Positions 1 through 40,568 of a stretch of 40,568 nucleotides of DNA are shown in pieces. Every line of letters starts with the position of its first letter. Position 1 is the first letter of the stretch. A program made the position numbers and the translations under genes. Where the stretch lies: positions 1 through 40,568 of the IMG/VR virus record IMGVR_UViG_3300020185_000108. The stretch is one strand, 5' to 3'. The notes under the pieces were generated by a model that was not told where the DNA came from, ran no database searches, and saw only the letters and a list, made by a program, of their open reading frames with translations. This DNA is from a virus.

Positions 1-1
1 C

Positions 2-121
2 AAATCTGTTGCAGATTTAGAAGCTGGTGATGAACTGTTTTGGAATTCAAATTTCGCAGGATATGAAATCGGAGGAGGAGATCTTTTCGATATAGTATAC
101 GAGAAAAACTCATTAGACTAA
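2..121 (+). CDS. C-terminal end of an unknown protein (partial, runs in from upstream)
   Basis: An open frame enters from the left edge and stops with TAA at 119-121, giving 39 residues that end in DIVYEKNSLD. The segment is acidic and aromatic (FWNSNFAGYEIGGGDLFDIVYEK), like the compact C-terminal end of a phage fibre or other virion protein, but I do not recognise a family. It lies 34 bases upstream of the first collagen-like gene on the same strand, so it may belong to the same fibre operon. The start and most of the protein are outside the window. Confidence 0.6.
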   Translation, partial: KSVADLEAGDELFWNSNFAGYEIGGGDLFDIVYEKNSLD

Positions 122-155
122 TAAAAAACAAAATAAAAATAAAGTAAATTAAACT

Positions 156-3100
156 ATGGCATATTCAGCATATATTTCTACCGCAGGTCCTCAGGGAGAT
201 CAAGGATCCGGATATCAAGGTACGCAAGGAGATCAAGGTTTCCAAGGAGATCAAGGTATTGATGGGGTTCAAGGTTTTCAAGGAGATCAAGGTTTTCAAG
301 GAGATACAGGAGAACAAGGTATTCAAGGTATTCAAGGAGATCAAGGTCTTAAAGGAGATACTGGAGAACAAGGTATTCAAGGAGATCAAGGTCTTCAAGG
401 AGAACAGGGTATTCAAGGAGAACAAGGTATTCAAGGTTTCCAAGGAGATCAAGGAACACAAGGAGTAGATGGTCTTAAAGGAGATCAAGGAGAACAAGGT
501 CTTAAAGGAGATCAAGGAGAACAGGGTATTCAAGGTATTCAAGGAGAACAAGGTCTTAAAGGAGACCAAGGAGAACAGGGTATTCAAGGAGAAACTGGTC
601 TTAAAGGAGATCAAGGTTTCAAAGGAGATACTGGAGAACAGGGTATTCAAGGAGATCAAGGTTTTAAAGGAGATACTGGAGAACAAGGTATTCAAGGTTT
701 CAAAGGAGAAACTGGAGAACAAGGTATTCAAGGTTTCCAAGGAGAACAAGGAGTTATCGGAGTTCAAGGTACTAAAGGAGACGATGGTATTCAAGGTATT
801 CAAGGTTTCCAAGGAGACACTGGAGAACAAGGTATTCAAGGTATTAAAGGAGATCAAGGTTTCAAAGGAGACGATGGTATTCAAGGTATTCAAGGAGATC
901 AAGGTTTTAAAGGAGATACTGGAGAACAAGGTATTCAAGGAGAACAGGGTATTCAAGGAGAACAAGGAGTTATCGGAGTTCAGGGTACTACAGGAGATCA
1001 AGGTTTTAAAGGAGATACTGGAGAACAAGGTATTCAAGGAGAAACTGGTCTTAAAGGAGATACTGGAGAACAAGGTATTCAAGGAGAACAAGGAGTTATC
1101 GGAGTTCAAGGTACTAAAGGAGACGATGGTATTCAAGGAGTTCAAGGAGAACAAGGTCTTAAAGGAGATACTGGAGAGCAAGGTGTTCAAGGAGAACAAG
1201 GAGTTATCGGAGTTCAAGGTGCTAAAGGAGACGATGGTATTCAAGGAGATACTGGTCTTAAAGGAGATACTGGAGAGCAAGGTATTCAAGGAGTTCAAGG
1301 AGAACAAGGTCTTAAAGGAGATACTGGAGAGCAAGGTATTCAAGGTATTAAAGGAGATCAAGGTTTCAAAGGAGATACTGGAGAACAAGGTATTCAAGGA
1401 GACCAAGGATTCAAAGGAGATACTGGAGAGCAAGGTGTTCAAGGAGAACAAGGAGTTATCGGAGTTCAAGGTACTACAGGAGATCAAGGTTTCAAAGGAG
1501 ATACTGGAGAACAAGGTATTCAAGGTATTAAAGGAGATCAAGGTTTCAAAGGAGATACTGGAGAGCAAGGTGTTCAAGGAGAGCAAGGTATTCAAGGAGT
1601 TCAAGGTACTAAAGGAGACGATGGTATTCAAGGAGTTCAAGGAGAACAAGGTCTTAAAGGAGATCAAGGTTTCAAAGGAGATACTGGAGAGCAAGGTATT
1701 CAAGGTATTAAAGGAGATCAAGGTCTTAAAGGAGATACTGGAGAACAAGGTATTCAAGGTATTAAAGGAGATCAAGGTTTCAAAGGAGACGATGGTATTC
1801 AAGGTCTAAAAGGAGACGATGGTATTCAAGGTATTAAAGGAGACCAAGGTTTCAAAGGAGATACTGGAGAACAAGGTATTCAAGGTATTAAAGGAGATCA
1901 AGGTTTCAAAGGAGATACTGGAGAACAAGGTATTAAAGGAGATCAAGGTTTCCAAGGAGAGTCTGGTACTTTAGGAGCTAAAGGAGATCAAGGTTTCCAA
2001 GGTTTCCAAGGATTCCAAGGCGATCAAGGTTTCCAAGGTATTGATGGTCTTAAAGGAGATCAAGGTTTCAAAGGAGATCAAGGAGAAACTGGAGCTAAAG
2101 GAGATCAAGGTTTCCAAGGTTTCCAAGGAGATCAAGGAGAAAAAGGAACTAAAGGAGATCAAGGAGAAAAAGGAGATCAAGGTTTCCAAGGTACTATAGG
2201 TAATGCTGGTGGTTTATCAGTAATATACGATGGTGTTACTTTCTCTGATAGTAAATATACAAATGTAAATCAATTATCACATACGGAAGCTAATGCATTC
2301 ATTTACAGCGGTTCTCAAGAATGGTGGTTCTCAGATATCGCAAACGGATTAGAAGATATTAACCACATGAATTCTTTATTCGCTAACATGGTTAACGATG
2401 GTTATGATAAGATTTACGTAAAAATATCTAAGAATGGTGATTCAACTAAATATCACTTATACGAAGCTTCTAATGCATCTATTATATTAGGTTCTGGTGG
2501 AAGAGGAGATCTTAGATTAGATATGGAAAGAGTTGGTGGTTCAAACAACGGATATGCCGGTGGTACTTCGTCTAACGAACACATGACAGCAGCTGCTGTT
2601 AACCAGCCTGATAAGAATGGACAATTATTAGTTTCATTTACACCAATGAAAATTGGAGCACAAGGAGATCAAGGTTTCCAAGGTTTCCAAGGAGCACAAG
2701 GAGATCAAGGTTTCCAAGGAGCAAAAGGTGATCAAGGTTTCCAAGGTATCGATGGTCTTAAAGGAGATCAAGGAGAACAAGGTATTAAAGGAGATCAAGG
2801 AGAAACTGGAGCTAAAGGAGATCAAGGATTCCAAGGATTCAAAGGAGATACTGGAGCAAAAGGAGATCAAGGTTTCAAAGGAGATACTGGAGCTAAAGGA
2901 GATCAAGGTTTCCAAGGAGTTCAAGGTACTGATGGTACTTTAGGAGCTAAAGGAGATCAAGGTTTCAAAGGAGATACCGGAGAGCAAGGTATTCAAGGAG
3001 TTCAAGGTACTAAAGGAGACGATGGTATTCAAGGAGTTCAAGGTACTAAAGGAGACGATGGTATTCAAGGAGTTCAAGGAGAACAAGGTCTTAAAGGAGA

Positions 3101-3674
3101 TCAAGGTTTCAAAGGAGATACTGGAGAGCAAGGTATTCAAGGTATTAAAGGAGATCAAGGTTTCAAAGGAGATACTGGAGCACAAGGAGCAACTGGAGCT
3201 AAAGGAGATCAAGGATTCAAAGGAGACGATGGTATTCAAGGTATTAAAGGAGATCAAGGTTTCAAAGGAGATACTGGAGCAAAAGGAGATACTGGAGCAC
3301 AAGGAGCAACCGGAGCAAAAGGAGATCAAGGATTCAAAGGAGACGATGGTATTCAAGGTATTAAAGGAGATCAAGGTTTCAAAGGAGATACTGGAGCACA
3401 AGGAGCAACCGGAGCAAAAGGAGATCAAGGATTCCAAGGATTCAAAGGAGATACTGGAGCAAAAGGAGATCAAGGATTCAAAGGAGATACTGGAGCACAA
3501 GGAGCAACTGGAGCTAAAGGAGATCAAGGATTCCAAGGAGAAACTGGAGCATTTGATGGAGATTCAATAACAATCGCCAATGATAAAGCTATTTATTTCA
3601 ACGATGCTAATGGTAACCCAACAGCAAGAATTGAAAGAGACGGAAATGGAGACATTACATTCTCATTCGATTAA
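156..3674 (+). CDS. Collagen-like fibre protein 1 (proline-poor, with a globular insert)
   Basis: This 1172-residue protein is almost entirely Gly-X-Y triplets: roughly residues 11-682 and 832-1130. They flank a non-collagen insert at about 683-831 and precede a short acidic C-terminal cap that ends in GDITFSFD. Triplets are drawn from a tiny set (GDQ, GEQ, GIQ, GFQ, GFK, GLK, GIK, GDT, GDD, GVQ). Apart from one GPQ at the N terminus, I find no proline in the triplet tracts. Lys in Y followed by Asp in the next X (KGD) is everywhere, an arrangement known to stabilise triple helices through salt bridges. The insert has a WW pair and looks like a folded domain or trimer node. The protein is probably a trimeric virion fibre; the role is inferred from the repeats and from neighbouring fibre genes. 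ATG follows an A-rich leader without a Shine-Dalgarno site. Confidence 0.9.
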   Translation: MAYSAYISTAGPQGDQGSGYQGTQGDQGFQGDQGIDGVQGFQGDQGFQGDTGEQGIQGIQGDQGLKGDTGEQGIQGDQGLQGEQGIQGEQGIQGFQGDQGTQGVDGLKGDQGEQGLKGDQGEQGIQGIQGEQGLKGDQGEQGIQGETGLKGDQGFKGDTGEQGIQGDQGFKGDTGEQGIQGFKGETGEQGIQGFQGEQGVIGVQGTKGDDGIQGIQGFQGDTGEQGIQGIKGDQGFKGDDGIQGIQGDQGFKGDTGEQGIQGEQGIQGEQGVIGVQGTTGDQGFKGDTGEQGIQGETGLKGDTGEQGIQGEQGVIGVQGTKGDDGIQGVQGEQGLKGDTGEQGVQGEQGVIGVQGAKGDDGIQGDTGLKGDTGEQGIQGVQGEQGLKGDTGEQGIQGIKGDQGFKGDTGEQGIQGDQGFKGDTGEQGVQGEQGVIGVQGTTGDQGFKGDTGEQGIQGIKGDQGFKGDTGEQGVQGEQGIQGVQGTKGDDGIQGVQGEQGLKGDQGFKGDTGEQGIQGIKGDQGLKGDTGEQGIQGIKGDQGFKGDDGIQGLKGDDGIQGIKGDQGFKGDTGEQGIQGIKGDQGFKGDTGEQGIKGDQGFQGESGTLGAKGDQGFQGFQGFQGDQGFQGIDGLKGDQGFKGDQGETGAKGDQGFQGFQGDQGEKGTKGDQGEKGDQGFQGTIGNAGGLSVIYDGVTFSDSKYTNVNQLSHTEANAFIYSGSQEWWFSDIANGLEDINHMNSLFANMVNDGYDKIYVKISKNGDSTKYHLYEASNASIILGSGGRGDLRLDMERVGGSNNGYAGGTSSNEHMTAAAVNQPDKNGQLLVSFTPMKIGAQGDQGFQGFQGAQGDQGFQGAKGDQGFQGIDGLKGDQGEQGIKGDQGETGAKGDQGFQGFKGDTGAKGDQGFKGDTGAKGDQGFQGVQGTDGTLGAKGDQGFKGDTGEQGIQGVQGTKGDDGIQGVQGTKGDDGIQGVQGEQGLKGDQGFKGDTGEQGIQGIKGDQGFKGDTGAQGATGAKGDQGFKGDDGIQGIKGDQGFKGDTGAKGDTGAQGATGAKGDQGFKGDDGIQGIKGDQGFKGDTGAQGATGAKGDQGFQGFKGDTGAKGDQGFKGDTGAQGATGAKGDQGFQGETGAFDGDSITIANDKAIYFNDANGNPTARIERDGNGDITFSFD
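189..2190 (+). repeat. DNA-level tandem repeats coding for Gly-X-Y modules
   Basis: Cassettes of 9, 18, 45 and 54 bases recur with near-perfect nucleotide identity. An example is the module encoding GIKGDQGFKGDTGEQ, near 1345, 1527, 1840 and 1888. Synonymous codons travel with the module: GGT stands before Ile, Phe and Leu, GGA before Asp, Glu and Val, and the DD pair is written GACGAT. This suggests spread by duplication or recombination. A second tract of the same kind covers about 2650-3550. Confidence 0.85.
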
Positions 3675-3722
3675 TTAGAATAAATAAAACAGGAGTAACT
3701 AAAAAATAATAAAAACAAAGAT

Positions 3723-6473
3723 ATGGCATTTAATAAAATAGCGATAAAACTAGTACAGTCTACTGGAGAATTCCAAGCTCAGATCGATGAAATTTCGAAC
3801 AGAGCAGGAATTGACCAAGATTCAGCTATCGTCTATACGCCGTCTTACCTAGAAGAGTTAAACACATTCCCTACGGGGAATGTGTTAACTATTAGGAGTA
3901 CTGATTCTGCAATTATCGCAGGTGGTATTTTTGATGGTGGCGGAAGCTTTAAGCCTGATTCAACAATCGGCGGTAATTTAGTACTAAGACCTAGTAATTT
4001 TATACCTGGTAATTTCCCTTCTTTAAAAGGAGCAAAAGGAAATACTGGTGATGAAGGGTTTCGTGGAGATAAAGGTTCTCGCGGAAATACTGGATTAGTA
4101 GGAGATACTGGTAGTGAAGGATCACGTGGTAGTAAAGGATTAGTAGGAGATATTGGTATTTCAGGTACTACTGGAGCTAAAGGTGAAAGAGGATTTCAAG
4201 GATCTAAAGGTATTGTTGGAAATCAAGGTGAAAGAGGATTCCAAGGAAACCAAGGAACTAAAGGTACTCAAGGTACTAAAGGTTTAACAGGCGCAGATGG
4301 TGCCAGAGGATTCCAAGGATCTGTCGGAAACAAAGGAGTTACTGGACCTATTGGAGTTCAGGGAAATCAAGGAGTTACCGGATATAAAGGTGATCAAGGT
4401 TCTGATGGAGTTATCGGAGATCAAGGTTTTAAAGGTTCAACTGGAGCAACAGGTTATAAAGGACTTGATGGAAACAGAGGAGCACAAGGAGACGTTGGAT
4501 ATAACGGACCTCAAGGAGCAAAAGGAAATAATGGTTCAAATGGAGCCAGAGGATTCCAAGGAGACAAAGGAATTAAAGGAACAACAGGTATTAACGGACC
4601 CGTAGGAGACAGAGGTTTTCAAGGAAATCAAGGAACTCAAGGAGACGCTGGTATTAATAAAGTAATAGGAGCACAAGGATCTACTGGAGCAACTGGTTAT
4701 CAAGGATCTACTGGAGATGCTGGTATCGTTGGTGAAAGAGGTTTTAAAGGAGCACAAGGAGCAAAAGGTTTCAAAGGAGCAACAGGAGCCCAAGGTAATA
4801 CTGGTTCAAGAGGATTCCAAGGAACTCAAGGTGTTGTTGGAAACGTTGGAACTAAAGGAGATCAAGGTTTTAAAGGATCACAAGGAGCAAAAGGTTATAC
4901 TGGACCTCTTGGAGCACAAGGAGCAAAAGGTTATACTGGACCCCAAGGAGCAACTGGAGATAAAGGTTCTACGGGATCAATTGGATTTCAAGGAAATACT
5001 GGATATGCTGGACCACAAGGAGTTCTTGGACCAGTCGGACCACAGGGTTCAAAAGGAGTTCAAGGAGACGTTGGTCAAAGAGGAAACCAAGGAGATAGCG
5101 GACCAAGAGGATTCCAAGGATATAAAGGTACTACTGGTGCAAAAGGATATACTGGAATAACAGGAGCGCAAGGAAATCAAGGAGCAACTGGAGAAAGAGG
5201 ATATCAAGGAGATACTGGATATATCGCACCAACTGCAACTAAAGGAGATAAAGGATTTATTGGAGTTCAAGGAAACACCGGAGCAACTGGTGATTTAGGA
5301 CCAACTGGATTTATTGGAGTTCAAGGAAACACTGGAGCACAGGGAACTGCTGCACCAAGAGGATTCCAAGGAGTTCAAGGAGTTAGAGGAGCACAAGGTC
5401 TTAAAGGATCTACTGCAGCAACCGGAGACAGAGGATTCCAAGGAATTAAAGGTAATCAAGGAGCAACTGGAGCCACTGGAAACAAAGGGGTTCAAGGAGT
5501 AGTTGGAGATACTGGAACTGTTAGAGGGCCTCAAGGAAATACTGGACCTCAAGGAAGTCAAGGAACAACTGGACCTCAAGGAGCAAAAGGAAGTCAAGGA
5601 GCAACTGGACCAAAAGGTAATCAAGGAGCAACTGGAGCAACTGGAGTTAAAGGACCTCAAGGATCAACTGGACCAAAAGGATTTATCGGACGCCAAGGGG
5701 CAATCGGAAATACTGGACCCGTCGGAGATCTCGGACCACAGGGTGTAAGAGGAGCACAAGGATTAAAAGGTGATACAGGGTTTAAAGGATCTACTGGACC
5801 AAGAGGACCACAAGGAGCTACTGGTGATAAAGGAACAACTGGACCACAGGGAACTGCGGCACCAAGAGGTACCCAAGGAGCCGATGGATATAAAGGATCT
5901 CAAGGAGCACAAGGTTATAGTGGTGCACCTGGTCATAGAGGATTCCAAGGATCAACAGGACCAAAGGGATACGTAGGAATAACTGGACCGCAGGGATCAA
6001 GAGGACCGCAAGGTTCAACTGGACTTAAAGGTTTTATTGGACTTGCAGGTACTGTAAGAGGAGCTCAAGGAACTCAAGGTGGTAGAGGAGCTCAAGGTTA
6101 TACAGGACCTCAAGGAGCTAAAGGAATAACCGGACCAGTTGGACCAAGAGGACCACAAGGAGCTCAGGGTGTTAGTGGAAATGCTGGACCAAGAGGAGTT
6201 CAAGGATATAAAGGAGCAACCGGAGCGCAAGGAGCTCAAGGAGCACAGGGAATTGCAGCATCAGGTGTTGGACCTCAAGGTTATCAAGGTGCAACTGGGC
6301 AACCAGCACCGGCAAGAGGACCTCAAGGATATACTGGAGCCTCAGGTGGTTCTGGTACTGGAGCTAAAGGCCCACAAGGAGCTCAAGGAACCAATACCGT
6401 TGGAGGTTACAGTGGTTTAATCTACACGACTAGCGGCCCACGTACTATCCAGAATGGTGTAAATATCGGATAA
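3723..6473 (+). CDS. Collagen-like fibre protein 2 with a globular N-terminal domain
   Basis: This 916-residue protein has an N-terminal non-collagen domain (about residues 1-100, ending near FIPGNFPSLKG), then Gly-X-Y triplets to about residue 890, and a short C-terminal tail (GLIYTTSGPRTIQNGVNIG). Unlike fibre protein 1 it has many GPQ, GPR and GPK triplets, with Pro in X. Y holds mostly Gln, Thr, Lys, Arg, Asn or Ser. Several breaks keep the three-residue beat but replace Gly, as in GYIAPTATKG (from residue 499), GTAAPRG (541 and 710) and GSTAATG (562). Two GTVRG breaks (598 and 776) shift the register. The N-terminal domain could anchor the fibre to the baseplate or to another fibre. It is probably a trimeric virion fibre, lying 48 bases after gene 1 behind an A-rich leader. 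Confidence 0.9.
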   Translation: MAFNKIAIKLVQSTGEFQAQIDEISNRAGIDQDSAIVYTPSYLEELNTFPTGNVLTIRSTDSAIIAGGIFDGGGSFKPDSTIGGNLVLRPSNFIPGNFPSLKGAKGNTGDEGFRGDKGSRGNTGLVGDTGSEGSRGSKGLVGDIGISGTTGAKGERGFQGSKGIVGNQGERGFQGNQGTKGTQGTKGLTGADGARGFQGSVGNKGVTGPIGVQGNQGVTGYKGDQGSDGVIGDQGFKGSTGATGYKGLDGNRGAQGDVGYNGPQGAKGNNGSNGARGFQGDKGIKGTTGINGPVGDRGFQGNQGTQGDAGINKVIGAQGSTGATGYQGSTGDAGIVGERGFKGAQGAKGFKGATGAQGNTGSRGFQGTQGVVGNVGTKGDQGFKGSQGAKGYTGPLGAQGAKGYTGPQGATGDKGSTGSIGFQGNTGYAGPQGVLGPVGPQGSKGVQGDVGQRGNQGDSGPRGFQGYKGTTGAKGYTGITGAQGNQGATGERGYQGDTGYIAPTATKGDKGFIGVQGNTGATGDLGPTGFIGVQGNTGAQGTAAPRGFQGVQGVRGAQGLKGSTAATGDRGFQGIKGNQGATGATGNKGVQGVVGDTGTVRGPQGNTGPQGSQGTTGPQGAKGSQGATGPKGNQGATGATGVKGPQGSTGPKGFIGRQGAIGNTGPVGDLGPQGVRGAQGLKGDTGFKGSTGPRGPQGATGDKGTTGPQGTAAPRGTQGADGYKGSQGAQGYSGAPGHRGFQGSTGPKGYVGITGPQGSRGPQGSTGLKGFIGLAGTVRGAQGTQGGRGAQGYTGPQGAKGITGPVGPRGPQGAQGVSGNAGPRGVQGYKGATGAQGAQGAQGIAASGVGPQGYQGATGQPAPARGPQGYTGASGGSGTGAKGPQGAQGTNTVGGYSGLIYTTSGPRTIQNGVNIG

Positions 6474-6510
6474 CAATATATAAAACAAATAAAAATATAA
6501 AAATAATAAC

Positions 6511-9042
6511 ATGGCAAAATTTATCTTAGGTACTACGTTGGACAGTAATATTGTACTACACACTGGTAACCTTAATAGCACGAATTTTCCTCAGTTTATT
6601 GGACCAAACGGTGAATTGGGATCTCAGGGATCTCAAGGATCCGTTGGATCTGACGGTGACGTCGGCCATCAAGGTACTACTGGTAATCAAGGTTTCGTTG
6701 GAACCAATGGTTATCAAGGTAGTCAAGGTGATCAAGGATCTGCCGGTAATAAAGGTAACCAAGGATCAACAGGTCTTCAAGGTTTTACCGGAGCGACTGG
6801 AATTAGAGGAGAAAAAGGAATAACAGGTATATTAGGTCCTAAAGGTTCTAATGGATATCAAGGACAAGTTGGTGATCAAGGTTCTACTGGACTTCAAGGA
6901 TTTCAAGGTTCTACTGGAGCACAGGGAATAAAAGGAACTAATGGAGAAAGAGGTTTCCAGGGAGCACAAGGTTCTGTTGGTATTAAAGGCTTCCAAGGAA
7001 CACAAGGAGATACTGGAGAAAGAGGATTTCAAGGAGCAAAAGGAGCAACATCAGTTAAAGGAATTAGAGGGCCTCAGGGTTCTACTGGTTTAAAAGGATT
7101 TACCGGAGTTGATGGAGCACAGGGATCTAAAGGATCTACTGGTTTTGAAGGATTACCTGGAACTAACGGAGTTAAAGGAGCTCAGGGCGCTAAAGGCTCG
7201 ACAGGAGCTAAAGGATTTAAAGGAGCAACTGCTTCAGATTCTTTACCTGGAGATCCTGGTGAAAGAGGATTTCAAGGTCTTAAAGGAGATAAAGGATTTA
7301 CTGGATCACAAGGAGCACAGGGATCTACTGGAGCTAAAGGTTTTCAAGGAGTAACAGGAGCTAAGGGTTCTACAGGATATAACGGTATTACAGGAATTAA
7401 CGGTCTTAAAGGAGATACTGGAGCTAAAGGAAATCAAGGTTCTCAAGGAAACGGTGGAGCAACTGGTTTCCAAGGATTAACTGGAGGAGCTGGTGGAAGA
7501 GGACCACAAGGGTCTACTGGACCAAAGGGATTCCAAGGAGCTACTGGAGTACAGGGTGCTAAAGGATCTACTGGTTTTCAAGGTTTTCAAGGATCTATTG
7601 GTTATACAGGAGTTGTTGGTTCAACAGGATTTGAAGGAATAAAAGGAAATCAAGGAGCAAAAGGATCAACTGGACCACAGGGAGCTATCGGAAGCCAAGG
7701 TCAAGGTGGTGAAAGAGGATTCCAAGGAGCAACTGGACTAAAAGGAGCAACTGGTACTAAAGGTTCTCAAGGAGCAAAAGGAGCACAAGGACCTCAAGGA
7801 TCTCAACAACCTAAAGGAGCACAAGGAGCACAAGGAGCAAAAGGAGCTACAGGTTATAAAGGATTAACAGGAACTCAAGGAGCTCAAGGAGCAAAAGGAG
7901 CTACAGGTTATAAAGGATTAACAGGAACAACAGCTGCAGTAGGTAACACAGGTTCTCAAGGACCAACTGGACCTCAAGGATTTACTAATGTAAAAGGAGC
8001 ACAAGGAGCACAAGGAGCTAAAGGTTCAACAGGACCTACTGGTTTTACTGGAGCACAAGGTGCAACTGGAGCTAAAGGATATACTGGACTTGTTGGAGCT
8101 AAAGGAGCAACTGGAGGAACTGGAGCCGTTGGAAATCAAGGACCAACCGGAGCAACAGGTTATACTGGAGTTACAGGTTCTCAAGGATCTACCGGAGCAA
8201 CAGGTTATACTGGATTTATCGGTAAAACAGGAGCTAACGGATCACAAGGAAATCAAGGAGCACAGGGTGCAAAAGGTTATACTGGTTTTAAAGGAGCAAC
8301 TGGATTAACAGGATCACAGGGAAATACTGGAGCTAAAGGAAATCAAGGTTCTCAAGGAGCAACAGGAGCACAGGGTGCAACTGGACCAAAAGGTTATAAA
8401 GGATTTATTGGTTTCAAAGGACTTACCGGAACTACTTCAGCAGTAGGAGACAGAGGACCTCAAGGAGCAACTGGAGACAGAGGGATATCAGGATTCCAAG
8501 GAGCTCAAGGAGCACAAGGTAATATAGGACCAAGAGGTAATCAAGGAGTTACTGGAGGAACTGGACTTGGAGGATATAAAGGACCAACCGGTCCACAAGG
8601 ATCACAAGGAAATAAGGGACCACAAGGAGCAACCGGTTCAGTCGGACCGACAGGTTCAAGAGGACCACAGGGTAATAATGGACCACAAGGAGCTGTAGGG
8701 GCTCAAGGTGTACAAGGTGTACAAGGAGCTACTGGTTACAACCAAGCAGTAGGAGCTCAAGGAGCAAGAGGATTCCAAGGAAACACTGGAGGAATTCTAA
8801 GAGGTTTCCAAGGATCTGCTGGTGATGCAGGACCAAGAGGACCTCAAGGATCTGGTGGTGGAACTGGATTTATTGGACCAAGAGGACCTCAAGGAAATAA
8901 TGGACCTACTGGATTTGGACCACAAGGTCTCGCAGGACCAAAAGGTTATGCCGGATCAGGACCCCTTGGTAATGGTTTCAACGGATCTTTCGTGGATGAT
9001 AACGGAACAGCCTTTATTGTATCAGACGGATTTATACAATAA
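6511..9042 (+). CDS. Collagen-like tail-fibre protein 3 (LHTGN N terminus)
   Basis: This 843-residue protein has a short N-terminal head containing VLHTGNL (residues 15-21), then Gly-X-Y triplets from about residue 33 to 812, and a C-terminal tail ending in NGTAFIVSDGFIQ. The LH(T/A)GN motif is typical of the N-terminal regions of phage tail-fibre proteins and is shared with the next gene, so both may attach to the same kind of site. Breaks mostly replace Gly without changing the three-residue beat: GATSVKG, GSQQPKG, GTTAAVG, GFTNVKG and GYNQAVG. Pro is mainly in X; Y-position Pro is rare (GLP, GDP). Lys and Thr in Y are frequent (GAK, GYK, GAT, GST), giving many possible modification sites. 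The fibre role is inferred; the collagen nature is plain from the sequence. Confidence 0.9.
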   Translation: MAKFILGTTLDSNIVLHTGNLNSTNFPQFIGPNGELGSQGSQGSVGSDGDVGHQGTTGNQGFVGTNGYQGSQGDQGSAGNKGNQGSTGLQGFTGATGIRGEKGITGILGPKGSNGYQGQVGDQGSTGLQGFQGSTGAQGIKGTNGERGFQGAQGSVGIKGFQGTQGDTGERGFQGAKGATSVKGIRGPQGSTGLKGFTGVDGAQGSKGSTGFEGLPGTNGVKGAQGAKGSTGAKGFKGATASDSLPGDPGERGFQGLKGDKGFTGSQGAQGSTGAKGFQGVTGAKGSTGYNGITGINGLKGDTGAKGNQGSQGNGGATGFQGLTGGAGGRGPQGSTGPKGFQGATGVQGAKGSTGFQGFQGSIGYTGVVGSTGFEGIKGNQGAKGSTGPQGAIGSQGQGGERGFQGATGLKGATGTKGSQGAKGAQGPQGSQQPKGAQGAQGAKGATGYKGLTGTQGAQGAKGATGYKGLTGTTAAVGNTGSQGPTGPQGFTNVKGAQGAQGAKGSTGPTGFTGAQGATGAKGYTGLVGAKGATGGTGAVGNQGPTGATGYTGVTGSQGSTGATGYTGFIGKTGANGSQGNQGAQGAKGYTGFKGATGLTGSQGNTGAKGNQGSQGATGAQGATGPKGYKGFIGFKGLTGTTSAVGDRGPQGATGDRGISGFQGAQGAQGNIGPRGNQGVTGGTGLGGYKGPTGPQGSQGNKGPQGATGSVGPTGSRGPQGNNGPQGAVGAQGVQGVQGATGYNQAVGAQGARGFQGNTGGILRGFQGSAGDAGPRGPQGSGGGTGFIGPRGPQGNNGPTGFGPQGLAGPKGYAGSGPLGNGFNGSFVDDNGTAFIVSDGFIQ

Positions 9043-9080
9043 TCAATAAGTTAATTATATAAAAAAAGAATAAAAATAAC

Positions 9081-11555
9081 ATGGCAAAATTAAATACAGG
9101 ATCACTTGTAGGGGGAGAAACTCCCCTACATGCTGGTAACTTTGATGCTAACAACTATCCTGAATTAAAGGGAGACCAGGGAAACCAAGGTTCTGTTGGA
9201 GCTAAAGGTTTTCAAGGAGATCAAGGTTTTCAAGGTATTGAAGGTTCTCAAGGTTCTCAAGGAGATAGAGGGTTTCAAGGAGATAAAGGAGTTCAAGGTT
9301 CTGCAGGGTTAGAGCCGGGTGGAGATACTGGTTTTAGAGGTTTTCAAGGAGACAGCCCAAAGGGACATCAAGGTTACGAAGGTAATATAGGTTTTCAAGG
9401 AGATAGAGGTTTTCAAGGAAATAAAGGTACTGCTGATCAAGGTTTTAGAGGATTCCAAGGAATAGTCGGAGATTCACCAGAAGGACCAGAAGGTTTTAGA
9501 GGAAATCAAGGAACAGTTGGAGATCCAGGTAAAGTAACTAACGGTCTTAAAGGATTAAAAGGAGATCAAGGATCAACTGGAACACAGGGTAATGTAATTA
9601 CAGCTTACGTTGGTGATATTGGACCTGATGGACCAAGAGGATTTCAGGGAGATCAATTAACAGGAGCAACAGGTTTCAGAGGTTTTCAAGGAGATCAAGG
9701 TACTACGGGTTTAAACCCAGTTGGACCTACTGGTTTCGTTGGACATGTAGGATTTCAAGGTTCTGCAGGTACAAATCAAAAAGGACATAAAGGTTCACAA
9801 GGAGCAACTGGATTAAAAGGAGCTCAGGGTTCAACTCAAACTGCACAAGTAGGACAAACTGGAGACAGAGGTTTCCAAGGAGACGTTGGAAATAGTCCAA
9901 AAGGTTTTCAAGGAGCTGAAGGTTATCCTGGTTTCAAAGGAGCACAGGGATCAAATCCAGTCGGATCTAAAGGAGCAACTGGAGAAAGAGGTTTCCAAGG
10001 AAATACCGGAAGTACACCGGCTGCACAAACAGGAGATACTGGACCAAGAGGTTTCCAAGGAATGGTTGGTAATTCACCAACCGGGCCAAAGGGTTATCAA
10101 GGAGCAACTGGTATTAGAGGAACTCAAGGAAGTACTAACAGAGGTTTCCAAGGAAATAAAGGATCAGACGGACCAACAGGATATACAGGAGTAAATCCAA
10201 CAGGATATACTGGAGTTAAGGGTAGCCAAGGAGCACAGGGTAATATCGGAGCAAGTCCAAAAGGATTTATTGGACCAAACGGACCAACAGGATATACAGG
10301 ACCAACAGGCCCTGCGTATAACGCTCTTCCAGGTGATACTGGAAATACGGGACCAAGAGGTTTCCAAGGAGCTAGACCAACTTCACCAACTGGACCTACA
10401 GGACCAAGAGGTTTCCAAGGATTAAAAGGAGCAATGCCAAAGGGGTATACTGGATTTATTGGAGATACTGGTTATAGAGGAGTTCAAGGATCTTCACCAA
10501 CAGGAGCAACAGGTTATAAAGGAGCAAACGGAGAAAGAGGATTTCAAGGAGCAAATCCAACTGGTTATAGAGGAGTTCAAGGAGCTCAAGGACCTCAGGG
10601 ATATAAAGGAGCTCAACCAAAAGGATTTATTGGACCAACAGGGCCAAGAGGATTCCAAGGAAATAAAGGAGCACAACCTGGAGGATCAAGAGGACCACAA
10701 GGAGCACAGGGTGCTCAAGGAGATAAAGGAGCGCAGCCAACCGGAAACACTGGACCAAAAGGACCACAAGGTGTTCAAGGTTCACGTCCAACATCATATA
10801 AAGGACTTACAGGTTATAAAGGGTTAAATGGTAACGGCGGCCCAGTTGGAGATTCTCCAACTGGATATAGAGGACCACAAGGAGCACAGGGATCACAGGG
10901 TTCTAAAGGAGCAATGCCTAAGGGATATCAGGGTATAACTGGAGCTAAAGGAGATCAAGGTTATAAAGGAGCACAACCTGGAGGAGCTAAAGGATTTATT
11001 GGACCTCAAGGAGCACAGGGTAACGAAGGATCAGAACCAAGAGGAGTTCAAGGATATACCGGACCACAGGGTCTGAAAGGAACTACGGGATCTACTATTA
11101 CAGGTTATACAGGTTTCAAAGGACTTACAGGTTACAAAGGACCTACAGGAACAGTTAGAGGTTTCCAAGGAGCTACTGGTAGTAGTACAGGAAATGGATA
11201 TAGAGGACCACAGGGAGCAAATCCACAAGGACCACAGGGTTATAAAGGACTTACTGGAAGCAATGGACCAAGAGGACCACACGGTCTTAAAGGTACTAAC
11301 GGATCTCAAGGAGCTAAAGGATTTACAGGAATTAAAGGAGCTGATGGAGCACAAGGTTATAAAGGACTTACAGGACCAACAGGACCATTAGGGCCAACAG
11401 GGCCAAAGGGACCAAGAGGATATCAAGGAACTAACGGAACTATTTCTTACATGTCTGAAACGATTTTCTTCGGTACGGGACACAATGTTACATTCTATAA
11501 TGGATTAGTAACAGCAACCGGAGGCGGTGGCGGAGGTCTTAAAGGTCAAATATAA
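9081..11555 (+). CDS. Collagen-like tail-fibre protein 4 with evenly spaced interruptions
   Basis: This 824-residue protein starts with a short head containing PLHAGNF (residues 15-21), matching fibre protein 3, and continues in Gly-X-Y triplets to about residue 780. It ends with a hydrophobic cap (MSETIFFGTGHNVTFYNGL) and a Gly-rich tail. The triplet pattern is broken at almost exactly 20-residue intervals. Break units start at Gly170, 190, 210 and so on to 690, with one at 567 instead of 570. Most are pentads with Pro fourth (GDSPT, GANPT, GAQPK, GAMPK). Some are octads (GSTPAAQT, GARPTSPT, GPAYNALP), and these are followed by one triplet fewer, so the period stays 20. Such spacing implies a regular structural node along the fibre. 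The gene is the last of the fibre cluster and ends just before a strong terminator. Confidence 0.9.
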   Translation: MAKLNTGSLVGGETPLHAGNFDANNYPELKGDQGNQGSVGAKGFQGDQGFQGIEGSQGSQGDRGFQGDKGVQGSAGLEPGGDTGFRGFQGDSPKGHQGYEGNIGFQGDRGFQGNKGTADQGFRGFQGIVGDSPEGPEGFRGNQGTVGDPGKVTNGLKGLKGDQGSTGTQGNVITAYVGDIGPDGPRGFQGDQLTGATGFRGFQGDQGTTGLNPVGPTGFVGHVGFQGSAGTNQKGHKGSQGATGLKGAQGSTQTAQVGQTGDRGFQGDVGNSPKGFQGAEGYPGFKGAQGSNPVGSKGATGERGFQGNTGSTPAAQTGDTGPRGFQGMVGNSPTGPKGYQGATGIRGTQGSTNRGFQGNKGSDGPTGYTGVNPTGYTGVKGSQGAQGNIGASPKGFIGPNGPTGYTGPTGPAYNALPGDTGNTGPRGFQGARPTSPTGPTGPRGFQGLKGAMPKGYTGFIGDTGYRGVQGSSPTGATGYKGANGERGFQGANPTGYRGVQGAQGPQGYKGAQPKGFIGPTGPRGFQGNKGAQPGGSRGPQGAQGAQGDKGAQPTGNTGPKGPQGVQGSRPTSYKGLTGYKGLNGNGGPVGDSPTGYRGPQGAQGSQGSKGAMPKGYQGITGAKGDQGYKGAQPGGAKGFIGPQGAQGNEGSEPRGVQGYTGPQGLKGTTGSTITGYTGFKGLTGYKGPTGTVRGFQGATGSSTGNGYRGPQGANPQGPQGYKGLTGSNGPRGPHGLKGTNGSQGAKGFTGIKGADGAQGYKGLTGPTGPLGPTGPKGPRGYQGTNGTISYMSETIFFGTGHNVTFYNGLVTATGGGGGGLKGQI
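9588..11162 (+). repeat. 60-base (20-residue) periodic interruptions within a collagen coding region
   Basis: The first base of each break unit falls at 9588, 9648, 9708, 9768, 9828, 9888, 9948, 10008 and onward in steps of 60 to 11148. The only displacement is one node at 10779 instead of 10788, which returns to phase at 10848. Node sequences differ, so this is a conserved spacing and not a simple tandem copy. An outlying node at 9468 (residue 130) and one at 9348 (residue 90) are on the same grid. Confidence 0.85.
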
Positions 11556-11588
11556 GTATCTACATATTAACCTAACATACTTATTATT

Positions 11589-11619
11589 AAAAAGGATCCC
11601 AATGGGATCCTTTTTTTTT
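11589..11619 (+). terminator. Rho-independent terminator after the collagen genes
   Basis: A perfect inverted repeat AAAAAGGATCCC / GGGATCCTTTTT with a three-base AAT loop (11601-11603) is followed by a run of nine T at 11611-11619. It lies 33 bases after the stop of the fourth collagen gene and separates the fibre cluster from the oxygenase gene. The A-run on the 5' side could make it work in both directions. Confidence 0.92.
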
Positions 11620-11672
11620 GTAATATATAAACAAATCAAACATTTAATGTATAATTATTAAAATTTAAAGCA

Positions 11673-12605
11673 ATGCACGAAACTAATTTAAACAATGTAA
11701 AATTAAACATTGATTCTATTACTAAAGGCACCGATGGATATTGGTATGCAAGAGGATGGGTAGGTTCAATAAATAAAGATACTATAGTAACTGATGTTTT
11801 ATTAGATGGAAAATCCTTGAATATTTCATGGGAAAAAAGATCAGATGTTTCTTCTTTTTATAAAGGAGTAATTCCAGAAAAAACAGGATTTAATATAATG
11901 ATCCTACATGCTGATATTAATAAAAAATTATGGGTTAGCTTAAACGACGCAGAACCAGTTGAGCTTATTTCTTTAGCTAAATGGGCAGCTTCTGCATCCG
12001 GGTTTAACAGAATAGATAAAGATGTTATTGTTGTTGATAATTTTTACGCAGATCCAGATTTAATCAGGGAATATGCTATGAACAATTTAGAGTTTTTACC
12101 TTCTAAATACCACAAAGGACAGAGATCTCAGTCTAGATATATTATTGATGGAACTAAAGAAAAACTTGAAACCGTATTAGGTAAAAAAATAACAAACTGG
12201 AATAATGGTGGATATGCTAATGGCGTATTTCAATTCTGTACGGCAGATCAACCTATAGTATATCATGTAGATAGTCAAATGTACGCTGCAATGGTTTACT
12301 TAACGCCAGATGCTCCTCCACAGACAGGAACCGCAATGTATCGAAGTAAAGTTACAGGAATTTCATCATTCCCAGGTCAAGAATCTAGAATGGGAGACGA
12401 ATACGTAGACACATTTAGAGGTACTAATAAAGAAATGAATTTCTACGATGGAACTCAATTTGAAAAGATTGATGATATTGGAAATGTATATAATAGACTA
12501 GTAATATTTAACTCATCACAATTACACGCAGCGACTGAATACTTTGGAGATGCAATTGATAATGCAAGATTTTTCCACATGTTCTTCTTTGACATTGAAC
12601 AATAA
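11673..12605 (+). CDS. Putative 2OG-Fe(II) oxygenase, DUF6445-like
   Basis: A 310-residue protein. The C-terminal two-thirds (about 115-310) resembles DUF6445 and related 2-oxoglutarate/Fe(II) oxygenases. It opens with VVDNFYADPDLIREYA and has an HVD motif (His198, Asp200) before a strand with MVYLTPDAPPQTGTAMYRS. The distal His285 lies in FNSSQLHAATEYFG, and NARFFHMFFF follows. These fit the metal-binding H-x-D...H arrangement of hydroxylases. The first 100 residues look like a separate beta-rich domain (WYARGWV, DGKSLNISW, RSDV). Its position directly after four collagen-like genes and before a glycosyltransferase suggests Lys or Pro hydroxylation of the fibres; that substrate is inference. 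The ATG sits 117 bases after the fibre stop, behind the terminator. Confidence 0.82.
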   Translation: MHETNLNNVKLNIDSITKGTDGYWYARGWVGSINKDTIVTDVLLDGKSLNISWEKRSDVSSFYKGVIPEKTGFNIMILHADINKKLWVSLNDAEPVELISLAKWAASASGFNRIDKDVIVVDNFYADPDLIREYAMNNLEFLPSKYHKGQRSQSRYIIDGTKEKLETVLGKKITNWNNGGYANGVFQFCTADQPIVYHVDSQMYAAMVYLTPDAPPQTGTAMYRSKVTGISSFPGQESRMGDEYVDTFRGTNKEMNFYDGTQFEKIDDIGNVYNRLVIFNSSQLHAATEYFGDAIDNARFFHMFFFDIEQ

Positions 12606-12616
12606 AACCACATTAA

Positions 12617-14470
12617 ATGAAAATTAACGTAATCACAAGATGTACGAGAACATCTAATTTATTAAAAATACAACCAACTGTATTTGATACTTCTAAAACA
12701 AGAGGAGTAGAGGTACATTGGCATATTATGTTTGACACTGGCGCACTAAAGGATATTGACGCAAATCTGTTATCTATTTTAGACCAACCAAATACAACAA
12801 TACATTTTATTAAAGGACAATCTGGCGGGATGATGTACCCTGAAACATCCGATTTAATAAGAAGCTTAGAACATTCTTGGTTTTATTTATTAGATGACGA
12901 CAATATAATGCATCCGGAATTCTATCAAAGAGTCGAAGATTTTGCAATGTTACCTGTAAATTCTGAAAAGAAAATCATAATGGTTGGACAGGCAGTTGAT
13001 GGTAAAGATTTTACTGGATTAAAATACAGAGAAGCTACTCCAGAATCTACAGGTTTTAGAAAAACCGACATAGCACAAATACTATTTAGATCTGAACTTT
13101 TTGAAAAATACGGTTTCACTGCAGATTACGCAGCTGATGGATTCTTTATCGAGGAAGTGTATAAGAATCACCCAGATACATTTGTTTGGATCAATGAAAT
13201 TCTTTCATATTATAATGAACTAGAAAAAGTATCAACACCTAAATTACCTAGGATCTTATATATAGGACCTGGGGAACCAGTTATGAAAACTACTAAAATA
13301 CTCGACTATGAGGATGATAACTTAGAGGTTCAATATGTAAAGGACGATACTGACATTAGAAAAAATATATCTAGTTTTAAACCAGATGCAATAGTAACTC
13401 GAGGAAAGAGTTCTTCTGATTTTAAATATCTATCAAAACTACCTCTTCAATTTAGAAGAAAATGGATCAATATAGATAATGATGAAGATTTAAAAAATGT
13501 AGGAGATATTGCATATAATGTTTCTGAAAACGCAATGTTAGATCCGACGAACATGGATGATCATAGCATGATATCTTTTACAACTCCAATATATAACACA
13601 GGTGAAAAACTGATAAACACTTACAATTCAGTAGCTGCTCAGACTTATGAAAATTGGGAATGGGTATTAATGAACGATTCAACTGACGGTGGTAAAACAC
13701 TTAAGATTGCAGAGCAAATTGCAGCAAACGATCCTAGAGTTAAGCTATATGATTTTAGAGAAAAATCAGGTGGTGTTATTGGAGAGGTTAAGTGGAGAGC
13801 GAACGCAATGGCTAGAGGGTATATTATTGCAGAACTAGATCACGATGATTTACTTGCAGTAACATGTGCACAAGATTTACATAACGCTGCGCAAAAACAT
13901 CCAGAGTGTGGATTCTTCTATGGAGATACTGCTGAAGTAAATGAACAATGGCAAAATCAAAAGTATGGTCCTGGGTTTGCATTAGGATATGGTAACTATC
14001 GAGATGAAGAATATCAAGGTAGAATGTTAAGTCCTGCAAATCAACAAAATATTAATCCAAAAACAATTAGACATATTGTTGGAGTTCCTAATCACATTAG
14101 AGCATGGAGAAGATCTACATATTTCGAAATTGGAGGACATAATAGAAGTTTAACAGTTGTTGATGATTACGAATTAATTATTAGAACATTCTTAAATACT
14201 ATCATGTGTAAGATACCTAAGTTAAGCTATATTCAATTTTTATATAGTAATCAAGGTCATAGAAATACTCATGATTTATCTAGGGCTGATATCCAAAGAA
14301 GAACACGTACAATCGCAGCAAGATATAACGAACAAATTAAAGAAAGATTTGAAGAACTTGGACAACATGACTGGGCATATGAAGAAAATCCATATTGGCC
14401 TATCAACGCAAAATCCAGATTTGGAAAAGAAGAAGGAGCAGTAAATATAACATATACAGATAATGAATAA
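12617..14470 (+). CDS. Two-domain glycosyltransferase (GT-A type)
   Basis: A 617-residue protein with two glycosyltransferase-like regions. Residues 1-200 look like a GT-A-type domain with an acidic DDDN motif (93-96) in FYLLDDDNIMHPEFY. Residues about 315-540 are a clear family 2 glycosyltransferase: SFTTPIYNTGEKLINTYNSV, QTYENWEWVLMNDSTDG and the metal-binding LDHDD (Asp408, Asp410, Asp411). A Rossmann-like middle part (about 210-300, PRILYIGPGEP) lies between them. It would transfer sugar from a nucleotide sugar to an acceptor. It sits between two putative hydroxylases and next to the collagen genes, which recalls collagen hydroxylysine glycosylation. Decoration of lipopolysaccharide or another virion protein cannot be excluded. 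The stop overlaps the next ATG by 8 bases. Confidence 0.85.
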   Translation: MKINVITRCTRTSNLLKIQPTVFDTSKTRGVEVHWHIMFDTGALKDIDANLLSILDQPNTTIHFIKGQSGGMMYPETSDLIRSLEHSWFYLLDDDNIMHPEFYQRVEDFAMLPVNSEKKIIMVGQAVDGKDFTGLKYREATPESTGFRKTDIAQILFRSELFEKYGFTADYAADGFFIEEVYKNHPDTFVWINEILSYYNELEKVSTPKLPRILYIGPGEPVMKTTKILDYEDDNLEVQYVKDDTDIRKNISSFKPDAIVTRGKSSSDFKYLSKLPLQFRRKWINIDNDEDLKNVGDIAYNVSENAMLDPTNMDDHSMISFTTPIYNTGEKLINTYNSVAAQTYENWEWVLMNDSTDGGKTLKIAEQIAANDPRVKLYDFREKSGGVIGEVKWRANAMARGYIIAELDHDDLLAVTCAQDLHNAAQKHPECGFFYGDTAEVNEQWQNQKYGPGFALGYGNYRDEEYQGRMLSPANQQNINPKTIRHIVGVPNHIRAWRRSTYFEIGGHNRSLTVVDDYELIIRTFLNTIMCKIPKLSYIQFLYSNQGHRNTHDLSRADIQRRTRTIAARYNEQIKERFEELGQHDWAYEENPYWPINAKSRFGKEEGAVNITYTDNE

Positions 14471-15053
14471 CCTTTTTGAAATACAAGAAAACGAGGCAAA
14501 CCAGTACTATTGGTTTGATCAGGGGTTTACACCTCAAGAATTGAAGTGGATTGAAGATGGAGTTTCTAATATTCCATACCATAGAGCAGTTACCGCTGGC
14601 GGAAAGACTGAAGATAGAAAATCAAATATCAAATGGATTCCACAAACTGAGGAATGGGAATGGCTTTACCAGAAATTAATACAAATGGCAAGCGAAGCAA
14701 ATAACCAATTGTGGAATTTTGATTTACACTCTGCGCCTGAATTAATACAGTATACTGAATATGAAGCTACCGAGTTTGGTAAATACGATTGGCACCAAGA
14801 CGTCGGCGACCATGCCCTATCTATTAGAAAAGTATCTATAACTGTTCAATTATCAGATAGTACAGAATATGAAGGAGGAGACCTATGCTTTTGGCAAGGA
14901 GGAGAATCCTTAGATAAAAATAACTTAATTGCACCTAGAGGAAAAGGAAATGTTGTTTTATTTCCTAGCTACTTATTCCATTCTGTTAAACCAGTAACTA
15001 AAGGAACTAGAAAATCTTTCGTACTTTGGCTAGGCGGAGGACATTATAAATAA
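14463..15053 (+). CDS. Prolyl-4-hydroxylase-like 2OG-Fe(II) oxygenase
   Basis: A 196-residue protein of the size usual for small phage 2OG-Fe(II) oxygenases. It has the iron-binding HxD motif at His111 and Asp113 (DWHQDVGD), and the sequence SITVQLSDSTEYEGGDLCFW typical of the double-stranded beta-helix. The distal His173 is in PSYLFHSVKPV, and Arg183 (TKGTRKSFVLW) is placed to bind 2-oxoglutarate. All key residues are present, so it is probably active. The ATG lies inside the end of the glycosyltransferase gene (ATGAATAA overlap), so the two are likely co-translated. Members of this family hydroxylate Pro, Lys or other residues; with collagen fibres close by, those are candidate substrates. 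Y-position Pro is rare in the fibres, so Lys may be the better guess. Confidence 0.87.
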   Translation: MNNLFEIQENEANQYYWFDQGFTPQELKWIEDGVSNIPYHRAVTAGGKTEDRKSNIKWIPQTEEWEWLYQKLIQMASEANNQLWNFDLHSAPELIQYTEYEATEFGKYDWHQDVGDHALSIRKVSITVQLSDSTEYEGGDLCFWQGGESLDKNNLIAPRGKGNVVLFPSYLFHSVKPVTKGTRKSFVLWLGGGHYK

Positions 15054-15059
15054 TAAATT

Positions 15060-15293
15060 ATGGGATATCCTAATATGAATTGTATGCACATCACTATATA
15101 TGTTCACCATATGGAAGTAGATGCTTTATTTGATTTTATCAACGAAAGAACTGACAGATTGCCAGAATACTGGATTAATCCTAAAGATCTTCCTGGAACA
15201 ATATCTGGAGGATTTCTAGAGATAAATGTCAATTATGAAGTGTATACTCGAATAAGAGGGACTAAGGAACATTCAACCTGGATGGAATTATAA
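15060..15293 (+). CDS. Small hypothetical protein, 77 aa
   Basis: I do not recognise a family. The protein starts MGYPNMNCMHITIYVHHMEVDALFDFI and alternates hydrophobic and polar residues, as in a small alpha/beta fold. It continues with TISGGFLEINVNYEVYTRIRGTKEHSTW and has no membrane segment or signal peptide. It begins six bases after the stop of the oxygenase gene, in an A/T-rich leader without a Shine-Dalgarno site, so it is probably part of the same operon. A role in fibre modification would be guesswork. Confidence 0.6.
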   Translation: MGYPNMNCMHITIYVHHMEVDALFDFINERTDRLPEYWINPKDLPGTISGGFLEINVNYEVYTRIRGTKEHSTWMEL

Positions 15294-15324
15294 ACTTTTT
15301 TGTATTTTCATATATAATAAGTAT

Positions 15325-15555
15325 ATGGCAAAGAAAAAACTACAAAGAGCTATCACAGTAAAGTCTCCAAAAATTGGAGAGAAATACTACTTTAATTTTG
15401 CAGGTTCTACATTATTTGGAACTCTCATTAAGGAATCTGAAAGTTTATCTAAACACTATAATGAAAAATGGTATACGATGGAATCGGAAGGTACTAAATA
15501 TCCTATAAGCATTAGAGAAATAGCATTAACCCGTAATGAATTAAAAAATGTATAG
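15325..15555 (+). CDS. Small hypothetical protein, 76 aa, SH3-like
   Basis: A small basic protein with no family I can name. It begins MAKKKLQRAITVKSPKIGEKYYFNFAGSTLFG and goes on with beta-prone stretches (WYTMESEGTKYPISIREIAL) that suggest a small SH3-like barrel. The stop overlaps the ATG of the exonuclease gene by 8 bases (ATGTATAG), so the two are likely translated together. The upstream gap of 31 bases holds a T-run ending in G and CATATATAATAAG, a possible weak promoter. Confidence 0.6.
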   Translation: MAKKKLQRAITVKSPKIGEKYYFNFAGSTLFGTLIKESESLSKHYNEKWYTMESEGTKYPISIREIALTRNELKNV

Positions 15556-16270
15556 CGCTAGCGAATTAAAAACCATGCTGTTTATCGATATAGAGACGAC
15601 AGCGCAGTATGAAACTTTAAATGATTTAAAAAGTTCTAATGAAGGACTACACAATTTATGGCTTCAAAAGGCAGATCAAATTAAATCATATGAGAATCAA
15701 AAGTCAGATCTAAGCGACGAAGATTTCTATCAATCAAACGCATCTTTACATCCAGAGTTCGGAAAAATAGTTACAATATCAATTGGTCAAATACAGTTCG
15801 ATGAAATTGGCATGCCTCAGCACTCTAAAATAAAATCATATTATGGAGATGATGAGCATACAATACTTTCTGATTTTAATCAAACCCTAGGCGCTGTATT
15901 TAATAAAAACGGAAACGTTCAATTAACAGGGCATAATATTAAAAAGTTTGATGCTCCGTGGATTATTAAAAGATGTTTAATAAATGGAATTACACCTACT
16001 GCTAAATTGCACCTTCAAAAACAAAAGCCATGGGAAAACTGTCTATTAGACACTTTGGAAGTTTGGAAGTTTGGAGGATATAATGGAGCATCACTAGGAA
16101 TTTTATGTAATGTTCTTGGAATTCCAACACCTAAAGATGACATATCAGGATCTGATGTTAATAGAGTTTATTGGGAAGGTGGTTTAGAAAGAATAAAGGA
16201 TTACTGTGAAAAGGATGTTTTAGCAACTATGAATGTTATGCTAAAAATATCAAGCATGGAACTTATTTAA
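15548..16270 (+). CDS. DnaQ-like 3'-5' exonuclease
   Basis: A 240-residue protein with the DEDD exonuclease motifs in order. Exo I is FIDIETT (Asp14, Glu16). Exo II is LTGHNIKKFDAPWI (His129, Asn130, Asp135), which resembles the RNase H-like exonuclease found with family B polymerases. Exo III is YCEKDVLAT (Asp223). It should remove nucleotides from 3' ends of DNA or RNA with two metal ions. No polymerase domain is attached, so it is a stand-alone enzyme for replication proofreading, repair or degradation of host nucleic acid. An insert with many Asp, Glu and Lys follows Exo I (about 20-70). It overlaps the preceding small gene by 8 bases and ends before a conserved promoter-like block. Confidence 0.87.
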   Translation: MYSASELKTMLFIDIETTAQYETLNDLKSSNEGLHNLWLQKADQIKSYENQKSDLSDEDFYQSNASLHPEFGKIVTISIGQIQFDEIGMPQHSKIKSYYGDDEHTILSDFNQTLGAVFNKNGNVQLTGHNIKKFDAPWIIKRCLINGITPTAKLHLQKQKPWENCLLDTLEVWKFGGYNGASLGILCNVLGIPTPKDDISGSDVNRVYWEGGLERIKDYCEKDVLATMNVMLKISSMELI

Positions 16271-16280
16271 AAATAATTGA

Positions 16281-16336
16281 AAGTTTTTTCACCAGGATTT
16301 TTTTATATCAAATAAAAGGTTTATATTTACATATAA
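16281..16336 (+). promoter_or_regulatory. Conserved promoter-like block, copy 1
   Basis: A T-run followed by TATATCAAATAAAAG and then TATATTTAC at 16322-16330 lies 23 bases before the next ATG. The same arrangement occurs at 20254 and 37541. The TATATTTAC box is one base from the Bacteroidota -7 consensus TAnnTTTGY. Activity is inferred from recurrence and position. Confidence 0.55.
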
Positions 16337-16352
16337 CAAATAAAGAAACAAT

Positions 16353-16622
16353 ATGGACAATTTTGAATTTGAACAAGAATTTAACGAGGAATCTGAAAAC
16401 AATGGAATATTGATCGAAGATCAAGAACACCTGGATAACCTCAAGGACCGCCTTGCACGTGCGAACTACGAAGCTATAGTTAAACACGGAATCGACACGG
16501 ATAAAACACGTGATCCCGATATGATCAGGCACATTATAGAAGAGACCATGTTTTACTTTGAAGAGATTGAAGAATACGAGAAGTGTGCAGATCTTAAAGA
16601 ACAGATTCAATTCTTTAAATAA
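16353..16622 (+). CDS. Small acidic protein with EEYEKC C-terminal motif (first of three)
   Basis: An 89-residue acidic protein of unknown function. It begins MDNFEFEQEFNEESENNGILIED, and its C-terminal helix reads EEIEEYEKCADLKEQIQFF. That motif recurs in the proteins starting at 17592 and 18063 and resembles the UVR motif of UvrB/UvrC (a helical hairpin that binds a partner). Codon use in the middle differs a little from neighbours (CGC, CGT, CTG, GTG appear), which may reflect transfer or structure. It follows a conserved promoter-like block and is probably the first gene of the transcription unit that includes dnaJ, rpsU and phoH. It may be a small regulator or adaptor. Confidence 0.7.
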   Translation: MDNFEFEQEFNEESENNGILIEDQEHLDNLKDRLARANYEAIVKHGIDTDKTRDPDMIRHIIEETMFYFEEIEEYEKCADLKEQIQFFK

Positions 16623-16634
16623 GATATATAATAC

Positions 16635-16808
16635 ATGGAAGATAATATACATATCGCTAGAATTGCAACGGCTTTAGAGAAAATAGCTCAATTGATGGAG
16701 AACTCTGAAAAGAGAGAAATCAATATGAAAAAGAATGAGATTAAAGAATCTAATAAAGCTGCAAAGAAAAAACAGACAAGACAGATTCCACCTAAAGAAT
16801 CCAAATAA
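16635..16808 (+). CDS. Small charged helical protein, 57 aa
   Basis: A short frame not long enough for many gene finders, supported by its context. The ATG is 12 bases after the preceding stop, and its TAA shares the A of the DnaJ ATG (TAATG at 16806-16810). The product starts MEDNIHIARIATALEKIAQLM, then becomes very rich in Lys, Glu and Gln. It looks like one amphipathic helix followed by a basic tail. No family is recognised. Confidence 0.6.
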   Translation: MEDNIHIARIATALEKIAQLMENSEKREINMKKNEIKESNKAAKKKQTRQIPPKESK

Positions 16809-17599
16809 TGGATTACTATAAGATCCTGGGGCTCGAGCCAACTGCAAGTCAGGAGGATATTAAGAAGGCATATAGAGGTCTTGTTAAAGTCCACCACCCT
16901 GATATTGGAGGATCTGAAGACAAATTTAAAAACATTTCACAAGCATACGAAACACTGAGTGATTCCCAAAAGAAAAAGGAATATGATCTCAAGAATTCTT
17001 TTAGTTCAGGTGGATTTGATAATTTCTTTAATCAATTTGGTGGAGATTTCTCTAATATGTTTGATAATGCATTTAATCAAAATGCAAGAGGATCAGATGT
17101 TACCATTAGAATCCGATTAACTTTAGAAGAAGTTTACCACGGAACAACTAAAAGAATAGATACAACTCACTCAACATTTAACGTTAATATACCGAAAGGA
17201 ATTCATGAAGGAGCCAAGCTTAAATTAAAAGGAAAGGGACTTCCCCATCCTGCTAATTCTTCGGCGCCAAATGGAGATGTTATATTAATAATGAATATCA
17301 TGCCAGATTCTGAAATGATAGTAACTAACGGAGATATTTGGATGGATTACAATCTACCCTTTTTTGATATTCTATTAGGTGGTGAATTTGAAGTTATCAC
17401 AAAAGTAAACAGTGTTAGGATAAAGGTACCTAAGAATTCGTATGATGGTAAGATTTTAAGAATTGTGGGCATGGGATTTCCGATATATAATAAAAATCAA
17501 TATGGTAACTTAATGATTAAATTAAGAACATCCAATATTGAGTTAAGTGAAAAACAATTAGAACACGTTCAACAAATTAAAGAATTAAGCAATGCATGA
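16808..17599 (+). CDS. dnaJ: DnaJ/Hsp40 co-chaperone (class B, no zinc finger)
   Basis: A 263-residue J-domain protein. Residues 1-66 form a standard J domain with YYKILGLEPTASQEDIKKAY and the HPD triad (His30, Pro31, Asp32) that stimulates DnaK ATPase. A Gly/Phe-rich stretch follows (SSGGFDNFFNQFGGDFSNMF). Then comes the two-part C-terminal substrate-binding region from about residue 95 (DVTIRIRLTLEEVYHGTTKR) with NVNIPKGIHEGAKLKLKGKG. The CxxCxGxG zinc-finger repeats of DnaJ are absent, so it is a CbpA-like class B co-chaperone. It would recruit host DnaK, perhaps to fold phage proteins such as the long fibres. The start and stop overlap its neighbours (TAATG and ATGCATGA), indicating tight coupling. 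Confidence 0.9.
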   Translation: MDYYKILGLEPTASQEDIKKAYRGLVKVHHPDIGGSEDKFKNISQAYETLSDSQKKKEYDLKNSFSSGGFDNFFNQFGGDFSNMFDNAFNQNARGSDVTIRIRLTLEEVYHGTTKRIDTTHSTFNVNIPKGIHEGAKLKLKGKGLPHPANSSAPNGDVILIMNIMPDSEMIVTNGDIWMDYNLPFFDILLGGEFEVITKVNSVRIKVPKNSYDGKILRIVGMGFPIYNKNQYGNLMIKLRTSNIELSEKQLEHVQQIKELSNA

Positions 17600-17846
17600 T
17601 TTAGGAGACACTCCCGAAAAAGATGATTCAAATAGAATTGAAATCCTTAGAGAAGATTCAAAGGAAACAATGATGAACATGATTTATAATGCAGTTGTTA
17701 ATGGCGAAGAAAAAGCTCTTAAGAGCGAAACGGATCCTACAGAAAAAGTAAATGCACTAACTAATATATTAAACTTTTTTCTAGGATTAGAAGAGTACGA
17801 AAAATGTTCTAACATTAAAAAAATTATTGACAAGATAAAATGCTAA
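17592..17846 (+). CDS. Small protein with EEYEKC C-terminal motif (second of three)
   Basis: An 84-residue acidic protein of unknown function. It starts MHDLGDTPEKDDSNRIEILRED and ends NFFLGLEEYEKCSNIKKIIDKIKC. The last 25 residues match the tails of the proteins at 16353 and 18063. It overlaps the end of dnaJ by 8 bases and the start of rpsU by 7 bases (ATGCTAA), so it is translated between a chaperone and a ribosomal protein. The central part (KETMMNMIYNAVVNGEEKAL) is helical, and the shared tail may bind a common partner. Confidence 0.7.
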   Translation: MHDLGDTPEKDDSNRIEILREDSKETMMNMIYNAVVNGEEKALKSETDPTEKVNALTNILNFFLGLEEYEKCSNIKKIIDKIKC

Positions 17847-18028
17847 TAATCAAAGTAGAAAAAGGAAATATAGAAAAGGCTTTAAAGTCATTTAAATATA
17901 AAGTAAATAAAACAGGCCAAACTAAGGCCCTTCGCGAAGGTAAAGATTATACCAAACCTTCAGCAGCAAAACGTGTTAAATTACAAAAAGCAAAATACGT
18001 CGAGCAAAAATTTAACAATCCAGAATAA
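17840..18028 (+). CDS. rpsU: Ribosomal protein bS21 (phage-encoded)
   Basis: A 62-residue basic protein with the length and pattern of bS21: IEKALKSFKYKVNKTG, then LREGKDYTKPSAAKRVKLQKAKYV. It would join the 30S subunit near the 3' end of 16S rRNA. In Bacteroidota, bS21 helps mask the anti-Shine-Dalgarno sequence, so a phage copy could change which mRNAs the host ribosomes prefer. Several phages are known to carry bS21. No Shine-Dalgarno site precedes it, unlike reported host rpsU genes in this phylum. It overlaps the previous gene by 7 bases. A phage S1-like protein is encoded at 36181. Confidence 0.9.
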   Translation: MLIIKVEKGNIEKALKSFKYKVNKTGQTKALREGKDYTKPSAAKRVKLQKAKYVEQKFNNPE

Positions 18029-18062
18029 CATTTGATAATATAATATCATTATATTTTTTTTC

Positions 18063-18395
18063 ATGGTATGGGTAGTATCTCCGGGTACTACTAAATATAT
18101 ACTACATGTTGAAAGACATAAAAATAAATACAATCAAATGAAAGATATTCTAGGAGAAGACAGAGACTCTTTAATGAGATCTTCGTACTACACCATTACA
18201 AGAAACTTCACAAAGACCGTGAATCGATTCGTTGTTTTCAAAGAAGGAAACGATATAATCGAGATACCCCATGGTATTGGCCAGAGAAGTGAGTTTATTA
18301 ATATTTTAGTAGAGTATTTTGAAGGACTAGAAGAGTATGAGAAGTGTGATAAATTAATGAAATTAAAAGAACTTGTTACAATGGCAGGGGATTAA
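18063..18395 (+). CDS. Small protein with EEYEKC C-terminal motif (third of three)
   Basis: A 110-residue protein of unknown function. It starts MVWVVSPGTTKYILHVERHKNKY, has a beta-like middle (VNRFVVFKEGNDIIEIPHGIG), and closes with ILVEYFEGLEEYEKCDKLMKLKEL. The closing segment is the same motif as in the proteins at 16353 and 17592. The 34-base gap before it is rich in T and contains TATAATATCATTATATTTTTTT, which might hold a start signal. It precedes phoH by 18 bases. Confidence 0.7.
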   Translation: MVWVVSPGTTKYILHVERHKNKYNQMKDILGEDRDSLMRSSYYTITRNFTKTVNRFVVFKEGNDIIEIPHGIGQRSEFINILVEYFEGLEEYEKCDKLMKLKELVTMAGD

Positions 18396-18413
18396 ACATA
18401 GCATAATAAATAT

Positions 18414-19130
18414 ATGAAGAAGAATTCTGATAATAAAACCGGAAACGAAAATAACAGAATTAACAGACGTAAAGTCATTATTAAACCAGCAGATATAAAA
18501 GCACAATTAAGACAATCTCAAAAAGCTTATTTACAAAACATATTAGAGAATGAAATTACATTTTGCTCTGGACCTGCCGGAACTTCAAAAACATTTACAG
18601 CATGTTACGCTGCATTAAAATTATTTGCAGATAACAAAATCAAAAACATTATTTTATGTAAGCCTATTCAAGAGGCTGGTGAGAAACTAGGGTTTCTTCC
18701 TGGAGATATCGGAGAAAAGATAGATCCATATATGCAATCATATATTTCTAACTTAACTAAAATAGTTGGACCAGTATTAACCGAACAATTAGTTCAATCT
18801 GAAATTATTCAATTTAGACCTTTAGCGTTTATGAGAGGAGATACTTATGATGACTCACTCATGATACTTGATGAGGCACAGAACGCCACGTTTAAACAAC
18901 TTATGTTATTTGTTACCAGAATGGGAAAGACCTCTAAGGTGATCGTAACAGGTGATGTGAGTCAGTATGATATTTCAAAGAACTCAGCAGGAATTGAGCC
19001 TTTTACCGAACTAATGAAAGGTATCAAAGGAATAGGTCACCACCAATTTACACAAAAAGATATTGTAAGAGCTAAGATCTTAATTGATGTTGTTGAAAGA
19101 TATGACAAATGGAAATTAGACAATGAATAA
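18414..19130 (+). CDS. phoH: PhoH-like ATPase
   Basis: A 238-residue P-loop protein of the PhoH family. After a basic N-terminal 40 residues, SQKAYLQNILENEITFCSGP leads into the Walker A motif GPAGTSKT (53-60). Walker B is LMILDEAQN (Asp153, Glu154), and IVTGDVSQYD follows as the usual sensor-like segment; IILCKPIQEAGEKLGFLPGD is also characteristic. Walker A has Ser in place of the usual Gly before Lys. PhoH proteins are ATP-dependent, RNA-associated enzymes common in marine phages; a precise role is not settled. It is followed by the RNase HII gene after 48 bases. Confidence 0.92.
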   Translation: MKKNSDNKTGNENNRINRRKVIIKPADIKAQLRQSQKAYLQNILENEITFCSGPAGTSKTFTACYAALKLFADNKIKNIILCKPIQEAGEKLGFLPGDIGEKIDPYMQSYISNLTKIVGPVLTEQLVQSEIIQFRPLAFMRGDTYDDSLMILDEAQNATFKQLMLFVTRMGKTSKVIVTGDVSQYDISKNSAGIEPFTELMKGIKGIGHHQFTQKDIVRAKILIDVVERYDKWKLDNE

Positions 19131-19178
19131 GTAAACTATTTGCAATATTTAGGTATAATACTTAAATATCAAATAGAA

Positions 19179-19817
19179 ATGTCTAAACACATATTACTTA
19201 AAGGATCTCTCAACGAAGATAGAAATATTGTAGAAGTTGGAATAGATGAAGCAGGTCGCGGAGCACTAGCAGGTCCAGTCACTGTTGCAGCGTGTATCAT
19301 GCCACATGGATTTACTCATCCATTAATTAAAGACTCAAAACTTCTAAATGAAAAAGACAGAAAAACCGCACTCGATATTGTATTGAGTAATGCTATTGCA
19401 TTTCATGTTGAACACATCAACGTTGAGGATATTGAAAACACAAATATACTCAGAGCGACTATGCAAGGAATGTATAAGTGTCTATCTAATCTTGATGAGC
19501 ATGCTCATAAGTTTAATTTTATTTTAGTAGATGGCGATCAATTCCACGGGTATCATGGAATTCCATTTGAAACAATCATAGGTGGAGATAACAAATATAC
19601 TTCAATTGCAGCTGCTTCAATTTTAGCTAAAACAGGCAGAGATTCTCTTATGAAAGAATTAAGCGAAAAAGAAGAGTTTATACAGTATGGCTGGAATTCA
19701 AATAAAGGATATGGAACAAAACAACATATCAACGCTATTAAAGAATCAGGACCAAATGAGCACCACAGACATAGTTTTATCTCGCATTTATTAACCACAA
19801 CCGGTGAATTGTTTTGA
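19179..19817 (+). CDS. rnhB: Ribonuclease HII
   Basis: A 212-residue RNase HII, full length for the family. It has GIDEAGRGALAGPV (Asp23, Glu24), LVDGDQFHG (Asp118) and SILAKTGRDSLM (Asp155), which supply the four carboxylates that hold two metals. It cleaves the RNA strand of RNA-DNA hybrids, removing primers or single ribonucleotides. I chose the ATG at 19179 (MSKHILLKG) because the frame upstream of it, from 19140, covers an A/T-rich region with promoter-like GGTATAATAC. The stop TGA overlaps the TTG start of the membrane-protein gene (TTGA). Confidence 0.92.
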   Translation: MSKHILLKGSLNEDRNIVEVGIDEAGRGALAGPVTVAACIMPHGFTHPLIKDSKLLNEKDRKTALDIVLSNAIAFHVEHINVEDIENTNILRATMQGMYKCLSNLDEHAHKFNFILVDGDQFHGYHGIPFETIIGGDNKYTSIAAASILAKTGRDSLMKELSEKEEFIQYGWNSNKGYGTKQHINAIKESGPNEHHRHSFISHLLTTTGELF

Positions 19818-20158
19818 GAGGCTTATTAGCAGGTGTTTTATTATTTGCACTAGGACAATCTATGATATGGATCCAAACTAACGGACAATTTGTCTGGCCA
19901 TGGTTTAAAAAGAATCCATTAACCATTTCGATAATTGGAGGTACTGTGATTAGCTACATGTTTATACTTGCAACTAAATTTATAGCAGAATATTATGACG
20001 GACAAATATGGCCTGGTAGATTTATTGGATTTACTTGTGGAATCATAACCTTTACCGCTCTAACATATTATTTATTAGACGAGGGAATTACAACAAAAAC
20101 TGCAATATGTTTATTATTAGCATGCTGCATTATAGGAATACAATTATTTTGGAAATAA
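19814..20158 (+). CDS. Small four-helix membrane protein (TTG start)
   Basis: A 114-residue very hydrophobic protein with about four membrane segments: roughly residues 3-20, 34-55, 67-87 and 94-112. The sequence GQSMIWIQTNGQFVWPWFKK between the first two would face one side of the membrane. I chose the TTG at 19814, which overlaps the rnhB stop as TTGA, because the first ATG (residue 17) would remove helix 1. The family is not recognised. It ends 23 bases before a terminator and so closes the operon. It could act in superinfection exclusion, lysis timing or membrane remodelling; none of these is shown by the sequence. Confidence 0.75.
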   Translation: MRGLLAGVLLFALGQSMIWIQTNGQFVWPWFKKNPLTISIIGGTVISYMFILATKFIAEYYDGQIWPGRFIGFTCGIITFTALTYYLLDEGITTKTAICLLLACCIIGIQLFWK

Positions 20159-20181
20159 GCTTGACTGCCAGTCGAGCAATC

Positions 20182-20203
20182 AGGGACTTCGGTCCCTTTT
20201 TTT
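20182..20203 (+). terminator. Rho-independent terminator with TTCG loop
   Basis: Stem AGGGAC / GTCCCT around a TTCG tetraloop (20188-20191), followed directly by seven T up to 20203. It lies 24 bases after the membrane-protein gene and ends the phoH-rnhB transcription unit. Confidence 0.9.
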
Positions 20204-20215
20204 GTCTTATTTGGA

Positions 20216-20300
20216 ATCATTATAAATAGGACTTTCTGTGGAAATAAATGCTCAAAAGTTTTTTTGTTCCAATAAAAAGTGTTATATTTACTATATAATA
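20216..20300 (+). promoter_or_regulatory. Conserved promoter-like block, copy 2 (long form)
   Basis: Begins with ATCATTATAAAT, then AAATAAATG, AAAAG plus a T-run ending TTTG (20263-20266), ATAAAAAGTG, and TATATTTAC at 20283-20291. The block before 37602 has the same elements in the same order, and both follow terminators. The TATATTTAC box is 27 bases before the ATG and resembles the Bacteroidota -7 element. It likely drives the 20318 gene and uvdE. Confidence 0.62.
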
Positions 20301-20317
20301 AAGAACAAACACTGCGT

Positions 20318-20554
20318 ATGCAAATGATGAATGCCCAACAAAGAATGGATAGAATTCTAACCACCTCTAAAATAATATACCTAGAGGATATGACAATTCA
20401 TGAGGTTGCTAAGGCTGAAATTATTGGTGACATCATATTTGTAGACACAGGCACTGGCCTATTATTTCAAGATCTTGACGTGCTTACATTAGACGAAGCG
20501 TGTGACGCTGAAAGATTTATAAACAAAATCAAAGAATCATTATATAACATATAA
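20318..20554 (+). CDS. Small hypothetical protein, 78 aa
   Basis: An unrecognised 78-residue protein. It begins MQMMNAQQRMDRILTTSKII and continues with YLEDMTIHEVAKAEIIGDII, then acidic helices (LDVLTLDEACDAERFINKIK). I chose the ATG at 20318. A GTG-initiated frame could begin at 20279, but that start lies inside the conserved promoter-like block and would place the -7 box within the coding region. The gene leads the unit that carries the UV endonuclease, 9 bases downstream, so it may be an early gene. Confidence 0.7.
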   Translation: MQMMNAQQRMDRILTTSKIIYLEDMTIHEVAKAEIIGDIIFVDTGTGLLFQDLDVLTLDEACDAERFINKIKESLYNI

Positions 20555-20563
20555 ATAACAAAC

Positions 20564-21493
20564 ATGGGAAAAGCAAACTACGGATATTGTTGCATTAATT
20601 TAACACTACAAAAAGATCATGACATCAAGATCGGTCGATCAATGATCAAACGAACATTCACCGCTAAAGGTATTAAATACGCTGGAGAATTAGCTGAAGC
20701 AAATGTTCGAGATCTTATTGAGATTATAAAGTGGAATCACAAACAAGGCATTAATGTTTACCGTATGAGTAGCTCTATGTTCCCTTGGATGAGTGAGTAT
20801 GAATTAACTGATTTACCTAATTGGCAAACAATATCTAATCTACTCAAAGGCGCAGGTACTCTTGTTCAAAAATACAATCAGCGCGTAGGTTTCCACCCAG
20901 GTCAGTTTTGTGTTTTACCAAGCCCAACTCCTAAAACAGTAGATGCTGCGATCAGAGAACTAGATCAATCAGCGCTTATACTAGATTCAATGGGATTACC
21001 ACAAAACCATACGTATTCTATGAACATTCACGTAGGTGGCTCATACGGCGACAAGGATGCCGCAAAGCAAAGGTTCGTTGATAACTTTAAACGTTTATCA
21101 AAATCTGCACAGGCTCGATTGGTTATAGAAAATGACGATAAGCCTGCGCAATACGGCGTAGAAGATCTTTATGAGATTTACGAAAAGACTAATATACCTA
21201 TCACGTTCGACTACCACCATCACAGGTGCTATGAAGATCCAATGTCAGAAAAAGATGCACTTGAATTATGTGCAAAAACATGGCCTAAAGGTATTCGCCA
21301 ATTATGTCACTACTCTTCTTCAAAAAAGCTACATGAAGATGAATCTGTTATATTGAGAGCACATGCTGATTACATATACGAAAAAATAGAAACGTATGAC
21401 ATGGATATTGATATTGAACTAGAAGTCAAAGCTAAAGAGCTAGCCTTAATCAAATACCGTAAAGAATATCTAAATGATCTAGTTTTATCCTGA
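20564..21493 (+). CDS. uvsE: UV damage endonuclease (UvdE/UvsE type)
   Basis: A 309-residue protein of the UvdE family, near the family's usual bacterial length of about 300. It starts GYCCINLTLQ and carries the TIM-barrel metal-site segments in order: YRMSSSMFPWMSEY, VGFHPGQFCVLPSP, MNIHVGGSYGDKD, LVIENDDKPAQY, ITFDYHHHRCY and LCHYSSSKK, then HADYI. UvdE nicks DNA 5' of UV photoproducts and other lesions to start repair that does not need UvrABC. All the expected His, Asp and Glu positions appear to be present. In a phage it would repair the incoming or replicating genome, which suits a sunlit aquatic habitat (inference). Confidence 0.93.
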   Translation: MGKANYGYCCINLTLQKDHDIKIGRSMIKRTFTAKGIKYAGELAEANVRDLIEIIKWNHKQGINVYRMSSSMFPWMSEYELTDLPNWQTISNLLKGAGTLVQKYNQRVGFHPGQFCVLPSPTPKTVDAAIRELDQSALILDSMGLPQNHTYSMNIHVGGSYGDKDAAKQRFVDNFKRLSKSAQARLVIENDDKPAQYGVEDLYEIYEKTNIPITFDYHHHRCYEDPMSEKDALELCAKTWPKGIRQLCHYSSSKKLHEDESVILRAHADYIYEKIETYDMDIDIELEVKAKELALIKYRKEYLNDLVLS

Positions 21494-21509
21494 TATATAG
21501 AGTATAAAC
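21492..21509 (+). promoter_or_regulatory. Candidate late promoter motif, copy 1
   Basis: GATATATAGAGTATAAAC lies 16 bases before the ATG at 21525. The consensus GATATATAGNNTATAAA recurs at 23166, 34237 and, with one or two changes, at 36122 and 24234. All are upstream of packaged-type or structural genes. The TATAAA part resembles the T4 late element TATAAATA. Confidence 0.5.
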
Positions 21510-21524
21510 AAAGATTAAAAGAAA

Positions 21525-21989
21525 ATGAAATACGTTAAATTGTTTGAAGAGTTTTCAGCAAATAAAGTATCTTGCGAAGGGTGTGACTGGTCTTGGAGAT
21601 TAGACGAAGGCGGTGAAGATCCTTACATATGCCACAAATGTGGTCATGATAATACGCCAGTTTTAGGAGAATCTGTTAATGAAGCAGAAAAGGCTAAAGG
21701 AGACAGAGGACCTCTTAAAGGTAAGGCTGTAGAAACTGGAATCAAGAACAAATCAAAAGAAAGTGGAGTACCTGTACCTTTATTGAGAATCATAATGAGA
21801 CGTGGAATGGACGCTTGGAACGGTGGACACCATCCAGGTATGACACAAGAAGGATGGGGCTATGCCAGAATAAATGCATTCTTAGAAAAAGGAAAAGGAA
21901 CTTGGGGCGGTGCTGATTCCGACGTTGCTAAAGAAGTTAGAGACGGAGGTCACGATAAAAAGTTACCATTCAAATCAAAAGAAGATTAA
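21525..21989 (+). CDS. Zinc-ribbon plus DUF5824-like protein with head-targeting-like leader
   Basis: A 154-residue protein in three parts. Residues 1-10 are the leader MKYVKLFEEF shared with four neighbours. Residues 17-39 carry two Cys pairs (Cys17, Cys20, Cys36, Cys39) in CEGCDWSW and YICHKCGHD, a likely zinc ribbon. Residues about 75-135 match the DUF5824 pattern of phage proteins: GVPVPLLRIIMRRGMDAWNG, then GMTQEGWGYARINAFLEKGK. The function of DUF5824 is unknown to me. The leader resembles the T4 capsid-targeting sequence, so the protein may be packaged in the head and delivered to the host. It follows a late-promoter-like motif. Confidence 0.8.
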   Translation: MKYVKLFEEFSANKVSCEGCDWSWRLDEGGEDPYICHKCGHDNTPVLGESVNEAEKAKGDRGPLKGKAVETGIKNKSKESGVPVPLLRIIMRRGMDAWNGGHHPGMTQEGWGYARINAFLEKGKGTWGGADSDVAKEVRDGGHDKKLPFKSKED

Positions 21990-21990
21990 C

Positions 21991-22296
21991 ATGAAATTTA
22001 TAAAGTTATTCGAACAATTCATTACAGAGAAAAAACCAGCAGGAGCTCCAGACTTTAACAAGTCAGATGCACCTCCGGCTGAGGGTAGGTTTAAAGATTT
22101 AGGGATTAAAGATTTAGCAGCATGGTTAATTAAGACTCGTAAGGGTGATGTTAAGAAGATCAGTGGTTCACTAACCCAGCAGGTTGTGTTTAATCGTAAT
22201 GACGACCCAAAGTATGCTGATAAAATGGAAAAGGTTCGTAAAGAAGTTTATAAACAATTAGACCGACAGGATTTAATTGATAACATGGAAAAATAG
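21991..22296 (+). CDS. Hypothetical protein, 101 aa, with head-targeting-like leader
   Basis: Starts MKFIKLFEQFITEKK; the F-I-T-E segment looks very like the T4 capsid-targeting sequence, whose EFIAE is cut after Glu by the prohead protease. The mature part would be a small basic protein: FKDLGIKDLAAWLIKTRKGD, then KKISGSLTQQVVFNR and a helix DKMEKVRKEVYKQLDRQDL. I do not recognise a family. I use the ATG at 21991, directly after the preceding stop, although the frame extends further upstream to 21910. It could be an internal head protein that binds DNA or acts in the host. Confidence 0.75.
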   Translation: MKFIKLFEQFITEKKPAGAPDFNKSDAPPAEGRFKDLGIKDLAAWLIKTRKGDVKKISGSLTQQVVFNRNDDPKYADKMEKVRKEVYKQLDRQDLIDNMEK

Positions 22297-22300
22297 AAAT

Positions 22301-22840
22301 ATGAAATTTATAAAAACATTTGAAGCTTGGGAAAAGGTTTCACCAGAATTAAAGGCACATATTGCAGAAGATTTAGATTTAACTAATTCATTCTTTAGAT
22401 TAGGTAGTGATGCCTATTCTAAACTATTCGAAGAGGTTAAAGAATACTGGGATAAAAATAACATTATTCTAAAAGGACCGTCAGGCTGGATGGCTAAAAA
22501 TCTAGATGTAGGTAAACCTGCTCTTTATACTCCACGCGGAGGAAAGACAATTAAAGTTAAATTAGATTCGCCAGAACGAGGTGGAGGTAAGAAGTTTATA
22601 GTATATAGAGACGGAGGTAGAAAAGACAAAGAAGGGAATGTATTAGCAAAAAAGGTAGAATGGGGAGATCCAAACCTTACAGTTAAAAATGATAATCCTG
22701 GAAAAGCTGCTAGTTTCTGGGCGAGACATGGTTGCGATAAAGCAGAAAAAATGGATCCAATGAAAGCTGGATTCTGGGCATGTTATGGACCAACTCTTTT
22801 TGGAAAACAATTAGGTTTAAAATCAGATCAGCCATGGTAG
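22301..22840 (+). CDS. DUF5872-like protein with head-targeting-like leader
   Basis: A 179-residue protein starting MKFIKTFEAWEKV. The centre has KPALYTPRGGKTIKVKLDSP, then GGGKKFIVYRDGGRKDK. The region VEWGDPNLTVKNDNPGKAAS followed by FWARHGCDKAEK is a pattern I associate with the phage family DUF5872, of unknown function. It ends with FWACYGPTLFGKQLGLKSDQ. Two Cys (in HGCD and WACY) could bind metal or form a pair. I chose ATG 22301 because it begins the shared leader, 5 bases after the preceding stop; the frame itself extends to 22277. The stop overlaps the next ATG by 7 bases. Confidence 0.78.
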   Translation: MKFIKTFEAWEKVSPELKAHIAEDLDLTNSFFRLGSDAYSKLFEEVKEYWDKNNIILKGPSGWMAKNLDVGKPALYTPRGGKTIKVKLDSPERGGGKKFIVYRDGGRKDKEGNVLAKKVEWGDPNLTVKNDNPGKAASFWARHGCDKAEKMDPMKAGFWACYGPTLFGKQLGLKSDQPW

Positions 22841-23181
22841 ATAAAGATTGTAAATGTAAATCTTGTAAATGTGGTAGCATGTCAATGGAAGAATTGATAT
22901 CTAACATAAATGATCAAACTAAGCCTTTCGTTGAAGAGCAGTATGATGGTTATATTATAAGAACATTCGATCCAAGCTATCCAGAACACTTATATAAATG
23001 GCACAGCGACCCTGAAGATAGGGTTATTGAAGTATTAGAAGATTCCGACTGGAGATTTCAATATGACAATGAATTACCAACACCACTCATAATCGGCGTA
23101 GATATAAAAATACCAACGGGAGTTATTCATAGAATATTACCAGGAACATCAGATCTTAAGATCAAGATATATAGGGTATAA
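22834..23181 (+). CDS. Cys-rich, cupin-like small protein
   Basis: A 115-residue protein. The N terminus is a Cys cluster, MVDKDCKCKSCKCGSMS, followed by about 90 residues with a cupin-like pattern: YKWHSDPEDRVIEVLE, then WRFQYDNELPTPLIIGVDIK and IPTGVIHRILPGTSDLKIKI. The His, Asp and Glu residues are placed as in small cupin metal sites, but the match is by eye only. The ATG overlaps the stop of the DUF5872-like gene by 7 bases (ATGGTAG). Unlike the genes on both sides it lacks the MK..K.FE leader, so it may act in the infected cell and not in the capsid. The Cys cluster may bind zinc or copper. Confidence 0.7.
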   Translation: MVDKDCKCKSCKCGSMSMEELISNINDQTKPFVEEQYDGYIIRTFDPSYPEHLYKWHSDPEDRVIEVLEDSDWRFQYDNELPTPLIIGVDIKIPTGVIHRILPGTSDLKIKIYRV

Positions 23182-23184
23182 ATA
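23166..23184 (+). promoter_or_regulatory. Candidate late promoter motif, copy 2
   Basis: GATATATAGGGTATAAATA overlaps the last codons of the preceding gene and ends 11 bases before the ATG at 23196. It matches the motif at 21492 and 34237 at all fixed positions and contains an exact TATAAATA. Confidence 0.5.
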
Positions 23185-23195
23185 AAAAAGCTATC

Positions 23196-24227
23196 ATGAA
23201 AAAAGTAAAACTATTTGAGAAATTTCTACTTGAAAAGTCTAATAAAGATTATCTAAAAAAAGTTAATTTTATATTAGCAGGAGAAGAGGTAAAAGGCCTT
23301 ACAGGCACAAACAATAGTATTTACGGCGACGTAAACGAAATTTGTTTAAAAGAACTATATAATGCCTTTTATGCTAAAGGAGATTATGGAAAAGACTTGG
23401 AAGTTAATTCAAAACTACCTCTTATTTATTATGGTGGAAACTCAAAAGAAGGTTTAGATTTTTTAGAGAAGTACGGTATATCAGAAGATGATATGTATAA
23501 TTTACCAGAAGCTATGAAGATTAGCGGTAATAAAACTGACTTTTATAAAATGTTTCAAGATTCAGATTTTATACCAAAGGCTGTTTATAAAAAAGAAGAT
23601 GCGAAGGATTTAGAATTTCCTGTAATTGCAAAACCAGATGATGGACACTCCGGAATGGGTATTGAGATTTTTGATACTTATGAAGACTTAGAAAAAAGTA
23701 AAGGGGAATTTCAAAACTATTCAGAGGCTAAAGACTTAGATACTGAGTTTAGAATTTTATTAGTAAATGATACTGTGGTATTAGTTCATGAAAGAGTATC
23801 AGCAACTGAAAATGAAATTAAAGATAAAAAATCAGGTGAAAAAACTGAATTTACGTATGTCGATCAAGACACAAGTAAATTAGATTTTATGGATAAAATA
23901 ACTGATATCTGCAAAACTGTTAGAGAAAAATTAAAGCTTGGTCTTTGGTCAATTGATTTAATGGTAGATAAATCTGGCGATTGTTGGGTTGCAGAAATCA
24001 ATTCAGCTTCAGGAATGGCAGCAGATAAAATGGCTAGAGTTTATGTTGCAGTATATGAGGATTTTTATGGAGAAAAGCTGCCACAGGAATTCAAGACGTA
24101 TTTAAATGAAGAATATATTAGACCTATTTATAAAATAAACTTAAAAGAAAACGAAGATCAAATTAAAAGATCTAAGGGTAGAGTTAATTACCAGGACGTT
24201 ATTGATGGTAGAGAAACTATCATTTAA
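23196..24227 (+). CDS. ATP-grasp family protein with head-targeting-like leader
   Basis: A 343-residue protein with the leader MKKVKLFEKFLLEKS, in which F-L-L-E matches the T4 protease site pattern. From about residue 100 it looks like an ATP-grasp ligase: FPVIAKPDDGHSGMGIEIF (Lys146) as the nucleotide-binding strand and loop, FRILLVNDTVVLVHER, and the metal site GLWSIDLMVDK (Asp254) with WVAEINSASG (Glu267, Asn269). Such enzymes join a carboxylate to an amine or thiol using ATP. The substrate is unknown. The sequence is somewhat like the RimK/glutathione-synthetase branch. If the leader is a capsid signal, an ATP-dependent ligase is carried into the host. A late-promoter-like motif precedes it. 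Confidence 0.82.
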   Translation: MKKVKLFEKFLLEKSNKDYLKKVNFILAGEEVKGLTGTNNSIYGDVNEICLKELYNAFYAKGDYGKDLEVNSKLPLIYYGGNSKEGLDFLEKYGISEDDMYNLPEAMKISGNKTDFYKMFQDSDFIPKAVYKKEDAKDLEFPVIAKPDDGHSGMGIEIFDTYEDLEKSKGEFQNYSEAKDLDTEFRILLVNDTVVLVHERVSATENEIKDKKSGEKTEFTYVDQDTSKLDFMDKITDICKTVREKLKLGLWSIDLMVDKSGDCWVAEINSASGMAADKMARVYVAVYEDFYGEKLPQEFKTYLNEEYIRPIYKINLKENEDQIKRSKGRVNYQDVIDGRETII

Positions 24228-24233
24228 TTCATA

Positions 24234-24251
24234 GATATATAGATTAATAAT
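24234..24251 (+). promoter_or_regulatory. Degenerate late-promoter-like motif
   Basis: GATATATAGATTAATAAT matches the first nine positions of the motif at 21492, but the TATAAA half is altered to TAATAA. It is 26 bases before the ATG of the acidic repeat protein. Confidence 0.3.
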
Positions 24252-24276
24252 AAAAAACAATAAAATAAATTATATT

Positions 24277-25464
24277 ATGGCTAAATTAAAATCGTTTGAG
24301 CAGTACGTTGCGGAAAAGCAAGCTAGTGCCAATCAAGAAGAAATTAACAATTTAGAAGTTCAGGAAGCTTCTGTTGTGATGGATGCAGTTGACCCAAAAT
24401 CAAAAGGTCTTGCAAAATTACTTAAGAAAAACAAAGTTTCTATGGAAGTTATCGACCAGGACGGTCCTTCAGGATTTCCAGAAGTTGAACTAACAGGTAA
24501 AAGAGAAGATCTTGAAACAGTATTAGCAGATTCTCAATACGGATGGGACGATGCTGACTTAGCAGAATACATCGAAGAATCAGAAGAGACATTTACTGTT
24601 AAAGTTAAAGCAATTGAAGAAGGTAATGCTTTCGGAGATGCAGTTAGAAAAGCTAAAGAAGCTGGTGAAACTGAATTTGAATTTGACGGAGAAACTTTTA
24701 AAGTTGAAGAATCTGAAGAGGTTGAAGAAACTGAAGAAGTTGAAGAAACTGAAGAGGTTGAAGAAGGTAATGCTTTCGGAGACGCAGTTAGAAAAGCTAA
24801 AGAAGCTGGTGAAGATGAATTTGAATTCGACGGAGAAACTTTTAAAGTCGAAGAAGCTGAAGCAATTGAAGAAGCTGTAAACGCATCAGGTTATATTAAA
24901 GCTGGTAAATTAGGTTATAATGACCAATTCTTAGGAAGAAGATCTTTATCATGGACATTATCTACAGATTTAGGTTTAAAAGCATCAGACGAATTCGTTG
25001 GACCTTGGTTAGGATTTGATCACGTATCATTATACGCGATTGGTAAAAAAGGAGGAACAATTCTTGATGACGCATTAACTGGTAAATATACTTATGACGA
25101 ATTAAAAGCAGCAGCAGCAGACTTTTTAGGAGTTAAAGAATCTGAAGAGACTGAAGAAGTAAACGAAAATCCTGCAGCTGCTATCGCAGTAGCAGCAATG
25201 TTAAAAGAAGTTTATGAATCTTGTAAAAACGAAGCTAAAGTATGGGAAGAAGACGCGCATGACTCTCACACTGTAGAATCTTACATGGCTGAAAACGCAG
25301 CATTAGTTGCGGCATTAGCAGCTGGAGCTCTTAAAGAAATGAAAGAAGATTATTCAACTGAAGCATATGAAGCAGCTTGTAATTCAATGATCGAATCATA
25401 TACTACTAAAATTAACGAAATGAAAGAATCTGAATTAGCAGACGACGCTACTGATGTAGAGTAA
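24277..25464 (+). CDS. Acidic repeat protein with head-targeting-like leader
   Basis: A 395-residue, strongly acidic protein. It starts MAKLKSFEQYVAEKQAS, a variant of the shared leader with Y-V-A-E. Residues 114-146 and 162-194 hold two copies of EEGNAFGDAVRKAKEAGE plus EFEFDGETFKVEE, separated by a run of EEVEETEEV. A folded middle part follows (SGYIKAGKLGYNDQFLGRRS), then an Ala/Glu-rich helical end (AAAIAVAAMLKEVYESC). The composition recalls prohead core or internal head proteins, which are acidic and helical, but no family is certain. It is the last gene of the leader-bearing group and is followed by a terminator. Confidence 0.78.
   Translation: MAKLKSFEQYVAEKQASANQEEINNLEVQEASVVMDAVDPKSKGLAKLLKKNKVSMEVIDQDGPSGFPEVELTGKREDLETVLADSQYGWDDADLAEYIEESEETFTVKVKAIEEGNAFGDAVRKAKEAGETEFEFDGETFKVEESEEVEETEEVEETEEVEEGNAFGDAVRKAKEAGEDEFEFDGETFKVEEAEAIEEAVNASGYIKAGKLGYNDQFLGRRSLSWTLSTDLGLKASDEFVGPWLGFDHVSLYAIGKKGGTILDDALTGKYTYDELKAAAADFLGVKESEETEEVNENPAAAIAVAAMLKEVYESCKNEAKVWEEDAHDSHTVESYMAENAALVAALAAGALKEMKEDYSTEAYEAACNSMIESYTTKINEMKESELADDATDVE
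24616..24859 (+). repeat. Tandem duplication of about 100 bases inside the acidic protein gene
   Basis: Copies begin at 24616 and 24760 (144 bases apart). They are nearly identical at DNA level through the sequence encoding FDGETFKVEE, and are joined by GAA-rich spacer encoding EEVEETEEV. Differences are few (for example ACT versus GAT codons), so the duplication looks fairly recent. Confidence 0.85.
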
Positions 25465-25485
25465 TTCATTCTTAAATATAAAACT

Positions 25486-25517
25486 AAAAGCCTGGAGAAA
25501 TCCGGGCTTTTTTTGTA
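25486..25517 (+). terminator. Rho-independent terminator with GAAA loop
   Basis: Stem AAAAGCCTGGA / TCCGGGCTTTT with one T-G wobble closes on a GAAA tetraloop (25497-25500). It is followed by a T-run, 22 bases after the acidic protein gene. Confidence 0.9.
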
Positions 25518-25560
25518 AACAATACCCGACTAATTGGTATAAATATTATAATATAATAAT

Positions 25561-26076
25561 ATGCCAAGAATACCAATAGAATTAGTATACATGCAAACAG
25601 CATATCAGTTTGCTCAACTTAGTTACGCAGAAAGACGTAAAGTAGGGTGTGTCATCGTAAAAGATCATCAAGTAATTTCATTCGGTTATAATGGAATGCC
25701 TCATGGGTTTGATAATTCATGTGAAGAAACAGATACTAGATATTACGAAAACCCAGACCTCGCTGTTGATTTAGCAGAACAGGGATATGAATGTAACAAT
25801 GGTGTTTGCCACAAACATGGTGCAATAACAAAACCTGCTGTTTTACACGCAGAATCAAATGCAATTATGAAAGTTGCAAAATCGACTATGAGTTGTGTTG
25901 GTGCTGATCTATACACTACAACATGTCCATGTTTTGGATGTGCTAAGTTAATTATACAAGCTGGAATTAAAATGGTATATTATACAGAAGAATACAGAGA
26001 CATGAGCGGAGTTGAGCTCTTAGAAACCGCAGGAATTGAAGTTAAACAAGTAAATACATGGAATGGGATTCAATAA
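25561..26076 (+). CDS. dCMP deaminase family protein
   Basis: A 171-residue zinc-dependent deaminase. It has VGCVIVKDHQVISFGYNGMP near the N terminus, the HAE motif (His96, Glu98) with the catalytic Glu, and the PCxxC motif CPCFGC (Cys124, Cys127) as zinc ligands. An extra Cys/His-containing loop (YECNNGVCHKHG) is common in phage dCMP deaminases. It converts dCMP to dUMP, feeding thymidylate synthesis, which suits an A/T-rich phage genome. No thymidylate synthase is in the window. The ATG follows ATAATATAATAAT with no Shine-Dalgarno site. Its 3' end overlaps the next small gene by 14 bases. Confidence 0.92.
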   Translation: MPRIPIELVYMQTAYQFAQLSYAERRKVGCVIVKDHQVISFGYNGMPHGFDNSCEETDTRYYENPDLAVDLAEQGYECNNGVCHKHGAITKPAVLHAESNAIMKVAKSTMSCVGADLYTTTCPCFGCAKLIIQAGIKMVYYTEEYRDMSGVELLETAGIEVKQVNTWNGIQ

Positions 26077-26242
26077 AAGATATCTACCAGAATTAGAAGA
26101 TTTAAAAAGAAAAAGAATCGAGTTAGGTGACGCTTTCTTTTATAAAATGTACGTAACGAGTCCTGACGCGGTGATAGGCCCTAGTGAATCAATAAACTAT
26201 CTTGAAGAATTCGTAGAGGATCACATAGGAGCTTTAAAATAA
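26063..26242 (+). CDS. Small hypothetical protein, 59 aa
   Basis: A short frame starting with ATG at 26063, inside the last codons of the deaminase gene, and ending TAA at 26240-26242. The product, MGFNKRYLPELEDLKRKRIE followed by LGDAFFYKMYVTSPDAVIGP, ends in an acidic helix (SINYLEEFVEDHIGALK). No family is recognised. It fills a gap that would otherwise be about 200 bases, has normal codon use for this genome and overlaps like other gene pairs here. Confidence 0.6.
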   Translation: MGFNKRYLPELEDLKRKRIELGDAFFYKMYVTSPDAVIGPSESINYLEEFVEDHIGALK

Positions 26243-26283
26243 ACAAAATAGATTTTTTTAGTATAACTATTAAATAATTTAAA

Positions 26284-26793
26284 ATGACAGAAGTGCAAGG
26301 TGATTTAAAACAATATCAATGGAAAAAAGGAGAACACTTCGGCGATATCGTCGATGTTGAATCTGACGACGGTGAATTTGTAAATTTTACAAATGGACAA
26401 AGAATATTCAAGAGTGTTTTATCAGAATTTCTAGAGCCAATTATTGACGGAGAAGTACCGTTTCCAGGTGCTAACCCGCTAACACCGGTAAAAAAAGAAA
26501 AAGTAGATGTTACGACTCCACCTGTAGTATCACAAGGCCCGGCTGAAGTAGAACCTTCAGTACTCGGTAAAATGATATTAAAGATGAGCAAGAAAAACGT
26601 GGTGAATGTTCCTATTCAAATCAATCTTAATATTCCAACACCTCAACTTTACTCAATGTTAGGTGAAGGTATGGAAACAGAAGATCTTAATCAGGAAATT
26701 TCAGAAGTAGCTATGTCACAGATAGAGATAAACAAATTACAAGAATATATCAAAGCTAACGTTACTGATTTTTTATTAGAATACTACAGCTAA
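26284..26793 (+). CDS. Hypothetical protein, 169 aa, upstream of the baseplate genes
   Basis: An unrecognised 169-residue acidic protein. The first 60 residues could form a small beta barrel (KKGEHFGDIVDVESDDGEFV, FTNGQRIFKSVLSEFLEP). A Pro-rich linker follows (PGANPLTPVKKEK, TTPPVVSQGPAEVEPS), then a C-terminal domain with VVNVPIQINLNIPTPQLYSM and a long helix ending in VTDFLLEYYS. It begins a run of five genes before the first large virion gene, so it may be a minor structural or assembly protein. The gap before it contains a T-run and GTATAACTATTAAAT. Confidence 0.68.
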   Translation: MTEVQGDLKQYQWKKGEHFGDIVDVESDDGEFVNFTNGQRIFKSVLSEFLEPIIDGEVPFPGANPLTPVKKEKVDVTTPPVVSQGPAEVEPSVLGKMILKMSKKNVVNVPIQINLNIPTPQLYSMLGEGMETEDLNQEISEVAMSQIEINKLQEYIKANVTDFLLEYYS

Positions 26794-26838
26794 TATAATT
26801 TAGATAAATAATATTTAACAACATAATACAAGAACATA

Positions 26839-27222
26839 ATGGCAACAGCATCAAGAAGACAAAGAAGAGGAGAGTTTAAGCAAGCAGGTTTTTTAAAAAT
26901 AAAAAATATGTTTGGAAGATTTTCAGAGCAAGGAATTGCATGGCACAATAAAATGGCAGAAGACGGTCGAGCAATGGAAGCAGCTAATGAAAAAAGAAGA
27001 TTAGATTCTATTGAAGAACAGTTGATCGTAAGTCTAAATAAATTAAAAGAATCATGGACAGCTTCTGGATATAACGCAGAAGAAGTAGCAAAATTAGAAG
27101 AAGCATGGACGCTTACTGCTGTTAAAGATAGAGAAACTTACAGAGCCGACAAAAAGCAGGCAAACGTATTAAGAAAAGAAGCTCAACAATCTTTAGCTGG
27201 TAGAAAAAATGCAGGAAATTAA
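26839..27222 (+). CDS. Basic coiled-coil-like protein, 127 aa
   Basis: An unrecognised basic helical protein. It starts MATASRRQRRGEFKQAGFLK, and residues 35-125 are almost all helix with many Lys, Glu and Ala (EEQLIVSLNKLKESW, KKQANVLRKEAQQSLAGRK). It has no Cys, no signal peptide and no membrane segment. The leader is A-rich (AACATAATACAAGAACATA). The next gene starts 14 bases before its stop. It may be an assembly factor or nucleic-acid-binding virion component, given its charge and its position before tail genes; that is inference. Confidence 0.68.
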   Translation: MATASRRQRRGEFKQAGFLKIKNMFGRFSEQGIAWHNKMAEDGRAMEAANEKRRLDSIEEQLIVSLNKLKESWTASGYNAEEVAKLEEAWTLTAVKDRETYRADKKQANVLRKEAQQSLAGRKNAGN

Positions 27223-27523
27223 AATAACGCTAGCAGACAATGGCGTAATAAAATCGGTTTACGACGATAATATAAACGGCGGAGGTGAAGAATACGAATC
27301 AACTACGGTGTATGAGTTTGATTCTATTTTAAATAAAATAAAATTCATCGAAGAACTCTGTATTGATTTGGGATTAGAGTTTGGTAATTCAAATTCTAAA
27401 AACCAAATACAAATAAACAGTGATTGGGGAAGTAATTACAAACCAACTGAAAAGGAAATCTCCTTTAAAATAAAGAATCTCAAGGCGAGTATATCGAACC
27501 TTGAACAAACTAATAATGGATAA
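27209..27523 (+). CDS. Small hypothetical protein, 104 aa
   Basis: An unrecognised acidic protein. It begins MQEIKITLADNGVIKSVYDD, has an Asn/Gly-rich turn (NINGGGEEYESTTVYEFDS) and ends with helices (EKEISFKIKNLKASISNLEQ). The fold looks beta in the first half. It overlaps the preceding gene by 14 bases and the following gene by 8 bases (ATGGATAA), so it is part of a coupled chain. Confidence 0.65.
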   Translation: MQEIKITLADNGVIKSVYDDNINGGGEEYESTTVYEFDSILNKIKFIEELCIDLGLEFGNSNSKNQIQINSDWGSNYKPTEKEISFKIKNLKASISNLEQTNNG

Positions 27524-27923
27524 CATAAAGATAGAATGTGTTTGGTGTAAGTCAAAAAGAGATTTTAATAAGTTTGTAAGAGCAATTGAAGATCCGAACT
27601 CGACTGTCATCGACTTTTCTATTATTAAAAACAAGTTAATTAAAGCAGATCCATATAGTAACGAACCTAGCGATTCCGTGATAGGTTTAAATATTATGAA
27701 TTCATTTAGAACTACGATAAATTCTGAAAAGAAAAAAACCACAACAATAATATATACATTCAGAGATCTAGATCCTACTGTTATATCTAATTTTAAAAAG
27801 ATGGTCGCTAGTTACACTGACATGAAAATAGAATTTATTCTTAATTCTTTAAACATGGATAAAGTACCAAGTAAAAATATATTAAATCAATTCGACTTCG
27901 TTAAATTTGTAGACAATGATTAG
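27516..27923 (+). CDS. Small hypothetical protein, 135 aa
   Basis: An unrecognised protein starting MDNIKIECVWCKSKRDFNKF, with one CxxC-like pair (Cys8, Cys11). It continues with alpha/beta stretches (STVIDFSIIKNKLIKADPYS, TTTIIYTFRDLDPTVISNFK) and ends LNQFDFVKFVDND. I chose the ATG at 27516, which overlaps the previous stop by 8 bases as other pairs do here. An in-frame TTG at 27501 is possible but less likely. It overlaps the next gene by 8 bases (ATGATTAG). Confidence 0.66.
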   Translation: MDNIKIECVWCKSKRDFNKFVRAIEDPNSTVIDFSIIKNKLIKADPYSNEPSDSVIGLNIMNSFRTTINSEKKKTTTIIYTFRDLDPTVISNFKKMVASYTDMKIEFILNSLNMDKVPSKNILNQFDFVKFVDND

Positions 27924-28506
27924 ACATCGCTTATTTAATAAAGGTGAACATGTCCATGCTCTTATTTCAAACTCTAGATATTCAAATATTGTTTTCCCAG
28001 TTAGAGTATTAATATACGATGTGAAATTCGACGAAACAATGCCGAAGTATCATGTTAGAATAGTTAAGTTCTACGATGATATTAATTTTCTTAAAAGATA
28101 TTTCTTTGGAATGAAGTTTGAAAAGAATTTTAATGGTGGAACTACTGTTTTTGGATTTAATAGATCTAATATTAAAAATAAAAAAGAACTTCAAAAACAT
28201 TTAGACGCTAATTCCGAAACCTATATGATTACTGTAGATTCTGTGATGTGTACTAAAACATTTAACCAAGTACAGGAGCTTTATCTTAATATTCAAGATT
28301 TTTTAATTGAAAAAGAGATCAGGGAGCTATATGAAAAGTCCTCAAGGGTTTCTTATTCCAAGGGTAAATATTATTATGAATCTAAAGGAGTCTTCGAGGC
28401 ACATCTTAAAAAGTTTCTAGGGGATCGCGTACCTGCAGATCCAGAATACTTCAACAAATTATTATTTCGACCAATGGGCCCAGAGTATGATAACTTAAAA
28501 GGGTAG
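27916..28506 (+). CDS. Hypothetical protein, 196 aa
   Basis: An unrecognised basic protein. The N-terminal part could be an SH3-like barrel (FNKGEHVHALISNSRYSNIV, FPVRVLIYDVKFDETMPKYH). The rest is mixed, with IQDFLIEKEIRELYEKSSRV and a Tyr/Lys-rich segment (SYSKGKYYYESKGVFEAHLK) before FLGDRVPADPEYFNKLLFRP. It is the last of the overlapping small genes and lies 56 bases before the large virion gene at 28563. Confidence 0.68.
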   Translation: MIRHRLFNKGEHVHALISNSRYSNIVFPVRVLIYDVKFDETMPKYHVRIVKFYDDINFLKRYFFGMKFEKNFNGGTTVFGFNRSNIKNKKELQKHLDANSETYMITVDSVMCTKTFNQVQELYLNIQDFLIEKEIRELYEKSSRVSYSKGKYYYESKGVFEAHLKKFLGDRVPADPEYFNKLLFRPMGPEYDNLKG

Positions 28507-28562
28507 TAGATTAATCTTAATATATATACTTACTACGTATAAAAACAATAGTAATAATATAT

Positions 28563-30311
28563 ATGAGCTTAGACATTAGTGGAGGTATAAATAACTCAAG
28601 TGACGCAATCACGCAAGTGAGCGAATTAGGGGTTAGTACACTCAAAGATAAACTTAACGACTTATTCGATATTGAAAACCCTGATGGGGTTAATGCTCAA
28701 TTAAGAACTAAGAACAATGAAAACTCTTTAAAATCTTCTATTGAAGAAGATTCTAGTTTAAACATCGCAGCGAGCGTTAATGCAATTACACAAGAAACTA
28801 GAGCTTCTAGAAATGTTGATGTTTTTTACAATCAAGACGTAGATTCATATAAACATAAAGATGGAGAAGGAAACGCCAACATAACTTTAGGTAAAAGACC
28901 ATATTCTCTTTTTAATAAATATTCATTAGTTAATTTTAGAGGTACTCCATTATTTGGAGAAGGAGGTAAGGGTGATTCAAATAAAAGTAAGTTTTTTAAC
29001 AAAATAGATCCAAGAACTTTAATTAACCCGACCGCTTCCAGAATTATAGAAATAACGGATGCTGGCGGTAGTAATGGATATAAATATCAATATTCAGATT
29101 TTGCCATGGCGAAATACTTTGGTAGAATTCCAAACAATATGATGATAACTCTACGAAGATTCACAGGCCCTGCGCCTGATGATATCATTAGTCCTTTAGG
29201 ATTAACAGGAGCAAACTCACAAGAGCCTGATATCGCAAGAGCAGTTACATGGTTAAGCGAAACAACTGGAAATACTATGGCGGAAATCATGAAATTTTCA
29301 CATGGGTTTAATTGGAAAGAAGCAGAAGCAGAGGTTCAAACAGTACAGTCACAGAACAATGCAAGTTCAGGTAAAGTCGGTGCTATAATTAACAATAACA
29401 AAGTACTTAAAGCTGCAAGTAATGCGGCGTCAGGTAGAACACAGGCACAACAAGAAAGATTAGATAATGGCGGTGCAGGTTATGATTCATTTAGCAATAC
29501 ATATCCTAATCACGTATTTGGTCCGCTTAATGTTATTAAGAAAACATTAGTTAGAGAACAAGGTTTAAAGTTTGATCAGGAATTTAAACTAAAATTTGAA
29601 TATGAACTTAGAGATTTAGGAGGAGCAAATCCAAAAATATTAATGTTAGATCAATTGGCCAACATGTTAGCTTTAACATATAATAACGCACCTTTCTGGG
29701 GTGGAGATGTTAGGTATATTGGAGATGGATCTGTTGCAAGACCATTAGGTAATGTCGATTTATTAAAAAATGGAGATTATGGAGGATTTATGAAATCTGT
29801 AGTTTCAGATTTTACAGGTAACAATACTGGATCTACTATGGATGATATAACAAAATCTATAAAAGATTTTGGAATGAAAGGGGTTGGTGATACTCTTAAC
29901 AATTTACTATCGGGTAGTATGATGAAAATGTTTAACTCTCCACAAGGTGGTCAAGCAGTTGCTGCTCTATTATCTGGTGATCCTACTGGACAGTGGCACG
30001 TTACCATTGGTAACCCACTAAACCCGATTGTAGTTATTGGTAATTTAGCATGTACAGATACTTCAATTAATTTTGAAGGACCTATGGGATTACAAGATTT
30101 TCCAGAGAGAATGGTTGTTGAAATCACATTAAAACCAGCAAGACCAAGAGATAAAGCAGAAATTGAAAGTATGTTTAACACAGGTAGAGGTAGATTCTAT
30201 ATACAACCTGCGGATGAGATTGATATTAACGCAACAGTTGATGTTAATGCGTATGGTAAAACTCAAAAATCACCAAAGGATAAAGAATTAAGAAAACATT
30301 CAAACGGATAA
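28563..30311 (+). CDS. Virion structural protein, probably baseplate or tail-tube associated
   Basis: A 582-residue protein. The first 110 residues are low-complexity and helical (SSDAITQVSELGVSTLKDKL). The core has PYSLFNKYSLVNFRGTPLFG, then FGPLNVIKKTLVREQG and FKLKFEYELRDLGGANPKIL. Near the end is GQWHVTIGNPLNPIVVIGNL, followed by MGLQDFPERMVVEITLKPAR and the acidic PRDKAEIESMFNTGRGRFY. I recall this last block from tail or baseplate proteins of large myoviruses, but cannot name a T4 counterpart with confidence; gp48/gp54-like is a guess. It heads the row of LysM, hub and spike genes, which supports a baseplate role. The next ATG follows after a single base. Confidence 0.78.
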   Translation: MSLDISGGINNSSDAITQVSELGVSTLKDKLNDLFDIENPDGVNAQLRTKNNENSLKSSIEEDSSLNIAASVNAITQETRASRNVDVFYNQDVDSYKHKDGEGNANITLGKRPYSLFNKYSLVNFRGTPLFGEGGKGDSNKSKFFNKIDPRTLINPTASRIIEITDAGGSNGYKYQYSDFAMAKYFGRIPNNMMITLRRFTGPAPDDIISPLGLTGANSQEPDIARAVTWLSETTGNTMAEIMKFSHGFNWKEAEAEVQTVQSQNNASSGKVGAIINNNKVLKAASNAASGRTQAQQERLDNGGAGYDSFSNTYPNHVFGPLNVIKKTLVREQGLKFDQEFKLKFEYELRDLGGANPKILMLDQLANMLALTYNNAPFWGGDVRYIGDGSVARPLGNVDLLKNGDYGGFMKSVVSDFTGNNTGSTMDDITKSIKDFGMKGVGDTLNNLLSGSMMKMFNSPQGGQAVAALLSGDPTGQWHVTIGNPLNPIVVIGNLACTDTSINFEGPMGLQDFPERMVVEITLKPARPRDKAEIESMFNTGRGRFYIQPADEIDINATVDVNAYGKTQKSPKDKELRKHSNG

Positions 30312-30312
30312 T

Positions 30313-30804
30313 ATGAACTTAAAATCTATAAATAATAAAAAAATAAAGGATGGTAAGTTAAGAATAACCGAACCAACTATATTGTTTCCTAAAAATGCTG
30401 AAATCAGGGCAGTTCATGAAGTTTCAGCAGATGAGACATGCCGAATTGATATGATATCAATCAAGTATTACGGGCTTGCAGATTACTCTGATCTTATTTT
30501 AAAATTTAATAATATATCTAATCCTTTTTCAATAACTGAAGGCGATGTTTTAAATATACCAGATAAAGACGCAATACTAAAAGCCTGGAAAACAATTAAA
30601 GGAATAGGAAGCCAAAAAGATAAATCAATAAGGGATCAGTTTGTTGACTCTAAGAGATTAACAGTTAAGGACGCTAAGAGAGCAGAGTATCTAAAGAAAA
30701 AAGCTGCGCAAAAGCAAAATGGATCAAAACAAATAGTTCCGCCAAATATACTAAAAGACGGAGACAAGAATATCGACATTAACGGAGACGTGATAATATT
30801 ATAG
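30313..30804 (+). CDS. LysM-like baseplate protein (gp53-like)
   Basis: A 163-residue protein. Residues about 40-78 form a LysM-like unit: IDMISIKYYGLADYSDLILK and FNNISNPFSITEGDVLNIPD. This corresponds to the 'YYG...N.I.NP..I..GD.L.IP' pattern seen in the LysM domain of T4 gp53, a baseplate wedge protein. The rest is basic and helical (VKDAKRAEYLKKKAAQKQNG) with a short C-terminal strand (NIDINGDVIIL). It lies between two large baseplate-type genes with 1-base gaps on both sides. The assignment to a wedge or hub position is by analogy. Confidence 0.78.
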   Translation: MNLKSINNKKIKDGKLRITEPTILFPKNAEIRAVHEVSADETCRIDMISIKYYGLADYSDLILKFNNISNPFSITEGDVLNIPDKDAILKAWKTIKGIGSQKDKSIRDQFVDSKRLTVKDAKRAEYLKKKAAQKQNGSKQIVPPNILKDGDKNIDINGDVIIL

Positions 30805-30805
30805 A

Positions 30806-32302
30806 ATGGCATTAGAAGGTAAAATTTTAACAAGGTTAGAACCAACAATAAAACTAGATGAACATAATTTTGACTCGTTTGGCGAGCAAGAGGGTGATAA
30901 TCCAGGTGATGCGAACATAACTAGAGATCTTGGGGTTGAATTTCCATTAATTATTATTAATGGGTATCAATTCAATCGAGCAGATATAAAGTCTTTTGAG
31001 ATTTCATTAGACGAATTTGTTCCAACAATAGAACTTACTGTAATTGACAATGATGCTAGATTTAATGTAGACTCTTTTCCAAGAGACGGAGATGTAATAA
31101 CAGTAAGACTATCAGCAAGACCGAAAGACGATTACAAAGATATTAGAATAGATTTTGACATTACAAACGTAGAATCTCCACCTGTTAGTGTAATATCTAG
31201 AGGGTCAGGTGGTGCTAAGTATTCATTTGCCGGCGAGATGAAAATTCCAGGGATAAATGCAGAGCAGTGTAAATCTTACGGTAAAGGAACAACAATAGAT
31301 CACTTAGAAAAAATAGCTACTGATTTAAAAATAGGATTTGCCTCTAACGTTGATACAACTGACGATGAAATGAATTGTGTAACAACATACGAGCCTATTA
31401 TAGATACTATTACAAATCTAGTAAAACACTCATATGTTAATGATGATTCTTTTCAAACATACTGTATCGATCCTTTTTATTATCTGACATATGTCGACTT
31501 AAATATAATGATAAATGCAGAGGATGATTTTGAAGATGCTGTTGCAGCAATGAACGATGATATGAACGATACCAAAGGACCGGACGCTAGCAATACAACG
31601 AATGAGATGGCAAGCACTTTAATACTTAGCACAAAGTCAGAACTTGAAGGATCTAATTTACATATTGATAAATATTCTCTTAAAAATAATGCAGGTACTA
31701 TTGCAAAAAGAAATGGCTACAAAAGAGTATTGCAATACTTTGAAAACGACTCTGATGAAGGATTAGTAAACTTCGATATTGAACCTTTATCTTCAAATGA
31801 AATGAAGGACATTGCCGAGCCCATGAAAGGACGTAGGGATGAGGAGAGATACAAACAAGAAATAAAGTATAAATATGTAGGTAGAAGGAACAGTGACCCT
31901 GAGACTTCGAATACGCACTTAAATTACAACTTTGCAGGTATACATAATCAGCAAAATCTACAGGAACTAGATAAAATGACTCTTGAGATTGAGCTATCTA
32001 CATGGAATCCTGCATTATATAGATATCAAAAAATACCTGTTGTTATTTTTCACGAAACAGACTCGCAGGTTTTAGTTGATACACAGGTAAAAACCACAAA
32101 AGAAGAACTTGGTTTTGAAGCACAACCAGAATCTGATCCTGATTTACCAACTAACGGATCTGCACAAGCAGTAGATGAATTCTTAAGCGGATTTTATATT
32201 ATAGGATCTATTAGATACACATACAAGGGAGGGGCTATCAGACAGCACTTAACTCTTTTAAGAAGAGAATGGCCAAGTAGATTAAATAATTTACAAGGTT
32301 AA
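30806..32302 (+). CDS. Baseplate hub protein (gp27/phage gpD-like)
   Basis: A 498-residue protein that looks like a hub protein of the T4 gp27 / late control protein D type. After about 45 acidic residues comes FPLIIINGYQFNRADIKSFE, then VPTIELTVIDNDARFNVDSF and PRDGDVITVRLSARPKDDYK, the first tube-like beta domain. A second domain contains FAGEMKIPGINAEQCKSYG and a helical segment about SVNTTDDE-like residues 180-230. The end has IELSTWNPALYRYQKIPVVI and FLSGFYIIGSIRYTYKGGAI. Such proteins form a trimer beneath the tail tube that carries the spike. The spike gene follows two genes later. The match is by pattern; residues were not aligned. Confidence 0.78.
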   Translation: MALEGKILTRLEPTIKLDEHNFDSFGEQEGDNPGDANITRDLGVEFPLIIINGYQFNRADIKSFEISLDEFVPTIELTVIDNDARFNVDSFPRDGDVITVRLSARPKDDYKDIRIDFDITNVESPPVSVISRGSGGAKYSFAGEMKIPGINAEQCKSYGKGTTIDHLEKIATDLKIGFASNVDTTDDEMNCVTTYEPIIDTITNLVKHSYVNDDSFQTYCIDPFYYLTYVDLNIMINAEDDFEDAVAAMNDDMNDTKGPDASNTTNEMASTLILSTKSELEGSNLHIDKYSLKNNAGTIAKRNGYKRVLQYFENDSDEGLVNFDIEPLSSNEMKDIAEPMKGRRDEERYKQEIKYKYVGRRNSDPETSNTHLNYNFAGIHNQQNLQELDKMTLEIELSTWNPALYRYQKIPVVIFHETDSQVLVDTQVKTTKEELGFEAQPESDPDLPTNGSAQAVDEFLSGFYIIGSIRYTYKGGAIRQHLTLLRREWPSRLNNLQG

Positions 32303-32332
32303 TAGCTACAAACTAATAAGAATATATACTAT

Positions 32333-33514
32333 ATGTCAGATTTCAAGAAAATATCAGATTTTAGAAAAGGTAAAAGAGCAAGTCAACAATACCAAGATCC
32401 AACTTATATGTCGTTTCTTATGTTGTTTGATTTTGCAGATGCTGCCAATTCGCCTCTATTAGCAGACCCTGCTGAGGATTATTTAAAGAGACTATCATCT
32501 GAAGGAGAAACGTCGGAGTATTATAAAGAAAAATTAGAAGCACTTCAAAACTTTAAAAAAGCTTTAAAACTTATTAATAATGAAATGCCTTGGTTTTGGC
32601 AAAGTTTATCTGGTTTAGAAAAAATACAACAGTATAATCCGTTAAACCCGTATTTTGGAGGAGATGATGCTGTAATAACTATAGGAACTTTAGAGTCTAT
32701 TAACCTGACAATATCTGGTTTAATGCACTTATATAGAAAAGCTGTTTTCGATGAAAGAAAATGGACGTGGGTTTTACCAACCAATTTAAGAAAATTCAGA
32801 ATGTATATTTACGTTACTGAAGTTAGGGCTATTAAAAACATGTCTAAACCTACTTTAAGTGGAGTTGATCTAGGAGGATTTCCAGATAATTTTAAACCGA
32901 AAATAGGTATAGATAATGCAAATTCCGGAATTTCAGGAACTAGTGGAAAACCTTATTTTATGTTTGCTCTTAAATTTTGTGAATTTGATTTAAAATCTGG
33001 AACAACTATATTTGCAGATTTACAAAAAGCAACGCCAGAGGTAGCAACCGGAGAAATATCAATAACCTATGAAGCATTATATGATATGGAAGCTAGGGTA
33101 TTAAATGGTATTGTAGAATCTGTTTACAACACTGATGATTTATCGCCATCGCCAGATTCGGAGAATAAAGAACTTAATAGTGTAGGGGATTGGCTAAAAG
33201 ATCAAGCTGTTCAAAAAGCAACAGCATTTGCTGATCGAGCAGTTGGAGATTTAAAAAACACAGCTATCCAAAAAGTTAATGAATTAAAGCAGCAAGCTAA
33301 AGATGCGACAGTAGGTCGAGTTAATGCAGCTGTTAATAATCTATATAAGGATTTTGTAAAAGGAGTTGATAACATCGCAAATCCTGCAGCAAACGCAAAT
33401 AATATACAAAGCGTTATTGCAGATAACGTACATGGTTTAGTAGATCAAGGACAGACTATTGGAGATGCGCTAAACTCAGCGGCTGCAAAATCTCTAGGTA
33501 ATATACACGAATAA
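32333..33514 (+). CDS. Tail-tube or baseplate structural protein
   Basis: A 393-residue protein. It begins MSDFKKISDFRKGKRASQQY, followed by DPTYMSFLMLFDFADAANSP. The middle contains GLMHLYRKAVFDERKWTWVL and PTNLRKFRMYIYVTEVRAIK, then FALKFCEFDLKSGTTIFADL. That combination suggests a tube-forming beta domain like tail tube or tube-initiator proteins. The last 110 residues are an Ala/Lys/Asn-rich helix (DQAVQKATAFADRAVGDLKN) ending in NSAAAKSLGNIHE, probably flexible or coiled. The stop shares its last base with the next ATG (TAATG). I cannot name the T4 counterpart. Confidence 0.76.
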   Translation: MSDFKKISDFRKGKRASQQYQDPTYMSFLMLFDFADAANSPLLADPAEDYLKRLSSEGETSEYYKEKLEALQNFKKALKLINNEMPWFWQSLSGLEKIQQYNPLNPYFGGDDAVITIGTLESINLTISGLMHLYRKAVFDERKWTWVLPTNLRKFRMYIYVTEVRAIKNMSKPTLSGVDLGGFPDNFKPKIGIDNANSGISGTSGKPYFMFALKFCEFDLKSGTTIFADLQKATPEVATGEISITYEALYDMEARVLNGIVESVYNTDDLSPSPDSENKELNSVGDWLKDQAVQKATAFADRAVGDLKNTAIQKVNELKQQAKDATVGRVNAAVNNLYKDFVKGVDNIANPAANANNIQSVIADNVHGLVDQGQTIGDALNSAAAKSLGNIHE

Positions 33515-34236
33515 TGGCAAGAGACAAGGAACTAGAAAAAGATAATATTAGAGAAACTCACTGGCTAGGCGAGGTGGTTGATAATGTAGATCCTTCTCTT
33601 TTAGGAAGATGTCGAGTTAAAGTTTATGGTAAGTTTGATTTATTAGAAAATGAATCAATTCCATGGGCAACTCCAATGAACAGAGATAATGCAGGAGCAC
33701 ATTCAATTCCAAGAGTTGGAGATATTGTTGCGGTTAGATTTGACAATGGTAACATATATCATCCTGAATACTGGTTTCAAATTAACCAAAATAAAGATCT
33801 TAAATCAGAAGTTTTAGAACAAGATCCTGATAATGCACATGATGTTGTTAGTTTAGTATATGATGCCGAAAGAGACATAAGAATATATTCATCAACTAAA
33901 GATGGTTTGGTAATTACAAGAGGAAGCGGCGCTAAAAAACGACCACTTATACAAATCGACGAGGAAGGGTATATCAAAATATCAACAGACCAAAAAATCT
34001 TTCTAGATTCTGGTGATATATTTTTATCAAACAAGGGAGAAGAAGGTGCTGATGAGTCAGAGCCTGCTGTTCGTGGAGTTAGTTTAGAGAAATGGTTAAA
34101 TGAATTTCTTGATGAATATGAAAGACACTGGCATCCAACAGGGACCGGTCCATCAGGTCTACCTGCGTTTCCAACACCAATGTTTGTAGACGCGTTGAGA
34201 GCGAAGCACGTAGATTATCAACAGACTGGTAAATAG
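33514..34236 (+). CDS. Baseplate central spike protein (gp5-type OB fold, no lysozyme)
   Basis: A 240-residue protein with a gp5-like N-terminal OB domain: THWLGEVVDNVDPSLLGRCR, VKVYGKFDLLENESIPWATP, HSIPRVGDIVAVRFDNGNIY and HPEYWFQINQ (about 13-90). It is followed by short beta-repeat stretches (RPLIQIDEEGYIKISTDQKI, FLDSGDIFLSNKG) like the start of a spike helix. The C-terminal part has WLNEFLDEYERHWHPTGTGP and FPTPMFVDALRAKHVDYQQ. The T4 gp5 lysozyme domain is absent, so cell-wall opening must rely on another protein. It would sit on the hub trimer and pierce the outer membrane. It starts on the last base of the previous stop. Confidence 0.87.
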   Translation: MARDKELEKDNIRETHWLGEVVDNVDPSLLGRCRVKVYGKFDLLENESIPWATPMNRDNAGAHSIPRVGDIVAVRFDNGNIYHPEYWFQINQNKDLKSEVLEQDPDNAHDVVSLVYDAERDIRIYSSTKDGLVITRGSGAKKRPLIQIDEEGYIKISTDQKIFLDSGDIFLSNKGEEGADESEPAVRGVSLEKWLNEFLDEYERHWHPTGTGPSGLPAFPTPMFVDALRAKHVDYQQTGK

Positions 34237-34254
34237 GATATATAGTCTATAAAA
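34237..34254 (+). promoter_or_regulatory. Candidate late promoter motif, copy 3
   Basis: GATATATAGTCTATAAAA directly follows the spike gene stop and ends 10 bases before the ATG at 34265. It matches the 21492 and 23166 motifs at all fixed positions. Confidence 0.5.
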
Positions 34255-34264
34255 CAATACAATC

Positions 34265-36115
34265 ATGCCGGCAAAATGGCCTTTATTTATTAATAACGTA
34301 TCTGCAAAACTAACAGCAAGAAGTGCAGAGAGTATGGGATTACCTCCTAATGCTCCTGGTATTGGAGACTTTGCTTCGTTTCTGGCAGATGAATATGTTG
34401 CCGCAGTATCAACAGCACAAACACCATTCGGAAATACACATAGTAATGCTGGTGTAAAGCCAGTTTTAGCGGAAGGATTTGACAAGGCATTTAAAAAGCT
34501 TTTCGAAGATTATAAAACCTCTCTTGAAGATAGAAAAACTTTATCACAGTACCAGTCTATTACGGAAATACTTCCAGAATCCGATCTAACATTTGACGCA
34601 CAGTGCGAGATAGAAAAATGGACTTCAGAGAATACAGACACTCTTCAGAAGTTTAATTACTATCCTCTATATGAATCAACATGCCCGGTCCCATATCCAG
34701 AGGAGGATCCGAATGACACCGCAAATGATGGAGATATAGATTTTAGTGTAGTTACTAAAGCAAGTTCAGATATAAATACACCATCCCATAATTACGTTGT
34801 TCGATTTATAATTAAAAAATTTAATCCAGAACAATCTTTTAAAATAAGATATACAATAAACGAAATTGAACAATCTCCGCTAATAGTAGGTTCAGTAGGA
34901 TCTGGCTCGATATCATCGGGTTCAGGCAGCGGATCAGGCTCAGGTAGTGGAGCTGGGGGTAACACTGGCTTTGCTGTAATCAACGTGCCCACAGTTCCTG
35001 GTAAATATACATATACATTTAAAGAAATACTAGATATGTCCGGTAAATCTTTAATCAAAACAATAAATAAGACTAAATCAATTACTATAAGTGATGGTGG
35101 AGTATTAGAGAAACTAAGTGGCATTGATGAAAAGTTACAAGGAGACGCTGCAGGATATCCAGAGAATATTACTAAGCCTATTAGAAATACTATACCAGAT
35201 CTTACTGAAGAAGAAAAAATAGATGTTCTAGTTAGTAGAATTCTAACAGGGAATGATAATTCAGCAGGATATAAGCTATGGGTAGAGCTTCTAAAGTATG
35301 GAACAGAGATACCATACAGATACAGGGGTCTTTCTAGAAAGATATACGATAAAATAAAATCTTTAGAAAAAGCATGGAGAAATGCCGAAAAAGAAGAAAG
35401 AAATAAAGTAATAAATGATGGAGGTAATAAATATTCTTTAACAAGTACACTTATTATACCGCCCCTGTCTACTGCGGATTATCAGATTAATCAATATGTC
35501 TTTCAAGAAGAGCATAAGCAAAGGCCAGAAGAAATACCAGAAGAAATAAAACAAGGCTTAATTAAAGCCTTCACGTACGTTCCGTCAATTGATGGAGCGG
35601 TTGCCACATACACTAGCCAAGCCGGTCGATTATGGCGAAAACGCGGAAAGGATTTACTATATGAAAAAGAGCAAGAAAGATGGTGGGAAACTCAAAGGAA
35701 GTGGGCCAACTACATGGAAGAGATAAACTCGCAGGATCAAGAGGAAGATGGTGAGGATCCATATGAGATAATGGCAGGTGCTATTATTAAATACTGGCAA
35801 TCAGCAGCAGCTCAGCCATTTACAAGTGGGCCGCCAATTCCACCATGTAATATAACCGCTCCGTTACTTGGGGTGTTTGCTCCAATATATTATGGTAGCA
35901 AGACATCACTTGCAAACGATTTAAGAAGAGCATGGAACAGCGGTAAGATTTTTGAAGTTCCTCCGGCTACTCCGGTTGCTGCCACTCTAGTTGCAACCGC
36001 AGTTGCATGCGCATGTGCAAAGCACTTATTAAAATTAAAGTTTTTATATTTAGGTGGAATAGCAACACCAGGTGGTCCAATTCCTATGGTAGGATTCATG
36101 CCACTCTCATTTTAA
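34265..36115 (+). CDS. Large virion-type protein of unknown function with Gly/Ser linker
   Basis: A 616-residue protein of unknown family. The first 110 residues are conserved-looking (MPAKWPLFINNVSAKLTARS, GLPPNAPGIGDFASFLADEY, QTPFGNTHSNAG). Residues about 215-240 form a Gly/Ser linker (GSGSGSGSGSGAGG) inside an immunoglobulin-like beta domain (VVRFIIKKFNPEQSFKIRYT, VPTVPGKYTYTFKEILDMSG). The second half is helical (KSLEKAWRNAEKEERNKVIN). It ends with a hydrophobic stretch (TPVAATLVATAVACACAKHL) and GGPIPMVGFMPLSF. The final part might insert in a membrane or join a tube. It follows the spike gene behind a late-promoter-like motif, so a baseplate or tail role is likely but unproven. Confidence 0.75.
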   Translation: MPAKWPLFINNVSAKLTARSAESMGLPPNAPGIGDFASFLADEYVAAVSTAQTPFGNTHSNAGVKPVLAEGFDKAFKKLFEDYKTSLEDRKTLSQYQSITEILPESDLTFDAQCEIEKWTSENTDTLQKFNYYPLYESTCPVPYPEEDPNDTANDGDIDFSVVTKASSDINTPSHNYVVRFIIKKFNPEQSFKIRYTINEIEQSPLIVGSVGSGSISSGSGSGSGSGSGAGGNTGFAVINVPTVPGKYTYTFKEILDMSGKSLIKTINKTKSITISDGGVLEKLSGIDEKLQGDAAGYPENITKPIRNTIPDLTEEEKIDVLVSRILTGNDNSAGYKLWVELLKYGTEIPYRYRGLSRKIYDKIKSLEKAWRNAEKEERNKVINDGGNKYSLTSTLIIPPLSTADYQINQYVFQEEHKQRPEEIPEEIKQGLIKAFTYVPSIDGAVATYTSQAGRLWRKRGKDLLYEKEQERWWETQRKWANYMEEINSQDQEEDGEDPYEIMAGAIIKYWQSAAAQPFTSGPPIPPCNITAPLLGVFAPIYYGSKTSLANDLRRAWNSGKIFEVPPATPVAATLVATAVACACAKHLLKLKFLYLGGIATPGGPIPMVGFMPLSF

Positions 36116-36121
36116 AAAAAG

Positions 36122-36139
36122 TATATATAACCTATAAAA
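36122..36139 (+). promoter_or_regulatory. Candidate late promoter motif, copy 4 (variant)
   Basis: TATATATAACCTATAAAA differs from the consensus GATATATAGNNTATAAA at the first G and at the G before NN. It lies 41 bases before the ATG of the S1-like gene, farther than in the other copies. Confidence 0.38.
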
Positions 36140-36180
36140 TTATTTATTCACTATTATTAACAATTTAAATTAAAAAAAGA

Positions 36181-37449
36181 ATGTCTACAGACGTTAAAAC
36201 AAAAAGAGTAAGACTAACTAAAGAAGAACCAGTCGCTCAAGAAACAAAAAAAAATGACAAATTAGCATACTTAGAAAATGCTAATGTTCCACTCGAAGAA
36301 TTCGACTGGGATGCTCACCAAGCGTCATGTCCTTCAAGATCTAGAAAGATAAACAAAGGACTTAAAAACACAGGTAATTATAACGTATATTCTCATGAGC
36401 CGTATGCACAAGATCTTTTAGATCTTTTTAACGGATATGAAGAGGCTAAACCAGCTCAGATGAAAGTTGAGGTTGGTGAAATCTATTCGGGTACTATTTA
36501 TAGTATAAACGAAGAGTGGGTTGCGGTTGATATCGGATATCGAGAAAATGTATATGTTAATGTCTTAAAAGAAGAAATTAGCGTTAGGGGATTATTTGTT
36601 CCAGATGCTGAGGTTAAGATTCAAGTTCTTCAAATGGGCGGAGGTCGAGGATTCGTATTAGGATCTATCAGTGCAGGTATTAAATCAGCGGTTGTTAAGG
36701 AAATAATGGAATCTATTAAAGACGGTGCAACCGGATATATGGGTACAGTTTCTCAAATGATACCAGGAGGAGGTTATATTGTAACCGTACAGGGGGTTGA
36801 ATGTTTTATGCCAGGTTCTTTAGCTGGAATTAACAAATTAGCAGACTTTGAATCTATTGTAGGAGGCAATATGTATGTTGTTCCTGTAAGTTTCTCAGAA
36901 AAAAGAGGAACTATTGTAGTATCTCACAGAGAATATTTAAAAGCAATGATTCCTTCTAAAATCGAAGCACTGAAGGAAAATCTAACACAAGATCTTACAG
37001 GTAAAGTTACAGGTTCTGCAAAATACGGAGTATTTGTAGAGTTTGATGAATGTTTAACTGGAATGATTCACGTTAATGATCTAACTCCTGAATTATTAAA
37101 AGCACATAGAGCTAGGGAAATTAAACCTGGAGATGATATCGCATTTAAGATTAAAGAAGTTGTATCGAACGAAAAGATTATCCTAACACAGTTAGATGCA
37201 AAACCAGTTGTTGACTTATGGGATGGTATTACTGATAGAATCAAAACACCAAGTGAAATTGTTGGAACAGTTCGAGCAGTAAAAGACTACGGTATCTTCG
37301 TAGACATCGAAAAAGGAGTTGCTGGACTATTACATATTTCAGAAATTGAAGATGTTATAGATTTAGAAACTATTAAACCTGGAGATAATATTACAGTACA
37401 GGTTACTAGAATCGATGCAGACTCTAGAAAGATTTTCTTGAAAATCTAA
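36181..37449 (+). CDS. S1-domain protein resembling ribosomal protein bS1
   Basis: A 422-residue protein with four S1 (OB-fold) RNA-binding domains, at about residues 97-165, 182-255, 273-340 and 360-422. The first is VEVGEIYSGTIYSINEEWVA. The second is degenerate (GATGYMGTVSQMIPGGGYIV). The third is LTGKVTGSAKYGVFVEFDEC and the fourth EIVGTVRAVKDYGIFVDIEK with GLLHISEIEDVIDLETIKPG. Host bS1 usually has six domains; this is a shortened relative with a charged N-terminal tail of about 95 residues. It could bind phage mRNA and bring it to ribosomes, or replace or block host S1. The phage also encodes bS21 (17840). A late-type motif upstream and a terminator downstream make it a single-gene unit. 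Confidence 0.9.
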   Translation: MSTDVKTKRVRLTKEEPVAQETKKNDKLAYLENANVPLEEFDWDAHQASCPSRSRKINKGLKNTGNYNVYSHEPYAQDLLDLFNGYEEAKPAQMKVEVGEIYSGTIYSINEEWVAVDIGYRENVYVNVLKEEISVRGLFVPDAEVKIQVLQMGGGRGFVLGSISAGIKSAVVKEIMESIKDGATGYMGTVSQMIPGGGYIVTVQGVECFMPGSLAGINKLADFESIVGGNMYVVPVSFSEKRGTIVVSHREYLKAMIPSKIEALKENLTQDLTGKVTGSAKYGVFVEFDECLTGMIHVNDLTPELLKAHRAREIKPGDDIAFKIKEVVSNEKIILTQLDAKPVVDLWDGITDRIKTPSEIVGTVRAVKDYGIFVDIEKGVAGLLHISEIEDVIDLETIKPGDNITVQVTRIDADSRKIFLKI

Positions 37450-37471
37450 GACTACTTTATTTTTATAAACT

Positions 37472-37510
37472 AAAGGCCCATTCATTTTATGTTTGGGCCT
37501 TTCTTATTTA
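37472..37510 (+). terminator. Rho-independent terminator after the S1-like gene
   Basis: Stem AAAGGCCCA (37472-37480) pairs with TGGGCCTTT (37494-37502) around a 13-base loop, followed by CTTATTTAT. The T-rich tail is weaker than in the other terminators here, so efficiency is less certain. Confidence 0.8.
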
Positions 37511-37512
37511 TA

Positions 37513-37584
37513 ATCATTATAAATTACAAAATAAATGTATAAAAGTTTTTTTATATCAATAAAAAGTGTTATATTTATATATAA
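37513..37584 (+). promoter_or_regulatory. Conserved promoter-like block, copy 3 (long form)
   Basis: Carries ATCATTATAAAT, AAATAAATG, AAAAG plus a T-run, TATCAATAAAAAGTG and TATATTTAT at 37570-37578, in the same order as the block at 20216. The box is 24 bases before the ATG at 37602. As at 20216, it directly follows a terminator. Confidence 0.62.
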
Positions 37585-37601
37585 TTAAAAAGCTAATAGA
37601 T

Positions 37602-37823
37602 ATGTCAACCGAATTAAAATCACTTAAAGGTCAATTCCACAATCAAAAGACAAATGAAATGGAAAACACTGAAATGTCACTAACTAGATTCAGTGGAGGT
37701 AAAGAAGGTATGAAAGTACAATTTACAATGAGAGATCAAGGAGATTTCTTTACACACATTACTCTTAATAAAAAAGAGATTCAAAAGTTAATTAAAGAAC
37801 TTCAAGAAAACTTTGAACTTTAA
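37602..37823 (+). CDS. Small hypothetical protein, 73 aa
   Basis: An unrecognised 73-residue protein. It starts MSTELKSLKGQFHNQKTNEM, has beta stretches (MKVQFTMRDQGDFFTHITLN) and ends in a helix (KKEIQKLIKELQENFEL). I chose the ATG at 37602. A GTG frame could begin at 37566 but lies within the promoter-like block, exactly as in the 20318 gene. Placement behind this block, after a terminator, suggests an early-expressed gene. Two further small genes follow closely. Confidence 0.7.
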   Translation: MSTELKSLKGQFHNQKTNEMENTEMSLTRFSGGKEGMKVQFTMRDQGDFFTHITLNKKEIQKLIKELQENFEL

Positions 37824-37834
37824 AAAATAAAAAC

Positions 37835-38182
37835 ATGAAATTTAAAGAATTAAAATTTAAAAAATTAGGATGGGGAGGAATAAACGCAACTCATCATTTC
37901 GATAACGGATTAATATTGAGTGTTGCCGCTGGTAAATCAGCATACTGTACGCCAAGAGAAGATTTAAATTCTGAAAAAGAACATTCTTCTTTTGAGATTG
38001 CAATATTGCATGAAGATAATATACCTTTCTTTACTAAATTGGTAAAACCAGGAATTAATGACGATGTTATCGGATGGGTAGGCCGAGACGATATTAATGA
38101 ATTATTCCCATTGATAAATAATATAACAAAAAAGGAGATTTCTGATTTTATTGAAATATCTAACATACTTGAAAATGATTAG
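37835..38182 (+). CDS. Small hypothetical protein, 115 aa
   Basis: An unrecognised protein: MKFKELKFKKLGWGGINATH, then HFDNGLILSVAAGKSAYCTP, and a C-terminal part with DVIGWVGRDDINELFPLINN and an acidic helix. The pattern suggests a small alpha/beta protein, perhaps an enzyme inhibitor or host-takeover factor, but nothing in the sequence proves it. The stop overlaps the next ATG by 8 bases (ATGATTAG). Confidence 0.68.
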   Translation: MKFKELKFKKLGWGGINATHHFDNGLILSVAAGKSAYCTPREDLNSEKEHSSFEIAILHEDNIPFFTKLVKPGINDDVIGWVGRDDINELFPLINNITKKEISDFIEISNILEND

Positions 38183-38399
38183 AAAGAAACTACATAAGCA
38201 TCAAGATTTACCAATTGTTATAGATTTAACAGGGCCCGATGGCAATGCACTTGCACTACTTGCGTATGCTAAAAAGTTTTCACAAGACTTAGATAAACCA
38301 TATGAACAGTTACTTAAGCAAATGCAAAGCGGAGATTACGAGAATTTAATCAGGGTTTTTGATGATGCATTTGGTGATTTTATAATTCTAGAAAGATAG
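38175..38399 (+). CDS. Small hypothetical protein, 74 aa
   Basis: A 74-residue protein starting MIRKKLHKHQDLPIVIDLTG and continuing PDGNALALLAYAKKFSQDLD, then helices ending DDAFGDFIILER. I recognise no family. The ATG at 38175 gives the 8-base overlap used by several gene pairs here; the frame upstream to 38151 is less likely. It is the last gene of the small cluster, with 64 bases before the amidoligase-like gene. Confidence 0.68.
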   Translation: MIRKKLHKHQDLPIVIDLTGPDGNALALLAYAKKFSQDLDKPYEQLLKQMQSGDYENLIRVFDDAFGDFIILER

Positions 38400-38463
38400 T
38401 TTCAATATTATCATAATATATCTTGAATATATAAACTAACTTAAGTTTAACATATATTCGAGG

Positions 38464-39756
38464 ATGAACACATTTAATGATTCAGAAATACTAAAAAACG
38501 CACTGGTAGGGGTCGAGTTTGAATTTTATTCAAATCTCCCTATCGAAGAAACAGCGAAAAAGATTGGAATTCTTTTAAACAAGAAGATTCAAATAGAAGA
38601 CAAGGCACATAGTGAATTTGAACCGACTGCTGATCATTTTAAACTAGAGCCAGATATGAGCGGTGGTGCAAAGCTAATGGAGCTTGTCACTGGCGCAATA
38701 CCATATTATAGCGCTAGATTAATGATCATTAATATGTGTAAATGGATTGAAGAAAACGGATATACTACAGATAGATCGTCAATTCACTTAAACATATCTT
38801 TTGACAAAAATAAAATTGAGGATAAGAATAGGATTTCTAAAATGAATGTTCTTAAATTTATACTTGATTTTAAAGAAGATCAAGTATTTAAGTTTTTTCC
38901 AACTAGAAAGGATTCAGCTTATGCTAAATCTATAAAATTTGTACTACCTAAGACTGGTATGAGTTTCTTTAACGGAGAACATATACACTCACAAAACTTC
39001 ATCTACCCTGATTCTAAATACTATGGGATCAATTTCGACAAAAGACATAAGAACTATTTAGAATTTAGATATGTCGGAGGTAAGGATTGGGAAAAGAAAA
39101 CAACATCGATCTTATACATGTTAGATCAATTCCTAATACAACTTTGGAATTCGACTGAAGATAAACATTTCACACAACTTAATGCAATAGAGTTAAAGAG
39201 GATATTGGCTGAGAATAAAAGAATACTCGACGCTAGGTTAGATTGGAGACATATTGAAAAACAATGGAAAAACGTAGAATTTACAGTCGATTTAAGAAAA
39301 GATCCACAGATTTTAGATTTACATTGGCAAAATATTAAAGAAAGAGTAATAAAATTGTTTACACATGGATCACTAATCAAAGGACATATCAACTATGACT
39401 CTGATACGGGTAAAGTCCAAGTAAACAAAGGTGAATTACAATATTGTGTTGAACTTGAACGATATGATTTTATTGAATGTGATATTCGTGGTGAACTATT
39501 TTATTGTGATTTGTTTAGGTGCACTGTAAATGGATCTGATATTCATGATTGTAATTTTTATGATAACAGTGAAGTTATTTCTTCAAAGTTAAAAAGCTGT
39601 TATATTCACCAAAGTGTTAAAATAAAAGATGGTTATATATATGGTGATGGTATCTTAAAAGGTTCCATGGAAGACGGTATATTTAGAGAAGGAAGATACG
39701 ATAAAAAATTAGCAAAGTTTAAAGGAACTGAAAAGATCCTATATGACGAAGTTTAA
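38464..39756 (+). CDS. Amidoligase-like protein with pentapeptide-like C-terminal repeats
   Basis: A 430-residue protein. The N-terminal 270 residues fit the phage amidoligase (COOH-NH2 ligase) pattern: GVEFEFYSN (Glu18, Glu20), a helical stretch, SSIHLNISFDKNK, and YLEFRYVGGKDWEKKTTSIL. These contain the acidic and basic residues expected in the glutamine-synthetase-like fold. Residues about 325-400 show five-residue repeats with a central hydrophobic residue (ECDIR, GELFY, CDLFR, CTVNG, SDIHD, CNFYD), suggesting a short right-handed beta-helix tip. Members of this superfamily form amide bonds between a carboxylate and an amine. The substrate is unknown. The next gene begins 17 bases later. 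Confidence 0.78.
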   Translation: MNTFNDSEILKNALVGVEFEFYSNLPIEETAKKIGILLNKKIQIEDKAHSEFEPTADHFKLEPDMSGGAKLMELVTGAIPYYSARLMIINMCKWIEENGYTTDRSSIHLNISFDKNKIEDKNRISKMNVLKFILDFKEDQVFKFFPTRKDSAYAKSIKFVLPKTGMSFFNGEHIHSQNFIYPDSKYYGINFDKRHKNYLEFRYVGGKDWEKKTTSILYMLDQFLIQLWNSTEDKHFTQLNAIELKRILAENKRILDARLDWRHIEKQWKNVEFTVDLRKDPQILDLHWQNIKERVIKLFTHGSLIKGHINYDSDTGKVQVNKGELQYCVELERYDFIECDIRGELFYCDLFRCTVNGSDIHDCNFYDNSEVISSKLKSCYIHQSVKIKDGYIYGDGILKGSMEDGIFREGRYDKKLAKFKGTEKILYDEV

Positions 39757-39772
39757 AAATAAATAATAAAAA

Positions 39773-40568
39773 ATGAGTAATATTTTTGTAGGTCAAGAAT
39801 CATGGCTAGATGATATAGAACCAGGAGGAGATTGTTTTAATGCATTTGCATTAGAGCTTGCTGATGATGTAACAGGTTCATGTATGATTCCAATGAATTT
39901 ACCAAGAAAGGAAGTTGACAATATAATTAAAAGAGCTAAGAAGTGGTTTTATAAAAACTATGAATATTCTGTCAAAGAAAGTTTTGTGGTTTTACCTCAC
40001 GCTCTATTTGAGTCTGAAAAATTTAAAGCAACGAGATCTTTTACATTACCAGGAATGGACCCAACAACTCGCGGAAACGAAATATACTCTGTATATGGAT
40101 GTTCAGAAACTGGTTCAAGATGGGGAGGTTCAAGCGATATTGATTTTCAAAAAGGAGATTTCAGTATGGAAAGAATGATGATGCAAGGAACATATGGCGG
40201 TGCAAACACGGCGGCTGCTGCAGAAAACTTACAATCATATGTAATTAACGAAAGTTTTTATGATCTTGCTAGACAAATCATAGATAACCCAATTAGTTTT
40301 AATTATAACCAATTAACACACGAACTTAAATTTACCGGAGAAACGCCTAAAAGGGATGTTATACTAGAAGTATATGAAACAATCCCAGAATGCGCTCTCT
40401 TTGGAGATGAAGCATTCTTTAGATATTGTGCCGCTAAGATTAAAGTTTCTTTAGGTCAAAAACTAGGAATATTCGGATTTACATTACCTGGAAATATTCA
40501 AGTAAATGCAGATCTTATACAGGGATTAGGAGAAGGAGAATTAGAAGCAATAATTGAAGAAATAAAAG
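39773..40568 (+). CDS. Probable virion structural protein (partial, runs off the window)
   Basis: The frame opens with ATG at 39773 after an A-rich leader and stays open to the end of the window (265 codons). It starts MSNIFVGQESWLDDIEPGGD and has WFYKNYEYSVKESFVVLPHA, FTLPGMDPTTRGNEIYSVYG and a Gly/Ala-rich loop (MMMQGTYGGANTAAAAENLQ). The last part, LEVYETIPECALFGDEAFFR then GQKLGIFGFTLPGNIQVNAD, is a pattern I associate with structural proteins of marine T4-like phages, but I cannot name the part of the virion. The C terminus and length are unknown. Confidence 0.78.
   Translation, partial: MSNIFVGQESWLDDIEPGGDCFNAFALELADDVTGSCMIPMNLPRKEVDNIIKRAKKWFYKNYEYSVKESFVVLPHALFESEKFKATRSFTLPGMDPTTRGNEIYSVYGCSETGSRWGGSSDIDFQKGDFSMERMMMQGTYGGANTAAAAENLQSYVINESFYDLARQIIDNPISFNYNQLTHELKFTGETPKRDVILEVYETIPECALFGDEAFFRYCAAKIKVSLGQKLGIFGFTLPGNIQVNADLIQGLGEGELEAIIEEIK

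Follow-up and report, generated by a model that had tools for sequence, protein, structure and literature searches.

Heterotrimeric collagen is usually regarded as an animal feature; C1q is a heterotrimer, and the stalks of C1q and mannan-binding lectin (MBL) carry one break each. These breaks, an extra residue in C1q and a GQG break in MBL, give the collagen stalk its bend, according to the relevant passages of a published account (PMC9898670). In type IV collagen, different chains are combined in one long, much-interrupted triple helix in which register across the interruptions matters, and the survival of chain register through interruptions has been stated to be an open question (PMC10404678). 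Outside animals, prokaryotic collagen-like proteins are given as homotrimers in the pertinent part of a review (PMC8968730). Collagen repeats also occur in phage structural proteins, including the collagen-like tail fibres of S-CRM01, S-CAM7, CRP-114/125 and FibU of 80alpha (PMC7048315), and the passages that treat these fibres contain no description of a heterotrimer. No account of a phage collagen built as a heterotrimer was recognised among the items listed by searches of an open-access library, most subscription papers being beyond the scope of the search.

The window analysed here, a stretch of 40,568 nucleotides (IMG/VR record IMGVR_UViG_3300020185_000108) that probably derives from a T4-like phage, contains four collagen genes, all matched by Pfam Collagen PF01391 (E 1.2e-162 to 1.9e-63), of which the following three are the main subject:

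3723-6473, + strand: chain 1 (g2), collagen-like, 916 aa; domain residues 103-891 (bases 4029-6395), 262 axial triplets; PF01391 E 5.6e-111
6511-9042, + strand: chain 2 (g3), collagen-like, 843 aa; domain residues 31-817 (bases 6601-8961), 263 axial triplets; PF01391 E 2.4e-109
9081-11555, + strand: chain 3 (g4), 824 aa; domain residues 31-788 (bases 9171-11444), 263 axial triplets; PF01391 E 1.9e-63

Unlike type IV collagen, the phage set has one chain on a strict grid with nearly whole partners, adjacent genes, and Collagen as its sole Pfam domain; at E 0.01, chains 1-3 of the window gave no other domain, and none of the non-collagen domains specific to type IV collagen or C1q. In contrast to the single breaks of C1q and MBL, about 30 breaks are in register in the window set, and where the review has prokaryotic collagen-like proteins as homotrimers, the present chains suggest a heterotrimer. 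The phage records of S-CRM01, S-CAM7 and CRP-114/125 differ in that their breaks are irregular or absent and their adjacent collagen genes unequal. By eye, the short N- and C-terminal non-collagen segments of the chains appear similar. A Hint-like C-terminal domain was noticed, again by eye, in the related loci L009 and L011, and Pfam at E 0.01 reported no such domain in L009.

The break grid of chain 3

An earlier note had described the protein at 9081-11555 as a collagen interrupted on a strict 20-residue grid, and mechanical parsing of the open reading frame bears this out, with 26 of the 28 gaps between residues 133 and 693 being exactly 20 residues long. The 29 break starts lie at 133, 153, 173 and so on to 553, then at 570, and from 593 to 693; the exceptions form a single 17 + 23 slip after which the phase is restored, as had been said of the one shifted unit (567 for 570). 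The grid does not begin at Gly170, as proposed, but at Gly130, which corresponds to base 9468, the start of the interval that the note itself gave. A node does exist at 690, the last unit claimed, but is of a different type with one extra residue (GTVRG), and the rule that pentads are followed by five triplets and octads by four holds generally but fails around 550/567. Counted in axial triplets, 30 of the 34 breaks in the collagen domain share a single phase modulo 7 (binomial p ~1e-21 at 1/7). Six octads occur in the grid (Gly170, 250, 310, 410, 430 and 567), and three of these are listed with it:

9468-11162, + strand: chain 3 node grid, breaks each 20 residues, equal to 7 triplets minus 1 residue
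9588-9611, + strand: octad GNVITAYV, node index 49, facing chain-2 break SVK at index 50
10308-10331, + strand: octad GPAYNALP, node index 133, facing chain-1 break APTATK (133) and chain-2 break QPK (134)
10779-10802, + strand: octad GSRPTSYK, the only off-phase node, index 188 versus 189 expected

In L006/L007 the counterpart of GSRPTSYK, at index 202, is likewise one triplet off phase. The 20-residue spacing is kept in homologues with divergent nodes, which have 28 (L001-L004), 26 (L009), 16 (L013/L014) and 11 (L011/L012) such gaps. The proposal that length rather than node sequence is conserved is right, but the conserved quantity is 7 triplets and not 20 residues: the loss of a break in L011 leaves a gap of 41 residues (14 triplets minus 1), and the period seen in the partner chains is one of 7 triplets (21 residues).

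The view that known collagens are irregular is right for S-CRM01, two S-CAM7 isolates, CRP-114, CRP-125 and two uncultured phage records, but regular grids are present in other uncultured viral contigs, with steps of 7 triplets in L112, L118/L315 and L182/L316 and of 11 triplets in L313 and L410. The grid of L315 is partly of 8 triplets; given this and the 11-triplet grids, the step is not universally 7 triplets. In S-CRM01, S-CAM7 (two isolates), CRP-114, CRP-125, LR756501 and LR756502 the breaks are irregular, and neighbouring genes that match were not observed. Among the matches listed by DNA-pattern scans for 20-, 23- and 17-residue grids are L112, L118, L157, L167, L173, L182 and L273, which serve as examples and not as frequencies, since each scan gave at least 120 stretches, many merely glycine-rich. 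Replication loci such as L410 were located via the oxygenase gene, and 65 of the 102 later loci (L318-L419) contain a collagen open reading frame.

Axial lengths and breaks in neighbouring chains

Axial length was counted from the earliest stretch of 10 or more consecutive triplets to the final stretch of 4 or more, with breaks rounded to whole triplets and inserts of 13 or more residues dropped; other start rules were also tried. By this measure the window chains have 262, 263 and 263 triplets, although their collagen domains comprise 789, 787 and 758 residues. Comparable agreement is found in other trios (L006 and L007, 276/277/277; L011, 185/184/185; L013, 190/191/190) and in further sets (L314, 241/243/241; L317, 161/161/162; L313, 283/282; L315, 314/314), such that sets of 161 to 318 triplets agree within 2 triplets per virus. 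The exception is L009 (267/260/255), where the spread in length reaches 12 triplets and chain 1 runs 3-5 triplets ahead of chain 2 past index 200. When lengths were shuffled among 8 independent sets, none of 20,000 shuffles was equally tight. The values for the window, L006, L007, L009, L011, L013, L313-L315 and L317 are unchanged by the choice of start rule. The pair in L410 measures 318/318, or 326/325 under a looser rule; L414 (283/264) and L399 (216/216/209) are unequal under the strict rule and become 283/282 and 216/216/215 under the looser one.

Of 25 adjacent collagen pairs, 18 lie inside sets, 16 of them differing by no more than 2 triplets and the two of L009 by 7 and 5; the five complete pairs outside sets differ by 24 to 149 triplets, and two (L006 g1 and L069) were set aside as cut genes. 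Non-matching neighbours also occur among the later loci, in L398 (78 versus 159) and in L339, where a chain with 16 breaks of -1 residue has 322 triplets against at least 537 in its neighbour, which is cut by the contig end. Breaks of -1 alone accordingly do not prove a matched set. The fourth collagen gene of the window, g1 (156-3674), was considered as a component of the same fibre and rejected, given that the g1-type gene of L314 has 337 triplets versus 241 and that g1 itself has no period of 7 (z7 -2.1).

The breaks of chains 1 and 2 that bear on the comparison with chain 3 are:

4659-4667, + strand: chain-1 break KVI, index 70 (node)
5226-5243, + strand: chain-1 break APTATK, index 133 (node)
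5352-5360, + strand: chain-1 break APR, index 147 (node)
5415-5423, + strand: chain-1 break AAT, index 154 (node)
5859-5867, + strand: chain-1 break APR, index 203 (node)
7051-7059, + strand: chain-2 break SVK, index 50
7231-7248, + strand: chain-2 break ASDSLP, index 70-71
7807-7815, + strand: chain-2 break QPK, index 134
7933-7941, + strand: chain-2 break AAV, index 148
7987-7995, + strand: chain-2 break NVK, index 154
8437-8445, + strand: chain-2 break SAV, index 204
8743-8751, + strand: chain-2 break QAV, index 238, where chain 3 is broken too

For a pooled test, one set per lineage was taken (window, L009, L011, L013, L314, L317, L313 and L315), omitting near-copies and same contigs (L001-L008 of the window lineage, L012, L014, L043, L045 and L046); L410 and L399, found later, are reported separately, and L413 and L414, relatives of L313, are uncounted. 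In these sets 77 of 149 breaks coincide within one triplet, compared with 39.0 +- 6.3 under circular shifts (0/20,000), and 34 coincide exactly, with 13.0 expected (1/20,000 shifts). When only the two chains with few breaks are compared, in each of six trios, the count is 15 of 42, against 4.0 expected (0/20,000). The coincidence depends on the coordinate used: with L410 included and L313 excluded, 84 of 150 breaks coincide in triplets and 35 of 150 in residues. In L410 itself, 18 of 21 breaks of one chain exactly match those of its neighbour in triplet coordinates and 2 of 21 in residue coordinates, and the exact coincidences include three 10-triplet slips within the 11-triplet grid (gap-order shuffles, 0/20,000). 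Break sharing is low between chains 1 and 2 of L011 (0/4) and chains 2 and 3 of L013 and of L317 (1/6 each), and most tests of a sparse chain against a dense 7-grid are, taken singly, without significance. In L313 a match requires an offset of +1 before and +2 after an insert; if the offset is kept constant, 11 of 20 breaks agree within one triplet (equalled by 5% of shifts) and 0 of 20 exactly.

Octads were considered as marks of triple breaks and rejected, as they lie opposite partner breaks in 7 of 18 cases versus 20 of 113 (p 0.057), with no significant enrichment. An association of octads with triple breaks appears suggestive in L314 and at indices 49 and 133 of the window.

The nearly unbroken partner chains carry a hidden period of their own. 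A composition period of 7 or 14 triplets ranks first in the range 3-15 in 8 of 12 partner chains (z 4.1 and 3.7 in the window, 5.6 and 5.7 in L314) and not in L009-1, L011-1, L013-1 and L013-2, compared with 6 of 45 other collagen open reading frames (4 at 7, 2 at 14); two of the four at 7, L167 and L115, themselves have 20-residue gaps. The 7-triplet period is in phase with the breaks of chain 3. In five lineages, T/N/S occupies the Y position directly before a node in 74/159 cases versus 201/949 in chain 1 and in 69/157 versus 219/949 in chain 2; pooled, this gives 143 against 80.3 +- 12.5 for random phases (0/5000), for a residue class and phase that were picked post hoc. The peak at the pre-node phase occurs in 7 of 10 partner chains, and was absent in tests of L317, L009-1, L011-2 and L314-2.

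Relatives also differ from the window by a register-preserving insertion which, in L006, is present in all three chains (42, 42 and 40 residues) at an axial index of about 80:

4754/4755, + strand: chain 1, +42 aa site in L006/L007, index ~80 as aligned
7329/7330, + strand: chain 2, +42 aa site in L006, index ~81 as aligned; in the L007 alignment the insertion follows residue 320
9860/9861, + strand: chain 3, +40 aa site (two nodes) in L006/L007, index ~80 as aligned

A candidate heterotrimeric fibre and its alternatives

Equal helical lengths (with a spread of 12 triplets in L009) and interruptions at matching axial positions, as expected of heterotrimeric collagens, are both found. From the equal triplet lengths, coinciding breaks, concerted indel and hidden partner-chain period seen in the sequences, we infer that the three genes very probably encode one mixed A-B-C heterotrimeric collagen fibre, presumably located on the virion, with the breaks as register nodes. 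Chain C would be the protein at 9081-11555, with A and B encoded by the two genes directly upstream; the chains have equal numbers of axial triplets and would share a register held at nodes 7 triplets apart. At each node the break in C is one residue short of whole triplets (5 for 6, 8 for 9), while at this level A and B mostly keep Gly-X-Y and are enriched in small polar T/N/S. Since the register is counted in triplets, each C break would span one residue rise beyond its residue number, and the node strand would be locally stretched, to about 17 Å over 5 residues. The nodes could act as register keys for the correct zippering of three chains, and possibly as evenly spaced weak points or joints along a fibre of about 225 nm (263 triplets at the collagen rise of 0.86 nm per triplet). 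In a 7/2 helix, 7 triplets make one turn, placing all nodes on one face; this is kept as no more than a possibility, because the grids of L313 and L410 step by 11 triplets and that of L315 partly by 8.

Matched breaks in chains of equal length could also aid lateral packing, so that three equal-length homotrimeric fibres (A3, B3, C3) might instead lie side by side with their breaks in step. This arrangement is improbable, as the missing residues would shorten a C3 homotrimer by up to 31 residue rises (758 versus 787-789) and its nodes would drift, and as the step is kept in triplets and not in residues, both in the 150 pooled breaks and in L410, as a single triple helix common to the three chains would demand. 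The earlier suggestion of a register that lets fibres pack side by side had the importance of register right, but what is kept in step is three different chains, most likely belonging to one fibre. The chains are about 50% identical over their aligned parts and their genes are adjacent, as would be expected if paralogues had simply inherited length and break positions without co-assembly. Shared ancestry alone is nevertheless very unlikely, because inheritance by itself leaves later indels out of step, whereas one large register-preserving insertion separates all three genes from their L006/L007 orthologues, and lengths of 161-318 triplets are matched within each virus (less so in L009) but not in the five pairs outside sets.

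The least credible alternative, with scarcely any probability left to it, is that the grid is a by-product of 60-base tandem expansion with unconstrained spacing, which was rejected on unit identity and codon comparison: some local duplication of units is possible, with a 120-base, two-unit duplication in relatives (copies 90% identical in L006), low-complexity 20-residue arrays elsewhere (L118, L182) and codon matches at shared residues slightly commoner in adjacent units (0.61) than in units 8 or more apart (0.55), but the 27 in-phase units of chain 3 have a mean DNA identity of 53% (maximum 77%), codon likeness at X/Y is barely higher in the same slot than in different slots (0.393 versus 0.378), the spacing holds while node sequences diverge, and the hidden period of the partner chains is 7 triplets (63 bases) and not 60 bases. 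In the interval 9468-11162, TRF found period 60 only at 10940-11055 (1.9 copies).

If the heterotrimer reading is true, it would open a way to design heterotrimeric collagens that carry their own register; these phages supply several natural, independently varying chain sets, from which the register rule can be read and then tested with short recombinant chains.

Probable oxygenases and a glycosyltransferase downstream

Three genes follow the collagen set:

11673-12605, + strand: DUF6445 protein, predicted Fe/2OG oxygenase fold, prolyl-hydroxylase-like; H198-x-D200 ... H285 ... R299
12617-14470, + strand: 617-aa protein with a family 2 glycosyltransferase domain (residues 321-459); homologues in relatives
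14463-15053, + strand: predicted 2OG-Fe(II) oxygenase; H111-x-D113 ... H173 ... R183

The products of 11673-12605 and 14463-15053 are probably Fe/2OG oxygenases, their motifs being invariant in 18 and 10 sequences, respectively. The fold was tested for DUF6445 only; the Foldseek matches listed for its model are mostly 2OG oxygenases and prolyl hydroxylases (3dkq, Tpa1, PHD2, P. putida P4H), at modest TM-scores of 0.2-0.5. The arrangement recalls the prolyl and lysyl hydroxylases and collagen glycosyltransferases of animals, and the gene neighbourhood suggests that both oxygenases and the glycosyltransferase may modify the collagen chains. In contrast to the animal enzymes, their substrates may be something else, and phage glycosyltransferases in a related region are taken, in the passages concerned, to act on the host surface (PMC7029224). 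More generally, it is likely, judging from these loci, that phages own heterotrimeric collagens, each encoded by two or three neighbouring genes and accompanied by a module of hydroxylase and glycosyltransferase. In these collagens every interruption would count as whole triplets, allowing one chain to lose a residue at each node while its partners remain intact, and the lattice, of 7 triplets in this set and 11 in another family, would belong to the trimer rather than to any single chain. Homologues of the 14463-15053 gene adjoin the collagen pairs of L315 and L316 and lie one gene away from that of L313.

Break spacing and its conservation

The open reading frame at 9081-11555 encodes a collagen-like protein of 824 residues (Pfam PF01391, E 1.9e-63), in which parsing into Gly-X-Y runs and breaks by dynamic programming identifies 29 break positions between residues 133 and 693, with 26 of the 28 gaps being exactly 20 residues and the remaining two being 17 and 23. 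The grid begins at Gly130 and not, as an earlier note had it, at Gly170; that note's rule of pentads followed by five triplets and octads followed by four holds along the grid, with pentads of the G-X-Y-P-T type, but breaks down around residues 550/567. The breaks fall one residue below a whole triplet number, with the exception of two close to the chain end. When the sequence at the nodes (the break levels of this grid) is ignored, a pattern built solely from glycine codons matches 36 times in the window versus 0 in 100 shuffles.

As the check proposed in the earlier note called for, the 20-residue gaps are kept in homologues from other viral contigs (28 in L001-L004, 26 in L009, 16 in L013/L014 and 11 in L011/L012), the node letters being strongly divergent in the more distant of these. 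Its proposal that length rather than sequence is conserved stands insofar as the spacing outlasts the node sequences, but the unit kept is the triplet and not 20 residues. In L011 two breaks are absent, whole triplets stand in their place and the resulting gap is 41 rather than 40 residues, while in L043/L317 breaks recur every 41 residues in one collagen gene and every 43 in another, both spacings amounting to 13 triplets plus one break; these observations point to triplet number as the conserved quantity.

A tandem array was rejected as the source of the grid: the 27 in-phase 60-base units share a mean DNA identity of 53% (maximum 77%), at which the recent 60-base expansion that the earlier note had set against its own reading is not supported. 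Among these units, codon likeness at X and Y is scarcely higher for the same slot (0.393) than for different slots (0.378), and same-residue codon agreement is 0.61 in adjacent and 0.55 in distant units. In a comparison of the window with L007, 2 of the 212 glycines covered differ, and 108 of the 701 codons covered carry an amino-acid change.

Axial register of the three chains

Positions in each collagen chain were expressed as an axial index that counts triplets starting at the first Gly-X-Y and takes each break as the nearest whole number of triplets.

Breaks of the three adjacent collagen chains of the window (axial index)
3723-6473, chain 1: 70, 133, 147, 154, 203
6511-9042, chain 2: 50, 70, 134, 148, 154, 204, 238
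9081-11555, chain 3: 35 + 7k up to 238; earlier pair 16, 30

Indices 188 and 234 of chain 3 lie off the lattice, two +1 breaks in chain 1 (166, 225) have no counterpart in the other chains, and chains 1 and 2 both have off-grid breaks close to the C-terminus. By one mechanical rule, the chains measure 262, 263 and 263 triplets, versus 789, 787 and 758 residues. The same rule gives matched triplet lengths in L006, L007, L011, L013, L314, L317, L313 and L315, with a looser match in L009 (267/260/255); in all of these sets other than L007, L009 included, the lengths are unaffected by the start rule. The length tightness of eight independent sets was equalled by 0 of 20000 random regroupings, and 77 of their 149 breaks coincide, versus 39.0 ± 6.3 expected. 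With L410 included and L313 omitted, 84 of 150 breaks coincide in triplets versus 35 of 150 in residues. Outside the sets, five adjacent complete collagen pairs (L154, L159, L307, L309, and the L314 gene resembling the window's fourth collagen gene versus its chain 1) differ by 24 to 149 triplets, and two pairs found later (L339 and L398) are also unequal. Judged from sequence, chains 1-3 very probably constitute an A-B-C heterotrimer.

Relative to the window, each chain of L006 carries a single large insertion (42, 42 and 40 residues in chains 1, 2 and 3), placed by alignment after residues 344, 273 and 260, respectively, and in every case at an axial index of about 80; 42 residues without a break have the same axial length as 40 residues with two. 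The insertions in L007 are equal in size, the aligner setting that of chain 2 after residue 320, and in every chain the break positions alone place the insert between indices 70 and 133. A concerted indel, as these alignments suggest, is not predicted by descent from a common paralogue.

Further sets were found through an oxygenase encoded nearby; of 573 relatives confirmed among the matches listed, 80 were kept. The two adjacent genes of L410 have 318 triplets each (326/325 under a looser start rule), one with 27 breaks of -1 and the other with 19 Gly-less, whole-triplet breaks. Eighteen of the 21 breaks of the second gene lie exactly opposite those of the first, some of them at sites where the step shortens from 11 triplets to 10, and 18 exact matches were reached by 0 of 20000 gap-order shuffles; at the sequence level, L410 is an independent replication of the matched-chain pattern. 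In L313, 11 of 11 breaks match before an insert (offset +1) and 8 of 9 after it (offset +2).

The partner chains also contain a 7-triplet period in X/Y composition (z 4.1 and 3.7 in window chains 1 and 2; 5.6 and 5.7 in those of L314), and chain 2 of L317, with 108 unbroken triplets, gives z 5.2 at period 7 and 6.7 at 14. The top period among 3-15 is 7 or 14 in 8 of 12 partner chains; it is 7 in four and 14 in two of 45 other long collagen reading frames, these six including L167 and L115, which have 20-residue gaps of their own. In L167, periodicity at 7 triplets is strong along the long unbroken run (z 10.1). The main signal lies in the triplet immediately preceding the node, where the small polar residues T, N and S are in excess at Y, both class and phase having been picked post hoc after inspection of the data: 74/159 versus 201/949 in chain 1 and 69/157 versus 219/949 in chain 2 (five lineages), with 27/36 in window chain 2 alone. 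Seven of ten partner chains peak at this phase; L317 shows no such peak. The fourth collagen gene of the window (156-3674), upstream of chain 1, lacks a 7-triplet period (z7 -2.1). It contains regular GDQGFKGDTGEQGIQ-type repeats, which TRF reads as 9 copies at a period of 126 bp, and a non-collagen insert separates two unbroken stretches, of 223 and 100 triplets.

Proposed assembly and downstream enzymes

Animals have heterotrimeric collagens with interruptions; for the phage case, no report was found in the open-access literature searched. Three chains of the same triplet count would zip up as one A-B-C triple helix, in which the glycines of every chain would have to regain a common phase past each node. 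The chain-C (chain 3) break is probably stretched, because a residue is missing at the node yet the step is kept. The nodes may or may not share one face of the fibre, according to the symmetry of the helix: a turn takes 7 triplets in the 7/2 form and 10 in the 10/3 form. Each node would be a local weak point bearing a recognisable side-chain level, rather likely acting as a register key during folding and, with about even chances, as a joint once the fibre is complete. In MBL and C1q, interruptions bend the collagen (PMC9898670).

Three genes lie downstream of the collagen genes:
11673-12605, DUF6445 protein
12617-14470, protein with a family 2 glycosyltransferase domain
14463-15053, 2OG-Fe(II) oxygenase

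The best DUF6445 model (pLDDT 86, pTM 0.58; five models span 54 to 86) looks like an Fe/2OG oxygenase, its structural matches including Fe/2OG oxygenases and prolyl hydroxylases at TM-scores of 0.2-0.5. The protein belongs to phrog_1644, labelled 'minor coat protein', a label that may be wrong for the family given this predicted likeness. Weak sequence similarity links the oxygenase at 14463-15053 to PKHD-type hydroxylases (E 2e-4). Its homologues directly adjoin the collagen pairs in L315 and L316 and lie one gene off in L313; in L315 and L316, glycosyltransferase-domain homologues stand next to the oxygenase homologue. Single-gene collagens also have DUF6445 and the glycosyltransferase (L018, L021, L025, L050, L058), so this module is not heterotrimer-specific. 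That the downstream enzymes act on chains 1-3 seems an evenly balanced proposition.

The window encodes PhoH, dCMP deaminase and a protein resembling a baseplate hub; together with the T4-type portal of G008 (the L007 contig) and the T4-type capsid protein of G003 (the L315 contig), these suggest T4-like phages; neither T4-type protein was found in G006 or G007. The named-phage relatives of DUF6445 come from cyanophages and marine viruses (18 records). A tandem 144-bp repeat (24614-24877, 91% matches) encodes a glutamate-rich stretch within the reading frame at 24277-25464.

Other lattices, inserts and chain ends

In a second family, seen in L313, L403, L410 and L413, the breaks follow a lattice of 11 (and 4) triplets, and -1 breaks (PI/VI) in one chain accompany Gly-less triplets (APQ, NVQ, SPI, AIT) in its neighbour. 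Low-complexity 20-residue arrays with PQ/PK/PT breaks occur in L118/L315, L182/L316, L112 and L167. Three adjacent, almost unbroken collagen genes in L399 (375-7482; 216/216/215 triplets under the looser start rule) have no break lattice and are possibly a heterotrimer without nodes. The chain at L339 5269 has 16 breaks of -1 (IT) spaced about 12 triplets apart, and its unmatched neighbour is a longer, almost unbroken collagen gene truncated at the contig end.

Non-collagen inserts of about 150-170 residues occur in chain 2 of L011 (4854) and L013 (5580), at the same node in both viruses (index 84), and in chain 1 of L013 (2881) at index 169; possibly these are receptor-binding side domains. 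Pfam (E 0.01) named no domain in the insert-bearing chain-2 proteins. Chain 3 of L011 has no break exactly at index 84. Domains resembling Hint/inteins, with ...HN as their last letters, were seen by eye at the termini of certain grid chains, namely chain 3 of L009 (6902) and L011 (7215) and the N-termini of L112 and L157, with no Hint-like domain reported by Pfam for L009 at E 0.01. One chain of L315 has just two TQ breaks, at indices 28 and 92, each facing an ASK break in the neighbouring chain.
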